From Alphaproteobacteria bacterium CG1_02_46_17 (GTDB taxonomy: Bacteria; Pseudomonadota; Alphaproteobacteria; Micavibrionales; Micavibrionaceae): a DNA stretch of 64,000 nt. Below are positions 1 through 64,000 of this stretch, piece after piece; position 1 is the first letter of the stretch, and every line of letters begins with the position of its first letter. The position numbers and the translations under genes are program-made. The notes under the pieces were generated by a model. The model saw only the letters and a list, made by a program, of their open reading frames with translations. It ran no database searches and was not told where the DNA came from. The stretch lies in the NCBI GenBank assembly GCA_001871905.1, contig MNUG01000019.1, positions 104,752-168,751 on the forward strand, read 5' to 3'.

Positions 1-552
1 ATCATCATGTTGGCGGCAGTAATCAATCAGCTGCATCATGAGTTGGTAGTTGGAAATACTGAAATCGCGGAAACGGCCCAAGCCTGTTCTGGCGTCCATC
101 AGGAATGACAAAAGCTCCCATCCTTCAGGATTGAGAATATCTTCTTTTGTAAAGGCTGCAGAGTCGGCCTTGTCAACGGCTTCCATCATGGAGTCTGGCA
201 CGCGGGGAAACCGTTCTTTTCCGCCGAAATAATCATAGACAACCCGTGCTGCTGATGGGGCCTTATCATCAATAATATGGTTTTCTTTTTTTCCACCCAC
301 ACGCGTGACTTCGCTGGCATGGTGATCAAACGCCATGAAAACACCCTCAACATAAGGAAGGTTGGTTGTAATGTCTTCTTGTCCGACTTCAATCAGGCCA
401 TCTTGCATGTCTTTCGGGTGAGCGAAAGTAATGTCGTCAATCAGTCCAAGCTCTTTAAGCAAGACACCGCAAACAAGGCCATCCATGTCACTGCGGGTAA
501 TCAGGCGATAGCGTTTATTTTCTGCAGGCATTAGTTTTGCACTTTGGGACAT
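1..552 (-). CDS. DHH-family phosphoesterase (exopolyphosphatase-like), C-terminus cut by window edge
   Basis: The minus-strand frame opens at an ATG at 552-550 and stays open to base 1, so only about 184 N-terminal residues are visible. Near residue 22 is RSDMDGLVCG, matching the first Asp-rich motif of the DHH superfamily (metal-dependent phosphoesterases such as exopolyphosphatase, NrnA and RecJ). Near residue 71 is FDHHASE, the DHH motif itself. Members hydrolyse phosphodiesters or polyphosphate with Mn2+. The substrate cannot be read from this fragment; alphaproteobacterial homologues are often labelled exopolyphosphatase-like. It is divergent from the SulP gene across a 249-bp AT-rich gap in which I see no clear regulatory element. 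Confidence 0.75.
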   Translation of the reverse strand, partial: MSQSAKLMPAENKRYRLITRSDMDGLVCGVLLKELGLIDDITFAHPKDMQDGLIEVGQEDITTNLPYVEGVFMAFDHHASEVTRVGGKKENHIIDDKAPSAARVVYDYFGGKERFPRVPDSMMEAVDKADSAAFTKEDILNPEGWELLSFLMDARTGLGRFRDFSISNYQLMMQLIDYCRQHDD

Positions 553-801
553 ATTGAAAACTCCGGATTTGAAAGATCGACGAGTTGATGAAATAAAGTT
601 TAATGACAAGGATATGCGGAAAATAATAACGCATGATTAATGAATTGAAAATAATGAATTAGAAAAGCTTAATTCTCTTTTTTCATAAATTTTCAGGGCA
701 TTTAAGGGATAATTTCTAGATTCTTGTTGTTTAGTAGTGGCTTATAGGTTTAATCTACACAATCTTTAACCTATTCACAGACATTTCAAAAGTGGATTTT
801 C

Positions 802-2499
802 ATGAGTCGTCAGTCTTCCCGAACACCTTGGTGGCACCTTTACGTACCTAAATTATATACAGTTTTAAGAGGAGGCTATTCTCCCTCGCTATTCCGATCG
901 GATGCTTTGGCAGGGTTGACGCTTGCCATTGTGGCGATTCCACTGGCGATGGCGTTGGGAATTGCATCGGGAGCTACTCCTGATAAAGGTATTATTACAG
1001 CGGTTGTTGCAGGTTTTCTGATTTCTGCCCTAGGAGGAAGTCGTGTCCAGATCGGTGGGCCGACAGGGGCCTTTGTGGTGGTTGTCTATAATGTAATCGG
1101 ACAACATGGGTATGATGGTTTATTGATTGCCACGATGATGGCGGGCATTTTATTGTTGATTGCCGGCGCCTCCCGTTTGGGGACGTGGATCAAGTACATT
1201 CCGCAGCCAGTTATTACCGGTTTTACGGCGGGTATTGCGGTTATTATTTTTTCTTCGCAGGTGAAAGATTTCTTTGGACTTGAAATTGAGAAGGTTCCTG
1301 GACTTTTTCTAGAGAAATGGCAAGTATATTGGGGGGCACGAGATAGTCTCAATATAGATGCTTTGGGAATCTCTTCGGCTGCGCTCGTCTTTATTGTGGT
1401 GCTGAGAAAATATTTCCCCCATCTTCCGGCATTTCTGTTGGCCGTTGTTTTGGCGTCGTTTGCGGTGGTCATTTTTAATCTTCCCGTGGTGACGATTGGT
1501 TCTGCCTTTGGTGAATTGCCACATAGCCTGCCAATGCCCCGACTTCCTGAAGGCATTACTGTTGCTCGTATAATCGAATTATTTCCGTCGGCCTTTACGA
1601 TTGCCTTTTTGGCAGGGGTTGAGTCTTTATTATCTGCTGTTGTTGCAGACGGAATGATCAATAGTCGCCATCGTTCGAATTGTGAACTGGTCGGGCAGGG
1701 GGTTTCTAATTTTATATCACCTTTGTTTGGCGGGCTTCCTGCAACTGGTGCTATTGCCCGTACTGTTACCAATATTCGTTCAGGCGGGAAAACACCTGTG
1801 GCTGGAATGATGCATGCGGTCTTTATTATGATTGCGATGTATTTTCTGGCACCTTTGGCCTCCTATATTCCTTTGGCTGTTCTGGCATCCATCCTCATAG
1901 TTGTGGCATGGAACATGTCGGAACATGAAAGAATCAGACATTTGATGAGGGCTCCTTTTGGTGAACGGCTGGTGCTGGTTCTGACCTTTGTTTTAACGGT
2001 TGCCGTGGATCTGACTGTGGCGATTGAAGTCGGAGTTGTTCTGGCTGCAATCTTGTTTATGCATCAGATGGCAGAGCATACGAATTTTATCGAAGAAGAT
2101 GTCGATGATTTCGGAAAACCCAAGCAAAAGCCCGAGGAGGCATTGCCGGAGAATATTGTTTCCTATCGTTTGCGGGGGCCGCTATTCTTTGGGGTTGGGC
2201 CACGGTTACTGGATGTCGTTGAACAGTTAAATCCAGCTCCAAAAGTCTTTATTTTGCGGTTGGGATTAGTACCAATGATAGATGCCAGTGGTGAAGCTGC
2301 GTTGAGGGCTTTTCTGGATTGTTGTAAGAAGAAAGGTATCTTTGTGATCTTTAGCAACTTGCAGCCCCAACCACGCAGAATTTTGAAGCATATGGGGTTA
2401 TTGGATCAAGAGGGCCAAGATTTCATGTTCTCTGCAGACTATCAGGATGGTGTGCGAATTGCCCGTGAGCGCACAGCGTTGATTGCCAGCAAGAAATAG
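802..2499 (+). CDS. SulP-family inorganic anion transporter with STAS domain
   Basis: A 565-residue inner-membrane protein. Residues about 30-430 are a run of hydrophobic helices with SulP signatures (DALAGLTLAIVAIPLAMALG near the N-terminus, GGPTGAFVVVV around 88). The C-terminal 110 residues form a cytoplasmic STAS domain containing MIDASGEAALRAF, the usual Asp-x-Ser site. SulP proteins move sulfate, bicarbonate or other anions, often coupled to Na+ or H+; the substrate cannot be decided from sequence. The gene stands alone and ends just before a strong terminator shared with the convergent clpX. Length is normal for bacterial SulP proteins. Confidence 0.9.
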   Translation: MSRQSSRTPWWHLYVPKLYTVLRGGYSPSLFRSDALAGLTLAIVAIPLAMALGIASGATPDKGIITAVVAGFLISALGGSRVQIGGPTGAFVVVVYNVIGQHGYDGLLIATMMAGILLLIAGASRLGTWIKYIPQPVITGFTAGIAVIIFSSQVKDFFGLEIEKVPGLFLEKWQVYWGARDSLNIDALGISSAALVFIVVLRKYFPHLPAFLLAVVLASFAVVIFNLPVVTIGSAFGELPHSLPMPRLPEGITVARIIELFPSAFTIAFLAGVESLLSAVVADGMINSRHRSNCELVGQGVSNFISPLFGGLPATGAIARTVTNIRSGGKTPVAGMMHAVFIMIAMYFLAPLASYIPLAVLASILIVVAWNMSEHERIRHLMRAPFGERLVLVLTFVLTVAVDLTVAIEVGVVLAAILFMHQMAEHTNFIEEDVDDFGKPKQKPEEALPENIVSYRLRGPLFFGVGPRLLDVVEQLNPAPKVFILRLGLVPMIDASGEAALRAFLDCCKKKGIFVIFSNLQPQPRRILKHMGLLDQEGQDFMFSADYQDGVRIARERTALIASKK

Positions 2500-2517
2500 C
2501 CCATGGTGCAAGCAAAG

Positions 2518-2548
2518 AAAAACCCCGCTGTTGGCGGGGTCTTTTTTT
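2518..2548. terminator. Rho-independent terminator between convergent SulP gene and clpX
   Basis: A 7-bp GC-rich stem (ACCCCGC at 2522-2528 with GCGGGGT at 2534-2540), a 5-nt loop, a T7 run on the plus strand and an A-run on the other side. It can therefore act in both directions. Confidence 0.9.
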
Positions 2549-2557
2549 ATTCTGATT

Positions 2558-3865
2558 TTAAGCTGATTCAGCTTCTGCTTCATTATCGTCAGCTTTGTCT
2601 TTGCTTTTCTTTCTCTTCTTTTTAGAATCAGAGAGAACATAGACGGGCTTTTCGTTTTCCAATACAGTTTTTTCATTGATGATAACTTCTTCGACTTCAT
2701 CCATGTCCGGGATTTCATACATGGTATCAAGAAGCATGCTTTCCATGATGGAGCGCAAACCACGGGCGCCTGTTTTGCGTTCGATGGCTCTCTTGGCAAT
2801 GGCCAACAGGGAGTCGTCTGTAAAGGTCAGCTTGGTGCTTTCCATTTCAAACAGACGTTGGAACTGTTTAACCAGAGCGTTTTTAGGTTCGGTCAGGATT
2901 GACACCAAAGCTGGTTCATCCAGATCGTCAAGGGTGGCAAGAACTGGCAGACGTCCGATGAATTCAGGAATAAGTCCAAATTTCAGCAAGTCCTCTGTTT
3001 CCAGTTGGCGCATCATTTCGCCCGGGCGTTTTTCTTCTGAAGAAGATACATCGGCACCAAAACCAATTGATGTGGCTCCTTTGGTTCTCATCCCAATAAC
3101 TTTATCAATGCCGGCAAAGGCACCACCGCAGATAAAGAGGATGTTAGAGGTATCAACCTGCAAGAATTCCTGCTGAGGGTGTTTGCGTCCACCTTGTGGT
3201 GGAACGGAGGCGATTGTGCCTTCCATCAATTTCAGCAAGGCTTGTTGAACACCTTCACCCGATACGTCGCGCGTTATGGATGGATTGTCGGATTTGCGGC
3301 TGATCTTGTCGATCTCGTCAATATAGACAATACCACGTTGGGCACGTTCAACATTGTAGTCACAATTTTGAAGAAGTTTAAGAACAATGTTCTCAACATC
3401 TTCACCCACATAACCCGCTTCGGTCAGTGTGGTGGCATCTGCCATAGTAAACGGAACATCCAGAATGCGTGCCAGAGTTTGAGCCAGCAAGGTTTTACCG
3501 GAACCGGTTGGGCCAACCAGCAGAATGTTTGACTTGTTAATTTCGATATCTGCGCCTTTTTGGCCAATTTGCAGACGTTTGTAGTGGTTGTGAACAGCAA
3601 CCGACAGAACGCGCTTGGCGCGATCCTGACCGATCACATAATCATCAAGCACGTTGCGAATTTCGCTTGGTGTCGGGACACCTTCACCGGATTTGACCAG
3701 TTGGGTTTTATCCTCTTCACGAATAATATCCATGCAAAGCTCAACACACTCATTGCAAATGAACACATTCGGGCCTGCGATAAGTTTTTTTACCTCGTGC
3801 TGGCTCTTTCCGCAGAAAGAGCAATACAAGGTATTTTTAGATTCTGTTCCAGACGTTTTAGACAT
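2558..3865 (-). CDS. clpX: ATP-dependent Clp protease ATP-binding subunit ClpX
   Basis: A 435-residue AAA+ unfoldase that feeds tagged substrates to ClpP. The N-terminal zinc-binding domain has the C4 pattern (CSFCGKS near residue 17, CNECVELC near 38). Walker A is GPTGSGKT, Walker B is VYIDEIDKI, and the substrate-gripping pore loop GYVGEDVE is present. The last 20 residues are a Lys/Glu-rich tail. Length fits the family (420-430). Unusually, clpP is not immediately upstream: a divergent sufE gene lies there instead. The gene ends at the bidirectional terminator at 2518-2548. Confidence 0.97.
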
Positions 3866-4091
3866 TACCGCGTGATCCTCACGACAAATTTGTTTTAAGA
3901 CTCATATAGTGTACTTTGCCAAGGCGGAGCGAACTCCGCAAGCCCTTCTTTTGATTATCCTATTCACTATTTGTTAATGAAAGATGGACGAGGAGAGGCG
4001 TGATTTGCATAGCGTTAGAAAAGATATTATAAGCCTTTTGTCAAGTCCAGCCCCAAAGGCAAGGAAATCATGGGATTTTGTTCGAGGTAAT

Positions 4092-4487
4092 ATGATAACT
4101 CTTGAGGAAATTATCGAATCATTCGAGTTGATGGATGATTGGGAAGATCGTTATAGTTTATTGATTGATTTGGGAAAAAAGCTTCCCGAGCTTCCTGCTG
4201 CGCTGCATCTGGATGAATTTCTGGTTAAGGGATGTACTTCGAAGGTCTGGATGATTCCCGAAGTCAGGGACGGGGTTTTTACATTTCAGGCGGATAGTGA
4301 TGCCCATATCGTCAAAGGCCTTGTTGCTTTGCTGTATATTATTTTCAATAATACTCCAGTCAGTGAGATTGAGTTCAAAGACATACCAGCAATTTTTTCA
4401 AAACTGGGATTGGAACAGAATCTTTCTCCAAACCGCCGCAACGGTTTTTTCTCGATGGTGGAGAAAATCAGGAGTTTTGCTGCTTAA
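4092..4487 (+). CDS. sufE: SufE-family cysteine desulfurase sulfur acceptor
   Basis: SufE accepts persulfide sulfur from the cysteine desulfurase SufS for Fe-S cluster assembly. I chose the ATG at 4092 because family homology begins at MITLEEIIESFELMDDWEDR, and GAGG at 4084-4087 can serve as ribosome-binding site. This gives 131 residues, close to the usual 138-147. The frame is open back to an ATG at 3984, which would add 36 residues without family similarity. The acceptor cysteine is Cys48 in LVKGCTSKVW. The gene stands alone, without suf genes nearby, divergent from clpX. Confidence 0.88.
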   Translation: MITLEEIIESFELMDDWEDRYSLLIDLGKKLPELPAALHLDEFLVKGCTSKVWMIPEVRDGVFTFQADSDAHIVKGLVALLYIIFNNTPVSEIEFKDIPAIFSKLGLEQNLSPNRRNGFFSMVEKIRSFAA

Positions 4488-4499
4488 TAATTTAAGCAG
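4480..4499. terminator. Inverted repeat between convergent sufE and the next gene, possible terminator
   Basis: CTGCTTAA (4480-4487) pairs with TTAAGCAG (4492-4499) around a 4-nt loop. The stop codon of sufE lies inside the left arm. It sits exactly between two convergent genes, but the T-run after it is short, so termination is plausible rather than certain. Confidence 0.45.
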
Positions 4500-4501
4500 G
4501 C

Positions 4502-5071
4502 CTACTTTTCCTTCAGATTTGGTTTTTCGACCTTAAGCTTTTTTGGGTAAGTGTCTCGAAGGATGTTTGCAAAAGTTTTGTCAATTTCGTCGTTTTTGGG
4601 GCCTTTCATCTGGGCTTCCAGAGTGAACATCGATTTATCACCAATCCAGATTTGTCCTGAATAGATATAAGGAACATCATCTTTCGTGCCAACGCTCATG
4701 GATGTTGCGCGGCGAATGCCATCCGCATCATCAGAGGAGACGTCATAGGCTTCCATCCCTTGGTCCTTCATGAGTTTATTAAGCGTTTTTTCGACAACTT
4801 CGTTGGTGTAGGTGTCGAGTTCTTTTTTATCATATCCGACACAGGTCACGCGGAAATTGACTGAGGCATCGGGGGGAATAATTTTTTTGTAGGTGACAAT
4901 ATCGGTGCAGTCTTTCTTTTCACCGCTGGTTAGGCATTTTGTCTCGATAAAGGGTTTTTCTGGAAAGGTGATCTGCATATCGCAGTTATCCGGCGCGTAA
5001 GTATATGGCTCGGCCTTTGCGAGGGATGGGATTATTGCTAAGGCTAAGGTAAGGAAGATAAAATTTTTCAT
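4502..5071 (-). CDS. Putative exported protein of unknown function
   Basis: 189 residues from the ATG at 5071, whose ATGA overlaps the hisS stop, so the two are translationally coupled. The N-terminus (MKNFIFLTLALAIIPSLAKA) is a clear Sec signal peptide with probable cleavage after AKA. The mature part is hydrophilic with four cysteines in its first third (DNCDM, TKCL, KDCTD, VTCVG), which could form two disulfides in the periplasm. I do not recognise a family. A start five codons earlier is open but would spoil the signal peptide. The link to hisS appears to be only operon position. Confidence 0.7.
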   Translation of the reverse strand: MKNFIFLTLALAIIPSLAKAEPYTYAPDNCDMQITFPEKPFIETKCLTSGEKKDCTDIVTYKKIIPPDASVNFRVTCVGYDKKELDTYTNEVVEKTLNKLMKDQGMEAYDVSSDDADGIRRATSMSVGTKDDVPYIYSGQIWIGDKSMFTLEAQMKGPKNDEIDKTFANILRDTYPKKLKVEKPNLKEK

Positions 5072-6384
5072 TCTGGTTTCTCCCATGAGGAAGGGTTGGC
5101 AGTGGTCTGGTCGCCAGTGGTCATGTTTTTGACTTCGTGAGGTTGCCCATCTTCGAATGGTGGGAACCAGACAAACGGAATTTTTTTCTTTTCGGCGTAT
5201 GCTAGCTGTTTCTTGATTTTCTGGTCAGTGTGGTACAGCTCGACATTCAAGCCGCGCTCACGCAAGGTTCGTGCGGTCGCTGCCGCTTCGGTTCGGTTCT
5301 CTTCACTTGGCAGACACACCAGAATATCGGTCGGGCATTTTGCGCCAATGTCTAGTCTGTTGTTCAGGCGCATATATTCAAACAGGCGTGAAAGGCCAAT
5401 CGAGATTCCGACGCCGGGCAAATGTTTGTTGATATAGCTACCTGCCAAATCATCATAACGACCTCCCGAGCAGATGGAGCCAAAGGAGATATTTTCCAAC
5501 AGCTTGGTTTCATAAACGGTTCCGGTGTAGTAATCCAGACCACGCACGATGGAGAGGTCAGCTATAACAAATCCGGTTTCGACATGCTTTAACTGGTCCA
5601 TCACTGATGCCAGTTCGGCCAAGCCTTGCGCCAGCATTTCGTGCGAGACACCAAGTTCTAGAACCTGCTCAACGAAGGATGAGTCCGGAGTTTTGATGGC
5701 CGCGAATTTCAAAATGATGTCGGCATTGTTGTTTGACAAACCAGCTTCAATAAGAAGCTTTTTTGTCTCATCTTTGCCGATTTTCTCAAGTTTATCGACG
5801 GCGCGTGTAACAGGAGCAGGGTCTTCAATCCCCATTCCAGCACATAACCCCATCAGGATTTTTCGGTTACTGATTTGCATCTGGAACGGGCCGATGTTGA
5901 GGCCGCGCAAAATATCAACCATAATGGCCGCGAGTTCTGAATCAAAATGGATAGGCACATTATCGACACCGATCACGTCGATGTCGCATTGATAGAATTC
6001 TCGGAAGCGGCCAGCTTGGGGACGTTCCCCACGCCAGACTTTTTGCATCTGGTATCGTTTGAACGGGAAATCCAGTTCATTGAAATGTTGAGCCACATAA
6101 CGGGCGAGGGGAACTGTTTGGTCAAAGTGCAGGGCCAGTCGAGATTCTCCGTTGTCATTTTCGTCTTTGTGGAGGCGTTCAATGACATAGATCTCCTTAT
6201 CGACTTCGCCCTTTGCTCGTAAGACGTCGATTTCTTCGACGGATGGAGTTTCAATTGAACAAAAGCCATAAGATTCAAATATACGGCGGATATGATCCAT
6301 CCAGCTTTGTTCGACAAGGCGCACTTCGGGCAGCCATTCGGGGAATCCTGTAATCGGGCGAGGTTTGTAAATCTGCTTGGTCAT
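5068..6384 (-). CDS. hisS: Histidine--tRNA ligase
   Basis: A class II aminoacyl-tRNA synthetase of 438 residues that charges tRNA-His. The motif 2 region reads RGERPQAGRFREFYQCD, and the histidine-specific motif RGLDYYTGTVYE is intact, followed by FGSICSGGRYDDL. The C-terminal anticodon-binding domain starts near TDILVCLPS. I place the start at the ATG at 6384 (MTKQIYKPRPITGFPEW), where family similarity begins; the frame is open further upstream, but those residues look like untranslated sequence. The ribosome-binding site is weak. The stop overlaps the start of a small exported protein gene. Confidence 0.95.
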   Translation of the reverse strand: MTKQIYKPRPITGFPEWLPEVRLVEQSWMDHIRRIFESYGFCSIETPSVEEIDVLRAKGEVDKEIYVIERLHKDENDNGESRLALHFDQTVPLARYVAQHFNELDFPFKRYQMQKVWRGERPQAGRFREFYQCDIDVIGVDNVPIHFDSELAAIMVDILRGLNIGPFQMQISNRKILMGLCAGMGIEDPAPVTRAVDKLEKIGKDETKKLLIEAGLSNNNADIILKFAAIKTPDSSFVEQVLELGVSHEMLAQGLAELASVMDQLKHVETGFVIADLSIVRGLDYYTGTVYETKLLENISFGSICSGGRYDDLAGSYINKHLPGVGISIGLSRLFEYMRLNNRLDIGAKCPTDILVCLPSEENRTEAAATARTLRERGLNVELYHTDQKIKKQLAYAEKKKIPFVWFPPFEDGQPHEVKNMTTGDQTTANPSSWEKPE

Positions 6385-6538
6385 TGTTTTAATCTTTAGT
6401 ATCTTTCGCATTGATTTTATTTGAATACGTTCTGTTATACATGAAATGTGGCGTAAAAAAACTTGTAACTTGCTAAATACAATATACATAATGTTATTAC
6501 ATATACAATAACAGGCTGATTTGTCAGGGGAATTCATT

Positions 6539-7489
6539 ATGTCTGAAAAAAAGTCCAGAGTGGATCAAAGTTTGTTTGTCGTGGGTGTGGGGGGGCTGCT
6601 GATTTGCAGCTTAGCTGGTTTCTTATCTGGAATAAGCTGGTTTTTTGACTTATTTAATCATTTTCGTCCTCAGGCCGTGGTTGTGGCTTCTGTGCTGGCG
6701 TTGGTGTTGTCTTTTTATAGATCATGGCGATACGTTTTGCTGTCGCTGGCTGTTCTATCATTAAATTTAGCTGTGATCGGAGATCGTGTTTCAATTATTC
6801 ATGATTCTAGTACCGTGGATATGGGGCAGCATAAAAAAGCAGTGACCCTGATTTCATCCAATGTCCTGACATCAAATCCACGGGTTCAGTCTGTTATCAA
6901 TATGGTATCCGAACAAAACCCAGATATCTTTATTGTGGTCGAGGTTGATGCGAATTGGGTTCAAAAATTAAGCGTATTAAAGTCTGATTATCCCTATTTC
7001 ATTATCCATCCAAGAAATGATAATTTCGGAATGGCAATATACTCAAAACTTCCGTTTGAAGGGCATTTTGAGTTCCAAGGATTCTACGATTTACCAATTG
7101 GTGTCGCCGATTTTGGAGATTTTTCTATTTTGGCAGTTCATACGCCCCCACCAGTTTCTGGTGAATATAGTGAGGAACTGTCTTCTTATGTCTCGGGACT
7201 TCTAAGTCTAGCCCAGAATATCAAGGGGCCTGTTGTTATGGCTGGAGATTTCAACACCACATTGTGGTCAGATTTTTGTAAACCTATCTTGCAAGATGGA
7301 TTTGTGCCCGCTGGACTTTATGGTTTGGCTTGGTCGTATCCGATGGGCAATCTCTTGTTTGCAATTCAGATTGACCATATGTTCGGACGTGATGTGGTAT
7401 TTGAGGATTTTAGAACACTTGAGAGCGTTGGTTCCGACCATTATCCTGTTTATAGCAAAATAAATATGCCAGAAGCTTTCGCTCCATAA
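6539..7489 (+). CDS. Endonuclease/exonuclease/phosphatase-family membrane protein
   Basis: 316 residues from the ATG at 6539, preceded by AGGGGA at good spacing. An earlier in-frame TTG at 6521 lacks such a site. Two or three hydrophobic segments occupy residues 10-90. The rest is an EEP-fold catalytic domain like YafD: SSNVLTSNP near 105, the Asn and Glu metal-site regions, GDFNTTLWS near 233, and the terminal GSDHYPVY with the catalytic Asp-His. Such enzymes cut phosphodiesters in nucleic acids or lipids; the substrate here is unknown. It ends 7 bp before the convergent cobT stop, with no terminator visible between them. Confidence 0.8.
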   Translation: MSEKKSRVDQSLFVVGVGGLLICSLAGFLSGISWFFDLFNHFRPQAVVVASVLALVLSFYRSWRYVLLSLAVLSLNLAVIGDRVSIIHDSSTVDMGQHKKAVTLISSNVLTSNPRVQSVINMVSEQNPDIFIVVEVDANWVQKLSVLKSDYPYFIIHPRNDNFGMAIYSKLPFEGHFEFQGFYDLPIGVADFGDFSILAVHTPPPVSGEYSEELSSYVSGLLSLAQNIKGPVVMAGDFNTTLWSDFCKPILQDGFVPAGLYGLAWSYPMGNLLFAIQIDHMFGRDVVFEDFRTLESVGSDHYPVYSKINMPEAFAP

Positions 7490-7496
7490 ATAAGGA

Positions 7497-9365
7497 TTAC
7501 TTATCAAACAATTCTGATAAGTTTGAGATGAGGGCTTCGCCGAGGTCGGAAGCGTCTGATATGGTGATGGCGCGTTCATAATATCTGGTGACATCATGGC
7601 CTATACCAATGGCAGTTAAATCAACTTTGCCGATTGTTTCGATCCAGTTGATGACCTGACGGAGGTCTTTTTCGAGAATGTTCGCGGGATTGACGGAGAG
7701 GGTTGAGTCATCGACAGGGGCTCCGTCCGAAATCACCATTAGAATTTTCCGTTCTTCACCACGCGAGGCAATGCGGTTATAAGCCCAGACAAGGGCTTCC
7801 CCATCGATATTTTCTTTGAGGAGGCCTTCTTTAAGCATCATACCCAGATTTTTACGGGTGCGGCGCATCGGAAGATCCGCAGATTTATAGATGATGTGTC
7901 TTAAATCATTAAGACGTCCGGGGATTTCGGGGCGGCCATTAGCAATCCACAAGTCCCGTGATTTTCCACCTTTCCATGTGCGGGTGGTAAAGCCGAGAAT
8001 TTCTACTTTGATGCCGCATCTCTCCAACGTTCTGGCCAGAATATCGGCACACATGGCGGCGATTGTAATGGGACGACCGCGCATTGATCCGGAATTATCC
8101 AGCAAAAGGGTTACGATGGTATCTTTGAATTCAGTTTCTTTTTCCTGCTTGAAGGTCAGCGGAACCGATGGGTTGGCAATTACACGGGCGAGACGGGCTG
8201 TGTCGAGGTACCCTTCCTCCAGATCAAATTGCCACGAGCGTTGCTGCCGCGCCAAAAGTTTTCTTTGCAGGCGGTTGGCAAGTTTGGCGACAAGTGGCTG
8301 CATATGGGTTAGTTGCTTATCCAAAAGTTCTCGCAGTCGGTAAAGCTCTTCAAAATCCGCGAGGTCTTCCGCTTTGACCACTTCGTCATATTCCTTGGTA
8401 TAGATAGCGTAGCTTGTCCCCGGAGAGGTCTGGTTTGAAGGGGAGTCCGATTTGATTTCGGCCATATCTTCGAAATTATCGCCGTTATCCTGCTCGGCGT
8501 GTTGTTCGCTTGGGTCTTCGCTGGCGGCTTGATCTTCGTCGTCCGTATCTTGTTCGTCAGATGGTGTTTCTTCGGTTTGATCGGTATTGTCCTGATCTTC
8601 GGTTGAGTCTTCCTGATCGGAATCAATATCGCAATCATCATCGGATTGGTTTTGTTCGTCTTGATCTGATGTGGTGTCATCTTCGTTTTCGGCGGAGTCC
8701 TCCCCGTCTTCATCTGCTGACAACAATTCCAGACGACGCATTAATTTTCGACTTTCCGCCATAAAATCTTTTTGGTTGCCCAAAGTATCGTACAGACGTC
8801 GTTCCCAATTATCTCCTAGTTTTTCATCTATCCAGCTTTTCCACAGATCAACCAAATGGCTTGCTTGTTCTGGTATGGGTGTGCCGGACAGGCGTGAGCG
8901 GACGAGGGCATGAAGTGCATCGGGAAGCGTATCGTTGCGGCGTGTTTGGAGCTGGTGATATCCCAACAGGGAGCATTTCTTTTCAAAAACAGCATCAAGG
9001 TTTTTAGAAATTCCGTCGTAGCCTTGTGCTCCGATTGATTCAATGCGAGCTGTCTCAAGTGCGTCAAAGGCTGCGCGTGCGCGGTCATCTTTTGGCGCGA
9101 GCTGTTGATGCAGTTTTGCATTGTGATATTTCAGGCGTAGTCCCTCGGCATCTGCTTCGCCTCTGGCTGCTGATTTTTCCGCTTTGGTCAATTTGATTGG
9201 CGGGATGGACAATCTCGCTTTATTTTCGGATTGGTTTGAGAGCTTTTTTGAGACGGTTTCGGCAGGGCTATAGACAACCTCAACCATTTTTCTACCCGAT
9301 AGTGCGCGCACTGTTGCGGCCTGAGCATCCTTAAAATTTTCAATGGTGGGTTCGTTCGGAGTCAT
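7497..9365 (-). CDS. cobT: Aerobic cobaltochelatase subunit CobT
   Basis: 622 residues. CobT and CobS form the AAA+/VWA chaperone-like complex that works with CobN to insert Co2+ into hydrogenobyrinic acid a,c-diamide in aerobic B12 synthesis. The N-terminal domain (1-210) is followed by a long, extremely acidic Asp/Glu/Gln/Ser region (about 215-310), typical of CobT. The C-terminal third is a von Willebrand A domain with the MIDAS motif DNSGSM at about 423-428. Start is the ATG at 9365. It is normally next to cobS; here a gene on the other strand separates them. No cobN is in the window. Confidence 0.95.
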
Positions 9366-9462
9366 GATGCTATGATATTGGTATTTCAGGGGTTCAGGAA
9401 AGCCAAATTTGACAAAAAATGATGATATATATTATTATATATCAGAATTTAGAGGATATATC

Positions 9463-10035
9463 GTGAATGATAAGCCAAAAAAATCCGGAGATGTAAAAAA
9501 AGCCTATGGGCTTGCAGGGCGAGGTTGTGAAGATAATCCGGATGCCGATCAGGTTATGTTGCTTAGAACTTTGATTGATCATACTGGTGGAATTTATGGT
9601 TTTGTGCCATCCAGTTCGGTTCGTGCCAATATTATGGGTGCAGCCAATGCTCTGACGCAATATGCCCCCGACAAGGGCGGCAAAAATGATTTGCGGGACA
9701 AGTACCTGTATGTTGCATTGAATTTTCTTTACGCGAAAATGGATTTTATCAAAAAAAATATTTCGGCTACTGATATTGAACTATTTCAGGGGGCGCAAAA
9801 AGGTTCCAAAGGGGCTGCCGCAGCAGATTTTATGCTTATCAAGTCATTAGAGAATCTTGAAAATTCCAAGAGCAGGGTTGCTGATTATATCAAGAAGCAT
9901 ATGGGTGGGGCCAAAAAAGAGGCTGAAGCCGACGATTATCTGGCGATGGTTCTTGGACAAGTGTCTCTTTTGGCTGAAAATAAAAAGCCGCCCGAAGATG
10001 GTTTAGATGATGGCGCCAAACCGTTGTTAAAGTAA
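9463..10035 (+). CDS. Hypothetical protein encoded between cobT and cobS
   Basis: 190 residues from a GTG at 9463 with an excellent ribosome-binding site (AGAGGA at 9450-9455). A TTG at 9409 is open but lacks one. The product is hydrophilic, Lys-rich and probably mostly helical, without signal peptide, membrane segment or recognisable catalytic motif. I do not know the family. It runs opposite to cobT and cobS, ends 3 bp before the cobS stop, and shares the 97-bp gap with cobT as a divergent promoter region. Its spot inside a normally contiguous gene pair suggests a lineage-specific insertion. Confidence 0.65.
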   Translation: MNDKPKKSGDVKKAYGLAGRGCEDNPDADQVMLLRTLIDHTGGIYGFVPSSSVRANIMGAANALTQYAPDKGGKNDLRDKYLYVALNFLYAKMDFIKKNISATDIELFQGAQKGSKGAAAADFMLIKSLENLENSKSRVADYIKKHMGGAKKEAEADDYLAMVLGQVSLLAENKKPPEDGLDDGAKPLLK

Positions 10036-10038
10036 TTT

Positions 10039-11040
10039 CTATCCTTCGATTTCAGTGCCAAAGCAGCGTTGATAGTATTCGCCCAGAATTGGGCGCTCCA
10101 ACTCATCACATTTGTTATAGAAGCTCAGACGGAAAGCCATTTCACGGTCTTTGAAAATTTTGGTGTTCTCTGCCCAGCTAATGACTGTTCGTGGAGACAT
10201 CAGAGTTGAAAGATCCCCGTTTTTGAATCCTTCCCTTGTCAGGCTGGCGAGCCTTACCATTTTATCAATTTCTTCCCTTTTGAAATCTGGCATTTTGGCC
10301 TCGATGATTGCCATTTCGTCTTCGTGGGGGAGATAGTTCAGAATGGTTACAATATTCCAGCGGTCAAGTTGCCCTTGATTGAGCTGGTGTGTTCCGTGGT
10401 AAAGTCCGGTGGCATCCCCCAGACCAATAGTATTGGCGGTGGCGAATAGACGGAATGCCGGATGGGGGCGGATGACCTGATTTTGGTCGAGTAAGGTCAG
10501 TCGGCCTTCTGATTCCAGAATGCGCTGGATTACAAACATCACGTCTGGACGTCCAGCATCATATTCGTCAAAAGTCAAAGCCACAGGGTTCTGGATAGCC
10601 CATGGAAGAAGACCCTCTTTCCATTCGGTGATTTGCTTTCCTTCTTTCAGGACAATCATGTCCTTACCCAGTAAGTCGATCCGGCTGACGTGGCTGTCGA
10701 GGTTGATCCGGACACAGGGCCAGTTCAGACGGGCTGCAACCTGTTCGATATGAGTCGATTTTCCCGTGCCGTGAAACCCTTGAATCATCACACGACGGTT
10801 AAATGCAAATCCGGCGAGCAGGGCAAGAGTGGTATCGTGGTCAAATTGATATGTTTCATCTTTTAACGGGACGTTAGGCAGATCGTGACTGAAACCCGGA
10901 ACTTCCCAGTCTGTATCAAGGCCGAATGTTTCGCGGATATTGTACATTTTATCCGGAATGGAGGTGTGGCGAGGATTATTCGGGGTCAAGGATGTGACGT
11001 CGAATGCCATCGCCATGGGCTCTTGTTTTGCGTCGGCCAT
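10039..11040 (-). CDS. cobS: Aerobic cobaltochelatase subunit CobS
   Basis: A 333-residue MoxR-type AAA+ ATPase and partner of CobT in cobalt insertion. The N-terminal region around 18-60 is the CobS-specific segment (DKMYNIRETFGLDTDWEVPG). Walker A is GFHGTGKST at 88-96, Walker B is ALTFDEYDAG, and the sensor region FATANTIGLGD is present. Length is exactly that of family members. Start is the ATG at 11040. It is preceded, same strand, by a J-domain protein gene 23 bp upstream, an arrangement common in alphaproteobacteria. Confidence 0.96.
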   Translation of the reverse strand: MADAKQEPMAMAFDVTSLTPNNPRHTSIPDKMYNIRETFGLDTDWEVPGFSHDLPNVPLKDETYQFDHDTTLALLAGFAFNRRVMIQGFHGTGKSTHIEQVAARLNWPCVRINLDSHVSRIDLLGKDMIVLKEGKQITEWKEGLLPWAIQNPVALTFDEYDAGRPDVMFVIQRILESEGRLTLLDQNQVIRPHPAFRLFATANTIGLGDATGLYHGTHQLNQGQLDRWNIVTILNYLPHEDEMAIIEAKMPDFKREEIDKMVRLASLTREGFKNGDLSTLMSPRTVISWAENTKIFKDREMAFRLSFYNKCDELERPILGEYYQRCFGTEIEG

Positions 11041-11063
11041 AATGTGTTCTTATCTGTTTCTTT

Positions 11064-11645
11064 TTATCGTTCGGGCAGGACTTCGTATTTTTGGTATGCC
11101 ATTTTCAGAATGGTATAGGCCATATTGATTTTCTTCAAGAGGTCTTCTGCCTGCGGATCGGGCCCCACATGATCCGGATGGTATTTTTTGACCAGTGTCT
11201 TATACCGTTCTTTAAGCTTTTCGGGCGTGACAGGGGGTTCAATGCCCATAATTGCCATGGCTTCAAGTTCTGGCGTATTCCGCGGTTGTTCCCTGTTAGG
11301 GGGAGCTTCGTCTGTAAAGTTATAGGTTTGCCACGCCCTTTGATGCAGTTTTTCATTGGCCATGTTGTCATAGCGGCGAGTTGGTCGATCCCATATGGTG
11401 CTTTTATTGATATGGTGTTCTATATCGACAGGGGACATGCCGGAAAAAAAGTCCCATGCTTTGTTATATTCTTGGACATGAGGCAGGCAAAACCAGTAAT
11501 AATCACTCAATGCTCGGTCTTTGGGGGCGCGGTGTTCCGCGCATTCCCGACATTCCGGCATATCGCAGGTGCGCTGTCCCGGACGCGCTTTCTGGGCTGC
11601 GTCGGCAAACTCCGGAGAATTGGGTTTTAAAAATATCTTTGGCAT
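11064..11645 (-). CDS. J-domain (DnaJ-like) protein
   Basis: 193 residues from the ATG at 11645, preceded by an AAGAAGAAG purine tract. The N-terminal part has cysteine pairs (CDMPECRECAEH, then FCLPH) that may bind zinc. The C-terminal 65 residues form a J domain whose HPD tripeptide is in KKYHPDHVG, the motif that stimulates DnaK ATPase activity. The N-terminal part is not a classical DnaJ zinc finger, so this is a specialised co-chaperone. It is transcribed just ahead of cobS and divergent from bolA across 44 bp. Confidence 0.88.
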   Translation of the reverse strand: MPKIFLKPNSPEFADAAQKARPGQRTCDMPECRECAEHRAPKDRALSDYYWFCLPHVQEYNKAWDFFSGMSPVDIEHHINKSTIWDRPTRRYDNMANEKLHQRAWQTYNFTDEAPPNREQPRNTPELEAMAIMGIEPPVTPEKLKERYKTLVKKYHPDHVGPDPQAEDLLKKINMAYTILKMAYQKYEVLPER

Positions 11646-11689
11646 CTTCTTCTTATGATAATGTAAAATAGTATAAAGGATCAAAATAA

Positions 11690-11980
11690 ATGTCAGTTCG
11701 TGACCGTATTATCAAGACTTTGGAAGATGCGTTAACCCCTTTTTTCCTGCGTGTCGAGGATTTTAGTGAAAGACATGCTGGACATAGCGGATATCGTGAA
11801 GGGGGAGGGAGCCATTTTGATGTGTTTATCGTTGCTGATGCTTTCGAAAATAAGAGCCTGACCGAGCGTCATCGGATAATTTATACGCTTCTTGATACCG
11901 AGATTAAGGCAGGGTTGCATGCACTTAAGTTGAAGACTTTGACTGTTGCAGAAGCAAAAATGCGAAAAATGCTGTCCTGA
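11690..11980 (+). CDS. bolA: BolA-family protein
   Basis: 96 residues. BolA proteins pair with monothiol glutaredoxins in Fe-S cluster and iron homeostasis. The family core is visible: a helix-forming N-terminus (VRDRIIKTLEDAL), DFSERHAGHSGY, then GSHFDVFIV and the C-terminal HALKLKTLT. The His in SHFDV and that in HALKL fit the family pattern. Start is the ATG at 11690. It shares a 44-bp divergent intergenic space with the J-domain gene and is followed 72 bp later by a ribbon-helix-helix gene. Confidence 0.92.
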   Translation: MSVRDRIIKTLEDALTPFFLRVEDFSERHAGHSGYREGGGSHFDVFIVADAFENKSLTERHRIIYTLLDTEIKAGLHALKLKTLTVAEAKMRKMLS

Positions 11981-12052
11981 TCTAACCATTAGTTGATTTT
12001 CCATACCCATTGATATAAACTTTAGGATGTAACTTATTGGGGAGAATTGACT

Positions 12053-12484
12053 ATGACATACAGGGAAAATGGATACGGGCTGCGTCTGGGGCAGCAAGGA
12101 CAGTATATTGTCGGAGAGAGTGATGACGTCGATCATCAAAAGCACCAATCAACATTGATTAGCAAAAATATAACCATTCTTGGTCGAAGGACGTCTGTCC
12201 GGTTGGAACCGGAGATGTGGGACGCACTTTATGACGTTGCAAAGCGTGAAGATGCCACCATCCATAATATTTGTTCCTTGATCCATCTGCGGAAAGTTCA
12301 GGAAAGTACGCTAACTGCGGCGATTCGTGTTTTTCTTTTACTGTATTTTCGCGCGGCGGCTACCTCCGAGGGGCATATGAGGGCACGTCATGGAGATTTT
12401 AAAAATATGAAAGCGCGTGTCAGGGTGACTGACGAAATGCTCTGCCCATTAAGAGGTGGCAGGCGTCTTTATAGTGTTGGATGA
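12053..12484 (+). CDS. Ribbon-helix-helix domain protein
   Basis: 143 residues from the ATG at 12053, with GGGGAG at 12039-12044 as ribosome-binding site (an in-frame TTG at 12047 is too close to that site). The central segment TSVRLEPEMWDALYDVAKRE and the following ICSLIHLRKVQE match the ribbon-helix-helix fold common in alphaproteobacteria (RHH_4 type), which usually binds DNA as a dimer. The target is unknown. The C-terminal half, with Arg-rich KARVRV and LRGGRRLYS, has no recognised domain. It ends at a terminator shared with convergent accA. Confidence 0.78.
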   Translation: MTYRENGYGLRLGQQGQYIVGESDDVDHQKHQSTLISKNITILGRRTSVRLEPEMWDALYDVAKREDATIHNICSLIHLRKVQESTLTAAIRVFLLLYFRAAATSEGHMRARHGDFKNMKARVRVTDEMLCPLRGGRRLYSVG

Positions 12485-12495
12485 AGAGATAAAAG

Positions 12496-12530
12496 AGGCA
12501 GGAAATAGAAAATCCTGCCTTCTTTTTTTA
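12496..12530. terminator. Rho-independent terminator between RHH gene and accA
   Basis: AGGCAGGA (12496-12503) pairs with TCCTGCCT (12513-12520) across a 9-nt loop, followed by a long T-run on the plus strand and A/T-rich sequence on the other side. It sits between convergent genes. Confidence 0.88.
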
Positions 12531-12533
12531 TTG

Positions 12534-13478
12534 TTATGCTCTGCCCATTGACAGATATTTCTGGCGACGACGTTTAAGCAAGCGTTCAGAATCCCATGGG
12601 CTGAGTTCTGTCAGGCCTCTTTCAATTTGTTGACCAACTGTTGCAATGGCCTCCGCTCTTTGACGGTGGGCTCCTCCCAATGGTTCGGGGATAATTGCAT
12701 CGATCAGCTTAAGAGAAAGAAGATCTTGTGCTGTTAGCTTTAAGGCTGCCGCAGCTTCTTCGGCATGTTGAGACGACCGCCAGAGGATTGATGCGCAGCC
12801 TTCTGGAGAAATTACGGAATAAATCGAATGCTCTAGCATATAAACGCGATCTGCTGTTGCAATAGCGATTGCGCCTCCAGAACCACCTTCACCAATCACA
12901 ACCGAAATCATCGGGGTGCGAAGACGTAAGCAGGAGTCGATGGATTGTGCGATGGCTTCCGCCTGTCCACGGGCTTCGGCATCTACGCCCGGATAGGCGC
13001 CCGCAGTGTCAACCAGTGTAAGGACAGGCAGTTGGAACTGGCTGGCCATTTCCATGAGGCGAATGGCTTTGCGGTATCCTTCGGGACGGGCCATGCCAAA
13101 ATTATGTTGGATGCGCGATGTTGTATCGCTTCCTTTTTCTTGTCCCATGACAACAACGGAGCGACCATTAAATCTACCCAGGCCACCGATCATGGCGTGG
13201 TCTTCGCCAAAGTTACGGTCCCCAGCCAAAGGGGTAAAATCTGTAATCAGTCCTTTGATGTAGTCCGAAAAATGTGGACGTTCCGAATGACGCGCGACTT
13301 GCATTTTTTGAGCGGCAGTCAATTTGCCGTAGGTATTCATCATCAGCTTTTCTGCCTTGGTTTCAAGGCGGCTGATTTCTTCTGCGATACTGAAATCCTT
13401 GCTGCTGGTCATATTTCGCAGCTCGGCAATTTTACCCTCAAGTTCTGCAATCGGTTTTTCAAATTCCAAAGCGATCAT
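12534..13478 (-). CDS. accA: Acetyl-CoA carboxylase carboxyltransferase subunit alpha
   Basis: 314 residues, the usual length for AccA, which with AccD transfers the carboxyl group from carboxybiotin to acetyl-CoA to start fatty acid synthesis. Conserved carboxyltransferase stretches are visible: [18 protein letters not shown] near 80, [20 protein letters not shown] near 162, and [20 protein letters not shown] near 200, which form the CoA-binding crotonase-type core. Start is the ATG at 13478. It follows xerD on the same strand at a distance of about 100 bp that contains an inverted repeat. Confidence 0.96.
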
Positions 13479-13525
13479 AGTTGATGAATTTCCTTCTTAT
13501 TTTTGTTTTCGTCCCGCACAATAGC

Positions 13526-13564
13526 AAATCAGGCAGATCAACACAAATGCGACCTGCCTGATTT
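13526..13564. repeat. Perfect inverted repeat between accA and xerD
   Basis: AAATCAGGCAG (13526-13536) and CTGCCTGATTT (13554-13564) form an 11-bp perfect stem with a 17-nt loop, 22 bp beyond the xerD stop. The stem ends in AAA/TTT, but no T-run follows. It may be a weak terminator or attenuator for xerD transcription. Confidence 0.55.
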
Positions 13565-13585
13565 CAATAATAGTTGTTTATAAGA

Positions 13586-14569
13586 TTAAGCTTCTTGTGC
13601 CAGAGGGTGAGCCTCTTCGACGGTTTTCTTAAGCTTTTTACCGATAATATGCGTATAAATTTGCGTTGTCGCAATGTCGGCATGACCCAGCATTTTCTGA
13701 ACCGCACGAAGGTCAGCGCCATTGCTGAGCAGGTGGGTTGCAAAAGCGTGGCGAAGAATATGCGGAGATACGTGATCTTCTTCGATTTTTGCCGCGCGAG
13801 CCAGATCTTTCAGGAGCTGGGCAAAGCGTTGACGGGTCAGGTGTCCACTATCAGAAGTTCTGGATGGGAACAACCATTTGGATTGACGGGCTGCTTCTTC
13901 ACCAGAGATGAATTGAGCACGAACATCTGTGTAGTGTCCCAGAGCTTTTTGTGCAGATTCGCTTAAAGGAACCATGCGTTCACGTCCGCCTTTTCCTTCA
14001 ACCATAATGAACTGGCTACCTTCGGCGATGGCAGACATTGGAAGGCCAACGAGTTCGGAAACGCGCAGACCAGTTGCATAAAGCAATTCCAACAAGCAAA
14101 CCAAACGCAGGCTTTCCGCGCCACCTTGTTCTCCGGCAACTTTGATCAAAGTATCAACTTCACCTTCGCTCAATGTTTTTGGCAGAGTACGGGTTTGTTT
14201 CGGGCTTTCGATTCCTGATGTAGGATCTTCGGAACGAGTATTTTCAGAAACAAGGTAACGGTAGAACTGGCGCAAAGCCGACAAGCGACGAGCCACGGTT
14301 CTGACAGCAATCTGATTCTTGTTTTGACCTTTGACGTGGATCTTAGTCCCGAGATCCTGCAAATAGGATTTCAGGTCTTCGGTTGTGGCAGCATCGATTT
14401 CTTTGCTGCGTGTGCTACGCAAATACAGGCTGACATCAGCCAAGTCGCGCCAATAGGCGTGACGTGTATTGAGCGCTGCACCACGTTCAGTGGTAAGCAT
14501 ATCTAAAAATGAGTCTACCGTTTTAGACAGAACGGGTTTCGGCATTGCCGGACGACCTGGACGAGCCAT
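13586..14569 (-). CDS. xerD: Site-specific tyrosine recombinase XerD
   Basis: 327 residues, slightly longer than E. coli XerD (298). Xer recombinases resolve chromosome dimers at dif. The N-terminal SAM-like DNA-binding domain (about 15-110) precedes the catalytic domain with Arg in TGLRVSELVGL, Lys in GKGGRERMVPL, HILRHAFATHLL (His-x-x-Arg), LGHADIATTQ and the Tyr nucleophile in IYTHI. All catalytic residues are present. The place next to accA and near aroK/aroB matches the chromosomal xerD locus of alphaproteobacteria rather than a mobile integrase. Start is the ATG at 14569. Confidence 0.92.
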   Translation of the reverse strand: MARPGRPAMPKPVLSKTVDSFLDMLTTERGAALNTRHAYWRDLADVSLYLRSTRSKEIDAATTEDLKSYLQDLGTKIHVKGQNKNQIAVRTVARRLSALRQFYRYLVSENTRSEDPTSGIESPKQTRTLPKTLSEGEVDTLIKVAGEQGGAESLRLVCLLELLYATGLRVSELVGLPMSAIAEGSQFIMVEGKGGRERMVPLSESAQKALGHYTDVRAQFISGEEAARQSKWLFPSRTSDSGHLTRQRFAQLLKDLARAAKIEEDHVSPHILRHAFATHLLSNGADLRAVQKMLGHADIATTQIYTHIIGKKLKKTVEEAHPLAQEA

Positions 14570-15088
14570 AGCTTTTTCTCCTTATATTCTCCAGTATATT
14601 TTCCGAATTATTTTCGGATTATTCTTGTTTAACACTCAACCCCACAGAATTGAGAGTATTGAACATTTCTGTTGTCGTGACAAGTTTCGTATATTCGAAA
14701 TCTATCACAAATCAGCTTATTCAACCTTTCAAAAACCACCTGAACGAACGTTTCTTCGGTTGTCCTTTTTCAGGCTACTCAGAATGTCACACAAAGGCAT
14801 TACATAATTGCAAGATGCTGTCAAGACAAAAAGATTGTCATAAAAACATTTTAAGGGGCGTTTTGGAGGTCTGTATATTAGGGGTTAATATATTTTCCCA
14901 TATATGTCAGTGTGTTATTTGGAGCTTGTCTTTTTCTCGCGCTGCAAAAAACATTTAACCTTTGATGAAAAAAATCCCTATGTATGTGGGTAACTTGTTA
15001 ATCGTCTATAGAAAATATCGCGAAAAATCCGATTGCCAGTGAATGATTCGTATAAAGTTCAGGAAAATAAAGTTCAGGAAAATTGATT
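14570..15088. other. Long intergenic region upstream of xerD
   Basis: About 520 bp of AT-rich DNA between two minus-strand genes. Open frames here have no ribosome-binding site or recognisable protein pattern. Besides the tandem repeat at its right end I see no RNA gene or terminator. It probably contains the xerD promoter. Confidence 0.5.
15052..15081. repeat. Two perfect tandem copies of a 15-bp unit
   Basis: ATAAAGTTCAGGAAA occurs at 15052-15066 and again at 15067-15081, directly after the stop of the minus-strand gene at 15089. It looks like a slippage duplication in the 3' untranslated region. Confidence 0.85.
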
Positions 15089-16267
15089 CTATTCATTTTC
15101 GGGTTCAAGTGTCTCTGACGTTTCACCCTCTGAGTCAGATTCGCTTGGTTGTGACGGTTGCTCTGGCTCTTTCTTGTCTTCCTCGATGGTATCCGTATCG
15201 TCCTCTTTATCTGGCAGAACAGGGGTTTCCGGTTGCTCAATTTCCTTGCTTTCGGGCGAGATCATGGCACGGTCACGGGCTTGGGCTATCAGATTGTCTC
15301 TGATTTCACCCTCCTGAGGACCAAGTTTTAGCAGGAGAGCCAAGGGAAGGTCGTTAATCTTTTTCAGCTCTTCCTTATCTTTGAGAGGGGGCGGGAGCTT
15401 GCCGATGCTGGCTAGAGCTATAATGGAAATTTGATCTGTTTTATTCAAATCCTCAATGGATTCGGGGGGGGCTAACTCTGTCGCGGTGACATAGATTCTG
15501 GAAGCATTAATGAATTTTTGAGTCTCGTCTTGCCCAGATGCCGGTCCAAGCAGCCCTTTACAGAATAGATCAACTTTATCCCAAAGGGCGTTATTGCTGC
15601 TCCTAATATTCTCAGGGAGTGCTTTTTGTTCCAGACAGGCCAGACCTGATTCTTGCGCCCAAAGCATGGCGGTGACGCCTGCTTCTGCTGCTTCCGAGGT
15701 TGGTGGGCTGTCTTGATTGGCAGTATATAGCTTAAGAAGCTGATCCATTGAGCCATACTCCAGCAGCTTCGTGAGGCGCAAGGAGTACATATCCAGAGGA
15801 AATTCTTTACTAACAGTGGGGTAGTCACCTTCATCAGCGGTGACGCTTACCAATCTGTTGATGTTCAGGTGGCGATCCTCTGACTTTTGATCTTGGGCGG
15901 ACAGAGCAGAGAGTTTCTGTAATAGAGATTTTCTGGACAGGTTCTTCCAGTCCTCTCCAGCACTGAAATCATCGCTATCGGGAGCAAGGGTTAATTTTTC
16001 AAGTGCTGCCAGATTTTCAGACGACTTGATCGTCTGGATGTCGGGGGCAGCTTTCGATAATCCCTCATTATCCTTGTTGTCATGTAACGGCGTAATCTTG
16101 CTGGGCATAATAGGAAGTGTATGTGTTGTGCCGGTTTGGGGCGTTGCTACGCTTTCTTCGGCGAAAGAGCCTGAAATGGGCAGAATAAGTAATCCTGACA
16201 GCAAGATTAATCCAGTCAAGGGCAGCTTAAGCTCAAATTTTCTGGAAGAAGAAGGGGAGTGCATCAT
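15089..16267 (-). CDS. Putative exported protein with acidic C-terminus, unknown function
   Basis: 392 residues. The N-terminus has a basic stretch and a hydrophobic core (LTGLILLSGLLILPISGSFA) with likely cleavage after SFA. The middle (about 110-330) is helical, with a spaced Leu/Ala pattern that might be a repeat-type scaffold. The last 60 residues are almost only Glu, Asp, Pro, Ser and Thr. I do not recognise a family. The gene lies between xerD and the aroKB fusion, a position often filled by an uncharacterised secreted protein. A 45-residue membrane peptide gene is 28 bp upstream on the same strand. Confidence 0.7.
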   Translation of the reverse strand: MMHSPSSSRKFELKLPLTGLILLSGLLILPISGSFAEESVATPQTGTTHTLPIMPSKITPLHDNKDNEGLSKAAPDIQTIKSSENLAALEKLTLAPDSDDFSAGEDWKNLSRKSLLQKLSALSAQDQKSEDRHLNINRLVSVTADEGDYPTVSKEFPLDMYSLRLTKLLEYGSMDQLLKLYTANQDSPPTSEAAEAGVTAMLWAQESGLACLEQKALPENIRSSNNALWDKVDLFCKGLLGPASGQDETQKFINASRIYVTATELAPPESIEDLNKTDQISIIALASIGKLPPPLKDKEELKKINDLPLALLLKLGPQEGEIRDNLIAQARDRAMISPESKEIEQPETPVLPDKEDDTDTIEEDKKEPEQPSQPSESDSEGETSETLEPENE

Positions 16268-16295
16268 GGGAAAAATGCGCCTTGTCGGGTTGTTG

Positions 16296-16433
16296 TTAAG
16301 AGTTGTTGGTAGAAGGGGAAACTTCTTTGGTGACGGTTTGTTGGGGAACTGTAATATCTGCTACGCCCAGATAGATACCGCCAGCAATCAGAGCCAGAAT
16401 AAGCATAGCAAGCACAGTTTTAATAAATTTCAT
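16296..16433 (-). CDS. Small single-pass membrane peptide (45 residues)
   Basis: Too short for normal gene callers but well supported: the ATG at 16433 follows CAGGAGACGCT, giving a strong AGGAGA ribosome-binding site. The product begins MKFIKTVLAMLILALIAGGI, one basic-then-hydrophobic membrane segment, followed by a short polar tail rich in Thr, Val and Ser. It ends 28 bp before the start of the exported protein gene at 16267, so the two are probably co-transcribed. Function unknown; it may be a membrane partner of that protein. Confidence 0.6.
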   Translation of the reverse strand: MKFIKTVLAMLILALIAGGIYLGVADITVPQQTVTKEVSPSTNNS

Positions 16434-16544
16434 AGCGTCTCCTGATTTGTGATGCATTTTGAGATTCGAGTAAAATGAATGATTTGTTCTATATAATGCT
16501 TAAATTCCCTTTATGAATAGTGGTTTTTCATTTATTTATTGCAC

Positions 16545-18245
16545 ATGATTGAAATTGAGCATTGTCAGGAAGACGTTAAAACACTTTTGGATCGCCCGAT
16601 TGTCCTGGTCGGGATTATGGGTGTAGGAAAAACAACCGTTGGTCGCTTATTGGCTTCGCGCCTCGGGTGGTCGTTCTATGATACGGATGATGAAATTGTC
16701 CGGTTGGTCGGAAAATCCATTTCGGATATTTTCTCGGAAGACGGTGAACCAGCGTTCCGTGAGCTGGAGCGCACGACGATTAAACATCTGCTATCTCAGG
16801 GGCCATGTATAATTTCATCCGGTGGGGGTGGGTTTACTGTGCCCGAGACAACGCAGGCAATCAAAGAACGCAGTCTTGCTTTGTGGATGGATGCTCCCAT
16901 TCACCTGTTGGTCGATCGTACCAAGAGTGGGGATCGACCATTGTTAAAGCATGGGAATCCAGAGGATGTATTACAAAATCTGCTTGATCGACGGCGAGTC
17001 TATTATGCTCAGGCTCATGTTCACGTTCTGGATGATGGTCTGACCCCTGAAGAAATGGCCAATCGGGTGCTGCTGCAAATACGGGAATATCTATATGATC
17101 GTGCTTCGGATCAGGAAAAAGAATCTTTTGTTCCTGATGCTATGTGTATGACCGTGACTGTAACAGATCGCAGTTACCCGATTTTTATCGGAAGCGGTCT
17201 GATCAAGCAGCCGGAATTGTGGCTGGCGCATGAGTTGCAGGGTAGAGATGCCTTTATTATAACCGATTATAATGTCCGCGAGCGGATAACAGATTCTTTT
17301 GTGAAAACACTAAAGCCCTTGATGAAATCTGTATCCATGATGGAACTGGCCCCCGGGGAACAAACAAAATCATTCGAACGGTATCAGGCTGTTTTAGAAT
17401 GGATGATTGATAATGGAGTCAAGCGTGACTCGGTTGTGTTTGCTGTTGGTGGGGGTGTGATCGGAGATCTGGCCGGATTTGCTGCTGCGACCATTATGCG
17501 TGGAGTTGATTTTATTCAGGTGCCGACCACTTTACTGTCTCAAGTTGACAGCTCTGTCGGGGGCAAAGCCGCAATCAATTCCAAGTCGGCTAAGAATATC
17601 GTCGGGACATTCTATCAGCCTCGTACAGTTGTTATTGATCTGGACACCTTGATGACATTACCGCGTCGTGAGTGGTTGTCGGGTTATGCCGAGATCGTCA
17701 AGTACGGGTTGATCGGTGATGAGGCTTTTTTTGAGTGGTTGGGAGAAAATGGCGCGTTGATGCTGGACGGGAATTTGAGCCAGACCATGCGTGCCATTGA
17801 AACCGGATGCCACAAGAAGGCCGAGATCGTAGCCAACGACGAAAAGGAAAAAAGCGGAGAGCGGGCCTTGCTTAATTTTGGGCACACTTTTGCCCATGCT
17901 CTTGAGGCTAACGCCGGATATGATGGTACATTGCTTCATGGTGAGGCGGTGTCCATCGGAATGGTGTTGGCCGCACGATTGTCCCAGCGTTTGGGGTATC
18001 TTGCTCAAGATGATGTGGACAAGATTTATAACCATCTCCATTCTTTGGGGCTTAAGACAGAAATTCGTGACGTTGGATTCAAAACCCCCGTCACGGTCGA
18101 TGACTTGATTTCTGCAATGAAGAAGGACAAGAAGACCGATGTGCATGGGTTGAAATTTGTTATTCTAAAGCGTATTGGGGATGCCGATCTGGAATCAAGT
18201 GTCGATGAAGCTTTGGTCGTAAGTATTCTTGAAGGGTCTATGTAG
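16545..18245 (+). CDS. aroKB: Fused shikimate kinase / 3-dehydroquinate synthase (AroK-AroB)
   Basis: One continuous frame of 566 residues carrying two shikimate-pathway enzymes. Residues about 15-185 are shikimate kinase: P-loop GIMGVGKTT, DTDDEI for magnesium, SSGGGG and the lid RTKSGDRPLL. Residues about 205-560 are 3-dehydroquinate synthase: NAD-binding VGGGVIGDLAGF, PTTLLSQVDSSVGGK, and zinc ligands Glu in GYAEIVKYG, His in NFGHTFAHALE and His in LLHGEAVSIG. Both active sites look complete. In most alphaproteobacteria aroK and aroB are separate adjacent genes, so this is a fusion. The start may be the ATG at 16545 or the TTG at 16539. The next gene begins 3 bp after the stop. Confidence 0.93.
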   Translation: MIEIEHCQEDVKTLLDRPIVLVGIMGVGKTTVGRLLASRLGWSFYDTDDEIVRLVGKSISDIFSEDGEPAFRELERTTIKHLLSQGPCIISSGGGGFTVPETTQAIKERSLALWMDAPIHLLVDRTKSGDRPLLKHGNPEDVLQNLLDRRRVYYAQAHVHVLDDGLTPEEMANRVLLQIREYLYDRASDQEKESFVPDAMCMTVTVTDRSYPIFIGSGLIKQPELWLAHELQGRDAFIITDYNVRERITDSFVKTLKPLMKSVSMMELAPGEQTKSFERYQAVLEWMIDNGVKRDSVVFAVGGGVIGDLAGFAAATIMRGVDFIQVPTTLLSQVDSSVGGKAAINSKSAKNIVGTFYQPRTVVIDLDTLMTLPRREWLSGYAEIVKYGLIGDEAFFEWLGENGALMLDGNLSQTMRAIETGCHKKAEIVANDEKEKSGERALLNFGHTFAHALEANAGYDGTLLHGEAVSIGMVLAARLSQRLGYLAQDDVDKIYNHLHSLGLKTEIRDVGFKTPVTVDDLISAMKKDKKTDVHGLKFVILKRIGDADLESSVDEALVVSILEGSM

Positions 18246-18248
18246 TAA

Positions 18249-19541
18249 ATGACAATAGGGTTGATTATCTCTCTTATCGGTATTCTTATACTCCTTATTT
18301 TATCAGCTTTCTTTTCTGGTTCCGAGACGGCCTTGACCGCGGTGTCGCCAGCGCGGATGCATTCAGCAGAAAAGAATGGAGATAAACGTGCGAAGTTGGT
18401 CAATAAAATTCTTTCCAATAAGGAGCGCATGATCGGCGGATTGTTGTTGGGAAACAATATCGTCAATATTACCGCATCATCGGTGGCTGCCGGAATGTTG
18501 ATTGCCCTGTTCGGGGATAGTGGGGTCGTTTATGCGTCGGCTATCATGACGGTTCTGGTCGTTATTTTCTCGGAAGTTCTTCCCAAGACCTATGCATTGC
18601 ATCACGCCAATACGATGGCGTGTTTTGTTTCGCCGATTGTCTATGCAGTCATCTATGTTTTTGCTCCAGTTACGGCGGTTATTACCAGAATTGTCAGGCT
18701 CTCTTTGGCGGTATTCGGAGTCGATATCTCGAAAGTTCAGGCCGGTGCCCACCTTGAGATGTTGCGCGGTGTGATCGATATGCATACTGGCCCTGAAGAG
18801 GATGTCCAGAAGCAGCGTTCCATGTTGCGTTCTATCCTTGATCTTGCCGATGTGTCTGTCGATGAGGTTATGATTCACCGTAAGAATGTTGTGATGCTTA
18901 ATCTGGATGAACCGATCGAGGTTCTTGTTGATGAGATTATGAAGTGTCCATATTCGCGGATTCCGTTATATCGTGAAAGCCCTGACAACATTGTCGGTGT
19001 TATCCATACCAAATGGTTGCTGCGTGAGTTGAAAAGTGTCCGTGGTGACTTCTCGCAGATTGATCTGGAAGAAATTGCCAATGATCCGTGGTTTATTCCG
19101 GACACCACGATTTTGTACGACCAGTTGCAGGCATTCCGTGATCGGGGTGAACATTTTGCTTTTATTGTTGATGAATACGGCTCTTTTGAAGGGATTGTCA
19201 CGCTCGAAGACATTCTGGAAGAAATTGTCGGTGAAATTACCGACGAGCATGACAACCATATCAGGGGGGTTCGCGTTCAGCCCAACGGGTCGTACATGGT
19301 CAACGGGGATGTAACCATTCGTGATCTGCGTCGAGAGCTTGATTGGGAATTGCCGGACGATGATTATTGCACTGTGGCCGGTTTATTATTGTATGAAACC
19401 AGACAGGTTCCCAAAGCCGGACAGAGATTCAAATTCCACGGTTTCCACTTTGAAGTTATCAGACGTCAGCGTAACCAGATTACGCTTGTCCGGATTATGC
19501 CGCCGCAAGCGGTTGTGTCCGCAGAAGCCATTTCGCAATAA
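18249..19541 (+). CDS. CorC/HlyC-family (CNNM plus CBS) membrane protein
   Basis: 430 residues. Residues 1-175 are a CNNM (DUF21) membrane domain with SAFFSGSETALTAVSPAR at its start and three or four helices. A CBS pair occupies about 190-325 (FIVDEYGSFEGIVTLEDILE is the usual second-CBS sequence), followed by the CorC_HlyC C-terminal domain. These proteins are linked to Mg2+ or Co2+ efflux; older names call them hemolysins. It starts 3 bp after aroKB and is probably co-transcribed. Its 3' end overlaps the convergent alpha/beta hydrolase gene by 47 bp. Confidence 0.9.
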   Translation: MTIGLIISLIGILILLILSAFFSGSETALTAVSPARMHSAEKNGDKRAKLVNKILSNKERMIGGLLLGNNIVNITASSVAAGMLIALFGDSGVVYASAIMTVLVVIFSEVLPKTYALHHANTMACFVSPIVYAVIYVFAPVTAVITRIVRLSLAVFGVDISKVQAGAHLEMLRGVIDMHTGPEEDVQKQRSMLRSILDLADVSVDEVMIHRKNVVMLNLDEPIEVLVDEIMKCPYSRIPLYRESPDNIVGVIHTKWLLRELKSVRGDFSQIDLEEIANDPWFIPDTTILYDQLQAFRDRGEHFAFIVDEYGSFEGIVTLEDILEEIVGEITDEHDNHIRGVRVQPNGSYMVNGDVTIRDLRRELDWELPDDDYCTVAGLLLYETRQVPKAGQRFKFHGFHFEVIRRQRNQITLVRIMPPQAVVSAEAISQ

Positions 19542-20400
19542 TCTCAATCTGGTCGTCTCTGTAAAGGGACGGGATATGGCCACAGTCGGGCATGATGACC
19601 AGATCCATGGCATCTCCAACTTTTGTGGATTGCATTTTCTCTGCGACTTTCGCAGGAAAAAGTGTTGATAGTCCCCCGCGCAGTGCCAGTGTCGGTTGGG
19701 GGATATGCTCCCAGAGCTGCATCAAATCGATTTTTCCCAGCGGTTCCTTCTTAAACATCACGGCAATTTTGTCATCCATATTGCGGGCGTATTTTCCAGC
19801 AGCGTTTTTACGGAGGTAGGTTGTTGCGAAATGCAGCCATTGGTCTTCGTTCATGTTTCCGCGAGAATAGGGGCTGCCCAATGTCATTTTGAGCAAGGGA
19901 ACAAGGTCTTCAATTTTTTCGTATTCAGCCGTCACAGTGATATATTGCGCGATAAATTGCAGATCGGCCTGTGGGACTTCAATTCCCACATCATCAAGGA
20001 TCAGCCGGCGTATCGGTGAGTTCTCGCGTGCAGCGATATAAAAGCCAAGCAAGCCCCCCATTGAAGCTCCAAGCCAGTCGCAAGAAGCAGGGGCTGTGCA
20101 GCCGATCTCTTTTAGCAAGGAGTCGAGGTCGGTGAGATATTGGGTAAAGTTATAGTCATGAGGATCATCGAAATAATCGCTGTCGTTGCGGCCCGCCATG
20201 TCGATGGCGACAACCCGGATGTTGTTGCGGGTCGATAGATATTCGCCAACATATTTAAAGTCGCCCGAATTCCCAGTGAGACCATGAACACAAACCAGAG
20301 TGTTTTCAGGCGGGTTGTTTCCTCCCCATATTTTGTAGTGGAGTTTGTAAGCCTTCTTCGATGGCGTGTACGTGTCGAGTGTATGTGTTTCCATGGTCAT
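19495..20400 (-). CDS. Alpha/beta-fold hydrolase
   Basis: 301 residues. An oxyanion HG motif lies in CVHGLTGNSGDF near 38. The nucleophile elbow is LGASMGG (Ser about 115), the acid is probably in the region after LALRGGLS, and the catalytic His is in MPDCGHIPSLY near 278. Substrate unknown; such proteins include esterases, lactonases and haloperoxidase-like enzymes. No signal peptide, so probably cytosolic. The last 47 bp overlap the 3' end of the CorC/HlyC gene in antisense orientation. Start is the ATG at 20400, with a second ATG two codons later. Confidence 0.85.
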   Translation of the reverse strand: MTMETHTLDTYTPSKKAYKLHYKIWGGNNPPENTLVCVHGLTGNSGDFKYVGEYLSTRNNIRVVAIDMAGRNDSDYFDDPHDYNFTQYLTDLDSLLKEIGCTAPASCDWLGASMGGLLGFYIAARENSPIRRLILDDVGIEVPQADLQFIAQYITVTAEYEKIEDLVPLLKMTLGSPYSRGNMNEDQWLHFATTYLRKNAAGKYARNMDDKIAVMFKKEPLGKIDLMQLWEHIPQPTLALRGGLSTLFPAKVAEKMQSTKVGDAMDLVIMPDCGHIPSLYRDDQIEIIAKWLLRTQPLAAA

Positions 20401-20569
20401 TCATAATAGTTCGTTTGCGACTTTTTGCATCTGTTATCATCGAAATTCATCGAAAATGGTGAATTTTGTGTAGTGAAAATCCCTGCCTCTTTCGTGGCAG
20501 GGCGAAGTGTGCTGTTTGTACGTGGGTTTATCTTTACACAAACTTTGGAAAAAGTAAAGGATTTAATTC

Positions 20570-21472
20570 CTATGACGGTATCATTGTTTTTTGGGCATTC
20601 GCCATCACAATCTCGATCAGCTTACGTTCATCTCCAAGATATTCACCAAAGGCGGTAGATTTTATGAGGGAGCATTTTGTCTTGCCATTAAAGAAGTCCG
20701 TGATGCAGTCTGGTGATGTTCCATCAATGATAAAGGTATCTATCCCATAGCCTGCAGCGATTCTTGCTGCTTCGAGTTTTGTTTCCATCCCCCCGCGTGA
20801 ATGATCCCCAATCGGGCCTGTTGCCGCGAGAATTATGTTTGTATCAACATGTTCGATGATAGGGAGATGTTTTGCATCAGTATTTTTCTTAGGATTGGAT
20901 GTATAAAATCCATCGACATCTGTAATCAAAATAAGCGTGTCTGCCCCATCTGCTGCGGCGGCAAAGGCAGAGAGGGTGTCATTATCACCAAACCTGATTT
21001 CTTCGGTTGCGACGGTATCGTTTTCATTCGCAACAACCATTCCACCTAAGGCACGAATGGTTTTCATGGTTCCTTGAATGTTTGCGAAGCCATCAGTTGT
21101 TGACAGACTTTTTTTGGTTACAAGGACTTGTGCCGGAGCTATGCCGTGTGGAATTGAGGCTTGCTGGTATAGTCCCATCAATTTGATTTGACCAAAGGCT
21201 GCATAGGCCTGTTTTTCTGCGGTTGTTTTTGGGGCAGGTCTATTTCCCAGCACGCGTTCCAGTGCAATTGCACCTGAACTGGTCAACGAAAATTCCCGAT
21301 CAAGAGTATTGAGATTCGATATGAATTTTCTGACCCAGTTGTGATGGACAATATTTTTTTCGGTACAGGCTATCTTATTGGATCCAATTTTGGCCATGAA
21401 GCGGCGGGTTGCCGCAATACGTTCAAGCAGTTGCGTCTGGCCCTTGGTAGCTATTATCTGTGGGGTTGTCAT
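20570..21472 (-). CDS. proB: Glutamate 5-kinase, divergent and without PUA domain
   Basis: 300 residues from the ATG at 21472, overlapping the end of obgE by about 50 bp. ProB phosphorylates glutamate in the first step of proline synthesis. Recognisable segments are [51 protein letters not shown] and [13 protein letters not shown]. The C-terminal PUA domain found in most 360-residue ProB proteins is missing, and the glycine loop before GGM ([13 protein letters not shown]) and the region after the Lys-Ile-Gly motif are unusual. Context (rplU-rpmA-obgE-proB) supports the assignment. Activity may be altered. No proA follows. Confidence 0.8.
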
Positions 21473-22478
21473 CTCTATCACGTTCGTTTTTTTCTTCTTT
21501 TATAATTTCCACCAGTTTGAACAAAAGAGGGCGGATGCCTTCTTTTGTCACGCCTGAGATGAGCCACGGTCGCACACCAAGTTCGTTTTCAAACTGATCT
21601 GCTATATTTACCATAATTTCTTTGTCAACGGAATCAATTTTATTCAGGGCGATAATTTCGTGCTTATCCGAGAGGTCAGCGCCATATTCTTCCAATTCAT
21701 GCCGGATGATATGATAGCTTTCTAAAGAATCGTCTGAAGTAATATCTATAAGATGCAGTAAAACCGCTGTTCTTTCGATATGACCGAGAAAACGTGTGCC
21801 TAGACCGATGCCTTCATTGGCTCCCTCAATAAGTCCGGGAATGTCCGCCAAAACAAAGTCATAATTCTCGACCTTTACGACGCCGAGATTCGGGTGAAGG
21901 GTCGTAAAGGGATAATCTGCAATTTTTGGCTTGGCAGCTGAGTTGGCCGCCAGAAAAGTTGATTTTCCGGCATTAGGCATTCCGACCAGACCAACATCGG
22001 CAATCAGTTTCAAGCGTAACCAAATACCCATTTCCTGACCGGGCCAGCCGGGGGTGCATCTGCGGGGAGCCTGATTGGTTGGGCTTTTATAATGGGCATT
22101 GCCGAATCCTCCGTCACCACCACGAAGAAAAACTTTGCGTTGGCCCGGTTCCGTGAAGTCGATGAGGACTTCTTCTTTGTCTTCGTCAAGAAGTTCAGTG
22201 CCGACTGGAACGCGCACAATGACGTCTTTTCCGTCTGATCCTGTCCGGTTACGCCCCATACCATGATGGCCTTTTTCAGCCTTGAAATGCTGGGTATAGC
22301 GGAAATCAACGAGGGTGTTGAGATCTTTAACGCACTCGACAATGACATCGCCGCCACGGCCTCCGTTGCCTCCATCGGGGCCACCGAATTCAACGAATTT
22401 CTCGCGGTGAAATGATACGCATCCGGCACCGCCATCTCCGCTTTTGAAATAAATTTTTGCTTCGTCGAGAAATTTCAT
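21423..22478 (-). CDS. obgE: GTPase ObgE/CgtA
   Basis: 351 residues. The Gly-rich Obg fold occupies 1-158 ([30 protein letters not shown]). The G domain follows with G1 GMPNAGKST, switch region [16 protein letters not shown]3 DIPGLIEGA, and G4 NKID. ObgE associates with the 50S subunit and links ribosome assembly to stress and replication. The gene is third in the rplU-rpmA-obgE set, but a terminator lies between rpmA and obgE, so it may have its own promoter or depend on read-through. The start is the ATG at 22478 with GGAAAA upstream. Confidence 0.96.
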
Positions 22479-22495
22479 TTTTGCTTTTCCTAAAC

Positions 22496-22522
22496 AAAAA
22501 CCCGCCGAGGAGGGCGGGTTTT
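22496..22522 (-). terminator. Rho-independent terminator between rpmA and obgE
   Basis: On the minus strand AACCCGCC and GGCGGGTT form an 8-bp stem (22499-22506 with 22513-22520) and a TTTTTGTTT run follows. It lies downstream of rpmA and 18 bp upstream of the obgE start, and probably sets a lower level for obgE than for the ribosomal proteins. Confidence 0.85.
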
Positions 22523-22541
22523 CAAATCCTTGTATGTCGTA

Positions 22542-22826
22542 TTATTCCGCCGCTTGGGGCTGTTGTACGTCGTTGCTTGGTACAACATGAACAATCGGAC
22601 GATCGTCTTCGTCACGAGTGAACAGAACTTGTCCATCAATCAAAGCAAACAGGGTATGGTCTTTACCGATACCAACATTTTTGCCTTGTTTGTATTTTGT
22701 TCCGCGTTGACGGATGATGATGTTTCCGGGAATAACAAATTCTCCGCCAAAACATTTCACGCCCAAACGACGACCCGCTGTGTCGCGTCCGTTTCTCGAG
22801 CTACCGCCTGCCTTCTTGTGTGCCAT
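22542..22826 (-). CDS. rpmA: 50S ribosomal protein L27
   Basis: 94 residues. The N-terminus [16 protein letters not shown] is the conserved L27 start that reaches the peptidyl-transferase centre, and [20 protein letters not shown] is the family core. No Firmicutes-type cleaved prepeptide is present. It follows rplU by 37 bp on the same strand, the usual order. Confidence 0.98.
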
Positions 22827-22863
22827 AATATAATTCCTTTCGCTTGCGTGCCTGCCAAATTAA

Positions 22864-23178
22864 TTAGGCGGCTTTGATTTCCGTGATTTTGATGGTGGTC
22901 AGCAACTGACGGTGACCGTTTTTACGACGATAGTTCTGACGACGGCGTTTTTTGAAGATGATAACTTTATCTCCACGGCCTTGTTCAAGAATTTCTGCCA
23001 CAACTTTTGCGCCCTCGATAATCGGTGCGCCAACTGTGGTTTGATCGCCGTTCGAGATCATCAGAACGTCGGTGATGTCGATTTTTGCGCCAACTTCGGC
23101 GTCAATTTTTTCGACTTGAAGATAGGTGTCTTGGGCAACTTTATATTGCTTTCCACCTGTACGGATTACTGCAAACAT
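22864..23178 (-). CDS. rplU: 50S ribosomal protein L21
   Basis: 104 residues. [14 protein letters not shown] at the start and [20 protein letters not shown] near the end are diagnostic of L21, which binds 23S rRNA. It is first in the rplU-rpmA pair. A GC-rich hairpin lies in the leader at 23207-23222. Confidence 0.98.
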
Positions 23179-23206
23179 GGTTTTACCTTTGCTTCTTTCG
23201 ACAAAT

Positions 23207-23229
23207 CCCCTTTGAAAAGGGGTCTTTTT
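23207..23229 (+). other. Hairpin in the region upstream of rplU
   Basis: CCCCTT (23207-23212) pairs with AAGGGG (23217-23222) around a 4-nt loop, followed by TCTTTTT in the plus direction. Read on the plus strand it resembles a small terminator facing the histidine kinase gene; read on the minus strand it would be a hairpin in the rplU leader, 28 nt before the start codon. Confidence 0.45.
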
Positions 23230-23316
23230 GGTTGGTATAAATATTAACTTAGTTTGGCGCTTATAAACGATTTATTTACCCAATGTCAAGAAACTGTTGC
23301 TTGGAGTATTTGAATC

Positions 23317-24888
23317 GTGTCCCATGAATTTCCCACATCCGTTGACTTACGTAAAAGGTCTTCCCCGATTATCTCTATTTATGGAGATTCGGGGGAATTT
23401 GAGCTTACCAAGCTGATCTGGGATCTGATTCCAGGCTTTGACGTTGTTGTATCCACCCCACAGACGAGGGAAGAGCTGTTTGCAGAGGCCTATGATAGTG
23501 CCGTCGTATTTGTCCTTGTGGATGATGCTTCCGAGGGAAGTCTTGAGATCGCAGAGCAATTAAGTCAGATTCCGGGGGTTGTTGCAGACGTCATCGCGAT
23601 TACACGTGAGCCGGATATCCGGAAGAGGTTGCATATTCTATCGGCTAAATATGATGCCATATATAATATGGAAATATTAGGGCTGCCGGATTTCACAAAT
23701 ATTTTTAATCATAAGCTGAAAAAAGGGATTATGCGCCTGAATGCACGTCTGCAGGAGGACGAATATAATGCCTTTTTGGGGTTTTTGTCAGTGTCTGCCG
23801 ATGCATTTATCGTGTTTGACCGTCAGAAGCGCATCTTTTATGTCAGTCAGCATTATTTGAAATTATACCCCAAAAGCCGTGAATTGTTTGTGCGTGGCAC
23901 GCCTGTTCAAAAAGTATTCGAGGCCATCGCCAGAGAAATGGGGGTGGGGCAGCATGACCCGAGATATCAGGATGCCCTGGATTTCTGTATCAAACTGCAA
24001 GGTCAGTTTGAATTCCGTCTCGATAATGGGACACATTTGAGGATGACTGCAGTTGATTTGCCTCATGAGCAGGGGACTATTGTTTCGACCACCAATATTA
24101 CAACCTATAAAGAGCAGGAATATGCTTTGGCCAAACAGCAGGCTTTGTTGGAGAAGGCATTGAGTGCCGAGCAGGAAGCCAGTTCTTTACAAAAACAATT
24201 TATCAGCATGGTTAGTCATGAATTCCGTACGCCGTTGGCGATTGTCGATGGAAACGCCCAGATTCTGGAGCGTTTAGGCAAGTGTATGTCGGATGATGAG
24301 ATGAAAGTCAGGCTTCGGACTATCAGATCCGCTGTGTCTCGTACTGTGAATATGATGGAAGCTGTTTTATCCTCCAACCTTCTTAAAACCGGAAAACTTG
24401 ATTTGAATGTCGAGAAATTCGATATTGCGGAACTGGTCACTCTTCTCTCAGAAGAGCAGGCCAATCTGGCGCGCGGCCATAAAATCCGTACCCACATCAA
24501 ATTGGAACAGACGAATGTTGTCATGGACAAGAAGTTCGTTACCATCATTTTGACCAATTTATTATCCAATGCTGTCAAGTTTACCGATCCGGAGAACGGA
24601 GAAGTTGATATTACTCTCATGACTGGGCCTCGGGGATTGCAGCTGGCAGTTTCTGATAACGGAGTTGGAATACCTGAGGAGGAGATGGAGGAGATCTTTA
24701 ACAGATTCTTTCGTGCATCAACTTCCAGTGGTCGTCCCGGATCGGGGGTCGGTCTGTCATTGGTGCGCGATTTGGTGCGTTTGCACAAAGGGGAGATCAA
24801 GGTGGAGAGTATCGTCGGACAGGGGAGTTCTTTTATCCTGAATTTCCCTTATGAGTTCTCTCTTGAGCAAGACGTTGCAAATCTATAG
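23317..24888 (+). CDS. Hybrid-type sensor histidine kinase with receiver-like N-terminus and PAS domain
   Basis: 523 residues from a GTG at 23317 (no upstream ATG in frame; GGAG about 11 bp before). Residues 15-140 resemble a receiver domain, with LVDD where the phospho-acceptor strand should end. A PAS domain follows at about 155-265 (ADAFIVFDRQKRIFYVSQHY). A short coiled coil leads to HisKA with the phospho-acceptor His about 302 in MVSHEFRTPLA. HATPase_c has NLLSNAVKFT, DNGVGIP and GSGVGLSL. No membrane segment, so it is cytosolic. The response regulator gene 49 bp downstream is its probable partner. Confidence 0.88.
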   Translation: MSHEFPTSVDLRKRSSPIISIYGDSGEFELTKLIWDLIPGFDVVVSTPQTREELFAEAYDSAVVFVLVDDASEGSLEIAEQLSQIPGVVADVIAITREPDIRKRLHILSAKYDAIYNMEILGLPDFTNIFNHKLKKGIMRLNARLQEDEYNAFLGFLSVSADAFIVFDRQKRIFYVSQHYLKLYPKSRELFVRGTPVQKVFEAIAREMGVGQHDPRYQDALDFCIKLQGQFEFRLDNGTHLRMTAVDLPHEQGTIVSTTNITTYKEQEYALAKQQALLEKALSAEQEASSLQKQFISMVSHEFRTPLAIVDGNAQILERLGKCMSDDEMKVRLRTIRSAVSRTVNMMEAVLSSNLLKTGKLDLNVEKFDIAELVTLLSEEQANLARGHKIRTHIKLEQTNVVMDKKFVTIILTNLLSNAVKFTDPENGEVDITLMTGPRGLQLAVSDNGVGIPEEEMEEIFNRFFRASTSSGRPGSGVGLSLVRDLVRLHKGEIKVESIVGQGSSFILNFPYEFSLEQDVANL

Positions 24889-24937
24889 ACTCTATTTGAA
24901 TCATAGTTATTAAGTTTAAGTGAAGCGGAGAAGCCAT

Positions 24938-25315
24938 ATGGCAGAAAATAGAAAAATTCTGGTTGTTGAGGATGAGCGTGAATTGTGCAGCATTCTTTAT
25001 GCAGATCTGACCAGCCGTGGCTATGAAGTCGAGCTGGCTAGAAACGGTCAGGAGGGACTTGAGAAACTCCAGACGATTGAGCCGGATATTGTTATTTGTG
25101 ATCGGGCTATGCCGGTGATGTCGGGATACCAAATGTTGGAGCGTATTCGTGGATCGTACCCACAATATAAAAATTTGCCGATTATATTTTTGACAGCTTT
25201 GACTGATCCGCGCGACAGGCATTCTGTTGATCACTTGAATCCGACGGCCTATCTTGAAAAGCCAGTTAATCTCGACAAATTGGCAGATACAATTGCCAAA
25301 GTTTTTGCTTCTTGA
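24938..25315 (+). CDS. Single-domain response regulator
   Basis: 125 residues from the ATG at 24938 with GGAG at good spacing. It is a receiver domain only: acidic pair in VVEDERE, phospho-acceptor Asp about 53 in IVICDRAMP, Thr/Ser switch in IIFLTAL and Lys in YLEKPVNLDKL. With no output domain it probably acts by protein contact, like CheY or DivK-type regulators, or passes phosphate on. It follows the histidine kinase by 49 bp and precedes an L,D-transpeptidase lipoprotein by 12 bp, so the three are likely one operon. Confidence 0.9.
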   Translation: MAENRKILVVEDERELCSILYADLTSRGYEVELARNGQEGLEKLQTIEPDIVICDRAMPVMSGYQMLERIRGSYPQYKNLPIIFLTALTDPRDRHSVDHLNPTAYLEKPVNLDKLADTIAKVFAS

Positions 25316-25327
25316 GTTCTTATATTT

Positions 25328-25930
25328 ATGAATTCTGCGCTTTCAGGTGGACGTCCTTATCTCATTCTTTTTTGGGGAATTATAATTCTTTGCCTGTCCG
25401 GTTGTGAGTTGTCCGGAGGATATTCCACGAACAAAAATGAAAGTACGCAGGCGGTGGCTCTCCATGTGCCGCCAACACCCGTCAACACTTCAAAAGCGGC
25501 CAGTAGTAAAGTCGATTATATCGTCGTCCAGAAACAGGCCCGGTTGCTGTCCTTGTGGAAAGACGGGCGTGTTCTCAGAACCTATTCGGTTATGGCGATG
25601 GGAGAGAACCCTGTCGGCCATAAAGTTTATGAGGGGGATGAGCGTACTCCGGAAGGGCAATATTACATTGATGAGAAGCATGTCAGTCAGAATTTCCAGA
25701 AATTTTTAGGTATATCTTATCCGAACCAACAGGATAGCTTGCTTGCCAAGCGATTTGGGGTTTCTCCAGGTGGTCAGGTTGGTATTCATGGAGACCGTGG
25801 GGGTATGTCTGGATTTTTCCAACGCTATGATAGAAACTGGACAGATGGGTGCCTTGCTATCAGGAACAAGGATATCGAGGAGGTTTATTCCTTGGTCGAG
25901 GTTGGAACTCCTATTCTTATTAAGCCATAA
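25328..25930 (+). CDS. L,D-transpeptidase-family lipoprotein
   Basis: 200 residues. The signal sequence ends in a lipobox LSGC (Cys about 26), so the protein is probably anchored by lipid in the periplasm. Residues about 62-200 are a YkuD domain: VDYIVVQKQARLLSLWKDG at the start, EGDERTPEGQYYI, then HGDRGG and the catalytic NWTDGCLAIRNKDI with the Cys nucleophile. YkuD enzymes crosslink peptidoglycan or attach proteins to it. It is 12 bp after the response regulator gene, which suggests envelope-related signalling. Confidence 0.88.
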   Translation: MNSALSGGRPYLILFWGIIILCLSGCELSGGYSTNKNESTQAVALHVPPTPVNTSKAASSKVDYIVVQKQARLLSLWKDGRVLRTYSVMAMGENPVGHKVYEGDERTPEGQYYIDEKHVSQNFQKFLGISYPNQQDSLLAKRFGVSPGGQVGIHGDRGGMSGFFQRYDRNWTDGCLAIRNKDIEEVYSLVEVGTPILIKP

Positions 25931-26070
25931 TCTTCACTTTATGATGCTTAACTATTTGTTTTCATTTTATATATTTGCGCATTGCATAAAGCGCATAAAT
26001 ATATTGCACAAACTGCATAGCTTTTGTATATTTCGCACTGCACTGTCATTTTTAGTGAGGAGAATCGATC

Positions 26071-27297
26071 GTGGTTGCTGCGGATATTGCATGGATGCTG
26101 GTTGCGACAGCTTTGGTTTTGTTGATGACCCCCGGGGTCGCGTTTTTCTATGGCGGGATGGTTCCTCTTAGAAGCGTGGTTTCTACCAAATTGCAAAGTT
26201 TTGCCGCTATGGGCTTTGTTACCCTGCTATGGGCTATATGTGGATACTCTTTGGTGTTCTCTGGTGATAAGGGTGGCTTGATCGGGAATTTCGATTATTT
26301 CATGTTGAACGGGGTAGGGATGGAACCTAACCCTGATTATGGTTCAACCATTCCCCATGTTCTGTTTATGTTGTTTCAATGTACTTTTGCCATTATTACC
26401 CCAGCCCTGATTACCGGAGCTGTTGCTGAGCGTGTCCGGTTCAAAGCTTGGCTGGTCATTATGGCTTTGTGGTCTTTGATGGTTTATGTGCCTGTTGCCC
26501 ATTGGGTTTGGGGGCCTGGCGGATGGATTGCCGGAATGGGTGGTCTTGATTTCGCAGGAGGGATGGTTGTTCACATGACCTCCGGTTATGCTGCGTTGGT
26601 GGCTGCCGTGATGTTGGGGAACCGTCGTAATTTTAAACCTGACGAGCATAATAGTTTTTCTGCCCTGATGGTTCTTTTGGGAGGAACTTTATTATGGTTC
26701 GGATGGATCGGTTTTAATGCAGGGTCGGCTTTGGCAGCTAACGGGTTGGCGGCTCATGCTGCGGCGACCACTATTCTGGCTGCTGCTGCCGCGATGTCAA
26801 CATGGATGATTTGTGACTGGATGGTACATGGCCGTCCGACAGCGATCGGGTCTGCAGTCGGGGCTGTGGCAGGGTTGGTTGCAATTACACCTGCGGCTGG
26901 TTTTGTGTCCTTACAATCGGCTATGTTGATTGGGCTGGTGACTGCAATAGCATGTAATTATGCAACCCGGCTGGTTAAAGAAAAGCTGCATACGGATGAT
27001 ACCGTTGACGTTTTTGCATGCCATGGTGTTGGCGGAACGATGGGGGCTATTCTCACTGCTGTTTTTGCCACAACAGAAATTAATCCTGCCGGAGCCAATG
27101 GTTTGCTGTCTGGTGAAACTCAATTATTTACAGCGAATGTCATCGGTTCCATGGCGGTTATCGCTTACACCATGATTATGACTTTCATTGTGTTCAAGGT
27201 TGTCTCTATGTTTATGAAGGTTCGCGTGAGCGAGACGGAAGAAAAGTCCGGTCTTGATGCCTCGCAGCATGGAGAACGTGCTTTCGTATTGAGATGA
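26071..27297 (+). CDS. amt: Ammonium transporter Amt
   Basis: 408 residues from a GTG at 26071 with AGGAG at 26058-26062. Eleven hydrophobic helices. The conserved DFAGGMVVHMTSG carries the substrate-site Asp and the first pore His; the second pore His is in FACHGVGG. Amt conducts ammonium across the inner membrane and is usually gated by GlnK, but no glnK gene is adjacent. I looked for a sigma-54 promoter upstream and did not find good spacing. A strong terminator follows at 27350. Confidence 0.95.
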   Translation: MVAADIAWMLVATALVLLMTPGVAFFYGGMVPLRSVVSTKLQSFAAMGFVTLLWAICGYSLVFSGDKGGLIGNFDYFMLNGVGMEPNPDYGSTIPHVLFMLFQCTFAIITPALITGAVAERVRFKAWLVIMALWSLMVYVPVAHWVWGPGGWIAGMGGLDFAGGMVVHMTSGYAALVAAVMLGNRRNFKPDEHNSFSALMVLLGGTLLWFGWIGFNAGSALAANGLAAHAAATTILAAAAAMSTWMICDWMVHGRPTAIGSAVGAVAGLVAITPAAGFVSLQSAMLIGLVTAIACNYATRLVKEKLHTDDTVDVFACHGVGGTMGAILTAVFATTEINPAGANGLLSGETQLFTANVIGSMAVIAYTMIMTFIVFKVVSMFMKVRVSETEEKSGLDASQHGERAFVLR

Positions 27298-27349
27298 TTC
27301 GAAACTCGTTTTTTTAAGGTTAAGAGTTTTTACTGTGAGTCCATTCCTT

Positions 27350-27388
27350 GCCCCGTTTTCACATTCCTGTGGAGCGGGGCTTTTTTTA
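27350..27388 (+). terminator. Rho-independent terminator of amt
   Basis: GCCCCG (27350-27355) pairs with CGGGGC (27375-27380), and an eight-T run follows. The 19-nt loop is long, but the T-run is convincing. Confidence 0.8.
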
Positions 27389-27502
27389 TAATTCATCCCG
27401 CCTGTTTATTAGTGCGCCGCAATATAAAGTTGCGACATCATGCGCCTTGAACAGAACGGCTATCTGTACCAAGCTGAGGTACTTATCACGAGGAGATTTT
27501 CT

Positions 27503-27706
27503 ATGTTCAAAATTTCAGCAGTAGTTTTTGTAATAGCAGCCCCGACCTTAATGGGAATTTTGGCGGTTGCTGTTATGGCGACCCCGTCTTTGATGAATGA
27601 AGGAGCCAAATGGATTTCCGCGGCAGCAGGGATTGGTTTACTATTATCGTTGCCAATCAGTTATTTCATCGCCAGATCAATTGATTCCGTTATCAAGAAA
27701 GGCTAG
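27503..27706 (+). CDS. Small two-helix membrane protein
   Basis: 67 residues from the ATG at 27503, with GAGGAG at 27490-27495. Two hydrophobic helices (MFKISAVVFVIAAPTLMGIL and about 39-60) are separated by a short polar turn; the C-terminus ends in KKG. It resembles short alphaproteobacterial membrane proteins that are sometimes mislabelled CTP synthetase. Function unknown. It lies between amt and a convergent unknown gene. Confidence 0.6.
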   Translation: MFKISAVVFVIAAPTLMGILAVAVMATPSLMNEGAKWISAAAGIGLLLSLPISYFIARSIDSVIKKG

Positions 27707-27712
27707 ACCTTT

Positions 27713-28420
27713 TTAAGGTTCAGGATCTTCTTTTACGGTTTTTATCAGAACTCGTGTCGGGTGCGCGGATGGTGCGTGGCCGGCCTTGAAAAATTCCTTT
27801 TCAATCATGTAGTTCATCAGGCACGCGTCTCCGAGATTAATCAGGAAATAGTCGGGAATACTGTCTGCTCCGGAACCTATTTTCCCAACATAGTGGTCGA
27901 ATACCAGATGACGGCGTTCTGCCTCTTCCTTCTTCAGCATATGGTGGAATTCAAGGTCATGAAATTTCTTGTTTTCAACATCCAGCGATTGGACGTGAGA
28001 GCGAGTTCCCAAATTCATCGGGATAATGTGCAGTTCCAATACTGCACGGTGTCCCCCGCCTTTTATTTCACTGAGTTGGCGTAATGTAATGTTGATGTCC
28101 ATTTTTTCGGAGAAATAGCGGCTGGCTTTATTCAGGGCGTCTGACAGGGCTGCTGCTGCACTGTTATCAGAGAAACCTTCAACAATCACGCGCGACTGTT
28201 TGTCAAAAATGTGGCTGCCGGACTCTTCAGTTCCGGAGTATGTTCGCCATGTCTTCAGTTCGTTCAAAAGACTGATAATATCCGCTGCGTTGTTGCGAAT
28301 AAAATCCGATAAAGAGATTGCTTTTGCCGCAGAATCCGCAGTTTGATCGGAGGCCAGAATCTCTGCATGTTCCGTCTCAATTATAATATCCTGAATATCT
28401 TTTAAGCCAGTTCTAGTCAT
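27713..28420 (-). CDS. Hypothetical cytosolic protein
   Basis: 235 residues, ATG at 28420. No signal peptide or membrane segment. The middle contains HRAVLELHIIPMNLGTRSHV and FHHMLKKEEAERRHLVFDHY, rich in His and charged residues. I recognise no family. It is downstream of the MFS gene (63-bp gap, same strand) and its stop is 6 bp from the convergent small membrane protein gene. Confidence 0.6.
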   Translation of the reverse strand: MTRTGLKDIQDIIIETEHAEILASDQTADSAAKAISLSDFIRNNAADIISLLNELKTWRTYSGTEESGSHIFDKQSRVIVEGFSDNSAAAALSDALNKASRYFSEKMDINITLRQLSEIKGGGHRAVLELHIIPMNLGTRSHVQSLDVENKKFHDLEFHHMLKKEEAERRHLVFDHYVGKIGSGADSIPDYFLINLGDACLMNYMIEKEFFKAGHAPSAHPTRVLIKTVKEDPEP

Positions 28421-28483
28421 AAGCTGAATATAGAACGTTTAGGCTGAAACGCAAAGGGGGATGTTATGTCATTATTTCAACGC

Positions 28484-29734
28484 TCAGGAAGGGATGGACG
28501 TATTGTTGTCGATGATTTTTTTTCTAAGGTTAGGGGTGAGTATATAGGTCATTGTTACAATCATCAGTGTCATTGCTCCACCAAAGACAACAGAGGGAAC
28601 CAGTCCCATTAGACGGGCCGCGGTTCCTGATTCAAATGCTCCGATTTCATTTGATGAAATCACAAACATCGAGCTGATTGCTGAAACGCGCCCACGCATA
28701 TTATCCGGTGTTAGAATTTGTTTGAGAGTGGTGCGGATCACCACGCTGATTGTATCGAACAGTCCACTGGCTGCCAGAAACAAAATAGACAGCATAAAAG
28801 ATGTGCTCAGACCAAACCCGATCATGCATACTCCGAAAGCACCAACAGTCCAGAGCATCCGAACTAGTGGGAATGTTTGCATCGGACGTACAGCAAAATA
28901 TAGTGCAGCGAGAATTGCACCAAAGGCAGGGGCGGTTCTGAGAAGCCCTAACCCCTCCGGCCCGACATGAAGAACTTCGCTGGCATAGGCGGGGAGCATG
29001 GCCACCGCTCCGCCAAACAGAACCGCAAACATGTCAACGGTCATGACGGTTAGTAGCATGCGGTGAGTGATGATAAATTTCCATCCTTCGATAATATTTT
29101 TCATGGCCGGCTGCCCAGTCTGGATTTTGTCGTATAGCCGGATATTTTTGATGTTGATTATACAAAGAAAAGCCAGTGACATGAAGGAAACAGGGAGCAT
29201 CCATGCTGCGTTGGCTCCGGCAAAGCCGTAGGTGAGGCCTGCAAGAACAGGGCCGGTCATCACTGCAATCTGGACGGCTGTATTGCTCCATGCGCTTGCA
29301 GATGAATAATCCTTGCGCTCAATAATCTGGGGTGTCAGAGAAAAATATGATGGCATCATAAAGCTGCGGGCTATGCCGGATATAAATACTCCGACAAAGA
29401 GCATAGGAACGAGATGATCGTGGGAAAGAGGAGTATATCCCCCACCCAGAATTAGCATCGCCCCCATATTGAGAACCAGCATGGCAACACAGTACATATA
29501 GACACGTTGTGGCGTTGATATATCTACAACATAACCGGAAAAGAAGGCAGATAAAATTGCCGGAATGGCCTCGGTTAGTCCAATTAGCCCCAAAAGAAAT
29601 TCGGATTTGGTCAGGGAATATATTTGCCAGCCCACAATAACAGCCATGGCTTGTAATGCCATGTGCCCGAACATGCGGGCCATAACCAGAAGCCTGAAAT
29701 TCGGCAGTCTGAGAATATCTATAGAGAGAGCCAT
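28484..29734 (-). CDS. MFS transporter (drug/enterobactin-exporter-like)
   Basis: 416 residues from the ATG at 29734 (MALSIDILRLPNFRLLV), where the fold begins. The frame is open upstream to 29833 but that would overlap the GNAT gene. About twelve hydrophobic helices. Motifs resemble the EntS/MFS_3 group: PNFRLLVMARMFGHMALQAM in helix 1 and TPDNMRGRVSA in the loop after helix 10. The substrate is not predictable. It is 13 bp after the GNAT gene, so probably the third gene of an operon starting at 30985. Confidence 0.85.
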   Translation of the reverse strand: MALSIDILRLPNFRLLVMARMFGHMALQAMAVIVGWQIYSLTKSEFLLGLIGLTEAIPAILSAFFSGYVVDISTPQRVYMYCVAMLVLNMGAMLILGGGYTPLSHDHLVPMLFVGVFISGIARSFMMPSYFSLTPQIIERKDYSSASAWSNTAVQIAVMTGPVLAGLTYGFAGANAAWMLPVSFMSLAFLCIINIKNIRLYDKIQTGQPAMKNIIEGWKFIITHRMLLTVMTVDMFAVLFGGAVAMLPAYASEVLHVGPEGLGLLRTAPAFGAILAALYFAVRPMQTFPLVRMLWTVGAFGVCMIGFGLSTSFMLSILFLAASGLFDTISVVIRTTLKQILTPDNMRGRVSAISSMFVISSNEIGAFESGTAARLMGLVPSVVFGGAMTLMIVTMTYILTPNLRKKIIDNNTSIPS

Positions 29735-29747
29735 CTGGATTTTATGA

Positions 29748-30002
29748 TTATTTTTTATGACGAGTAAGCCAAGCAGCAGCGTAGCCGCAGATTGGAATAA
29801 TGTCCAGATGCTTCTCTTTGGCATATTGGACAAGCAGTTCCATCAGCTTTCCTGCGGCACCTGTTCCACGCAGTTCGGGCGGGGCAAAAACATAGTCGAT
29901 ATACAGGATGCTTTCATCTAAACGGTAGCGGGCATAAGTTGTATAGCCATCAATCTGGTATTCGAATTGGCTGTCTTTTATATTATTTATCAGCGGTATC
30001 AA
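29748..30002 (-). CDS. GNAT-family N-acetyltransferase, short (YjdJ-like)
   Basis: 84 residues. The start is a TTG at 30002: no ATG is available before the conserved core, and AGGA lies about 7 bases upstream. APPELRGTGAAGKLMELLV is the acetyl-CoA-binding motif A of the YjdJ-type mini-GNAT family, and ICGYAAAWLTRH near the end is also typical of that group. The substrate is unknown. It sits 38 bp after the secreted HExxH protein gene and 13 bp before the MFS gene. Confidence 0.82.
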   Translation of the reverse strand: MIPLINNIKDSQFEYQIDGYTTYARYRLDESILYIDYVFAPPELRGTGAAGKLMELLVQYAKEKHLDIIPICGYAAAWLTRHKK

Positions 30003-30040
30003 TTGTTGTCCTAATCTCTGGCCTGAAAGAAAGATATATT

Positions 30041-30985
30041 TTAACGGACGGGGGAAAGGGCCAGTTTATTATCCACGGTGTTACTAAAAGGAGTTACAGT
30101 ATATCCGGAATCATAATGTATTTTTGATAAATCTGACAAGTTTAGCCCTAACTGTCCCAATGTTTTGTTTCCGCGGAAACATTCTGCAGGATAGGAAAAA
30201 CAATCATAGTAAAATCTAACGGCTAAACCATAACGTTCGATCAGACCGTTATGATGTACGAGTTGATTATATACTTTGGTGGCTGCATTGCCATTAGCCA
30301 ATGCGTTCGGGTCAGATTTAAGTGTATTCTCCAATGTGTCCAGAGCGTCCTTCATGTGGGGCATATCTGGAGCAAATTTGTTTTCATTGCAGGCTTTCGC
30401 ATCTTTATATCCTGCGCGGGAGAGCATTTCTGATCCTATAATTTGAACTGTATGGGCATCTGCTTCGATTGTCAGTACCAGATTTTCTTGTGATGAAACA
30501 TCCAGTTCACGCATTGGGGAAGCAAACCCGGCATATTTCTGGGCAGTATGTTGCATTTCATGCACGCTGGCCGCTATGAGACATCCCATATCGGCTTTAG
30601 GGGAGTCGTTTATAATGATGGTGTCATATTCTGTGAAGTTCATTGCGTAGTTGAGGTTGGACGCCCCTGACTCACTCTTTGGATCAACAAAACACAAAGC
30701 TCCGTTGACTTCAGAAAAACCATGAAGAAGTTCAGCAGTCATGGGAGTTCTTTGCATAATGGACAAAATATTTTTGGCTTTGTTTTGGATATCGGGAGAG
30801 CCCGAGCTTTCGGGATGGCGTATGGAAACACATTGTGCGCGTGAGTCTTTCAGATAGGAAAGCCCACTGATCCGGTTATACATTTCCGCGACGTCATCGG
30901 TCGGGGAAGCTGGGCTTGTTTGTGTGGAAAACGCACAGGCAATACCAATTGCCACAGCGCCAAAGGCTGATTTCGTCTTGATCAT
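30041..30985 (-). CDS. Putative exported zinc metallopeptidase-like protein (HExxH)
   Basis: 314 residues. The N-terminus (MIKTKSAFGAVAIGIACAFS) is a Sec signal peptide. The motif HEMQH at 142-146 fits HExxH of zinc metallopeptidases and lies in the helix AASVHEMQHTAQ. A downstream helix EADAHTVQIIG (Glu174, His178) could give the third ligand, in the manner of gluzincins. The cysteines at about 52, 98, 135 and later could form disulfides. The family resembles uncharacterised DUF6782-type proteins. Substrate unknown; first gene of the run with GNAT and MFS. Confidence 0.65.
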   Translation of the reverse strand: MIKTKSAFGAVAIGIACAFSTQTSPASPTDDVAEMYNRISGLSYLKDSRAQCVSIRHPESSGSPDIQNKAKNILSIMQRTPMTAELLHGFSEVNGALCFVDPKSESGASNLNYAMNFTEYDTIIINDSPKADMGCLIAASVHEMQHTAQKYAGFASPMRELDVSSQENLVLTIEADAHTVQIIGSEMLSRAGYKDAKACNENKFAPDMPHMKDALDTLENTLKSDPNALANGNAATKVYNQLVHHNGLIERYGLAVRFYYDCFSYPAECFRGNKTLGQLGLNLSDLSKIHYDSGYTVTPFSNTVDNKLALSPVR

Positions 30986-31175
30986 ATTTTTTCCCTGTTA
31001 TGCTTTTTTTATTATATTAGAAATATGCCATCCTTTTATGCTGTGATGCAAGAAATAATGGCGAGATTTACAAGATGGGCCAATTTACGGGAGCAGGTCA
31101 GGCCAATTATATTTGGGTATAAACTCCCCCTTAATAATCTTATGTATAAACTGGTTCCAAATTATGGGGCTGTGT

Positions 31176-31817
31176 ATGAGCGGAATTACAGATAAATTTT
31201 CAAAAGCTGCAGAAAGCAATATGGGTACGACGGAAGTTAATGCCCATCTGATCAAGCATTTATCAGGGGTCAAGTCGCCAGAAGGGTTTACCAACCGCCC
31301 AGAATTTGAAAGGCGATATCTTGAAATGGCCCGTGAAAACCTCGCGGAGACCTATTTGCTCCGGCGGGTTCAGAACAAAGAGCAATTCGGTACACAAGAG
31401 GCCGTTCGTCATATTGATCGTCTTCCCAATGACTACAATGAGATAAAGTACAAAACTGGTGAAATGGAGAATATCGTTAATCCCACTGGGAGTACAGGCT
31501 CCACACGCATGAGCGGACCCACTAAGGATAAACTTAGGAACCTTGAGGCAAATACGGCTTCTTTGAAGGAGGCAGTCAGGGAAGAGGCCAGTTTTGAGGG
31601 TAAGGATGGCGTGAAAGATTTAGTTGGTGCCGCTAATAAGATGGGTATTCGTGGCCAAGATATGGTTAATTTTTACGAGCTTTCTGTGGGTCAGCAGTTG
31701 CCTGATAATATCGCCAAACCAATTCTTACTACCCAAAGGTCGCTTGATGATCAAAAGCCAGAGGCTGTGAAAGCTGCTGGGCCTGTGGCATCTGCTCCAA
31801 CCGGATATACACCCTAG
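31176..31817 (+). CDS. Hypothetical hydrophilic protein
   Basis: 213 residues from the ATG at 31176 (MSGITDKFSKAAES). An earlier start at 31113 is open but adds residues that look non-coding. The protein is charged and helical, with a Gly/Ser/Thr-rich stretch (PTGSTGSTRMSGPTK) in the middle and a Pro/Ala tail. No signal peptide or known domain. It could be a secreted effector-like or structural protein, but nothing in the sequence decides this. It stands alone. Confidence 0.5.
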   Translation: MSGITDKFSKAAESNMGTTEVNAHLIKHLSGVKSPEGFTNRPEFERRYLEMARENLAETYLLRRVQNKEQFGTQEAVRHIDRLPNDYNEIKYKTGEMENIVNPTGSTGSTRMSGPTKDKLRNLEANTASLKEAVREEASFEGKDGVKDLVGAANKMGIRGQDMVNFYELSVGQQLPDNIAKPILTTQRSLDDQKPEAVKAAGPVASAPTGYTP

Positions 31818-32315
31818 TTTTTCGGTGTTATCTTTCAAAAATTCTGCCATTCTTGAATACATGTGATCAGCTAGGGGGTTCGTACATATCACTCTATGTT
31901 TTGTGGACCATATTTCTTGATACAGTCATGGCTGTTGGAGGGGAAATGTGGAGATTAAACGGCGGAGGATGTAGTCTGGTGCTAAATAGTCTTATATGGT
32001 ATAGCTAATCTTATAAGAATTGTTTTTGGTGTAATCTTCTGCTCTTCTCATTTTATCTATCAGTAGATTTATTGATTAAATGGATATTTTTAATCTTTCA
32101 TTCATCATTCGTTTGTCCAGAGCTTTCATTAAAAACAAAGTTAACAATCGGTATGAGAACCAGAAAGATTTATTCTGTATTCAAACATTTTTAATAGGTA
32201 TGGTAGGTCGGTCTCGGCGTTAGCGAAATTAACACCGAATTCAACTTCCGGAATTTCGATTGAGCAAACTCAGAGCGAGCATCCCATTCGTTCTGAACTG
32301 TTTAGCGTCTATCAA
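31818..32315. other. Intergenic region and disrupted 5' end of the cyclic glucan synthase gene
   Basis: About 500 bp. The last 95-160 bp are probably original coding sequence of the following gene (see that entry): the reading frame is open from 32157 without any ATG, GTG or TTG. The first 330 bp are AT-rich and show no gene, terminator or RNA; the promoter of the glucan synthase is presumably here. Confidence 0.5.
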
Positions 32316-35300
32316 ATGGGGCTGCATGGAGAGCATTTGGCGCAGTCTCATAAGGTCATTGAGGGCGTTGCAATTGATCAGCTTCTGTATAGGCTGGACG
32401 ATAATGAAAAAATTATAAATGAAGCTTGCGATCTACTTGCTCATTCCGTAAAGGACAAGAGACAGATTACCCCTGCCTCTGAATGGCTTCTGGATAACCA
32501 TCCTTTAATTGCCCAGCATATCGGCATTGCAAGAAAACACCTGCCCAAAGGATATAGCCGAGGTCTGCCACGCCTACAAGATGGTAACACTATCGGTAAT
32601 CCGCGTGTTTATGAGCTTGCACTTGAAACCATTTCGCACACTGACGCCCGCATAGAGATAGAATCTCTAAATACGTTTATCAGTTCTTATCAGAGCGTAA
32701 CATCCCTCAAGCTTGGTGAGCTTTGGGCTATTCCTATCATGCTTCGTCTCGCCTTGATTGAAAACCTTCGCCGTGTGGCTGCGCGTATATATATCAGTCG
32801 CATCAACAAAAATCTGGCTGATTTCTGGGCCGATAAAATGATTAGTGTTACAGAAACCGATCCAACCAACCTCATCCTTGTTATTGCGGACATGGCAAGA
32901 TCAAATCCGCCGATGGAATCCTCGTTTATTGCGGAAATGGCCCGCAGGCTTCAAGGACATGGGCCTGCACTCGCAATGCCACTCACATGGATGGAGCAGC
33001 GGTTAGAAGAAACTGGCATGACGATTGAACAATTGGTTCATGCCGAAGTTCAACAACAGGCAATTGATCAAGTCTCGGTTAGTAACTCTGTTGGAAGCTT
33101 GCGGTTTCTTGATGATATGAACTGGCAAGAATTTGTTGAGGACGCTAGCGTTGTAGAGGGTATCTTAAAGAAAGATCCCGCGGGTGTGTACCATTTGATG
33201 GATTTTACCACGCGTGATCGGTATCGCCATTGCGTAGAAAGAGTTGCTAAGAACTCAGGATACAGTGAGGAGTTCATTGCACAGACAGTTTTAAATCTCG
33301 CGCAAACGAACAACCTCGATAACAGACAAGGGCATGTGGGGTACTACCTTATTGATCAGGGGTTGGCTCAACTGGAACATGACGTTGCGTACAAGCCAAA
33401 GTTTCTTGATAAGTGCTGTCGTTTTGTGGAACACCATCCTTTGAACATATATCTGGGACTTGTGTTCTTGATAGTGGTGGGCATTGCTTACACCCTTATC
33501 CGTTTCGCGCATAGTGATGGGCTCGATAACGGGTTGATATTTATCATTGGATTGTTTGCGATTATTGCAGCCAGCCACCTTGCCATCTCAATGGTAAACT
33601 TTCTAGCAACGATTATCGCCAAACCGAGGCCTTTGGCACGGCTTGATTTCTCCGAAGGGATCCCCGAGACAGCGAGAACAATGGTTGTCGTCCCAACTCT
33701 GCTGACTAGCCTACAGAGTGTCGATGATCTGTGCGAGGCATTGGAGGTTCGTTACCTCGCCAATCTAGGAAATAATTTATATTTCTGCCTTTTGACCGAT
33801 TTCACTGATGCCAAGGAAGAGATGGCTGAAAATGATGAAGTTCTTCTAAGCCATGTAGAAGACAAGATCATCAACCTTAATCAGAAATACTTACAAGATG
33901 GAAGCGGCCCGTTTTTCTTGTTCCATCGCCCGCGCGTTTGGAATGAATCTGAAGGTGTATGGATGGGGTGGGAAAGAAAACGTGGCAAACTATGTAACCT
34001 GAATACATTCCTGATGGATGGTGTGCCGGAGAGCTTCTCTCGGATTGTCGGTAGCACTGAAACTCTGACACATATTAAATACATCATCACGCTTGACACT
34101 GATACACAGTTGCCGCGAGACACGGCATGGCAGTTAGCCGCGGCGATGGCCCATCCACTGAATCGGCCTGTTTATGATGAGGACTCTCAGCGCATTGTAG
34201 CTGGATATGGTATTTTGCAGCCGCGCATTGCCGCGAGCCTTCCGGGAAATAATGCTTCACTTTATGCGCAGTTGAGCGGGGGTGAGCCAGGGATTGACCC
34301 GTACACCCGTACTGTATCCGACGTTTATCAAGATGCATTCGGCGAAGGATCATTTATTGGCAAGGGTATCTATGATGTCGAAACATTCGAGCGTGTTCTG
34401 AATGGGCGTTTTGAAGAAAATAGAGTTTTAAGCCATGACCTTCTGGAAGGATGTCTGGTTCGATCAGGACTTTTAAGTGATGTACAGCTTTATGAAGCTT
34501 ACCCATCAAAATACAGTGACGATGCAAGCCGTAGGCATCGTTGGATTCGGGGTGATTGGCAATTGTCCAAGTGGATATTTGGTAAGGTCGCGGGGCCTGA
34601 TGGCAAGCTCAAGAAAAATCCGCTCTCGATCCTTTCGCGATGGAAGATATTTGACAATTTGCGGCGTAGCCTTGTGGCCCTCGCATTTGTTGTCCTTCTC
34701 GTCAATGCATGGCTGACTTCAGATTCACCGACATCGTGGATGTTACTAATCGCGACACTTTTGTTCTTACCATCCCTTTATGCATCCATTTTTGACCTTT
34801 CGCAAAAATCAAAGGACGTTACAATCGGTCAGCATTTGCTGGCGTCTGCTTATACAATAGGGCGACATTTAGGTAATACAGGATTTTCATTTCTTTGTCT
34901 GCCCTATGAAGCTTTTTATAGTATTGATGCAATTCTCCGAACGGTTTGGCGGATGCTGATTAGCAAAAGGAAGTTGCTAGAATGGACGACCTCGAGTGAG
35001 GCAGGATGCAAAAATGGAACAAACTTTCACAGTGTTGCCTTACGTATGTGGTTTGCTCCCGCCTTTGTGACTGTTATTGGAAGTATTCTTATCTCTCAAT
35101 CCTTGCCAACTGTCTATCATGCTGCACCAGTGCTCGCTTTGTGGATGCTCTTACCGGTTATCGTGTGGAGGCTCAGTCTTCCACTTAAAAAGAAAAAAGA
35201 GGACATATCAAACGACCAAGCCCTTTACCTGCGGAAACTTTCGCGCAAGACATGGGCCTTCTTCGAAACCTATGTAGGGCCTGAAGATCACTGGTTGCCA

Positions 35301-38300
35301 GTAGATAATGTTCAAGAAAGACCTATTGCCGTTGTGGCACATAGAACTTCACCAACTAATATGGGGATGGCGCTTCTGGCAAACTTGTCAGCGTTTGACT
35401 TCGGCTATATCACGCTTGGCGCGATGATTGAGCGAACGGAAAATACATTGCTCAGTATGGCGGAACTAGAGCGGTATCGAGGACATTTCTACAACTGGTA
35501 CGATACGCAGAGTCTGGTGCCACTGAACCCACTTTATATTTCGACGGTGGATAGTGGAAATCTTGCTGGTCATTTGCTGGTCTTGCGAGTTGGCCTATTG
35601 GAAGTCCTTGAAAAACCTGTTGTCAACGCAAGGCTATTCGAAGGATTGCTGGACACCTATTATATTCTGCGTGATAGCGCAATTGAGAATGATGATAAGC
35701 TTGGCGTGATGGAGGCCATGCTCCTTGATGCCTGCAAAAACAAGTCACAATTTCTATCATCCATAATAAGTCAATTGAAAGAAATTTCCGAATTCGCCGC
35801 TGATTATCTTGCCGGAACAGACGCGATGAAAGCTTCAGAAGAGGCATGGTGGGCTTCCGCGCTTGCCATCCAATCACGCAAAGCCTTTGAAGAGATATCG
35901 GCGTTTTATGGTTTCGCTGAGGGCGATGCGATTCCAACGCCGCGAGATCTTGCGTTACATAACAAGGCTTCGGGCTTGGCAGACCTTGTAAGCAAGGTTG
36001 AAGAACTTGCGGACATGGCAAGCGATATGTCCAAAATGGATTACGATTTTCTCTATGAAAAGAACAAGCGCCTCCTTAGAATCGGTTATCATGTTGCCGA
36101 TCGTCGTTTAGACCCCGGGTACTACGATCTTCTTGCCTCCGAAGCGCGACTGGGTTGCTTTGTCGCGATAGCTCAAGGACGTTTGCCGCAGGAAAGTTGG
36201 TTCGCACTGGGGCGGCAGCTCCGCAATATTGGGCACAAAAAAATTCTCGTATCGTGGAGTGGTTCCATGTTCGAATATCTTATGCCTCTTCTTGTTATGC
36301 CAACATATGATAAGACATTGCTTGATCAGACGTACAAAAGCGTTGTTATGCGCCAGATTAACTATGGTACGCAGCGCGATGTTCCATGGGGTATTTCTGA
36401 ATCTGGTTATTATGCGTTTGATGCGGCGTTGAATTACCAGTACCGTGCTTTCGGCGTACCGGGAATTGGTATGAAGCGCGATCTGGCAGATGATTTGGTG
36501 ATAGCTCCCTATGCAAGCGCAATGGGTCTGATGGTGATGCCTAAAGAATCTTGTACCAACCTTCAACGGCTTTCGAAGGAAGGTTTCGAAGGGAGATATG
36601 GGTTTTACGAGGCAATCGATTATACACCGTTGCGTCTCCCACGCGGAAAGCGCCATGCCACGGTGCAATCGTTTATGGCTCACCATCAAGGGATGATTTT
36701 TCTATCTCTCGCTTATAGCTTGCTTGACCAGCCGATGCAAAAGCGGTTCTCTAGTGAGCCAATGTTCCAGTCAACGATGCTTTTGCTCCACGAAAAAATT
36801 CCGCGCAGTGTTGCTATCTATTCTAATGAGCCAAAATTCGACGAAATATCTTTATTGAAGTCGTATTCTTATGGATCGTCAGTTCGTGTTTTCAACACTG
36901 CCATGATGTCAACCCCAGAGGTCAATCTTCTTTCGAATGGTCGTTACAATGTAATGATATCCAGTGCAGGCGGTAGTTATAGCCGCTGGCATGATTTATC
37001 GGTTACAAGATGGCACGAAGATAGCACCCGCGACAATTGGGGTGCGTTCTGTTATATCAAGGATCTGTCAAGTGGGGTGTTTTGGTCCACAACATATCAG
37101 CCGACCTTGACTGTACCAGATCTGTACGAAGTCATTTTCTCCGAAGGACGTGCGGAATTCCGTCGACGGGATCAGTTGATTGATACACAAACTGAAATTG
37201 TTGTATCACCTGAAGATGATATAGAGATGCGTCGTACACGCATCACCAACAATTCTTCTGTGAGGCGTACGATCGAGATTACCAGCTATGCGGAGGCAGT
37301 CCTTGCGCCATCTATGGCTGATGCTTCTCACCCCGCGTTCAGTAATTTGTTCGTGCAGACGGAAATTCTTCACAAACGTCATGCCATTGTATGTACGAGG
37401 CGCCCTCGCTCTTATGGTGAAGAGCCCCCTTGGATGTTTCACCTCATGGTAGCTCACGGGGCTGATGTGCAACAGGTATCGTATGAAACTGATCGGTTAA
37501 AGTTCATCGGCCGCAGTAGGACGGCGGCGGCACCTAAAGCAGTTGTTGAATCCGGATTATTGTCGGACACAGAAGGGCCAGTGCTTGATCCGATAGTCGC
37601 AATTCGATATCGCATCACGTTAGAACCGGAACAAAGTGCAATTATAGATGTCGTTATAGGTGCTGCGGACAATCGTGAATTATGTGATGTGATGATCGAC
37701 AAATATCAGGACAGCCACATGGCTGACCGTGCTCTCGAATTAGCGTGGACCCATTCACAAGTTATTTTGCGACAATTAAATGCCAGCGAGGCCGATGCAC
37801 AGCTTTATGAACGCATGGCAGGCGCAATTATTTACCCCAACGCTTTGCTCCGTGCGGATGCGAACGTGATCGCCAGAAATCACCGTGGACAATCTGGATT
37901 GTGGAGCTATGCAATTTCTGGAGATATCCCGATCGTGCTTTTGCAGATCAAGGACATCTCTAACATAGAATTGGTACGCCAAATGGTTCAGGCTCACGCC
38001 TATTGGCGTATAAAGGGTTTAGCGGTCGATCTGGTCATTTGGAATGAGGATAATGCTGGATACAGACAGTCCTTGCAGGATCAGATCTACGGCATGATCG
38101 CCGCAGGTGTTGAAGCAAATGTAATTGATCACCCAGGCGGAATTTTTGTCCGTCCAGGCGACCAGATTTCTTATGAAGATCGTATTCTGCTGGAGTCTGT
38201 GGCCTGCATAATTATTGCAGATGATAGGGGAGGGCTGGAAGAACAAATAAGCCGTACACCCATTAAAACAGCGCGCGTGCCACGCCTGTCATTGACACCT

Positions 38301-40712
38301 GTTCCGGCTATAGCAGGAAATGGGTCTGTCGTTTCCTTGAGTGAGGATCTTTTACTTTATAATGGTATTGGAGGATTTTCACAGAATGGCCGAGAGTATG
38401 TGATTGTTACCAACCCTGGTGAGAAAACACCGGCTCCATGGTCGAATGTACTGGCCAACCCAAAATTTGGAACCGTGATTTCTGAACGTGGACAATCCTA
38501 TACATGGAGCGAGAATGCCCATGAATATCGCCTTAGCCCTTGGAATAATGACCCTGTCAGCGATCAAGGCGGAGAGACTTTTTATATTCGCGATGAGGTT
38601 ACAGGAAAATTCTGGTCGCCAACACCTGGACCTTGCGAAAGCGATACACCGTTTATAACCCGTCATGGCTTTGGGTATAGTGTATTTGAACATATTGAAA
38701 GTGGCATTAAAACCGAACTAACTGTCTATATAGATACAGTTGAGTCCGTCAAGTTCTCGGTTTTAAAAATTACCAATCTTTCCGGTCGCACGCGCCATAT
38801 CTCTGCGACTGGATATGTTGAGTTAATTTTGGCGGACTTGCGTTCGAAATCAAAAATGCATGTCATCACCGAGATTGATGAACAGACAGGTGCTTTGATT
38901 GCGCGCAACTCATACAACACCGAATTCACGGATAGAATTGCATTCTATGATGTGGATGATCTCAAGAAAACCATCACGGGCGATCGCCGCGAATTTATTG
39001 GCAGGAATGGGTCCTTGCGACGTCCATCCTGCATGGAGCGTTCAAGCTTGTCTGGAAGAGTGGGGGCTGCACTTGACCCTTGTGCGGCAATCCAAGTGCC
39101 GCTAGATTTAGCGAGTGGTCAGACACATCAGATTACGTTCCGGCTTGGCATGGGTGGAAGAAATTCAGAAGAGGTGGGCAAGACAGTGCGCCGCCTACGC
39201 GGCCCCGAAATTGCACGTGCGTCTTTGACGGCAGTTCATTCGCAATGGAGAGAAATTCTGGATCCGGTTAAGATTGAGACACCAGACCAGTCGCTTAACC
39301 TGCTCACCAATGGCTGGTTAATGTACCAGACGATTGCATGTCGTATGTGGGCGCGCAGCGGATACTACCAATCTGGTGGGGCTTACGGATATCGTGACCA
39401 GTTACAGGATGCAATGGCTGTCGTCTATACAAAACCGGGCTTACTCCGTGCACAAATTCTTCTCCACGCGGCCCACCAATTTGTTGAGGGGGATGTCCAG
39501 CACTGGTGGCACCCACCTTCGGATCGCGGAGTACGCACGAAATGTTCAGACGACTATCTCTGGCTGCCTTTGGCAACCTCGCGATATGTTGAATCAACGG
39601 GGGATACAGCCGTTCTGGACGAAGTTGTTCATTTTATCGAAGGCCGGAAGCTGAATCCTGACGAAGATTCCTATTACGACCTACCCATACAATCTCATGA
39701 ACGGGCAAGCCTTTATCAGCATTGCGTCCGCGCTCTTGAATATGGTTTTAGGTTCGGCGAACATGGGCTTCCCTTGATTGGGTCGTGCGATTGGAACGAT
39801 GGTATGGATAAGGTTGGGCACCAAGGCAAGGGCGAGAGCGTTTGGCTCGGATTCTTCCTCTATGACATCCTCCTCAAATTTGTTCCGATTGCACGACAAC
39901 AAAACGATGATACTTTTGCTATACGTTGCCAATTGGAAGCCGAACGGCTTCAGAAAAATATTGAAGACCATGCATGGGATGGGGCGTGGTATCGCAGGGC
40001 CTATTTTGATGATGGCACCCCGCTTGGAACTGCACAGGCGGAGGAGTGTCGGATTGACTCCCTCTCACAAAGCTGGTCGATCCTATCAGGTGCAGGCGGT
40101 GTGGAACGTTCAAAAACGGCAATGGAAGCTGTCGATCATTATCTGGTCCGCCGTGATAGCCGATTGATCCAGTTGCTTGACCCACCTTTTGATAAATCAA
40201 GCCTGAATCCAGGCTATATCCGAGGTTATGTTCCGGGGGTTAGGGAGAATGGCGGACAATATACACATGCTGCCGTCTGGACAGCCATGGCATTTGCAAA
40301 ACTTGGAGATAATGAAAAAGCGTTTGAACTTTTGCAGATGATTAATCCTTTGAATCATTCGCGCAACAAAGACGAGGCAATGCTTTACAAGGTAGAGCCA
40401 TATGTCGTAACCGCGGACGTGTACGGTGCGGGGACGCATATTGGGCGCGGAGGATGGAGTTGGTACACGGGTTCGTCTGGCTGGCTTTACCGACTGATTT
40501 TGGAATCTATTATTGGTATGAAACTCGAAAACGATAAACTCATCTTTACTCCTTGCCTTCCCAAAGACTGGAACGCCTGTACGTTGTATTATAAATATAA
40601 ATCAACGCACTATACCATCCGGTTGGAGCGGGGTGCGGGTGGGTCTTCACGCCCAACTGAAATTCATCTGGTTGATGATGGCAGAGCACATGAAGAGATC
40701 GTGGTTTTCTAA
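32316..40712 (+). CDS. ndvB: Cyclic beta-1,2-glucan synthase (NdvB/Cgs type)
   Basis: 2798 residues from the first in-frame ATG. The protein makes periplasmic cyclic beta-1,2-glucan, used in osmoadaptation and host interaction in rhizobia and Brucella. Hydrophobic segments near 375-430 and 780-960 flank the GT84 glucosyltransferase region, with LDTDTQLPRD near 592 and RHRWIRGDWQLS near 739. A glycoamylase-like domain follows (GISESGYYAFDAALNYQYRA near 1358), then GH94 phosphorylase-type sequence (GYRDQLQDAM near 2354, CDWNDGMDKVG near 2491) that sets ring size. The N-terminus looks truncated: upstream codons read HPIRSELFSVYQ, like other NdvB proteins, but lack a start codon; dropping one T from the run at 32188-32192 would connect to an ATG at 32153. 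Confidence 0.93.
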   Translation: MGLHGEHLAQSHKVIEGVAIDQLLYRLDDNEKIINEACDLLAHSVKDKRQITPASEWLLDNHPLIAQHIGIARKHLPKGYSRGLPRLQDGNTIGNPRVYELALETISHTDARIEIESLNTFISSYQSVTSLKLGELWAIPIMLRLALIENLRRVAARIYISRINKNLADFWADKMISVTETDPTNLILVIADMARSNPPMESSFIAEMARRLQGHGPALAMPLTWMEQRLEETGMTIEQLVHAEVQQQAIDQVSVSNSVGSLRFLDDMNWQEFVEDASVVEGILKKDPAGVYHLMDFTTRDRYRHCVERVAKNSGYSEEFIAQTVLNLAQTNNLDNRQGHVGYYLIDQGLAQLEHDVAYKPKFLDKCCRFVEHHPLNIYLGLVFLIVVGIAYTLIRFAHSDGLDNGLIFIIGLFAIIAASHLAISMVNFLATIIAKPRPLARLDFSEGIPETARTMVVVPTLLTSLQSVDDLCEALEVRYLANLGNNLYFCLLTDFTDAKEEMAENDEVLLSHVEDKIINLNQKYLQDGSGPFFLFHRPRVWNESEGVWMGWERKRGKLCNLNTFLMDGVPESFSRIVGSTETLTHIKYIITLDTDTQLPRDTAWQLAAAMAHPLNRPVYDEDSQRIVAGYGILQPRIAASLPGNNASLYAQLSGGEPGIDPYTRTVSDVYQDAFGEGSFIGKGIYDVETFERVLNGRFEENRVLSHDLLEGCLVRSGLLSDVQLYEAYPSKYSDDASRRHRWIRGDWQLSKWIFGKVAGPDGKLKKNPLSILSRWKIFDNLRRSLVALAFVVLLVNAWLTSDSPTSWMLLIATLLFLPSLYASIFDLSQKSKDVTIGQHLLASAYTIGRHLGNTGFSFLCLPYEAFYSIDAILRTVWRMLISKRKLLEWTTSSEAGCKNGTNFHSVALRMWFAPAFVTVIGSILISQSLPTVYHAAPVLALWMLLPVIVWRLSLPLKKKKEDISNDQALYLRKLSRKTWAFFETYVGPEDHWLPVDNVQERPIAVVAHRTSPTNMGMALLANLSAFDFGYITLGAMIERTENTLLSMAELERYRGHFYNWYDTQSLVPLNPLYISTVDSGNLAGHLLVLRVGLLEVLEKPVVNARLFEGLLDTYYILRDSAIENDDKLGVMEAMLLDACKNKSQFLSSIISQLKEISEFAADYLAGTDAMKASEEAWWASALAIQSRKAFEEISAFYGFAEGDAIPTPRDLALHNKASGLADLVSKVEELADMASDMSKMDYDFLYEKNKRLLRIGYHVADRRLDPGYYDLLASEARLGCFVAIAQGRLPQESWFALGRQLRNIGHKKILVSWSGSMFEYLMPLLVMPTYDKTLLDQTYKSVVMRQINYGTQRDVPWGISESGYYAFDAALNYQYRAFGVPGIGMKRDLADDLVIAPYASAMGLMVMPKESCTNLQRLSKEGFEGRYGFYEAIDYTPLRLPRGKRHATVQSFMAHHQGMIFLSLAYSLLDQPMQKRFSSEPMFQSTMLLLHEKIPRSVAIYSNEPKFDEISLLKSYSYGSSVRVFNTAMMSTPEVNLLSNGRYNVMISSAGGSYSRWHDLSVTRWHEDSTRDNWGAFCYIKDLSSGVFWSTTYQPTLTVPDLYEVIFSEGRAEFRRRDQLIDTQTEIVVSPEDDIEMRRTRITNNSSVRRTIEITSYAEAVLAPSMADASHPAFSNLFVQTEILHKRHAIVCTRRPRSYGEEPPWMFHLMVAHGADVQQVSYETDRLKFIGRSRTAAAPKAVVESGLLSDTEGPVLDPIVAIRYRITLEPEQSAIIDVVIGAADNRELCDVMIDKYQDSHMADRALELAWTHSQVILRQLNASEADAQLYERMAGAIIYPNALLRADANVIARNHRGQSGLWSYAISGDIPIVLLQIKDISNIELVRQMVQAHAYWRIKGLAVDLVIWNEDNAGYRQSLQDQIYGMIAAGVEANVIDHPGGIFVRPGDQISYEDRILLESVACIIIADDRGGLEEQISRTPIKTARVPRLSLTPVPAIAGNGSVVSLSEDLLLYNGIGGFSQNGREYVIVTNPGEKTPAPWSNVLANPKFGTVISERGQSYTWSENAHEYRLSPWNNDPVSDQGGETFYIRDEVTGKFWSPTPGPCESDTPFITRHGFGYSVFEHIESGIKTELTVYIDTVESVKFSVLKITNLSGRTRHISATGYVELILADLRSKSKMHVITEIDEQTGALIARNSYNTEFTDRIAFYDVDDLKKTITGDRREFIGRNGSLRRPSCMERSSLSGRVGAALDPCAAIQVPLDLASGQTHQITFRLGMGGRNSEEVGKTVRRLRGPEIARASLTAVHSQWREILDPVKIETPDQSLNLLTNGWLMYQTIACRMWARSGYYQSGGAYGYRDQLQDAMAVVYTKPGLLRAQILLHAAHQFVEGDVQHWWHPPSDRGVRTKCSDDYLWLPLATSRYVESTGDTAVLDEVVHFIEGRKLNPDEDSYYDLPIQSHERASLYQHCVRALEYGFRFGEHGLPLIGSCDWNDGMDKVGHQGKGESVWLGFFLYDILLKFVPIARQQNDDTFAIRCQLEAERLQKNIEDHAWDGAWYRRAYFDDGTPLGTAQAEECRIDSLSQSWSILSGAGGVERSKTAMEAVDHYLVRRDSRLIQLLDPPFDKSSLNPGYIRGYVPGVRENGGQYTHAAVWTAMAFAKLGDNEKAFELLQMINPLNHSRNKDEAMLYKVEPYVVTADVYGAGTHIGRGGWSWYTGSSGWLYRLILESIIGMKLENDKLIFTPCLPKDWNACTLYYKYKSTHYTIRLERGAGGSSRPTEIHLVDDGRAHEEIVVF

Positions 40713-41247
40713 ATGGGTGAAACCTTGACGATGTTATGATTAGATTTTTTTATAAAAATAGGTCTGGGAATTTGGGGGAATTGTTGAACTCGCTCACCCT
40801 GTGGAATTTAACCCCTCGATTTGCTCTCATCCATACTGCTTTTCTATGCTGCTTTTATATGGACTCCTTCTTTTCTATCCGAATTTACAGGCTCGGAGAC
40901 TGTGATTGCTGTTTGTGTATCCTTGAAGATTGCTCCAGCGTGAATGAATTCGGAATTTTCAAATTCGTATATGAGTTCTTTTAGCGTGATAACAGGTTCA
41001 GTAGGCATGAGCGCCCTGACTTCTGGAAGTTTACAATATGGAACTGTTGGGCGATACCACAGCACTGGCTATGAGTATAATGATCTGGGCCACTCACAGA
41101 AGTCAATGAAACCCTTGGGGAAGTCACCCTTATGGTATGGTACGGTTTTTCTGTAAGCAAGAACTCACTTAAAAGTCGTTGCCTACTTTTTAAAAGATGT
41201 ATTTTTATTCTGTGTGGGATGAAAATATTTTCTAAAAGAAAGATAAT
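40713..41247. other. Intergenic region between glucan synthase gene and tRNA-Ser
   Basis: About 535 bp, AT-rich. It contains one doubtful minus-strand reading frame (40844-41008). No terminator with a clear stem is visible after the glucan synthase stop. Confidence 0.4.
40844..41008 (-). CDS. Doubtful short ORF
   Basis: 54 residues from an ATG at 41008 (MPTEPVITLKELIYEFENSE at the start). The composition is protein-like (no stop-poor low-complexity bias), but there is no obvious ribosome-binding site and no recognised family. It may be a decayed gene remnant next to the tRNA. Confidence 0.25.
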   Translation of the reverse strand: MPTEPVITLKELIYEFENSEFIHAGAIFKDTQTAITVSEPVNSDRKEGVHIKAA

Positions 41248-41338
41248 GGCGGGCAGAGGGGGATTCGAACCCCCGATGGGCTCACACCCATACTGCTTTT
41301 CGAGAGCAGCGCATTCAACCGCTCTGCCACCTGCCCGC
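41248..41338 (-). tRNA. tRNA-Ser (anticodon CGA)
   Basis: On the minus strand GCGGGCA (41338-41332) pairs with TGCCCGC (41255-41249) as acceptor stem. The anticodon arm is CTGCT-CTCGAAA-AGCAG with anticodon CGA, reading UCG. A long variable arm (typical of serine tRNAs) and the T-arm GGGGGTTCGAATCCCCC follow. CCA is not encoded. Such tRNAs are common integration sites. Confidence 0.95.
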
Positions 41339-41537
41339 AGAATAGAGCGTTTATAAAGTGGATATTTGTTCATTTCAAGAGAAAATCACTCATTCTCCAT
41401 TTAGGCGTCTTTTTTACCTTTTTCTTGGGTTTTGGGACGTTAATAGCTGACATGTTCAGTGTATTGTTCAGAGGTGAGACTTCCTCCTCCCCTTTTACCT
41501 ATAAAGGAATTGCTCCAAGATTTTTTTCAACTATAAT

Positions 41538-41562
41538 CTATCCTACCCCTCTTTGAGGATAG
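41538..41562. promoter_or_regulatory. Inverted repeat upstream of the P-type ATPase gene
   Basis: CTATCCT (41538-41544) and AGGATAG (41556-41562) are perfect inverted copies with an 11-nt spacer, 35 bp before the ATPase start. The position suits an operator; no regulator gene is adjacent. Confidence 0.4.
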
Positions 41563-41596
41563 GTGCTAAGACGCGCATAATAACTAAAAATATGGG

Positions 41597-44335
41597 ATGA
41601 TCATGAACCACAAACAGCCGGAAGAGATCCATCCCGCGTGGCACAGTATATCAAAAGAAGATGTCATCCAAAAATTCGGAGCTTCAGCTTCTGGTCTATC
41701 CAATGTTGAGGCGCTTACTCGACTAGATAGATACGGCGCAAACCGTCTTCCGGAAGCAGCCAAGAGCAGCGCATTCTTGCGCTTCCTCTTGCAATTCCAC
41801 AATATCCTTATTTATGTTTTACTCGGATGTGCGGTGGTGACGGCAGCTCTCGATCATTGGATTGATAGCGGTGTGATTATGGCGGTAGTGATTGTCAACG
41901 CTATCATCGGTTTTCTTCAGGAGGGCAAGGCGGAAAGAGCGATGGATGCCATCCGCCATATGCTATCTCTTCATGCCAATGTCATTCGTGATGGCAAACG
42001 CATAAACATTGAAGGTGAAAAGTTAGTTCCGGGCGACATCGTTTTACTGGAAGCAGGAGATAAGGTTCCCGCCGATCTTCGTCTTCTTGATGCGCATAGC
42101 CTGTTAGTGCAGGAAGCAATTCTCACTGGAGAATCTGTGCCCGTGGAAAAACATGCTGAACCAGTAGATGAACACGCACCGCTTGGTGATCGCTCGTGCA
42201 TGGCATTTTCCGGAACATTGGTGGCTAGAGGGCAGGGCAAAGGTGTTGTGGTTTCTACAGGGGGGCAGACCGAGATTGGTCACATCAGTGGTTTACTTTC
42301 CAAAGTCGAGACTCTCACCACTCCTCTCGTGACGCAAATGGGGGTGTTTGCCAAGTGGTTGACGATTTTGATTGTGCTGATTGCAGCATTGCTTTTGACC
42401 TATGGATACTTTGTAGGACACCGTGATTTTACCGAAATTTTTATGGCGGTGGTTGGGTTGTCAGTTGCTGCCATCCCGGAAGGATTGCCGGCCGTATTGA
42501 CAATTACACTCGCCATCGGTGTGCAGTCCATGGCTCAACGTAACGCCATCGTACGCAGACTGCCCGCCATTGAGACTTTGGGGGCTGTCTCGGTGATTTG
42601 CACTGATAAAACGGGAACTCTAACTCACAATGAGATGATGGTGGCATCGGTGCTTACACACCAGCATATGTTTACATTAGGGGGGGATGGCTACGTGCCT
42701 AAAGGTGCGTTGATGCTGGAAGATGCCAGTGTTTCTCCTTCAGAGCATAATGTCTTGGAAGAGCTTGCGCGGGCCGCAACGCTTTGCAACGATGCCGACT
42801 TGCGCCAGCAGGACGGTGTGTGGGCGGTAGAAGGTGATCCGATGGAAGGAGCACTTTTAGCCTTCGCAGCTAAAATGGATATAGATATTCGCAACGAACG
42901 ATCGACATGGGCCCGCACCGATGAAATACCCTTTGATGCCAAACATCGTTTTATGGCGACACTAAATCATGATCACGAGGGGCATGCCTTTGCATATATC
43001 AAAGGGGCCCCTGAGCGGATTATTTCCATGTGTCTTAACCAGCGCAGCGCAAATGGAAATACAGAACCACTTAATACAGGATACTGGAATGAGAAGGCAG
43101 AAGCAATTGCCGCACTTGGTCAGCGCGTTTTGGCTTTTGCTGTCAAGTCAGTGAAATCTGAGCATTCCGTGCTGGAGCATTCCGACGTAGAATATACTCT
43201 AACGTTGCTCGGCATGGTGGGGATGATTGACCCACTACGTAGCGAGGCGATTGTAGCAGTTGCCGAGTGTCATAGTGCAGGTATCCGAGTGAAAATGATT
43301 ACAGGCGATCACGCCAAAACCGCCATTGCCATCGGCAAGCAAATAGGGCTGCAAAATTCCGATAGGGTAATGACCGGTGCCGATCTTGATGTCATGAATG
43401 ATGCTTCGCTGCGTCAGGCGGTTCTGGATTGTGATATTTTTGCCCGTACCAGTCCAGAACATAAGTTGCGCCTTGTCATGGCATTACAATCCCATGGTAT
43501 GACGGTTGCGATGACTGGAGACGGAGTGAATGATGCTCCAGCGCTTAAACGGGCCGATGCGGGTATAGCCATGGGCAGAAAAGGCTCGGAAGCCGCCAAG
43601 GAGGCAGCAGAACTGGTACTGGCTGATGATAACTTTGCCTCTATCGTTGCTGCTGTGCGCGAGGGCAGGACTGTCTATGATAACATCAAGAAAGTTATCA
43701 GCTGGACAATCCCTACGAGCACAGGCGAAGCGATGACCATCATTGTGGCGCTGCTCTTTGGCATGACATTGCCAGTTACGCCGATTCAGATTCTCTGGGT
43801 CAACCTTATTACTGCGGTTACGCTTGGCTTGGCATTGGCTTTTGAGCCAACCGAGGAGAACACGATGCGCCGTCCGCCGCGCCCGCGTAATGAGCCGTTA
43901 CTCAATGGTGAGCTGGTGTGGCATATTGTGCTAGTTTCCACGTTATTTCTTTGTGGTGTTTATGGTATTTATTCTTACGCCTTAGATCGCGGGTATTCAT
44001 TGGAACTTGCACGCACCTTTGCGCTTAATACACTTGTGGTGATGGAAATTTTCCAGTTGTTCTTTATCCGTAATATTTACAGTACGTCACTGACATGGAA
44101 GTCCGTGCGTGGTACAAAAATGGTGTGGTTGACCGTGGGCGTGGTTACTGTCGCGCAATTTGCCATTACCTATTTACCGCCGCTGCAAACCGTGTTTTCC
44201 ACTGAATCTATTCCATTCTGGGATGGTGTGCTTATCATTGCGATTGGCGTGGCGCTGTTCGCCATAATTGAAACGGAAAAGCAAATACGCCTTCGCCTTC
44301 GGGAAATGAACCGATCGTCAAAGGATTTGGTCTGA
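41597..44335 (+). CDS. P2-type cation-transporting ATPase
   Basis: 912 residues. The Cation_ATPase_N domain lies at about 8-80, the actuator domain has LTGESVPVEK, helix M4 has IPEGLPAVLTI, and the phosphorylated Asp is about 337 in CTDKTGTLTHNEM. The hinge motif MTGDGVNDAPALKRADAG is intact. M6 reads NLITAVTLGLALAFEPT, lacking the Asp that SERCA uses for calcium site I/II, so it resembles cyanobacterial PMA1-like or Na+/K+-type bacterial pumps more than Ca2+-ATPases. Two start codons (41597 and 41603) are possible. It is preceded by an inverted repeat and stands next to tRNA-Ser; its 3' end faces an unknown gene. Confidence 0.9.
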   Translation: MIMNHKQPEEIHPAWHSISKEDVIQKFGASASGLSNVEALTRLDRYGANRLPEAAKSSAFLRFLLQFHNILIYVLLGCAVVTAALDHWIDSGVIMAVVIVNAIIGFLQEGKAERAMDAIRHMLSLHANVIRDGKRINIEGEKLVPGDIVLLEAGDKVPADLRLLDAHSLLVQEAILTGESVPVEKHAEPVDEHAPLGDRSCMAFSGTLVARGQGKGVVVSTGGQTEIGHISGLLSKVETLTTPLVTQMGVFAKWLTILIVLIAALLLTYGYFVGHRDFTEIFMAVVGLSVAAIPEGLPAVLTITLAIGVQSMAQRNAIVRRLPAIETLGAVSVICTDKTGTLTHNEMMVASVLTHQHMFTLGGDGYVPKGALMLEDASVSPSEHNVLEELARAATLCNDADLRQQDGVWAVEGDPMEGALLAFAAKMDIDIRNERSTWARTDEIPFDAKHRFMATLNHDHEGHAFAYIKGAPERIISMCLNQRSANGNTEPLNTGYWNEKAEAIAALGQRVLAFAVKSVKSEHSVLEHSDVEYTLTLLGMVGMIDPLRSEAIVAVAECHSAGIRVKMITGDHAKTAIAIGKQIGLQNSDRVMTGADLDVMNDASLRQAVLDCDIFARTSPEHKLRLVMALQSHGMTVAMTGDGVNDAPALKRADAGIAMGRKGSEAAKEAAELVLADDNFASIVAAVREGRTVYDNIKKVISWTIPTSTGEAMTIIVALLFGMTLPVTPIQILWVNLITAVTLGLALAFEPTEENTMRRPPRPRNEPLLNGELVWHIVLVSTLFLCGVYGIYSYALDRGYSLELARTFALNTLVVMEIFQLFFIRNIYSTSLTWKSVRGTKMVWLTVGVVTVAQFAITYLPPLQTVFSTESIPFWDGVLIIAIGVALFAIIETEKQIRLRLREMNRSSKDLV

Positions 44336-44359
44336 TATATAAATGAAAGTCTCCTTGTA

Positions 44360-45895
44360 TTAAGAAGCTAGATTGCGGGCGATGTGGGTTACCGCATTGT
44401 AGCATTGTTGGCCAAAGGGATGGGGCTTATATTTAGAGAAGGCCATCTCTATACACTTCCCGTCACAACTAGTAGATTCAGAACTATGACATGACCTCAA
44501 GTGTTCATGCATACTGCTGCGCAGCCCAATGAAAATATCTTCAGCCTCCCGGGCAGCTTTGGGATGCTCTTCTATAGTTTGTGTTTTACCAACACTAAAA
44601 TACCAATGCTGAAATAGAGCGGATATTTCTTCAAGGGAACATTTACTGTTTTCATATTTTGGGGCGGCAGGTGATGCGGAAGGCCATAGCTTCATTTTGA
44701 AGCGGTTTTCAAAATCCAGAGCAGATTCATTTATGAACGGGGAGGGTAGAAGTGGCCCGATATGCAGGCTGTGACATATGGCCTTGAACATTGTTGACAA
44801 GGTCGCTTTGCCGAGGATATCGGGCATTTCTGCTTGCAAGAGTGCAATAATTTTCGCTTGCCGGTCTTCTGATGATAATTCAGGATTATTAATGATACTT
44901 TGCAGGGCGGTGTGAATATCTTCTATTTCAGGAAAGGTAGGAGCAAGGGTTTCTGGCATATTGTCACGAAGCATCAAAATCTCGTGTACCAGCTCGCCCC
45001 CTAGCATGAAAGAGGTCATTTCTGCGATAGGGGCAAGAAGGTCTATAAGTTCATCATTATCCGACATATGCCCAATTTTGTTTTTGAGATCAGTAAGGCG
45101 ATCGACCAAATCGTTTCCGGTTTCAATATTGAGGTTGTTCTTGAATTCTGTCAGAAGAATCTGAAGTTCTGCAACCTCTTCATGTAATTGGATAAGTTCG
45201 GGGTAGTTCAAGAGAGTTTCTACTTTTTCAGTCAAGGCGTCTAGATTCTCGTAGTTCTCAATCCCCTCCACAACCAGATCAAGAGCCAAGGAGTGGGACG
45301 GATCCAAGAATTGGACATCATCATTCTTCTGAGTTCCAAGATACAAAACCACACATTTTTTTCTTCCGCTCTCTAGGAACGTTCCCAGATCGGTATTATT
45401 CATTACACTGGATGTTGACCCATGAATGGTCAAACGGCGCGCAATCTGAAGGTAATCTGTTCCATAGGAGCGATCAGCATCATAGGCACACATATGTGCC
45501 GGATTATAGTCAGGGACATCCGGCTTTTTGTCAGTGATTTCGAGGCGCAAAAAAACCTGGGCGGCAGGGACGGTCTTAATAAACCTTACCGCTTGAGCCA
45601 AAAGCTCTGGAGCCAAACCGTCTGTGCGTGGGGCTCCTAAAATTGAATCAAGGTATTTTGCAAGGCTCAGCAGTGCCTTATAAGATGTATCCTTAACTTC
45701 GAACGACTTTATTCTCCCTCTGTCGTGCATGCCCACAAGTGTACGAACATCTTTCGAAATTTCCGGATTAAGGAGTCCGTCTGTATGTCCCTTATCTGCT
45801 CCCCTTTTAAGGATGGTCTCTAATAGACGTCCCTCGTTTAAGCCTGCATGCGATACAGGCTTGGCGGCATATGCCGCAAATACAGTGGAATTCAT
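44360..45895 (-). CDS. Unrecognised 511-residue protein
   Basis: No signal peptide, membrane helix or catalytic motif. Residues 215-345 are Leu/Glu-rich and likely helical or coiled coil (KVETLLNYPELIQLHEEVAE region). The C-terminus has a cysteine-containing stretch CHSSESTSCDGKC. An early segment has a His/Asp/Arg mix (GADKGHTDGLLN, GMHDRGRIKSF). It is 39 bp downstream of the DUF2946 gene on the same strand, so the two are probably co-transcribed. Function unknown; the large helical body could be a scaffold or effector. Confidence 0.6.
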   Translation of the reverse strand: MNSTVFAAYAAKPVSHAGLNEGRLLETILKRGADKGHTDGLLNPEISKDVRTLVGMHDRGRIKSFEVKDTSYKALLSLAKYLDSILGAPRTDGLAPELLAQAVRFIKTVPAAQVFLRLEITDKKPDVPDYNPAHMCAYDADRSYGTDYLQIARRLTIHGSTSSVMNNTDLGTFLESGRKKCVVLYLGTQKNDDVQFLDPSHSLALDLVVEGIENYENLDALTEKVETLLNYPELIQLHEEVAELQILLTEFKNNLNIETGNDLVDRLTDLKNKIGHMSDNDELIDLLAPIAEMTSFMLGGELVHEILMLRDNMPETLAPTFPEIEDIHTALQSIINNPELSSEDRQAKIIALLQAEMPDILGKATLSTMFKAICHSLHIGPLLPSPFINESALDFENRFKMKLWPSASPAAPKYENSKCSLEEISALFQHWYFSVGKTQTIEEHPKAAREAEDIFIGLRSSMHEHLRSCHSSESTSCDGKCIEMAFSKYKPHPFGQQCYNAVTHIARNLAS

Positions 45896-45934
45896 GGAAA
45901 ATTTTTCCCTAAATTAGTTGCCTTGAAAGAGTAA

Positions 45935-46294
45935 CTAAGCGATTAGGGAAGGAGGGGCTCTTGATGGTGGAGAAAAATGAAACCGGTTTGTATCGAGAAC
46001 CTGCACGATCGGCGAGGTCTCAGCCATAATCAAAACAGGCGTTTCAAAAGCAGGGGTATAAATTGGAGGAGCATCAATCGCAGCAGATAAAAAAGAGTAT
46101 GGGCAGGGATTTTTTTGATGGTCAGGGGAGGTCGGAGCCCCATTGTCATCGACGGTAATAGTTTTTAGCTCCGTACCCGAACAAATCTGAATCGTATGTT
46201 TACCGGAAAAATCCGGCATAAATCCCACAGGTACCATCGCGCGGATCAAAAAGACCAGCGCCAAAACAGATAATAGTGATCTATTCCGTACCAT
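45935..46294 (-). CDS. DUF2946-type exported protein
   Basis: 119 residues. It begins with a basic stretch and a hydrophobic helix (LLSVLALVFLIRAMVPVGFM), then MPDFSGKHTIQICSG, which is the conserved DUF2946 pattern of aromatic/Pro-Gly-Phe-Met-Pro and a Cys. A second Cys is in NPCPYSF. Proteins of this family often accompany copper or other metal resistance genes. The C-terminal 35 residues are Pro/Ser/His-rich. It is probably first in a two-gene unit with the 511-residue protein. Confidence 0.65.
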   Translation of the reverse strand: MVRNRSLLSVLALVFLIRAMVPVGFMPDFSGKHTIQICSGTELKTITVDDNGAPTSPDHQKNPCPYSFLSAAIDAPPIYTPAFETPVLIMAETSPIVQVLDTNRFHFSPPSRAPPSLIA

Positions 46295-46698
46295 ATTTGT
46301 TACCTACACCCCTTTTAACAATGTTGCAAGTTAACATATCCAGTTTTTTAGAATGAGCTACACGCGTTCTGATTTGAACTTGAGACTCGTGGAATGAAAT
46401 GTTTTATTTTTGCATGGTCACCATGGGAAAAGGTCGGGTATTCACGAATTTCTTGCACTTGAAAGAGCTTGATGATGGATGTTACTAATTTATAAAATGG
46501 CGGTGGGCGGAGGACTCGAACCAAGTTACCTATAAGATGCGTCCCTTGATTTACTTATGTTCCTCGATTTCCGCCGAAATGTTACCCGTATTTTGCGACA
46601 AGTGGCGCAGTCAAATGTCGCTGAACATAAAATAGTTCAGCTCGCACCCGACAGTTTCAGATGCTACGATTTTTCTGGGCATACGTCCAGATGCGGGA
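46295..46698. other. Intergenic region holding a tRNA-like 3' fragment
   Basis: About 400 bp without convincing gene. A short open frame (46557-46943, plus) overlaps nrsF in antisense and has no ribosome-binding site. The one notable element is the tRNA-like fragment at 46498-46522. Confidence 0.45.
46498..46522 (-). other. tRNA 3'-end-like fragment, possible attachment site
   Basis: The minus strand runs from a T-loop (GGTTCGAGTCC) into TCCGCCCACCGCCA, the shape of a tRNA 3' half with a CCA-like end. The 5' part of the T-stem and the rest of the tRNA are missing, so it is not a working tRNA. Such fragments are left at one end of elements inserted in tRNA genes. The matching full tRNA is not in the window. 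Confidence 0.5.
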
Positions 46699-47340
46699 TT
46701 ACCATCTTAAGAATTTTCTACCCAAGATCGCCCCTGCAAGGGACAAAAGCAGTACAGGTGCTCCGTAATAAACAGAGACATACAAAGCCACGTCGTGGTC
46801 GCAATGTAAGGCATAAGCTGCTGCTGCCAAGCACCCCGCGCTTAGTCCGGCCAAGGCTCCTAGAAGAGTTGGGTATCGAGAAGCCGTCTTTGAAAACCAG
46901 TATTTCCAAGCCATCATCATGGCTATTGCCCCGCCGCCCATGATGACGGAGAGGCAATAGAGAGCAGAGCCATCGCTTAGGCTGTGCGTCATGTCTGTCA
47001 AGGAAAGTTGGCGTGACTGAACGATGAATTGCCAAATCAACAGCGTGCCTGCCGCCATGAGAGGGATGGTGTGTTCCTTCCTCAATCCACCATTCGGACG
47101 GGAAATGTCGGTGATTAGAAGCAAGCTGCCAATCCAGGCCATCAGAAATATGCCAGGCTTCCAGAACAAAGCGCCATTTTGCATGGCGGAGAGATAATCG
47201 CCGCGCAAGCCCATGAACATCAAGATGGCAACGCTCACCATGGCAAGGCACGCCGTGCAATGCATCCACAGCTTCAAATCCACCAATGGTTTTTTTGGCT
47301 GTAAATCGTTAACGAGTTGTTCGATAAGGCGATCAGTCAT
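46699..47340 (-). CDS. nrsF: NrsF-family (DUF1109) anti-sigma factor
   Basis: 213 residues with six hydrophobic helices and a cytoplasmic N-terminus (MTDRLIEQLVNDLQPKK). Cysteines in LWMHCTACLAM and in the later helices (ALYCLSVI, SAGCLAAAAYALHCDHD) match the group in which periplasmic or membrane Cys residues sense metal or thiol stress. In Caulobacter, NrsF holds SigF inactive until chromate, cadmium or copper stress. The gene overlaps the ECF sigma gene by 8 bp and is co-transcribed with it. Confidence 0.85.
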   Translation of the reverse strand: MTDRLIEQLVNDLQPKKPLVDLKLWMHCTACLAMVSVAILMFMGLRGDYLSAMQNGALFWKPGIFLMAWIGSLLLITDISRPNGGLRKEHTIPLMAAGTLLIWQFIVQSRQLSLTDMTHSLSDGSALYCLSVIMGGGAIAMMMAWKYWFSKTASRYPTLLGALAGLSAGCLAAAAYALHCDHDVALYVSVYYGAPVLLLSLAGAILGRKFLRW

Positions 47341-47869
47341 CTTGAGCCTCTTCTACGGCAGCCATTATCTTTTTCATGCCACGATGCGCCATAATCTTGA
47401 CGGACGACGCGCTGCGGCCTGTTTTCTTGCAGACTTCTTCAACGCTCATCTCTTGCAATTTCATCATTTCAATCACTTCCGCCTGAGCGCGTGGAATGAG
47501 TTTAAGCAGCGTTTTGACATCGTGCTTGGCACATTCGTCACGCTCATGTTCCTGCGAGGGGAATTCTTGATCTATTTCTAACTCGACATATTTTAAAGTT
47601 TTGCGCATATGGTCAATCCAGCGATGGCGCGCGATCGCCGCTATCCAGGGGCCAAAAGGATAGTTCAGGTCAAAAGTCTGTCGTTTGCTATGTAGCGTCA
47701 TTAACGTATCCTGTACCAAGTCCTCGACGGCGTTGCGGTGGATGCGTTTTCCAAAATAAGCCGTCAGCCATGGTCGAAGATCGGCCAGCAACAGATGGTA
47801 GGCGTTCTGGTCGCCCTTCAAGGCGGATCGCATCCATTCATCCCATCTATTGCTGTTATACGTTGTCAT
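47333..47869 (-). CDS. ECF RNA polymerase sigma factor (SigF/RpoQ type)
   Basis: 178 residues. Region 2 is at 25-90 (VEDLVQDTLMTLHSKRQTFD, then PFGPWIAAIARHRWIDHMRK), and region 4 at about 115-172 ends in an HTH (EMSVEEVCKKTGRSASSVK). It is the group paired with NrsF/DUF1109 anti-sigma factors. In Cupriavidus (RpoQ) and Caulobacter (SigF), such factors control bufferin genes. Here it is divergent from bufA, 183 bp away, with a matching promoter-like sequence between them. I infer that it drives the 48053-60832 array, possibly also itself. Confidence 0.9.
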   Translation of the reverse strand: MTTYNSNRWDEWMRSALKGDQNAYHLLLADLRPWLTAYFGKRIHRNAVEDLVQDTLMTLHSKRQTFDLNYPFGPWIAAIARHRWIDHMRKTLKYVELEIDQEFPSQEHERDECAKHDVKTLLKLIPRAQAEVIEMMKLQEMSVEEVCKKTGRSASSVKIMAHRGMKKIMAAVEEAQDD

Positions 47870-47905
47870 CGGTTGGCGGTTACATCCTCACGTAAAAAAA
47901 GTTTG

Positions 47906-47925
47906 TTCAGATTTTTTTATCTGAA
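47906..47925. promoter_or_regulatory. Inverted repeat just before the candidate ECF promoter
   Basis: TTCAGAT (47906-47912) and ATCTGAA (47919-47925) flank a T6 loop, directly before the GTAACC element. It could be a terminator for transcription from either side or a binding site. Confidence 0.4.
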
Positions 47926-47928
47926 GGT

Positions 47929-47953
47929 GTAACCAGACCGTTAAGCGGACGTA
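47929..47953 (+). promoter_or_regulatory. Candidate ECF sigma promoter for the bufA operon
   Basis: GTAACC (47929-47934), a 15-nt spacer, then CGTA (47950-47953). This is the AAC-type -35 plus CG-type -10 arrangement of ECF promoters, close to the SigF-type consensus. It lies 100 bp upstream of bufA and opposite the ECF sigma gene. A second GTAACC, on the minus strand, lies just before the sigma factor start but is too near the ATG to serve as its promoter. Confidence 0.6.
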
Positions 47954-48052
47954 TTAACACCATTGAACGCGCCATGAAGGCTCGTTTGTGGTCATTCTAA
48001 CGAATGTGCCGCTTTTTGTCCACGTAACAACCAACCTCAAGAGGAAAATATC

Positions 48053-48313
48053 ATGAAACTCTCTAAATCCCTTATGACTGTCGCTGCTCTTGGTGCTTTC
48101 GTCGCAGGAGCCGCGCTTATGGCTCCCGACGCTCACGCCAAGGAAGGCTATGAAATGTGCGGCGGTATCGTCAAAGCTGGTCAGAACGACTGTAAAGGCA
48201 ATAGCCACAGCTGCGCGGGCCAAGCCAAGAAAGACGCTGATGCAATGGAGTTCGTTTATGTTCCGAACGGCACCTGCGATAAGATCGTCGGCGGTCACGT
48301 CATTAAGATGTAA
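48053..48313 (+). CDS. bufA: BufA1-type bufferin precursor (DUF2282)
   Basis: 86 residues. The signal peptide (1-29) ends in AHA. The mature peptide has four Cys at 36, 47, 54 and 75 in the pattern EMCGGIVKAGQNDC, HSCAGQ and NGTCDKI, which matches DUF2282. In this family the MNIO enzyme BufB, with BufC, turns two central cysteines into thiooxazole-like, copper-binding rings; the product buffers copper in the periplasm. Ribosome-binding site AGAGGAAAA. It starts the operon; bufB follows by 26 bp without terminator. Confidence 0.93.
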   Translation: MKLSKSLMTVAALGAFVAGAALMAPDAHAKEGYEMCGGIVKAGQNDCKGNSHSCAGQAKKDADAMEFVYVPNGTCDKIVGGHVIKM

Positions 48314-48339
48314 TCCACTTAAGTTCAGGAGTTCCCGCC

Positions 48340-49200
48340 ATGCAAAATCATATGCCCAAATTATCCGGAATCGGATTGCGTGCGCCGCATGTGCGGGAGC
48401 TTTTGGATTTAAAAGCGAATATTGGCTTTCTTGAGGCCCATTCAGAAAATTACTTCGGCGGCGGACAATCGCGTAAAATTTTGAAACAGATTTCTGAGAT
48501 GTATCCCGTCACGCTCCACGGCGTGGGGCTTTCTCTGGGCCGTGCCGATGGACTGGATCAGGAGCATATCCGGCAAATAAAATCTTTGGTTAATGAGATC
48601 AATCCTGTATTCGTTTCCGAGCATCTGACATGGAGTGGCTACAGCCATATCCATGTGCCAGACCTCCTGCCAATCCCGTTTATCAACGAAGCGTTGGATG
48701 TCTTCGCCGCGCATGTCAACGAATTCCAGGATAAGATCGGACGGCAAGTCCTCGTTGAGAACCCATCCAATTACCTAGCTTTTGCCAATCTCGATTACAC
48801 AGAAACAGAGTTTTTGAACTTGTTGGTAGAGCGCACGGGGTGCGGGCTTTTGCTCGACATAAACAATATCGCCGTCAGCGGTCATAACCTTGGCTACGAT
48901 CCCGTTACTTATATTGAGGGCATTGTTGCTGATGGCCGTGTGAAGCAATTCCATTTGGCTGGATATCAGGTCAACGACCTTGAAAACGGCGATAAGGTGT
49001 ATCTCGATACTCATGGCAAACCTGTTTATCCCGAAGTTTGGGATTTATATGTCCACGCTTTACGTCGTTTCGGTGATGTGCCAACCCTGATCGAATGGGA
49101 CACTGACATTCCTGCTCTTGATGTTCTGGTGCTTGAGGCTGCCAAGGCTGATGATGTCCGCGCCCGTATTAAAGGAGAACGTCATGACTGCGCTGCGTGA
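48340..49200 (+). CDS. bufB: BufB, MNIO-family (DUF692) peptide-modifying enzyme
   Basis: 286 residues, TIM-barrel MNIO (multinuclear non-heme iron oxidative) enzyme that modifies Cys residues of bufferins and other ribosomal peptides. Family motifs: IGLRAPHVRELL at the start, EHSENYFGGG-like HSENYF, TLHGVGLSLG, VSEHLTWSG, VENPSNYL, LLLDINNIAVSGHNLG, FHLAGY and EWDTDIPAL, which together carry the His, Asp and Glu iron ligands. It overlaps bufC by 17 bp, so the two are coupled. Confidence 0.95.
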   Translation: MQNHMPKLSGIGLRAPHVRELLDLKANIGFLEAHSENYFGGGQSRKILKQISEMYPVTLHGVGLSLGRADGLDQEHIRQIKSLVNEINPVFVSEHLTWSGYSHIHVPDLLPIPFINEALDVFAAHVNEFQDKIGRQVLVENPSNYLAFANLDYTETEFLNLLVERTGCGLLLDINNIAVSGHNLGYDPVTYIEGIVADGRVKQFHLAGYQVNDLENGDKVYLDTHGKPVYPEVWDLYVHALRRFGDVPTLIEWDTDIPALDVLVLEAAKADDVRARIKGERHDCAA

Positions 49201-49945
49201 TATACAAGCCGCTTTTATGCACGATATTTACACGGGCGAGCGTACAAGCGCGGGTTTTCTTGACCCCGCCATCGGCTCATCAGCAAGGTTGGATATTTAT
49301 TACAACAACACGCTGTTTGGCCTCACGGATGTTCTGGCCAACACATATTCTGTTTTGCAGAAAATCGTTGGTGAGGATTTTTTCAAAACAATCGCCCGTC
49401 ATTATTTGAAGGCTCACCCACAGCCTGCGGGAAACCGCCATCTGTTTGGCGGTCAATTATCGATTTTTCTTGGTAATTTTGAGTCTGCGGCAACCCTCCC
49501 TTATTTGCCTGACATTGCCGCGCTGGAATGGGCGCATTTTCAGGCGGGCATCGCCAATGATGCGGTAGCCATGGATTTTGCCACCCTCACAACCGCTATG
49601 TCTTCAGATACTTCTTTTGTCTTACCGTTGCATCCCAGTGTTCATGTGTGTCCCCAGACGTTCAATGCGCTTGAAATTTGGCAGGAGCATCAGAAAAAAG
49701 ACATCGGGGCCGTTCAACTCATATCACAGCCCCACACGCTCCTGATCTGGCGCGCGCCAGACAATACCGTTCTTATGCGGTGTATATCACTCCCTTTTAT
49801 AAGGCTATTGCAGTCGTGTCAGAAGAACACACCTTTTGTCGAAGCTGTGACGTTGGCAGGTGATGAGTTGTATAACGCGCAGGGATTTCAGAGGGAATTT
49901 GCCGAAGCCGTTTCTCTGGGCGTATTCGCCCATGGTCAAGGATAA
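49184..49945 (+). CDS. bufC: BufC, DUF2063-type partner of the MNIO enzyme
   Basis: 253 residues from the ATG at 49184 inside the end of bufB. The N-terminal half (LRDIQAAFMHDIYTGE, DIYYNNTLFGLTDVLANTY, AHPQPAGNRHLFGG) is the DUF2063 domain that presents the precursor peptide to the MNIO enzyme. The C-terminal half is less conserved. It acts with BufB on BufA. The next gene starts 5 bp later. Confidence 0.93.
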   Translation: MTALRDIQAAFMHDIYTGERTSAGFLDPAIGSSARLDIYYNNTLFGLTDVLANTYSVLQKIVGEDFFKTIARHYLKAHPQPAGNRHLFGGQLSIFLGNFESAATLPYLPDIAALEWAHFQAGIANDAVAMDFATLTTAMSSDTSFVLPLHPSVHVCPQTFNALEIWQEHQKKDIGAVQLISQPHTLLIWRAPDNTVLMRCISLPFIRLLQSCQKNTPFVEAVTLAGDELYNAQGFQREFAEAVSLGVFAHGQG

Positions 49946-49950
49946 GTATC

Positions 49951-50388
49951 ATGCAATGGAAATCTATTTTATCGATGGTGTCAGGGTCAATCGCAGGAGG
50001 CCTGGGTATCTTTGGTTTGTCTATCTGCTGTTTACCTGTAGCGGCAGGGTTTGCAGGCCTGTTGGGTGTTATCGCTGTGTTTTCTTATCATTATGCGACG
50101 TGGCTTTTGATTGTTGGGGCGCTTTCTTGGATGCTGAGCATTTTTCTGCTTTGGAAAAGACGTTTTCGCGCCGTCCTTTCTTCTCTTCTAACTTGTCCAG
50201 AATGTGGGTTTCAGAAAAAAGAAGATATGCCGCAGGATTCTTGTACCTATTTCTACGAATGCACGAAATGTCATGTTCAATTAAAACCAAAGAGCGGGGA
50301 TTGCTGTGTATTTTGTTCCTATGGCGATGTGCCATGCCCGCCTAAACAAAAAGAATGCGGATGTTCTGCAATTTTTAGAACCACATGA
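49951..50388 (+). CDS. MerT-like membrane protein with a Cys-rich GDCC-CSYG tail
   Basis: 145 residues with 13 cysteines. The N-terminal half has two or three hydrophobic helices with a vicinal pair Cys26-Cys27 in GLSICCLPVAAG, as in MerT/MerF mercury importers. The C-terminal half (81-140) has CPECGF, CTKCH and GDCCVFCSYGDVPCPP, a small domain known from mercury-resistance loci. The combination suggests thiol-based metal transport or handover. It sits between bufC and a DoxX gene, 5 and 12 bp away, a position not occupied in classical bufferin operons. Confidence 0.72.
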   Translation: MQWKSILSMVSGSIAGGLGIFGLSICCLPVAAGFAGLLGVIAVFSYHYATWLLIVGALSWMLSIFLLWKRRFRAVLSSLLTCPECGFQKKEDMPQDSCTYFYECTKCHVQLKPKSGDCCVFCSYGDVPCPPKQKECGCSAIFRTT

Positions 50389-50400
50389 AAGGACTTTCAA

Positions 50401-50838
50401 ATGATTAAGCACGCATGCGCCGTTATGTCCGGCCTCACCAGCAAGTCAAACTGGCTGCAATCAGCGGCCCTGCTGGCGGCGCGGCTTTGGATTGCCAAGA
50501 CGTTCTTGATGTCCGGCATGGTAAAGATCAAAAGCTGGGATTCGACCATCGCTCTTTTTACGGATGAATATAAAGTGCCAATCCTGCCGCCTGAAATTGC
50601 CGCCTATATGGCGACAGCAGCGGAATTATCCCTGCCAGTTCTGCTGGTGCTTGGCTTTATGACGCCGCTTGCCGCCTTGGGGCTTTTTGTCATGACCATG
50701 GTTATCGAATTGTTTATCTACCCAGGCACGACCGACCATTATCACTGGATGCTGCTCTTGGGAATTTTGATTACTCACGGCAGCGGAAAATTCGGGGCTG
50801 ATTACTGGCTGATCAAGCGCTTTTATAAAACGAGATAA
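50401..50838 (+). CDS. DoxX-family membrane protein
   Basis: 145 residues, four hydrophobic helices, with the DoxX start RLWIAKTFLMSGMVKIKSW and a helix near 95-120 rich in Phe, Met and Val. DoxX members occur in bufferin-type (gigPABT) operons, where the role is unknown; a quinone-linked or thiosulfate oxidation function is known for other members. Linked by 12-bp gaps on both sides. Confidence 0.85.
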   Translation: MIKHACAVMSGLTSKSNWLQSAALLAARLWIAKTFLMSGMVKIKSWDSTIALFTDEYKVPILPPEIAAYMATAAELSLPVLLVLGFMTPLAALGLFVMTMVIELFIYPGTTDHYHWMLLLGILITHGSGKFGADYWLIKRFYKTR

Positions 50839-50850
50839 GAAAGAAAACAC

Positions 50851-51957
50851 ATGTACATGCTTATCGCTTTTTCCCTGCTATTTTTCCTAAGTTTCGCCAA
50901 TGGAGCGAATGATGTCTCGAAGGCTGTGGCCACACTGGCTGGTGCTCGTGTGACTTCCGTCAAAAAAGCAGTGCTTTGGGGTACAGTATGGACAGCGGCG
51001 GGGGCAATGGCAGGATTGTTTTTGGGGGCTGACCTCATAAAAAATATGATGGGCAGTCTCTATCAGGTGCCTGCCGCAGCAGACGACATGGCTTTACCGT
51101 TGGCTGTTGCGCTTGCCGCTATATTCTGGGTCTTTCTTGCGACATGGCGAGGATGGCCCGTTTCGACCACACATGGGATTGTGGGCGGATTGATTGGAAG
51201 TGGTATTGTAGCACTTGGTTTTAACAACATATCATGGGGCGTTGCCGCTCATAAAATTTTATTGCCTTTGTTGTTCAGCTCCGTCATTGCCGTTGCGCTC
51301 GCATGGTTTCTAGGGCCGATCTTGCAAAGAGCGGCTAAACGCATCCACGGGTTTAAGATTTGCATCCCAGGCCTTCCGAAACCGGTTCTTGTTGCATCAT
51401 CCTCAACCAGCAATCGCTCCGCCGTAACCGTCGAGGACTGTGTTGTCTGCGATTGCGACAGCATTGAAGCTAAAGTAACTCCTGGCATTGTTGTTTCTGT
51501 CGATAGCCTGCATTGGTTGACAAGCGGGCTTCTATCACTGTCACGCGGATTGAATGATGCACCAAAGCTTATCGCTGTCGTGCTGCCGTTCATTGTCATG
51601 AACGATGCCCCCATGCAGGTATGGATGTTTATTGTCTCCGCAACAGCCATGACCCTGGGCGGCTTAATCGCGGGCAAGAAGATCACGGAGATTCTTGGTT
51701 TCAAGGTTACAAAAATGAACCACGAACAAGGGTTTTCAGCAAATATCATTGCTGCATTTCTGGTTATCGGTGCAAGCCGTTTCGGCCTACCTGTGTCCAC
51801 CACGCATGTATCAGCTTCGGCCATCATGGGGACAGGATTGGCGGCAAAGACAGGTCTCAATAAACAAGTTGTGATGAATATTGTCTTCGCATGGCTCGTC
51901 ACCGTTCCTTCGGCAGCTATGGCTGGGGCCGTCATTTATTGGGTGGCCAGTCTATGA
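50851..51957 (+). CDS. PiT-family inorganic phosphate transporter
   Basis: 368 residues. Both PiT repeats are visible: FANGANDVSKAVATLAGAR at the N-terminus and LSRGLNDAPKLI near 230, plus the PVSTTHG and PVSTTHVSASA loops. PiT imports metal-phosphate with H+ or Na+. The central loop contains VEDCVVCDCDS (Cys197, 200, 202), unusual for a PiT and suitable for binding As(III) or a thiophilic metal. In an arsenic gene set it could raise phosphate uptake to outcompete arsenate. It overlaps the next gene by 4 bp. Confidence 0.9.
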   Translation: MYMLIAFSLLFFLSFANGANDVSKAVATLAGARVTSVKKAVLWGTVWTAAGAMAGLFLGADLIKNMMGSLYQVPAAADDMALPLAVALAAIFWVFLATWRGWPVSTTHGIVGGLIGSGIVALGFNNISWGVAAHKILLPLLFSSVIAVALAWFLGPILQRAAKRIHGFKICIPGLPKPVLVASSSTSNRSAVTVEDCVVCDCDSIEAKVTPGIVVSVDSLHWLTSGLLSLSRGLNDAPKLIAVVLPFIVMNDAPMQVWMFIVSATAMTLGGLIAGKKITEILGFKVTKMNHEQGFSANIIAAFLVIGASRFGLPVSTTHVSASAIMGTGLAAKTGLNKQVVMNIVFAWLVTVPSAAMAGAVIYWVASL

Positions 51958-52643
51958 ACAAAACAATAATTAAAGCCGTTATCGCATTAGCCCTGGCAGG
52001 GATATTTATCGCTATCTGGCTGCTTGATCTTAGCCAATATTTGACCTTGGAAAACATGCGTACGCAACAAGCAGCACTCAAAGATTTTCAAGCCGCTCAG
52101 TCGTTTATTGTTAGCGGGATATTCTTTCTTGCCTATGTTGCGGTGGCGGCGCTTTCCTTACCTGGCGCTGTCATTATGACGCTTTTGGGCGGCGCATTAT
52201 TTGGCTTTTGGCAAGGGCTTGTGGTTGTGTCCTTTGCAAGCACCATCGGTGCAACGCTTGCATTTCTTCTAGCACGGTTTTTATTTCGAGATTGGATACA
52301 GGGTCGTTATCAGAAGCCATTAACAACGCTCAACGAAGGATTTAAAAATGAAGGCGTTTTTTATCTTTTTGCACTGCGCCTCATTCCCGTCTTTCCGTTT
52401 TTCCTTGTCAATATCCTGACCAGTGTTATGCCGATCAAAACCCGCCATTTCTACGGAGCCAGCCAGCTTGGCATGCTGCCTGGAACGGCAGTCTATGTGT
52501 ATGCTGGAACAGAACTTGGCAAACTTCAGTCGCTATCAGATATCGCATCGCCTCCCATGCTGGCTGCCTTTGTTCTGCTGGGCCTATTCCCGATCATTGC
52601 TAAAAAAATTATAGCCACCATCCGTGGCAGGAGAAGAAAATGA
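51954..52643 (+). CDS. TVP38/TMEM64-family membrane protein
   Basis: 229 residues from the ATG at 51954 (ATGA overlap with PiT). Hydrophobic helices lie near 7-25, 50-95, 100-125 and 195-215. The family core is visible in VAVAALSLPGAVIMTLLGGA, FGFWQGLVVV and LRLIPVFPFFLVNI (the DedA-like conserved segment). Members often stand beside or fuse to flavin disulfide reductases, as here; the pair may move a redox-active or thiol compound. Overlaps the next gene by 4 bp. Confidence 0.85.
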   Translation: MNKTIIKAVIALALAGIFIAIWLLDLSQYLTLENMRTQQAALKDFQAAQSFIVSGIFFLAYVAVAALSLPGAVIMTLLGGALFGFWQGLVVVSFASTIGATLAFLLARFLFRDWIQGRYQKPLTTLNEGFKNEGVFYLFALRLIPVFPFFLVNILTSVMPIKTRHFYGASQLGMLPGTAVYVYAGTELGKLQSLSDIASPPMLAAFVLLGLFPIIAKKIIATIRGRRRK

Positions 52644-54079
52644 GCAAATATGATTACAATATTATTGTTATCGGCGGCGGTTCTGCGGGGCTTGTTTCTT
52701 CCTACATTGCAGCGGCATTGAAAGCCAAAGTCGCATTGATCGAAAAGCATAAAATGGGTGGCGACTGCCTAAATACGGGCTGTGTCCCCAGCAAAGCATT
52801 GCTGCGATCGGCAAAAATGCTATCGTATGCGCGCCGTGCCGAGGAATTTGGGTTTAACAAAACTACAGTCGATTTTGACTTTGCTAAAGTAATGGAACGT
52901 GTTCAGAGTGTCATTTTGGCTATTGCGCCGCATGACTCTGTTGAACGTTATACGCAGCTCGGTGTTGAGTGTATCGAGGGCACAGCAAAAATCGTTGCAC
53001 CGCATCGTGTCGAGGTCAATGGTAAAACTCTGACCGCGCGTAGCATCATTGTGGCCACGGGTGCGCGCCCTATGGTTCCGCCCATTCCTGGCCTTGATAA
53101 AACAGACTATCTCACTAGTGATACAGTCTGGAATATACGCCAACGTCCGCAAAAGTTAGTCGTGCTGGGCGGCGGGCCGATTGGCGCGGAGATGGCACAA
53201 GCCTTCGCAAGGCTGGGATCGGAAGTCACCATCATTGAAATGGCACCGCATCTTCTCGTGCGCGAAGATGCGGAGGTGATTGAACTGGTCACAGAGCGTT
53301 TTCGCGCGGAAGGCATTCAGGTTTTGACCGATCACAAAGCAAAATCGTTTAAGATAGAGTCTGGACAAAAGATTTTGACTTGCGAGCATAATAGCAAAGA
53401 CGTCGGAATTCCTTTTGATCAGATCATCGTCGCTTTGGGACGGCAGGCGAATGTCAGCGGTTTTGGGCTTGAGGAATTGGGTGTTAAACTTTCCCCTCGT
53501 AAAACCATAGAGGCGGATGCTTTTCTGGAGACGAATGTTTCAGGCATCTATGTTTGTGGTGATGTCACGGGGCCATTTCAGTTTACTCATACCGCCGCAC
53601 ATCAGGCCTGGTACGCCAGTGTCAACGCGCTGCTTGCACCGTTTAAGCGTTTTAAGGTCGATTACCGCGTTATTCCATGGACGACCTTCACGGATCCTGA
53701 AGTTGCGCGCGTTGGCTTGAATGAGAAAGAAGCCAAGGAAAAAGGTATCCCTTACGAGGTAACGACCTATGGCATCGACGATCTGGATCGCGCCATTGCT
53801 GACAGCGAGGCGCATGGGTTCGTCAAAGTCCTGACGGTACCAGGAAAAGACAGAATTCTTGGCGTAACGATCGTCGGCACGCACGCAGGCGACATTATCC
53901 CCGAATTCATCCTTGCCATGAAGCATGGTCTGGGGCTGAATAAAATACTCGGCACGATCCACATCTACCCGACGCTTGGCGAGGCCAACAAATACGCGGC
54001 GGGAGTTTGGCGCAAGGCCCATGTGCCCAAATTCGGATTAAAATTAATGAAGATATTCCACGCATGGAGAAGGATGTAG
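52640..54079 (+). CDS. FAD-dependent pyridine nucleotide-disulfide oxidoreductase (mercuric-reductase-like)
   Basis: 479 residues. FAD-binding VIGGGSAGL near 10, redox pair Cys43-Cys48 in GGDCLNTGCVPSK, NAD(P)-binding VVLGGGPIGAEMAQAFARLG near 175, and dimer-interface HIYPTLGEA near 445 that supplies the catalytic His. It lacks the C-terminal vicinal Cys of MerA, ending in FHAWRRM, so mercury reduction is unlikely; it may be a general disulfide or thiol-metal reductase. Coupled to the TVP38 gene by ATGA and followed by arsS after 1 bp. Confidence 0.87.
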   Translation: MSKYDYNIIVIGGGSAGLVSSYIAAALKAKVALIEKHKMGGDCLNTGCVPSKALLRSAKMLSYARRAEEFGFNKTTVDFDFAKVMERVQSVILAIAPHDSVERYTQLGVECIEGTAKIVAPHRVEVNGKTLTARSIIVATGARPMVPPIPGLDKTDYLTSDTVWNIRQRPQKLVVLGGGPIGAEMAQAFARLGSEVTIIEMAPHLLVREDAEVIELVTERFRAEGIQVLTDHKAKSFKIESGQKILTCEHNSKDVGIPFDQIIVALGRQANVSGFGLEELGVKLSPRKTIEADAFLETNVSGIYVCGDVTGPFQFTHTAAHQAWYASVNALLAPFKRFKVDYRVIPWTTFTDPEVARVGLNEKEAKEKGIPYEVTTYGIDDLDRAIADSEAHGFVKVLTVPGKDRILGVTIVGTHAGDIIPEFILAMKHGLGLNKILGTIHIYPTLGEANKYAAGVWRKAHVPKFGLKLMKIFHAWRRM

Positions 54080-54080
54080 A

Positions 54081-55073
54081 ATGGACGGAAGTTTGTATAA
54101 AACAAGCCGCTTTGGGGAAACGCTTGGGCGTCATGGTCTGCAAATCAAACGTGAGTGCATCACAACCTTGCAGATCAATATCGGCAAACGCTGTAATCAA
54201 GCGTGCCACCATTGCCATGTCGAATCTGGGCCGAACCGCACAGAGAATATGGAACGGAAGACAGTTGATAGGATCCTTGAGCTTTTACAGGATGAGCCAA
54301 AAATTACACTTATTGATATCACGGGCGGCGCGCCGGAGATGAACCCGCATTTTCGTGATTTTGTCAAAGCTCTTCGCGCCATGAGCAAGGATGTCATTGA
54401 CCGTTGTAATCTGACAGTTCTCTTTGAAAAAGGACAAGAGGATACGGCGGAATTTTTAGCCGAGCAGCGCATACAGGTTGTTGCCTCGCTGCCGTGCTAC
54501 CTGGAAGATAATGTCAATGCTCAGCGCGGCAAGGGGGTGTTTGGTAAAAGTATTACAGCTTTGGAAAAACTGAACGCTCTTGGATACGGCAAGCCTGATT
54601 CAGGTCTCGTACTTAACCTTGTTTATAATCCTATCGGCACGCATTTGCCACCAGAACAGAAAAAGCTGGAAGCGGCGTATCGAGAGCATCTGCAAAAGCA
54701 TTTTGGTATCGTCTTTAATAATCTGTTCACAATCACGAATATGCCCATCAAGCGTTTTGCCCATATGCTAGAGCGCGATGGTCTGGCCGAACAATATATG
54801 CAGCTCTTGATCGATAGCTTCAATGTCCAGGCTGTGCAGGAAGTGATGTGCAAGCAGCTTGTCTCGATTAGTTGGGATGGAAAACTTTACGACTGTGATT
54901 TTAACCAGATGCTGGAAATTCCGTTGAATTTTAAGCCGCGAACGATTTGGGACATCTCGTCGTTTTCGACGCTTGATCAAGACATCGCCTTTGCCGACCA
55001 TTGCTTTGGATGCACGGCGGGCGCAGGCAGTTCCTGCACGGGAGCATTATTAAAAGAAGGAAAAAAGGCATGA
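54081..55073 (+). CDS. arsS: Arsenosugar biosynthesis radical SAM protein ArsS
   Basis: 330 residues. The radical SAM cluster motif is CNQACHHC (Cys38, 42, 45). A C-terminal extension carries HCFGCTAGAGSSC, the DUF3641 cysteine set typical of ArsS (TIGR04167). ArsS transfers a 5'-deoxyadenosyl group to dimethylarsinous acid, giving the precursor of oxo-arsenosugars. It starts 1 bp after the flavin reductase stop and overlaps arsM by 4 bp, as expected for a biosynthesis pair. Confidence 0.92.
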   Translation: MDGSLYKTSRFGETLGRHGLQIKRECITTLQINIGKRCNQACHHCHVESGPNRTENMERKTVDRILELLQDEPKITLIDITGGAPEMNPHFRDFVKALRAMSKDVIDRCNLTVLFEKGQEDTAEFLAEQRIQVVASLPCYLEDNVNAQRGKGVFGKSITALEKLNALGYGKPDSGLVLNLVYNPIGTHLPPEQKKLEAAYREHLQKHFGIVFNNLFTITNMPIKRFAHMLERDGLAEQYMQLLIDSFNVQAVQEVMCKQLVSISWDGKLYDCDFNQMLEIPLNFKPRTIWDISSFSTLDQDIAFADHCFGCTAGAGSSCTGALLKEGKKA

Positions 55074-56122
55074 CATCAGCTACGCAAACCATACAAAAGA
55101 ATGTTCAGGAATATTATGGAGAAACCCTGAAGGGAAGCTCCGACCTTAAAACCAGTGCCTGCTGCCCGATTGACGCAATACCGCAGCATTTAAGACCTCT
55201 GCTGGGAAGGGTGCATACGGAAGTGCAGGAAAAATTTTATGGCTGCGGCTCCCCAATCCCACAAGCCCTCGAAGGTATGACTGTCCTCGATCTGGGTTGC
55301 GGCACGGGACGCGATGTCTACATGCTCTCTCAGCTTGTTGGCAGCACGGGAAAAGTCATCGGTGTTGACATGACCGAAGCACAGCTGGCTGTGGCAAGAC
55401 AACATATCGACTATCACATGGGGGCTTTTGACTATGAGAAGCCGAATGTGGAATTTCACCATGGCTATATTGAGGATTTAAAATCTCTTGGCATTGCCGA
55501 TGCTTCGGTTGATGTCGTGGTCTCGAATTGCGTTATCAATCTTTCGGCCAATAAGGAGGCTGTATTTCGTGAGATTTTTCGAGTCCTAAAACCAGGTGGA
55601 GAACTTTATTTTTCGGATGTTTTTGCAGGGCGACGTGTGCCAGAGCATTTGCAGCATGATCAGGAAGTGTTGGGCGAATGTCTGGGGGGTGCGCTGTATA
55701 TCGAAGATTTTCGGCGCATGCTTCGTAATATCGGCTGTCTTGATTACCGTATGATGAGTAAAGGCCGTATTGCCCTGAACGACCCTATCATTGAACAGAA
55801 GGTCGGCATGATCGATTTTTATTCGATTACTGTACGTGCTTTCAAAAGTGATTTTGAAGATATCTGCGAGGATTACGGTCATGTTGTCACTTACAAAGGC
55901 ACGATTTCCGAAACCCCGCATGCTTTCCGCCTTGATGATCATCACCTCTTTAAAACGGGCATGCCGGAACGGGTCTGCGGCAACACCCTGAAAATGTTGG
56001 CTGAGACACGATTTGCAAAGCATTTCACTGTCATCGGGGATTTTTCAACGCATTACGGCGTGTTTGATTGTGCGCCATCCACAGGAACCGGAAGCAGCGC
56101 GCCCGCAGGCGCGTGCTGTTAA
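55070..56122 (+). CDS. arsM: Arsenite S-adenosylmethionine methyltransferase ArsM
   Basis: 350 residues from the ATG at 55070. The SAM site is VLDLGCGTGRDVYMLS; As(III)-binding candidates are Cys31-Cys32 (SACCPID), YGCGSPIP, VSNCVINLS and GECLGGALY. ArsM makes mono-, di- and trimethyl arsenic. The arrangement with arsS and the C-terminal Cys-Cys (ending GACC) fit the arsenosugar-linked subgroup. Ends 13 bp before the phosphorylase gene. Confidence 0.9.
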   Translation: MTSATQTIQKNVQEYYGETLKGSSDLKTSACCPIDAIPQHLRPLLGRVHTEVQEKFYGCGSPIPQALEGMTVLDLGCGTGRDVYMLSQLVGSTGKVIGVDMTEAQLAVARQHIDYHMGAFDYEKPNVEFHHGYIEDLKSLGIADASVDVVVSNCVINLSANKEAVFREIFRVLKPGGELYFSDVFAGRRVPEHLQHDQEVLGECLGGALYIEDFRRMLRNIGCLDYRMMSKGRIALNDPIIEQKVGMIDFYSITVRAFKSDFEDICEDYGHVVTYKGTISETPHAFRLDDHHLFKTGMPERVCGNTLKMLAETRFAKHFTVIGDFSTHYGVFDCAPSTGTGSSAPAGACC

Positions 56123-56135
56123 GAAAGGAAATATC

Positions 56136-56981
56136 ATGCTTGGCATCATTGGCGGGACTGGCTTTTATAAACTTGAGGGGCTGGAAGTTATCGAGGAGAT
56201 TGATGCGGATACGCCTTTCGGGAAGCCGTCCGCCCCTTTGGCGCGGGTGCGTTATGCGGATAAGGAAGTCATTTTCTTGCCACGACACGGCGCACGGCAT
56301 CAATTTTTGCCCCACGAGGTGAATTATCGCGCCAATATCTATGCGTTGAAGCAAGCTGGCATTCGTCAGATCGTCGGATTTTCAGCCATTGGTAGTTTGC
56401 GAGAAGACATCGCGCCTGGTGAGTTTGCTATACCGGAGCAATACATCGATTGGGTAAAAGATGGTCGCGTAAAGACATTTTTCGGCAGTGGAATCGCCGC
56501 GCATGTTTCGACAGCAAAACCCGTTTGTTCGAACCTCACACAAGCGCTTGCCGATGCGGCTCAACGAATAAACACCAAGCTTCATACCGGAAAAACCTAT
56601 ATCTGCGTGGACGGTCCGCGCCTTGGAACGCAGGCTGAAAGTCATTTCTTTCGCCAGATTGGAGGCGACCTTGTCGGCATGACCAATGTGCCGGAGGTAT
56701 TTTTGGCACGCGAAGCTCAGATCTGCTACGCCACGGTCGGCATCGCTACGGATTACGACTGCTGGAAGGAAGACCCAGCTGATCACGCTGATACCGCCAC
56801 CATCATCGCGCGGTATGGCGCAAGCCTTGTCAAAGCCAATGCGATGCTTAAGTCTTTTTTGGAAGCGCCACTTCCGAAAGCTGATCCGCTCATTCGTGAG
56901 AACTTGAGGGGTGCGATTATGACGCCTGACGAGACTTTATCAACGCAGGCACTCGATATGCTCACGGTTTTGAGGGCGTGA
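56136..56981 (+). CDS. 5'-methylthioadenosine / nucleoside phosphorylase, probably arsenosugar pathway
   Basis: 281 residues, ATG at 56136. Family segments: IIGGTGFYKLEGLEV, PRHGARHQFLPHEVNYRAN, YICVDGPRLGTQAES and GMTNVPEVFLAREAQ, with the substrate-site Asp in ATDYDCW. It fits the MTA-phosphorylase group. In arsenosugar gene sets a phosphorylase can remove adenine from 5'-deoxy-5'-dimethylarsinoyl-adenosine, leaving an arsinoyl-ribose-1-phosphate for transfer. Housekeeping methionine salvage is the alternative role, but the position argues for arsenic. Confidence 0.85.
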   Translation: MLGIIGGTGFYKLEGLEVIEEIDADTPFGKPSAPLARVRYADKEVIFLPRHGARHQFLPHEVNYRANIYALKQAGIRQIVGFSAIGSLREDIAPGEFAIPEQYIDWVKDGRVKTFFGSGIAAHVSTAKPVCSNLTQALADAAQRINTKLHTGKTYICVDGPRLGTQAESHFFRQIGGDLVGMTNVPEVFLAREAQICYATVGIATDYDCWKEDPADHADTATIIARYGASLVKANAMLKSFLEAPLPKADPLIRENLRGAIMTPDETLSTQALDMLTVLRA

Positions 56982-56985
56982 TTTC

Positions 56986-57675
56986 GTGAAATTATCCGTC
57001 ATCATTCCTTTGGCCATACAAGAACAAGCATGGAAGAGCTTGCTTCCCGATCTTGCCCATTTGCCGCCGAACAGCGAGATCATCCTAGCGTTACCCGAAG
57101 GTGCGCCGCATCTTGAGATTGTTGTACCGCATCCATGGATGACGATCAGACAAGTGAGTGAAGGCACAGGCCGCGCAGCGCAGATGAATGCCGCCGCACA
57201 CGGGGCCGAAGGTACACAATTGTGGTTTCTCCATGCGGATTCCCGTCTACGCGAAGATACCATCCCCGCCTTGCTGCGCAGACTTAGGCAATATCCTGAC
57301 TGGCTTTTATACGGTGATTTGAAATTTCTCTCCGATGCTACACACTTGATGAAAATCAACGAGATCGGTACATGGGTTCGGTCGCGCGTTCTTGGTATGC
57401 CCTTTGGCGATCAAGGTCTTTGCATCCGCAAGAAGCTTTTTCATGACATCGGCGGCTATCCTGAAAATGTGGCCTATGGTGAAGATCATGTCTTTGTCTG
57501 GCGCGCACGTGGGCGCGGGATTAAATTGCGCCCGATCGAAGCTCCTATCTATACGAGCGCCAGAAAATATCGAGACCGTGGTTGGCTGAAGACGACCATT
57601 CGCCATGTGACGTTAACCTATAAGCAGGCATGGCCTGAGTTTTGTCGTCTTGTGTTCCGGCGCGGTGCCGCATGA
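56986..57675 (+). CDS. Arsenosugar-type GT2 glycosyltransferase (TIGR04283-like)
   Basis: 229 residues from a GTG at 56986 (GAGG upstream). GT-A fold: LSVIIPLAI at the start, GRAAQMNAAAHGAEG near 65, FLHADSRL (the DxD-like metal site), and GDQGLCIRKKLF near 140. This pattern matches the glycosyltransferase family often found beside arsS. Acceptor unknown; glycerol or a lipid head group is plausible. It overlaps the next gene by 4 bp. Confidence 0.86.
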   Translation: MKLSVIIPLAIQEQAWKSLLPDLAHLPPNSEIILALPEGAPHLEIVVPHPWMTIRQVSEGTGRAAQMNAAAHGAEGTQLWFLHADSRLREDTIPALLRRLRQYPDWLLYGDLKFLSDATHLMKINEIGTWVRSRVLGMPFGDQGLCIRKKLFHDIGGYPENVAYGEDHVFVWRARGRGIKLRPIEAPIYTSARKYRDRGWLKTTIRHVTLTYKQAWPEFCRLVFRRGAA

Positions 57676-58352
57676 CAGGCGCACTCGCCATTTTTGCCAA
57701 AACGCCAGGGCTGTCTCCGATCAAGACCCGCCTTGCTGTGGACATCGGCATACCAAAAGCTGAGCAGTTTTATCTGCATAGCGTTCAATGTCTTGAAGCC
57801 CTTGCTTTAAGGGTTGTTGAGGCAACTGGTGGTGACCTTGTGCCCTATTGGGCAGTCGGAGAAGAAAACGGACTTGATTGTCCGCTCTGGCAAAATATGG
57901 ATCGTTTATGGACAGGTGCTGGAGGATTGGGCGAACGGCTGGATCACGTCTATTCATCTCTTCTTAAGAAACATGATCACGTTATTCTTATTGGAACTGA
58001 TAGTCCCCAATTGCAGCCCGATATTCTGATTGCGGCGCACCAACACCTAAGGACAAAGACAGGCCATGTTATCGGCCCCGCAGAGGATGGCGGTTATTAT
58101 CTTTACGGTGGTCACGAGCCTCTGCCACACGATTTATGGCTTTCTGTTCCCTACAGTGTTTCCACCACATGCAATATTTTTGTTGAAAAGCTCACTTCCC
58201 ACGGAAGGGTGCATTTTCTTCAAATGGATTTTGACGTTGATATGTCTGATGACCTGAGGAAGTTACTCAAGAGAAAAGATGATATGAAAACAAAGCCCCA
58301 GAGAGAACTCTTGGCGTGGCTTGCTTCGATAGAGGAGAATGCTCAGTGCTAG
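57672..58352 (+). CDS. DUF2064 / TIGR04282-like arsenosugar glycosyltransferase
   Basis: 226 residues from the ATG at 57672. GALAIFAKTPGLSPIKTRLA near the start and IGTDSPQLQPDIL near 116 are the signature of this nucleotidyltransferase-like GT-A family, which accompanies arsS. GPAEDGGYYLYGG near 147 is also conserved. It could activate or transfer the arsinoyl-ribose. It ends 7 bp past the next gene's start, so the two overlap. Confidence 0.86.
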   Translation: MTGALAIFAKTPGLSPIKTRLAVDIGIPKAEQFYLHSVQCLEALALRVVEATGGDLVPYWAVGEENGLDCPLWQNMDRLWTGAGGLGERLDHVYSSLLKKHDHVILIGTDSPQLQPDILIAAHQHLRTKTGHVIGPAEDGGYYLYGGHEPLPHDLWLSVPYSVSTTCNIFVEKLTSHGRVHFLQMDFDVDMSDDLRKLLKRKDDMKTKPQRELLAWLASIEENAQC

Positions 58353-58954
58353 ATTCAACGGTTAGAAAGTTGATAGATCCAACCCTCAATACCATTGCCA
58401 GGTTGCTGGCAAAATGTGGCATTGGCGCTAATACACTAACGATCATTGGCTTTATTTTTTCTGTCTTAGGTTTTATCACGGTTGCTTTTCAAGCATATGG
58501 TCTGACAATTTTATTTATTGCCTTAAGTAGAACGATGGATGGGTTGGATGGGCCTTTAGCACGGCAAACAAAAGCAACTGATTTCGGCGGTTATCTCGAT
58601 ATCGTTCTCGATTTTATATTCTATGCTGGAACTGTTTTCTTTTTTGCTGTGGGGCAACCAAGCTTCGCATTGCCAGCTGCCTTTCTTATTTTCAGTTTTA
58701 TGGGGACAGGAAGTTCTTTCTTAGCCTACGCAATTATGGCAGAAAAACACGATATAAATCACGATAAGCAGGGTAAAAAATCTTTTTTCTATTTGCAAGG
58801 TCTCACAGAAGGCACGGAAACGATATTGGTCATCATTCTGATATGTTTTTTTCCAAGCCACTTTGATTGGATCGCTTACATATTCGGTGCGTTGTGTTGG
58901 CTGACAACCATCGGCAGGATTCGTCAGGCTGCAAAAGACTTTAAAGATATATAG
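58346..58954 (+). CDS. CDP-alcohol phosphatidyltransferase
   Basis: 202 residues from a GTG at 58346 (GAGGAG at 58332-58337). The family motif is complete: DGLDGPLARQTKATDFGG followed by YLDIVLDF, i.e. DG..AR..G...D...D. Five or six hydrophobic helices. The enzymes transfer a phosphatidyl group from CDP-diacylglycerol to an alcohol. Within this operon the natural alcohol acceptor is an arsenosugar-glycerol, giving arsenosugar phospholipid; a role in normal phospholipid synthesis is less likely because of the context. Confidence 0.86.
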   Translation: MLDSTVRKLIDPTLNTIARLLAKCGIGANTLTIIGFIFSVLGFITVAFQAYGLTILFIALSRTMDGLDGPLARQTKATDFGGYLDIVLDFIFYAGTVFFFAVGQPSFALPAAFLIFSFMGTGSSFLAYAIMAEKHDINHDKQGKKSFFYLQGLTEGTETILVIILICFFPSHFDWIAYIFGALCWLTTIGRIRQAAKDFKDI

Positions 58955-58966
58955 ATGGGAGAATGC

Positions 58967-59722
58967 ATGAATACACGTTTTAAAGTTTTCTTGGGGCTGT
59001 TGCTCTTTTTTCTATTTTCACTTTCTGCTTCAATGGTATCGGCAGCAGATACGTATGCCGCACCTTATGATGCTCTTTTGCATCAATATGTGCACCAAGG
59101 AACCAAGGTTGGAATCACGGCAAATCTTGTTGATTACGGCGCATGGGCGCAAGACCAACGCCACGCGCAAGCGATGGACGCTCTTGTCAAGACGGATCCA
59201 TTTAAACTTTCCTCAGCTGAGGCAAAGGTGTTCTGGATCAATACCTATAACCTGCTGACGATAGATTTGATTGTCAAAAATCCTGATATTGAAAGCATCA
59301 AGGATCTGGGAACGCTTCTACAAAGCCCTTGGAAAGCGCATTCATGGGAGATTGCCGGAAAGAAATACACCCTCGACGATATTGAGCATGGCATCCTGCG
59401 CAAAATGAAAGATCCGCGCATTCACATGGCCATTGTCTGTGCATCGCTTTCTTGCCCAGATATTCGTAACGAGGCCTATCAAACGAAAACTTTGGATTCC
59501 CAGCTGGACGATCAGGCACGAAAGTTTCTAGTCAATTCGACGAAGGGATTAAAAGGCACACCATCTGGCCTGATGCTTTCACCGATCTTTAAATGGTTTT
59601 CTGAGGATTTTGGCGGCGAGAAAGGCGTTTTAGTCTTTGTGAGAAAATACGGTTCTATATCTTCCGACGACAAAAATATAAATGATTATTTCGACTACGA
59701 TTGGAGCCTGAATAAGCCATGA
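58967..59722 (+). CDS. DUF547 exported protein
   Basis: 251 residues from the ATG at 58967 with GGGAG upstream. Signal peptide ending in VSAADT. DUF547 segments: AKVFWINTYNLLTIDLIV near 84, YTLDDIEHGILRKM near 130, and HMAIVCASLSCPDIRNEAY with conserved cysteines near 155. The fold is transglutaminase-like; a Cys near 160 and nearby His may be catalytic. The biological role is unknown. Its stop overlaps arsC (ATGA). Confidence 0.85.
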   Translation: MNTRFKVFLGLLLFFLFSLSASMVSAADTYAAPYDALLHQYVHQGTKVGITANLVDYGAWAQDQRHAQAMDALVKTDPFKLSSAEAKVFWINTYNLLTIDLIVKNPDIESIKDLGTLLQSPWKAHSWEIAGKKYTLDDIEHGILRKMKDPRIHMAIVCASLSCPDIRNEAYQTKTLDSQLDDQARKFLVNSTKGLKGTPSGLMLSPIFKWFSEDFGGEKGVLVFVRKYGSISSDDKNINDYFDYDWSLNKP

Positions 59723-60225
59723 CATCCGTCCATACGCCTCCCTTCAAGGTTCTCTTTTTGTGCACGGCGAATTCCGCGCGAAGCATTCTGTCCGAAGCCT
59801 TGCTGCGCCACGAGGGAAAGGAGCGTTTCCAGTCTTTCAGCGCGGGCAGTAAACCTTCGAGTAAAGTCAATCCTGTCGCCGTCCAACTTCTTGCTATGCG
59901 CGGTATCCCGATTGATGGATTAAGCAGCAAAAGCTGGCATATATTTGAAGGAGAGAGTGCACCGCAGATGGACTTCGTATTCACCGTATGCGGCAATGCA
60001 CGCGATGAGGAATGCCCCGTCTGGCCTGGACATCCTGTCACGGCACATTGGGGTATTTCTGATCCTGCAGCTGTCACAGGAAGTGATGTAGAGCGTCTCG
60101 CTGCATTCGAGAGTGCCTATGCCCTTCTGCAAAAGAAAATCCGCATGCTCATTGCATTACCCCTTGAAAATATGTCGGATTCCGAACGGCGTGCCGCCTG
60201 CAAAGATATAGGAGATATCCTTTGA
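59719..60225 (+). CDS. arsC: Thioredoxin-dependent arsenate reductase ArsC (LMW-PTP type)
   Basis: 168 residues. The CX5R loop is CTANSARS (Cys15 to Arg21). A second pair, CGNARDEEC (Cys91-Cys99), matches the cysteine relay of thioredoxin-dependent ArsC. It reduces As(V) to As(III), the substrate of ArsM. No arsR, arsB or acr3 is adjacent. Its stop overlaps the start of the outer-membrane gene. Confidence 0.93.
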   Translation: MTSVHTPPFKVLFLCTANSARSILSEALLRHEGKERFQSFSAGSKPSSKVNPVAVQLLAMRGIPIDGLSSKSWHIFEGESAPQMDFVFTVCGNARDEECPVWPGHPVTAHWGISDPAAVTGSDVERLAAFESAYALLQKKIRMLIALPLENMSDSERRAACKDIGDIL

Positions 60226-60824
60226 AAGGAATCGAACGCTTAACGTTAAAGGTCAACTTTCTTCTGGCGCTAATCGTCCTCTTGCCGACCTCAGTGCAGG
60301 CATCAAATAAGGTGTCCAGTCCTGACGTTACCAAGGACAAAGTCGAGCTTGAATATCGCGGCGGGTACGATATTGACGAGGATGATAATAAAGACGGCAA
60401 CCAGCTTCATAAATTTGTGGCTAATTACGGCCTGACGGATCGATGGAGAATGGAAACTAAGGGCATTTTAGCCGAGAGCAGTAAAGGTTATGATTGGACA
60501 GCTTTGGAATGGTCAAACAGGTTTCAGATTCTTAAAGGGGATGAAGGGCTTCCTAAACTTTCCATCCAGGGCAATTACAAATTTTCTCTTCAATCGGGAA
60601 AGCCTGACAAGTTCGAAGCCACGGTTTTAATGAGTAAAGACATGGGATCGTTGACCCATGTCACGAACATCAACTTTGAGAATGAGGTTGGATCATATGC
60701 CAAGGATGGTACAGATTTTAATGTGAGATGGAAAACAAAATATCGTTACCGACCATCTTTCGAGCCTGGTGTGGAGCTGTTCATGGACTTTGGCAAGTTC
60801 GGAACGGAGACGTCTGGCCCTAGA

Positions 60825-60832
60825 AAATATCA
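60825..60832. repeat. Left target-site duplication of the IS66 element
   Basis: AAATATCA, repeated exactly at 63491-63498. Eight bp is the standard IS66 duplication length. Confidence 0.95.
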
Positions 60833-60854
60833 GTAAGCGTCCGGTGACGACCGC
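60833..60854. repeat. Left terminal inverted repeat of IS66
   Basis: 22 bp, perfect match to the reverse complement of 63469-63490; begins GTAAGCGTCCGGTGACG. Confidence 0.96.
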
Positions 60855-60886
60855 CTACCGCGCTCATTAGTAATGATGCAAGGTAT

Positions 60887-60906
60887 CGATAGGCCCCCAC
60901 CTAAAA
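60887..60906. repeat. Left copy of a 20-bp direct repeat inside IS66
   Basis: CGATAGGCCCCCACCTAAAA also occurs at 63419-63438 in the same orientation. Both lie just inside the termini and could bind the transposase or give internal deletion. Confidence 0.9.
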
Positions 60907-60924
60907 ATAAGCGGGCACCTAACG

Positions 60925-61383
60925 ATGCATATTGAAGAGAACAAACCTATTTCCGTGAGAGAAGCGAACCGGCAACGACAGATGTTGCTGGCTGGAGAGC
61001 CGCGCCGCCGGTACAGCCTGGATTTCAAGCTGAAGGTTTTGGAAGAGGCGGCAGCGCCGGGTGCCTCGGTTGCAGGGATCGCGCTGCGGCACCGGATGAA
61101 TACGAATGTGATATTCCGCTGGCGGCGGATGCTGCGTGATGGATGTCTGACGGGCCCGTCGGAGCAAGCGCTGTTGCCAGCGCCGAGCAATTTTATCCCT
61201 GTGCATGTGATGGACGAAGCACCTGCGCAGGACGATCGTGTGCAGATTGAAACCGGGCCGCGTGATGCTGGCGATGGGGCGATGGAGATTGTCTTGCCCT
61301 CGGGGGCCACCATTCGGGCATGGGCCGATGTTGATGAGAGGGCTCTGGCGCGGGTGCTGGGTGTGGTGCGTGACCGGGCATGA
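60925..61383 (+). CDS. tnpA: IS66 accessory protein TnpA
   Basis: 152 residues. RRRYSLDFKLKVLEEA and GVAGIALRHRMNTNVIFRWR-like sequence form a Tnp_1-type helix-turn-helix, followed by a variable linker and VLPSGATIRAWADVD at the end, typical of IS66 OrfA. It overlaps tnpB by 4 bp (ATGA), so translation is coupled. Confidence 0.93.
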   Translation: MHIEENKPISVREANRQRQMLLAGEPRRRYSLDFKLKVLEEAAAPGASVAGIALRHRMNTNVIFRWRRMLRDGCLTGPSEQALLPAPSNFIPVHVMDEAPAQDDRVQIETGPRDAGDGAMEIVLPSGATIRAWADVDERALARVLGVVRDRA

Positions 61384-61733
61384 TGAAGCTTCCGGCCAAT
61401 ACGAGGGTTTATCTCTCGTGCCGCACCACTGATATGCGCAAAGGCTTTGAGGGCTTGGCGGCGGAGGCCAAGCACGTTCTTCACGCCGATCCCTTCAGCG
61501 GCCATCTGTTCGTGTTCCGGGGCAAGCGCGGGGACTATGTGAAGATCCTGTACTGGGATGGCACGGGGATGTGTCTGTTTGCCAAACGACTTGAAAAATC
61601 ACGCTTCGTGTGGCCGCCGATTGTGGATGGCGGATTGCAGATCAATACGGCGCAGCTGGGGATGTTGCTGGAGGGGATGGACTGGCGGCGAACGGTGATG
61701 CCCGAGGCACCGCGCGTGCCGGTGTATGCGTGA
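61380..61733 (+). CDS. tnpB: IS66 accessory protein TnpB
   Basis: 117 residues, normal for IS66 OrfB. Diagnostic sequence: YLSCRTTDMRKGFEGLAAEA at the start, GHLFVFRGKRGDYVKILYWD and FAKRLEKSRFVWP. Required for efficient transposition, with unknown molecular role. Confidence 0.96.
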   Translation: MMKLPANTRVYLSCRTTDMRKGFEGLAAEAKHVLHADPFSGHLFVFRGKRGDYVKILYWDGTGMCLFAKRLEKSRFVWPPIVDGGLQINTAQLGMLLEGMDWRRTVMPEAPRVPVYA

Positions 61734-61814
61734 TTTTATGATGGCTCATAAAAGAATCGAAAGCGGCCCAACAACGAAAACACATTGCCGGTGCTGCCTG
61801 CTATAATTTTTAGC

Positions 61815-63404
61815 ATGAACGCCGTGCGTAAAGAGTTGCCGTTAGACCACGATGAACTGCGGGCTTTTGCGAAAGAATTGCAGGCGGAATACATTGCCGT
61901 TCAATCGGAATATCTCGCCGTTCAGGCCGAGCTTTACGCCAAGACCCTGCACATCGAAAAACTCAAAGTTCAGCTGGCGACGTTGCGACGGGCCCGGTTC
62001 GGGTCGTCTTCTGAGAAGATCGACCGTGAGATCGAGCAGCTTGAGCTGCTGATTACGGACATGGAAGAGCTGCATGCCCAATCCGATGAGCGGCTGCAGC
62101 CAGCGGAAACAACATCACCGGCACAAACCCGCCAGCGCGTGCAGCCGGTGCGGCGAGCCTTGCCGGACCATCTTCCCCGCGAGCGGGTGGTACATGATGC
62201 GCCTTGCGCCTGCCCGGAATGCGGCAGCACGAAGCTCTCGATGATGGGAACGGATGAGCGCGAAGTTCTGGAATACGTACCCTCTCAGTTCAAGGTGGTG
62301 GTGCATGTGCGCCCGAAACTGAGCTGCCGGAGCTGCGAGCGGATCACACAGCCTGCGATGCCGAGCCTGCCGATTGAGCGCGGCCTTCCGGGGCCGGGGT
62401 TGCTGGCCCATGTCCTCATGTCAAAATACGGCGATCACCTGCCGCTGCACCGTCAAAGCGAGATGTTCGCCCGTCAGGGCGTAGAGATCGAGCGCTCGAC
62501 GCTGGCGGACTGGGTAGGGCGCATGGCGTATCTTCTGGAGCCGCTGGCGGAGGAGATTGCGGGGCACGTAAGAGCGGGCCGGGCGATCCATGCTGATGAT
62601 ACGCCAGTCCCGGTGCTGGAGCCGGGCCGGGGAAGCACACGAACGGGGCGATTATGGGTGGCCGTGCGGGATGAGCGGCCCTGGGGCTCTGGCGTGCCGC
62701 CCGGTGCCTATTACCGGTACGCGCCTGATCGAAAGGCGGAACAGGCGCGGGCTCTGCTCAAGGATTGCGAGGGGTTCTTGCATGCCGATGCCTATGGCGG
62801 GTTCAAACCGCTCTACCAGCCACATCCGATCACCGGGGCTGTATCATTGCGCGAAGTTGCGTGCTGGGCGCATGCGCGGCGCAAGATCTATGAGGTCCAT
62901 GAGCAAACACGCTCGCCGGCGGCGGGGCACCTGCTGGATCGGATCGGCGAACTCTTCGCCATCGAGGCCGCCATCCGGGGCAAAGCGCCCGCAGAAAGAC
63001 TGGCCGCACGCATCAGCCAAGCCGTTCCGCTGCTTAGCCGGCTCAAAACGGAGTGCGAAGCCACGCTCGCGCAGGTCAGCGGCAAAAGCGCCTTCGCGCA
63101 GGCGCTCAGATACGCACTCACCCGCTGGGCCTCGCTGACCCGCTACACAGAAGATGGCCGCCTTGAGATCAGCAACAACGCCGCCGAGCGCGCCATCCGC
63201 CCCTTGGCTCTGGGCCGGAAAAACTGGCTCTTCGCCGGTTCCAATGCGGGCGGCGAACGCGCCGCCGTCATCTACACCCTGATCGAAACCGCCCGCATGA
63301 ACGGCGTCGAGCCTGAAGCTTATCTCCGCACCGTCATCGACCGCATCGCCGATCACCCGATGAAAAAGATCGACCAGCTTCTGCCCTGGAACATCGCACT
63401 GTAA
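61815..63404 (+). CDS. tnpC: IS66 transposase TnpC (DDE)
   Basis: 529 residues from the ATG at 61815; a TTG at 61785 is open but less likely. Order: a coiled-coil N-terminus, the zinc-finger-type CACPECGS, then HVRPKLSCRSCER, and a DDE catalytic domain with IHADDTPVPVL (first Asp), HADAYGGFKPLY (second Asp) and the Glu in ISNNAAERAIRPLALGRKNW. No stop or frameshift, so the enzyme should work. Confidence 0.96.
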   Translation: MNAVRKELPLDHDELRAFAKELQAEYIAVQSEYLAVQAELYAKTLHIEKLKVQLATLRRARFGSSSEKIDREIEQLELLITDMEELHAQSDERLQPAETTSPAQTRQRVQPVRRALPDHLPRERVVHDAPCACPECGSTKLSMMGTDEREVLEYVPSQFKVVVHVRPKLSCRSCERITQPAMPSLPIERGLPGPGLLAHVLMSKYGDHLPLHRQSEMFARQGVEIERSTLADWVGRMAYLLEPLAEEIAGHVRAGRAIHADDTPVPVLEPGRGSTRTGRLWVAVRDERPWGSGVPPGAYYRYAPDRKAEQARALLKDCEGFLHADAYGGFKPLYQPHPITGAVSLREVACWAHARRKIYEVHEQTRSPAAGHLLDRIGELFAIEAAIRGKAPAERLAARISQAVPLLSRLKTECEATLAQVSGKSAFAQALRYALTRWASLTRYTEDGRLEISNNAAERAIRPLALGRKNWLFAGSNAGGERAAVIYTLIETARMNGVEPEAYLRTVIDRIADHPMKKIDQLLPWNIAL

Positions 63405-63418
63405 AAACCCGGAAGCAC

Positions 63419-63438
63419 CGATAGGCCCCCACCTAAAA
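63419..63438. repeat. Right copy of the 20-bp direct repeat inside IS66
   Basis: Same sequence and orientation as 60887-60906. Here an AGGTGG follows, so the right copy can also form a short hairpin with its own CCACCT. Confidence 0.9.
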
Positions 63439-63468
63439 TAGGTGGATACCTATCAATGCATCGCTGAT

Positions 63469-63490
63469 GCGGTCGTCACCGGACGCTTAC
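63469..63490. repeat. Right terminal inverted repeat of IS66
   Basis: 22 bp, ends CGGACGCTTAC, perfect partner of the left end. Confidence 0.96.
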
Positions 63491-63498
63491 AAATATCA
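63491..63498. repeat. Right target-site duplication of the IS66 element
   Basis: AAATATCA, identical to 60825-60832; confirms a transposition event rather than a rearrangement. Confidence 0.95.
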
Positions 63499-63605
63499 GA
63501 TCGGCCCTGTATTCTCAGGTAAGATAACGGATAGTCTTAAATACGAAACGGGTTTTCTTGCAGGTGTGACGGATGCTGCGCCGGAAGGACGGTTCAAGTG
63601 GATCA

Positions 63606-64000
63606 TTACATATGGCTTTTAATAGATTGCCTGAATGGTTGGGTTAGCAGTTTGTCGAGGTTTGCTTCCACAGGATCGCGGAAGTCATCAAGGCCAATCC
63701 TCATGCCTTCATGCCCCAGGCTCGGTTGAGCGCAATAGGTGCCAAATAACCGATCCCATAGAGGGATATTGAAGCCATAATTGCTATTTGTCTCTTCCAT
63801 GATAGCGGAGTGGTGCACCCTGTGCATGTCTGGCGTAACAAGGATGCGGCGAAGAATATTATCAATCTTTTGAGGTAAACGAAGATTGCCATGATTGAAC
63901 ATCGCGCAGGCGTTTAGGATAATCTCGAACAATAGAACGGCCTCCGGCGGCGCCCCAATCACGATAACAGCGGCGAATTTTATCCCCATGGATATAAAAA
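63606..64000 (-). CDS. Sterol desaturase / fatty acid hydroxylase family protein, N-terminus cut by window edge
   Basis: The frame stays open to the right edge, so only about 131 C-terminal residues are present; the ATG at 63989 is probably internal because GIKFAAVIVIGAPPEAVLLF continues a typical family helix. TPDMHRVHHSAIMEETNSNY carries the HxxHH-type iron ligand cluster, followed by GFNIPLWDRLFGTY, a signature of these di-iron membrane oxygenases. Substrate unknown. Its stop overlaps the 3' end of the broken outer-membrane gene by 17 bp, convergent. Confidence 0.85.
   Translation of the reverse strand, partial: FISMGIKFAAVIVIGAPPEAVLLFEIILNACAMFNHGNLRLPQKIDNILRRILVTPDMHRVHHSAIMEETNSNYGFNIPLWDRLFGTYCAQPSLGHEGMRIGLDDFRDPVEANLDKLLTQPFRQSIKSHM

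Follow-up and report, generated by a model that had tools for sequence, protein, structure and literature searches.

We found that in the window (the whole 64-kb stretch of DNA analysed here) the genes of a predicted copper bufferin and those of an arsenosugar pathway lie in one unit of 17 open frames, all on the + strand between 48053 and 60836, which confirms, with corrections, an observation made in a first-pass annotation of the sequence. Our best reading is a recurrent composite, here under sigma-F, of periplasmic copper buffering and arsenate-to-arsenosugar conversion, and we consider it somewhat probable that the genes form a single metal-stress transcription unit of the sigma-F type whose two modules were selected for joint expression. 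Literature searches, which returned mostly the starts of abstracts or single passages, brought up no description of the pairing, in keeping with the novelty claimed for it. The features, read from the sequence and from family matches, are as follows.

46702..47340, - strand: NrsF-family anti-sigma factor, Cys 129 and Cys 180 (Pfam NrsF 103.8 bits, cut-off 26.8; NCBIfam equivalog 56.9, cut-off 300)
47336..47869, - strand: ECF sigma factor, sigF-like (Pfam Sigma70_r2, r4_2)
47859..47883, - strand: sigma-F-type motif GTAACC-N15-CGTA at the sigma gene (motif scan)
47929..47953, + strand: sigma-F-type motif GTAACC-N15-CGTA before bufA (motif scan)
48053..48313, + strand: bufA, Buf1-type precursor (DUF2282) with four cysteines (Pfam DUF2282 76.8 bits; signal-peptide-like N-terminus by eye)
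48340..49200, + strand: bufB, MNIO bufferin maturase (NF050167 333.8 bits, cut-off 310)
49184..49945, + strand: bufC, DUF2063 partner protein (Pfam DUF2063 57.1 bits)
49951..50388, + strand: membrane protein with vicinal cysteines (MerT-like by eye) and GDCCVxC domain (NF041374 99.5 bits, cut-off 40; no Pfam match)
50401..50838, + strand: doxX (Pfam DoxX 66.5 bits)
50851..51957, + strand: PiT-family phosphate (arsenate?) transporter (Pfam PHO4 235.2 bits; adjoins arsS elsewhere)
51954..52643, + strand: TVP38/TMEM64 protein (Pfam VTT_dom; near arsS in many loci)
52640..54079, + strand: FAD-dependent disulfide reductase, MerA-like (Pfam Pyr_redox_2; adjoins TVP38 near arsS elsewhere)
54081..55073, + strand: arsS, radical SAM enzyme of arsenosugar synthesis (TIGR04167 461.7 bits, cut-off 300)
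55070..56122, + strand: arsM-like arsenite methyltransferase (PRK11873 189 bits, below cut-off 263; NF038099 118.5, below 400)
56136..56981, + strand: MTAP-like nucleoside phosphorylase (TIGR01694 282.6 bits, cut-off 274.85)
56986..57675, + strand: TIGR04283-type glycosyltransferase (160.9 bits, below cut-off 182)
57672..58352, + strand: TIGR04282-type glycosyltransferase (119.5 bits, below cut-off 134)
58346..58954, + strand: CDP-alcohol phosphatidyltransferase (Pfam CDP-OH_P_transf 48.3 bits)
58955..59722, + strand: DUF547 protein (Pfam DUF547 96.8 bits)
59719..60225, + strand: arsC-like LMW-phosphatase-type arsenate reductase (Pfam LMWPc; TIGR02691 78.7 bits, below cut-off 174.3)
60222..60836, + strand: orfZ, matching no family and split by IS66 (native sequence stops at 60832 and resumes at 63491)
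60833..63490, + strand: IS66 element, its ends inverted, flanked by the 8-bp target duplication AAATATCA at 60825-60832 and 63491-63498 (Pfam TnpB_IS66, DDE_Tnp_IS66)

Gaps between the 17 frames measure 0-26 bp, the widest being that between bufA and bufB, and eight junctions overlap, five as a 4-nt ATGA, one as TTGA and two further pairs by 17 and 7 nt. The first-pass annotation had counted 15 genes, with gaps of 1-26 bp and at least six ATGA-type overlaps. Terminator-like sites exceed chance (25 against 15.8 ± 3.9 in shuffles), and those on the + strand all fall within coding sequence; a weak one at 50356-50370, where the GDCCVxC gene ends, could cause attenuation before doxX. The unit contains no further copy of the sigma-F-type motif, and sigma-70-like sites are rarer than in shuffles (10 vs 18.4). 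Pfam and NCBIfam matches bear out the placing of bufA-bufB-bufC plus doxX at the front, and the order from arsS to arsC likewise holds, with the previously unnamed PiT, TVP38 and FAD-reductase genes, all members of arsenosugar clusters elsewhere, to be added.

The first part has the make-up of a Buf1-type cluster, namely a DUF2282 precursor with four cysteines, an MNIO maturase over its cut-off, DUF2063 and DoxX, and from these families its product is predicted to be an MNIO-modified copper-binding bufferin. The second part is identified as an arsenosugar cluster by ArsS, which scores well over its family cut-off. The arsM, arsC and both glycosyltransferase products score under the curated NCBIfam cut-offs, each glycosyltransferase still having its own family as best match, and for ArsM the tblastn segments in arsS loci show identities of 49% in Acinetobacter, 58% in Rhodanobacter and 53% in Pseudogulbenkiania. 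The predicted product is an arsenosugar made from arsenate, perhaps in lipid form, a phospholipid being possible because a CDP-alcohol transferase is present; this transferase gave no tblastn match (E 1e-4) in the loci compared.

Divergent from the operon lies a gene pair absent from the first-pass annotation, whose products are an ECF sigma factor and an anti-sigma factor of the NrsF family (46702-47869). GTAACC-N15-CGTA has exactly two matches in the 64 kb, both in this divergent region, against 0.16 expected, and two matches were reached in 1 of 100 shuffles. Since the -10 element overlies the annotated start of the sigma gene, the true start is likely Met13 (47833). The NrsF matches its Pfam family, has two conserved cysteines (129, 180) and is encoded beside an ECF sigma gene; with a score below the NCBIfam equivalog cut-off for anti-sigma-F NrsF, it counts as a relative and not necessarily as the same orthologue.

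Known counterparts of the first part are the Caulobacter crescentus sigF-nrsF / CC3254-3257 region and a cluster of Cupriavidus metallidurans that we take to be gigPABT. In the former, as in the window, genes for an ECF sigma factor and NrsF stand beside DUF2282-DUF692-DUF2063-DoxX with GTAACC promoter motifs, and the NrsF cysteine pair, to which the window's two cysteines correspond, is required; arsenosugar genes are not named for this operon in the parts of these reports available to us (PMC3511200, PMC8224329). In Caulobacter, according to the available text (PMC8224329), the genes induced by copper include arsH and an arsenate reductase as well as the sigF regulon. The window differs in its motif, whose spacer is one base shorter and which has one letter changed (N15 for N16, CGTA for CGAA), and in the extra GDCCVxC gene before doxX. 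The Cupriavidus metallidurans cluster, induced by gold, silver and copper, has the same kind of four-gene core, and the passages at hand do not mention arsenosugar genes (PMC8224329). Conversely, arsenosugar clusters annotated at NCBI, for example on an Acinetobacter portensis plasmid, share with the window arsS, TVP38/FAD reductase, DUF547, the TIGR04283 and TIGR04282 glycosyltransferases, methyltransferase, PiT and mtnP, but have no bufferin genes annotated or found; arsC and the CDP-alcohol phosphatidyltransferase are the window's additions.

The closest likeness is plasmid p1 of Cupriavidus sp. KK10 (L024), where sigF-nrsF is again divergent from bufABC-doxX and arsenosugar genes follow on one strand (PiT, ArsM, ArsS, FAD reductase, TVP38, glycosyltransferases, phosphorylase and DUF547, in an internal order unlike the window's). 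The KK10 unit lacks arsC, GDCCVxC and the CDP-alcohol transferase and has extra genes for a CMD protein, a second radical SAM protein and a protein of 368 aa; its NrsF is without the second cysteine, and its motif before bufA is GTAACC-N16-CGAA. The related C. necator N-1 plasmid pBB1 has sigF-nrsF/buf, but the 30 kb read there contain no arsenosugar genes, and the two strains offer a natural comparison with and without the composite. GTAACC-N16-CGAA also precedes bufA in five of nine BufB loci from the window's order (L114, L115, L116, L119, L121). However, because a GTAACC motif stands before bufA in only 2 of 13 linked loci, those of the window and KK10, sigma-F control is not the feature common to other composites, and a sigma-F motif shared by all of them was rejected. 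Joint control, as first proposed, draws support here from gene spacing, the single motif before bufA and the similar Cupriavidus composite, but not as a general rule; the same limit applies to a common thiophilic-element response, with which an NrsF carrying two conserved cysteines agrees.

That the arrangement is unique to this strain is rejected, as the pairing occurs on the Cupriavidus plasmid and in other loci. Among the matches listed for 399 genomes of one betaproteobacterial order, BufB lies within 10.5 kb of ArsS, a limit chosen after the pairs were seen, in 8 loci of 7 genomes where 0.52 would be expected (P = 8e-8 when loci are counted and 1e-6 when genomes are), in 6 genomes against 0.50 with the centre left out (P = 1.4e-5), and within 6.5 kb in 6 loci of 5 genomes against 0.32. 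Linkage is a minority state, with none in 112 of the 119 ArsS genomes among the matches listed, and there is no enrichment at the level of genomes, since 60/119 ArsS genomes and 193/399 overall have BufB. The one-strand composites show five gene orders, and in several linked loci buf is on the opposite strand (L152, L153, L159-L161). In L162 the BufB match is just 37% identical; in G857 BufB and ArsS share a contig 33 kb apart and were left out of the count. This recurrence in unrelated lineages suggests that copper buffering and the detoxification of arsenic into sugars belong together.

The modules might instead have met by chance and gene transfer on metal-resistance islands, sharing a habitat without functional coupling, a reading that we regard as unlikely. 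It would accord with a mer gene set between the buf and arsenosugar genes in L157, with the plasmid location of the KK10 copy, with the 11 of 13 linked loci that lack a common promoter motif, and with an island that adjoins an IS66 copy and is absent from genomes of the same genus (BufB in 0/10; ArsS over its family cut-off in 0/10). Against it stand the tight one-strand order in several lineages and the behaviour of the arsenite exporter Acr3, our single control family, which in the same 399 genomes has at least one pair within 10 kb of the listed BufB places (G673, checked by eye) where ArsS has its 8 loci. Joint selection under metal stress would be the most economical account because the modules adjoin in more than one BufB lineage and with differing gene orders.

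On the BufB tree the linked proteins occupy about six places, the linked label needing 8 changes, of which at least 6 are forced by well-supported branches; the label is still clustered (8 changes vs 12.0 in shuffles, 3/500 as low). The ArsS tree forces only 3 changes. Nearest kin differ, the window's BufB grouping with its own order and its ArsS with L032 and L033, and in the genome of the nearest ArsS (G476, L032) BufB is on another contig without arsenosugar genes. A single mobile cassette passing between lineages is not favoured for the window, though support in the ArsS neighbourhood is moderate (SH-aLRT 78 and 86, then 72). Changes of the linked label on the trees may be losses.

Under joint selection for a sigma-F-type unit, we envisage, by analogy with Caulobacter, that a thiol-reactive metal or metalloid would disturb NrsF, a membrane protein, at its two conserved cysteines, and that the released ECF sigma factor would transcribe its own gene and the operon from the paired GTAACC-N15-CGTA motifs, presumed to be active promoters. 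Judging from the protein families, the first part would supply an MNIO-modified bufferin to take up copper in the periplasm, and arsenate would enter by PiT, be reduced by ArsC and methylated by ArsM, after which ArsS would add a deoxyadenosyl group, the phosphorylase would remove adenine and the two glycosyltransferases would build the arsenosugar; for enzymes other than ArsS we take these individual roles to be the accepted ones. In this organism copper would then signal arsenic processing, and the bufferin need not touch arsenic. The sigma-F/NrsF switch, which answers copper and cadmium in Caulobacter, might thus turn on arsenosugar synthesis.

It is also conceivable, but improbable in our estimate, that in these composites the bufferin itself serves arsenosugar synthesis, by binding periplasmic arsenic or by keeping copper away, in which case a RiPP metallophore would work with an organoarsenic pathway as a single system. 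Trivalent arsenic binds thiols, and the repeated joining to ArsS, much less to Acr3 among the matches listed, would suit an MNIO-modified bufferin whose periplasmic ligand is As(III) or trivalent methylated arsenic. We nevertheless think this version quite improbable: the BufA proteins of linked loci have the usual four cysteines and belong to two subtypes, both also present away from arsS (no BufA was found for L162), inspection by eye of 12 linked and 30 unlinked BufA matches revealed no arsenic-specific signature, the window's bufferin sequence gives no sign of such binding, and bufferins are described as copper chelators in the available text of PMC12452194. Alternatively, the bufferin could shield ArsS, an iron-sulfur enzyme, and the thiol chemistry of ArsM from copper, which would let arsenosugar synthesis continue under copper and arsenic together. 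The CxxxCxxC motif of ArsS, the several cysteines of ArsM and the linkage to ArsS rather than Acr3 among the matches listed are consistent with this, but the bufferin is expected in the periplasm and the enzymes in the cytoplasm, and we hold it to be very improbable. The pairing links the question of bufferin functions beyond copper with that of what bacterial arsenosugars are for and how they are regulated.

A search for the empty site in the same genus, over 60 kb of G004, gave matches to the P-type ATPase (41.3-44.3 kb) and a short piece next to it but to nothing else, which leaves the left edge of the island undefined. At its other end the stop codon of orfZ, which has no natural end, lies inside the IS66 element.

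The first-pass annotation had described a tightly packed one-strand operon of fifteen genes, and while the packing stood (eight overlaps, largest gap 26 bp), we count seventeen plus-strand frames in 48053-60836, two more than it gave. Family scans bore out its bufferin and arsenosugar gene content. The bufferin part comprises DUF2282 (76.8 bits), MNIO_BufB (333.8 bits against a cut-off of 310), DUF2063 and DoxX, and into this Buf1 set a gene for a GDCCVxC membrane protein is inserted; the arsenosugar part comprises ArsS (461.7 bits against a cut-off of 300), PiT, TVP38, an FAD reductase, ArsM-like, MTAP-like phosphorylase, CDP-alcohol transferase, DUF547 and ArsC-like proteins, along with TIGR04283- and TIGR04282-type enzymes that score under cut-off. 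PiT, TVP38 and the FAD reductase had gone unnamed, though they are arsenosugar-cluster genes, since an annotated Acinetobacter portensis plasmid unites arsS, TVP38/FAD reductase, DUF547, both glycosyltransferases, methyltransferase, PiT and mtnP. The inserted protein (49951-50388) combines a MerT-like membrane segment, seen by eye, with the GDCCVxC domain, and has tblastn matches near arsS in loci L161 (37%) and L168 (58%).

The annotation knew of no description of such a joint unit, and our literature searches, at the level of titles and abstract openings, likewise found none; the consulted portions of PMC8224329 and PMC8719888 do not describe the pairing. According to a survey of MNIO clusters, the typical neighbours of bufferin genes include sigma, NrsF and DoxX, and other conserved genes make up extremely low proportions (PMC12452194); "arsen" does not occur in its main text. 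That survey admitted unrelated genes only within 10 bp, whereas doxX and PiT in the window are 12 bp apart.

ArsS itself is rare among related genomes: of 95 relatives searched, just the genome of the window has it above cut-off, and within its class 3 of 385 do, again counting that genome. BufB occurs in 36 of 91 relatives, the window's genome being one of the 36, and was not found in any of 10 other members of the genus. An ArsS-alignment scan of genome contigs, from which the best 80 of at least 590 stretches encoding relatives were kept (many ending at contig ends), placed buf genes near arsS in 4 of those 80 (L066, L069, L070 and L092), and 1 of 6 other loci, L024 on Cupriavidus sp. KK10 plasmid p1, has them as well. 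The linked loci compared below number 13, the window included.

Linkage was measured in 399 genomes of the order that includes G489, a Rubrivivax MAG and the source of L070. ArsS is present in 119 of these (123 places), and 193 have BufB at E<=1e-60; both occur in 60 of the 119 ArsS genomes, so there is no enrichment at the genome level. Counting pairs on one contig only, and among the BufB matches listed, BufB lies within 10.5 kb of ArsS at 8 loci in 7 genomes (G489, G643, G844, G638, G867, G543 and, twice, G739) where the counts and the sizes of the genomes would give 0.52 (P = 8e-8 when loci are counted, 1e-6 when genomes are), in 6 genomes against 0.50 expected without the centre genome (P = 1.4e-5), and within 6.5 kb at 6 loci, spread over 5 genomes, with 0.32 expected (P = 1e-6 and 2e-5), both limits having been picked once the pairs had been seen. 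On the same terms the linkage is missing from 112 of the 119 genomes with ArsS, and among genomes with BufB outside the matches listed, the ArsS loci of 20 (L134 among them) carry no buf genes up to ~9.5 kb on each side. As a control, the arsenite exporter Acr3 (191 of 399 genomes), compared with the same listed BufB places that all 8 ArsS pairs involve, lies within 10 kb of BufB, by eye and among the Acr3 matches listed, at 1 place (G673, whose Acr3 locus also has an arsC-like match) versus 8 for ArsS.

One-strand composites come in five gene orders. G739 has doxX-bufA-bufB-bufC-ECF sigma-zf-HC2-arsS-TVP38-FAD reductase-GT-GT-ArsM-PiT at L154 and a similar arrangement at L155, thus two copies. 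G638 (L156) has arsS-TVP38-FAD reductase-GT-GT-DUF3047-ArsM-aquaporin-bufABC-doxX, and G543 (L158) bufABC-doxX-HD protein-TVP38-FAD reductase-C92 peptidase-like-DUF3047-GT-GT-arsS-ArsM, with ~0.9 kb of uncertain frame before arsS. The window and KK10 both place the buf genes first and PiT after them, their orders diverging further on; in KK10, nrsF and sigF are divergent from bufA-bufB-bufC-doxX, which is followed by a 368-aa protein, PiT, ArsM, a CMD protein, ArsS, FAD reductase, TVP38, both glycosyltransferases, phosphorylase, a second radical SAM protein and DUF547. G867 (L157) is on one strand except for a mer set (FAD reductase, HMA protein, MerT and opposite-strand MerR; L157:3786-6783) between its arsenosugar and bufferin genes. 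The buf genes lie on the strand opposite to arsS in L152, L153 and L159-L161, and L162 has a BufB match (37% identical) and no BufA match. An ECF sigma-like gene sits between bufC and arsS in both G739 copies, with the zf-HC2 gene next to it in L154.

A tree was built from 62 BufB proteins, 13 of them linked and 49 not. Explaining the linked label on it takes 8 changes (gains or losses), of which well-supported branches force at least 6, against a mean of 12.0 for shuffled labels (3 of 500 as low as 8), so linkage has in part been inherited and in part recurred. The linked proteins sit at six positions: the window with BufBs from other families of its own order (support 100/96); KK10 and G739 with an unlinked KK10 copy, L220; G638 and G867 with unlinked G840; G543, G643, G844, G489 and G488 with three unlinked BufBs; G487; and the long-branched L162. 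Moderately supported branches (SH-aLRT 78 and 86) place the window ArsS closest to L032, from a Burkholderiaceae MAG (70%), and L033, from a deltaproteobacterial one. Given these two placements, the lineage of the window most likely put the composite together itself, joining an arsenosugar module that it had acquired to a buf operon of native type. The related sigF-nrsF/bufABC-doxX set on plasmid pBB1 of C. necator N-1 has no arsenosugar genes in the 30 kb examined, and a second KK10 locus has bufB-bufC-doxX matches and no sigF, bufA or arsenosugar matches in 30 kb. In Pseudogulbenkiania G487 three BufB places score equally (370.1 bits; contigs C13, C34 and C36), two at identical coordinates on different contigs, reflecting duplication or an assembly artefact.

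Upstream of the window operon, and divergent from it, are genes for a sigma factor of the ECF type and an anti-sigma factor of the NrsF family. In Caulobacter sigF-nrsF adjoins the CC3254-3257 bufferin operon, with the consensus GTAACC-N16-CGAA, and C131 and C181 of NrsF matter for keeping the system off (PMC3511200); the window NrsF has cysteines at 129 and 180. GTAACC-N15/16-CGWA has exactly two matches in the 64-kb window, against 0.16 expected and with two reached in one shuffle of 100:

47929, plus strand: sigma-F-type motif before bufA (sequence match)
47883, minus strand: sigma-F-type motif at the sigma gene (sequence match)

Both copies have N15 and CGTA, so they deviate from the Caulobacter consensus in the same way. 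The -10 element of the minus-strand copy overlies the annotated start of the sigma gene, so translation probably begins at Met13. The consensus lies near the bufA start in 5 of 9 BufB loci of the window's order (L114, L115, L116, L119 and L121, of L113-L121). The KK10 composite NrsF (L024:6945-7595) is without the second conserved cysteine, which may alter what it senses.

Copper induces the Caulobacter sigF regulon, whose sigF mutant is copper-sensitive, and also arsH and an arsenate reductase (PMC8224329). For this reason we favour, with somewhat better than even confidence, a composite under sigma-F control whose copper-buffering and arsenic-converting parts would be switched on together by copper and other thiol-binding elements. 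The adenosylation of arsenic by the radical SAM enzyme ArsS in arsenosugar synthesis is referenced in PMC12159101. A related C. metallidurans cluster is metal-induced yet has no effect on copper resistance there (PMC8224329). Among the 13 linked loci the motif precedes bufA only in the window and KK10 (GTAACC-N16-CGAA at L024:8295), so the 11 others must use other promoters; this lowers our confidence in sigma-F control and raises it in hitch-hiking, the meeting of modules with no functional coupling, which we still consider rather unlikely. Other ECF sigma-like genes occur in three mapped neighbourhoods (L152, L154 and L160). In G488 two divergent GTAACC-N16-CGAA motifs (L160:9507-9538) lie next to an nrsF-like frame, between arsS and the bufferin genes. 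Arsenic binding by the linked bufferins seems unlikely: by eye their BufA proteins have no arsenic-specific feature.

At the right end an IS66 element, recognised by its Pfam IS66 transposase families, interrupts the last operon gene, orfZ, from 60833; it looks intact (60833-63490) and is bounded by 8-bp target duplications, AAATATCA. Beyond it, and convergent to the operon, lie two genes:

L030:18358-19155 and L030:19164-19817 (both minus strand; window 63606 onward, past the window end): fatty-acid-hydroxylase/sterol-desaturase gene and DUF3047 gene

Thiodictyon and Acinetobacter also have sterol desaturases near arsS, and the clusters of G638 and G543 include DUF3047. On the other flank a P-type ATPase-like protein (41597-44335, by eye) has a 97% identical counterpart in G004, a genome of the same genus, but the two genomes do not share its surroundings, which suggests that this region is variable.
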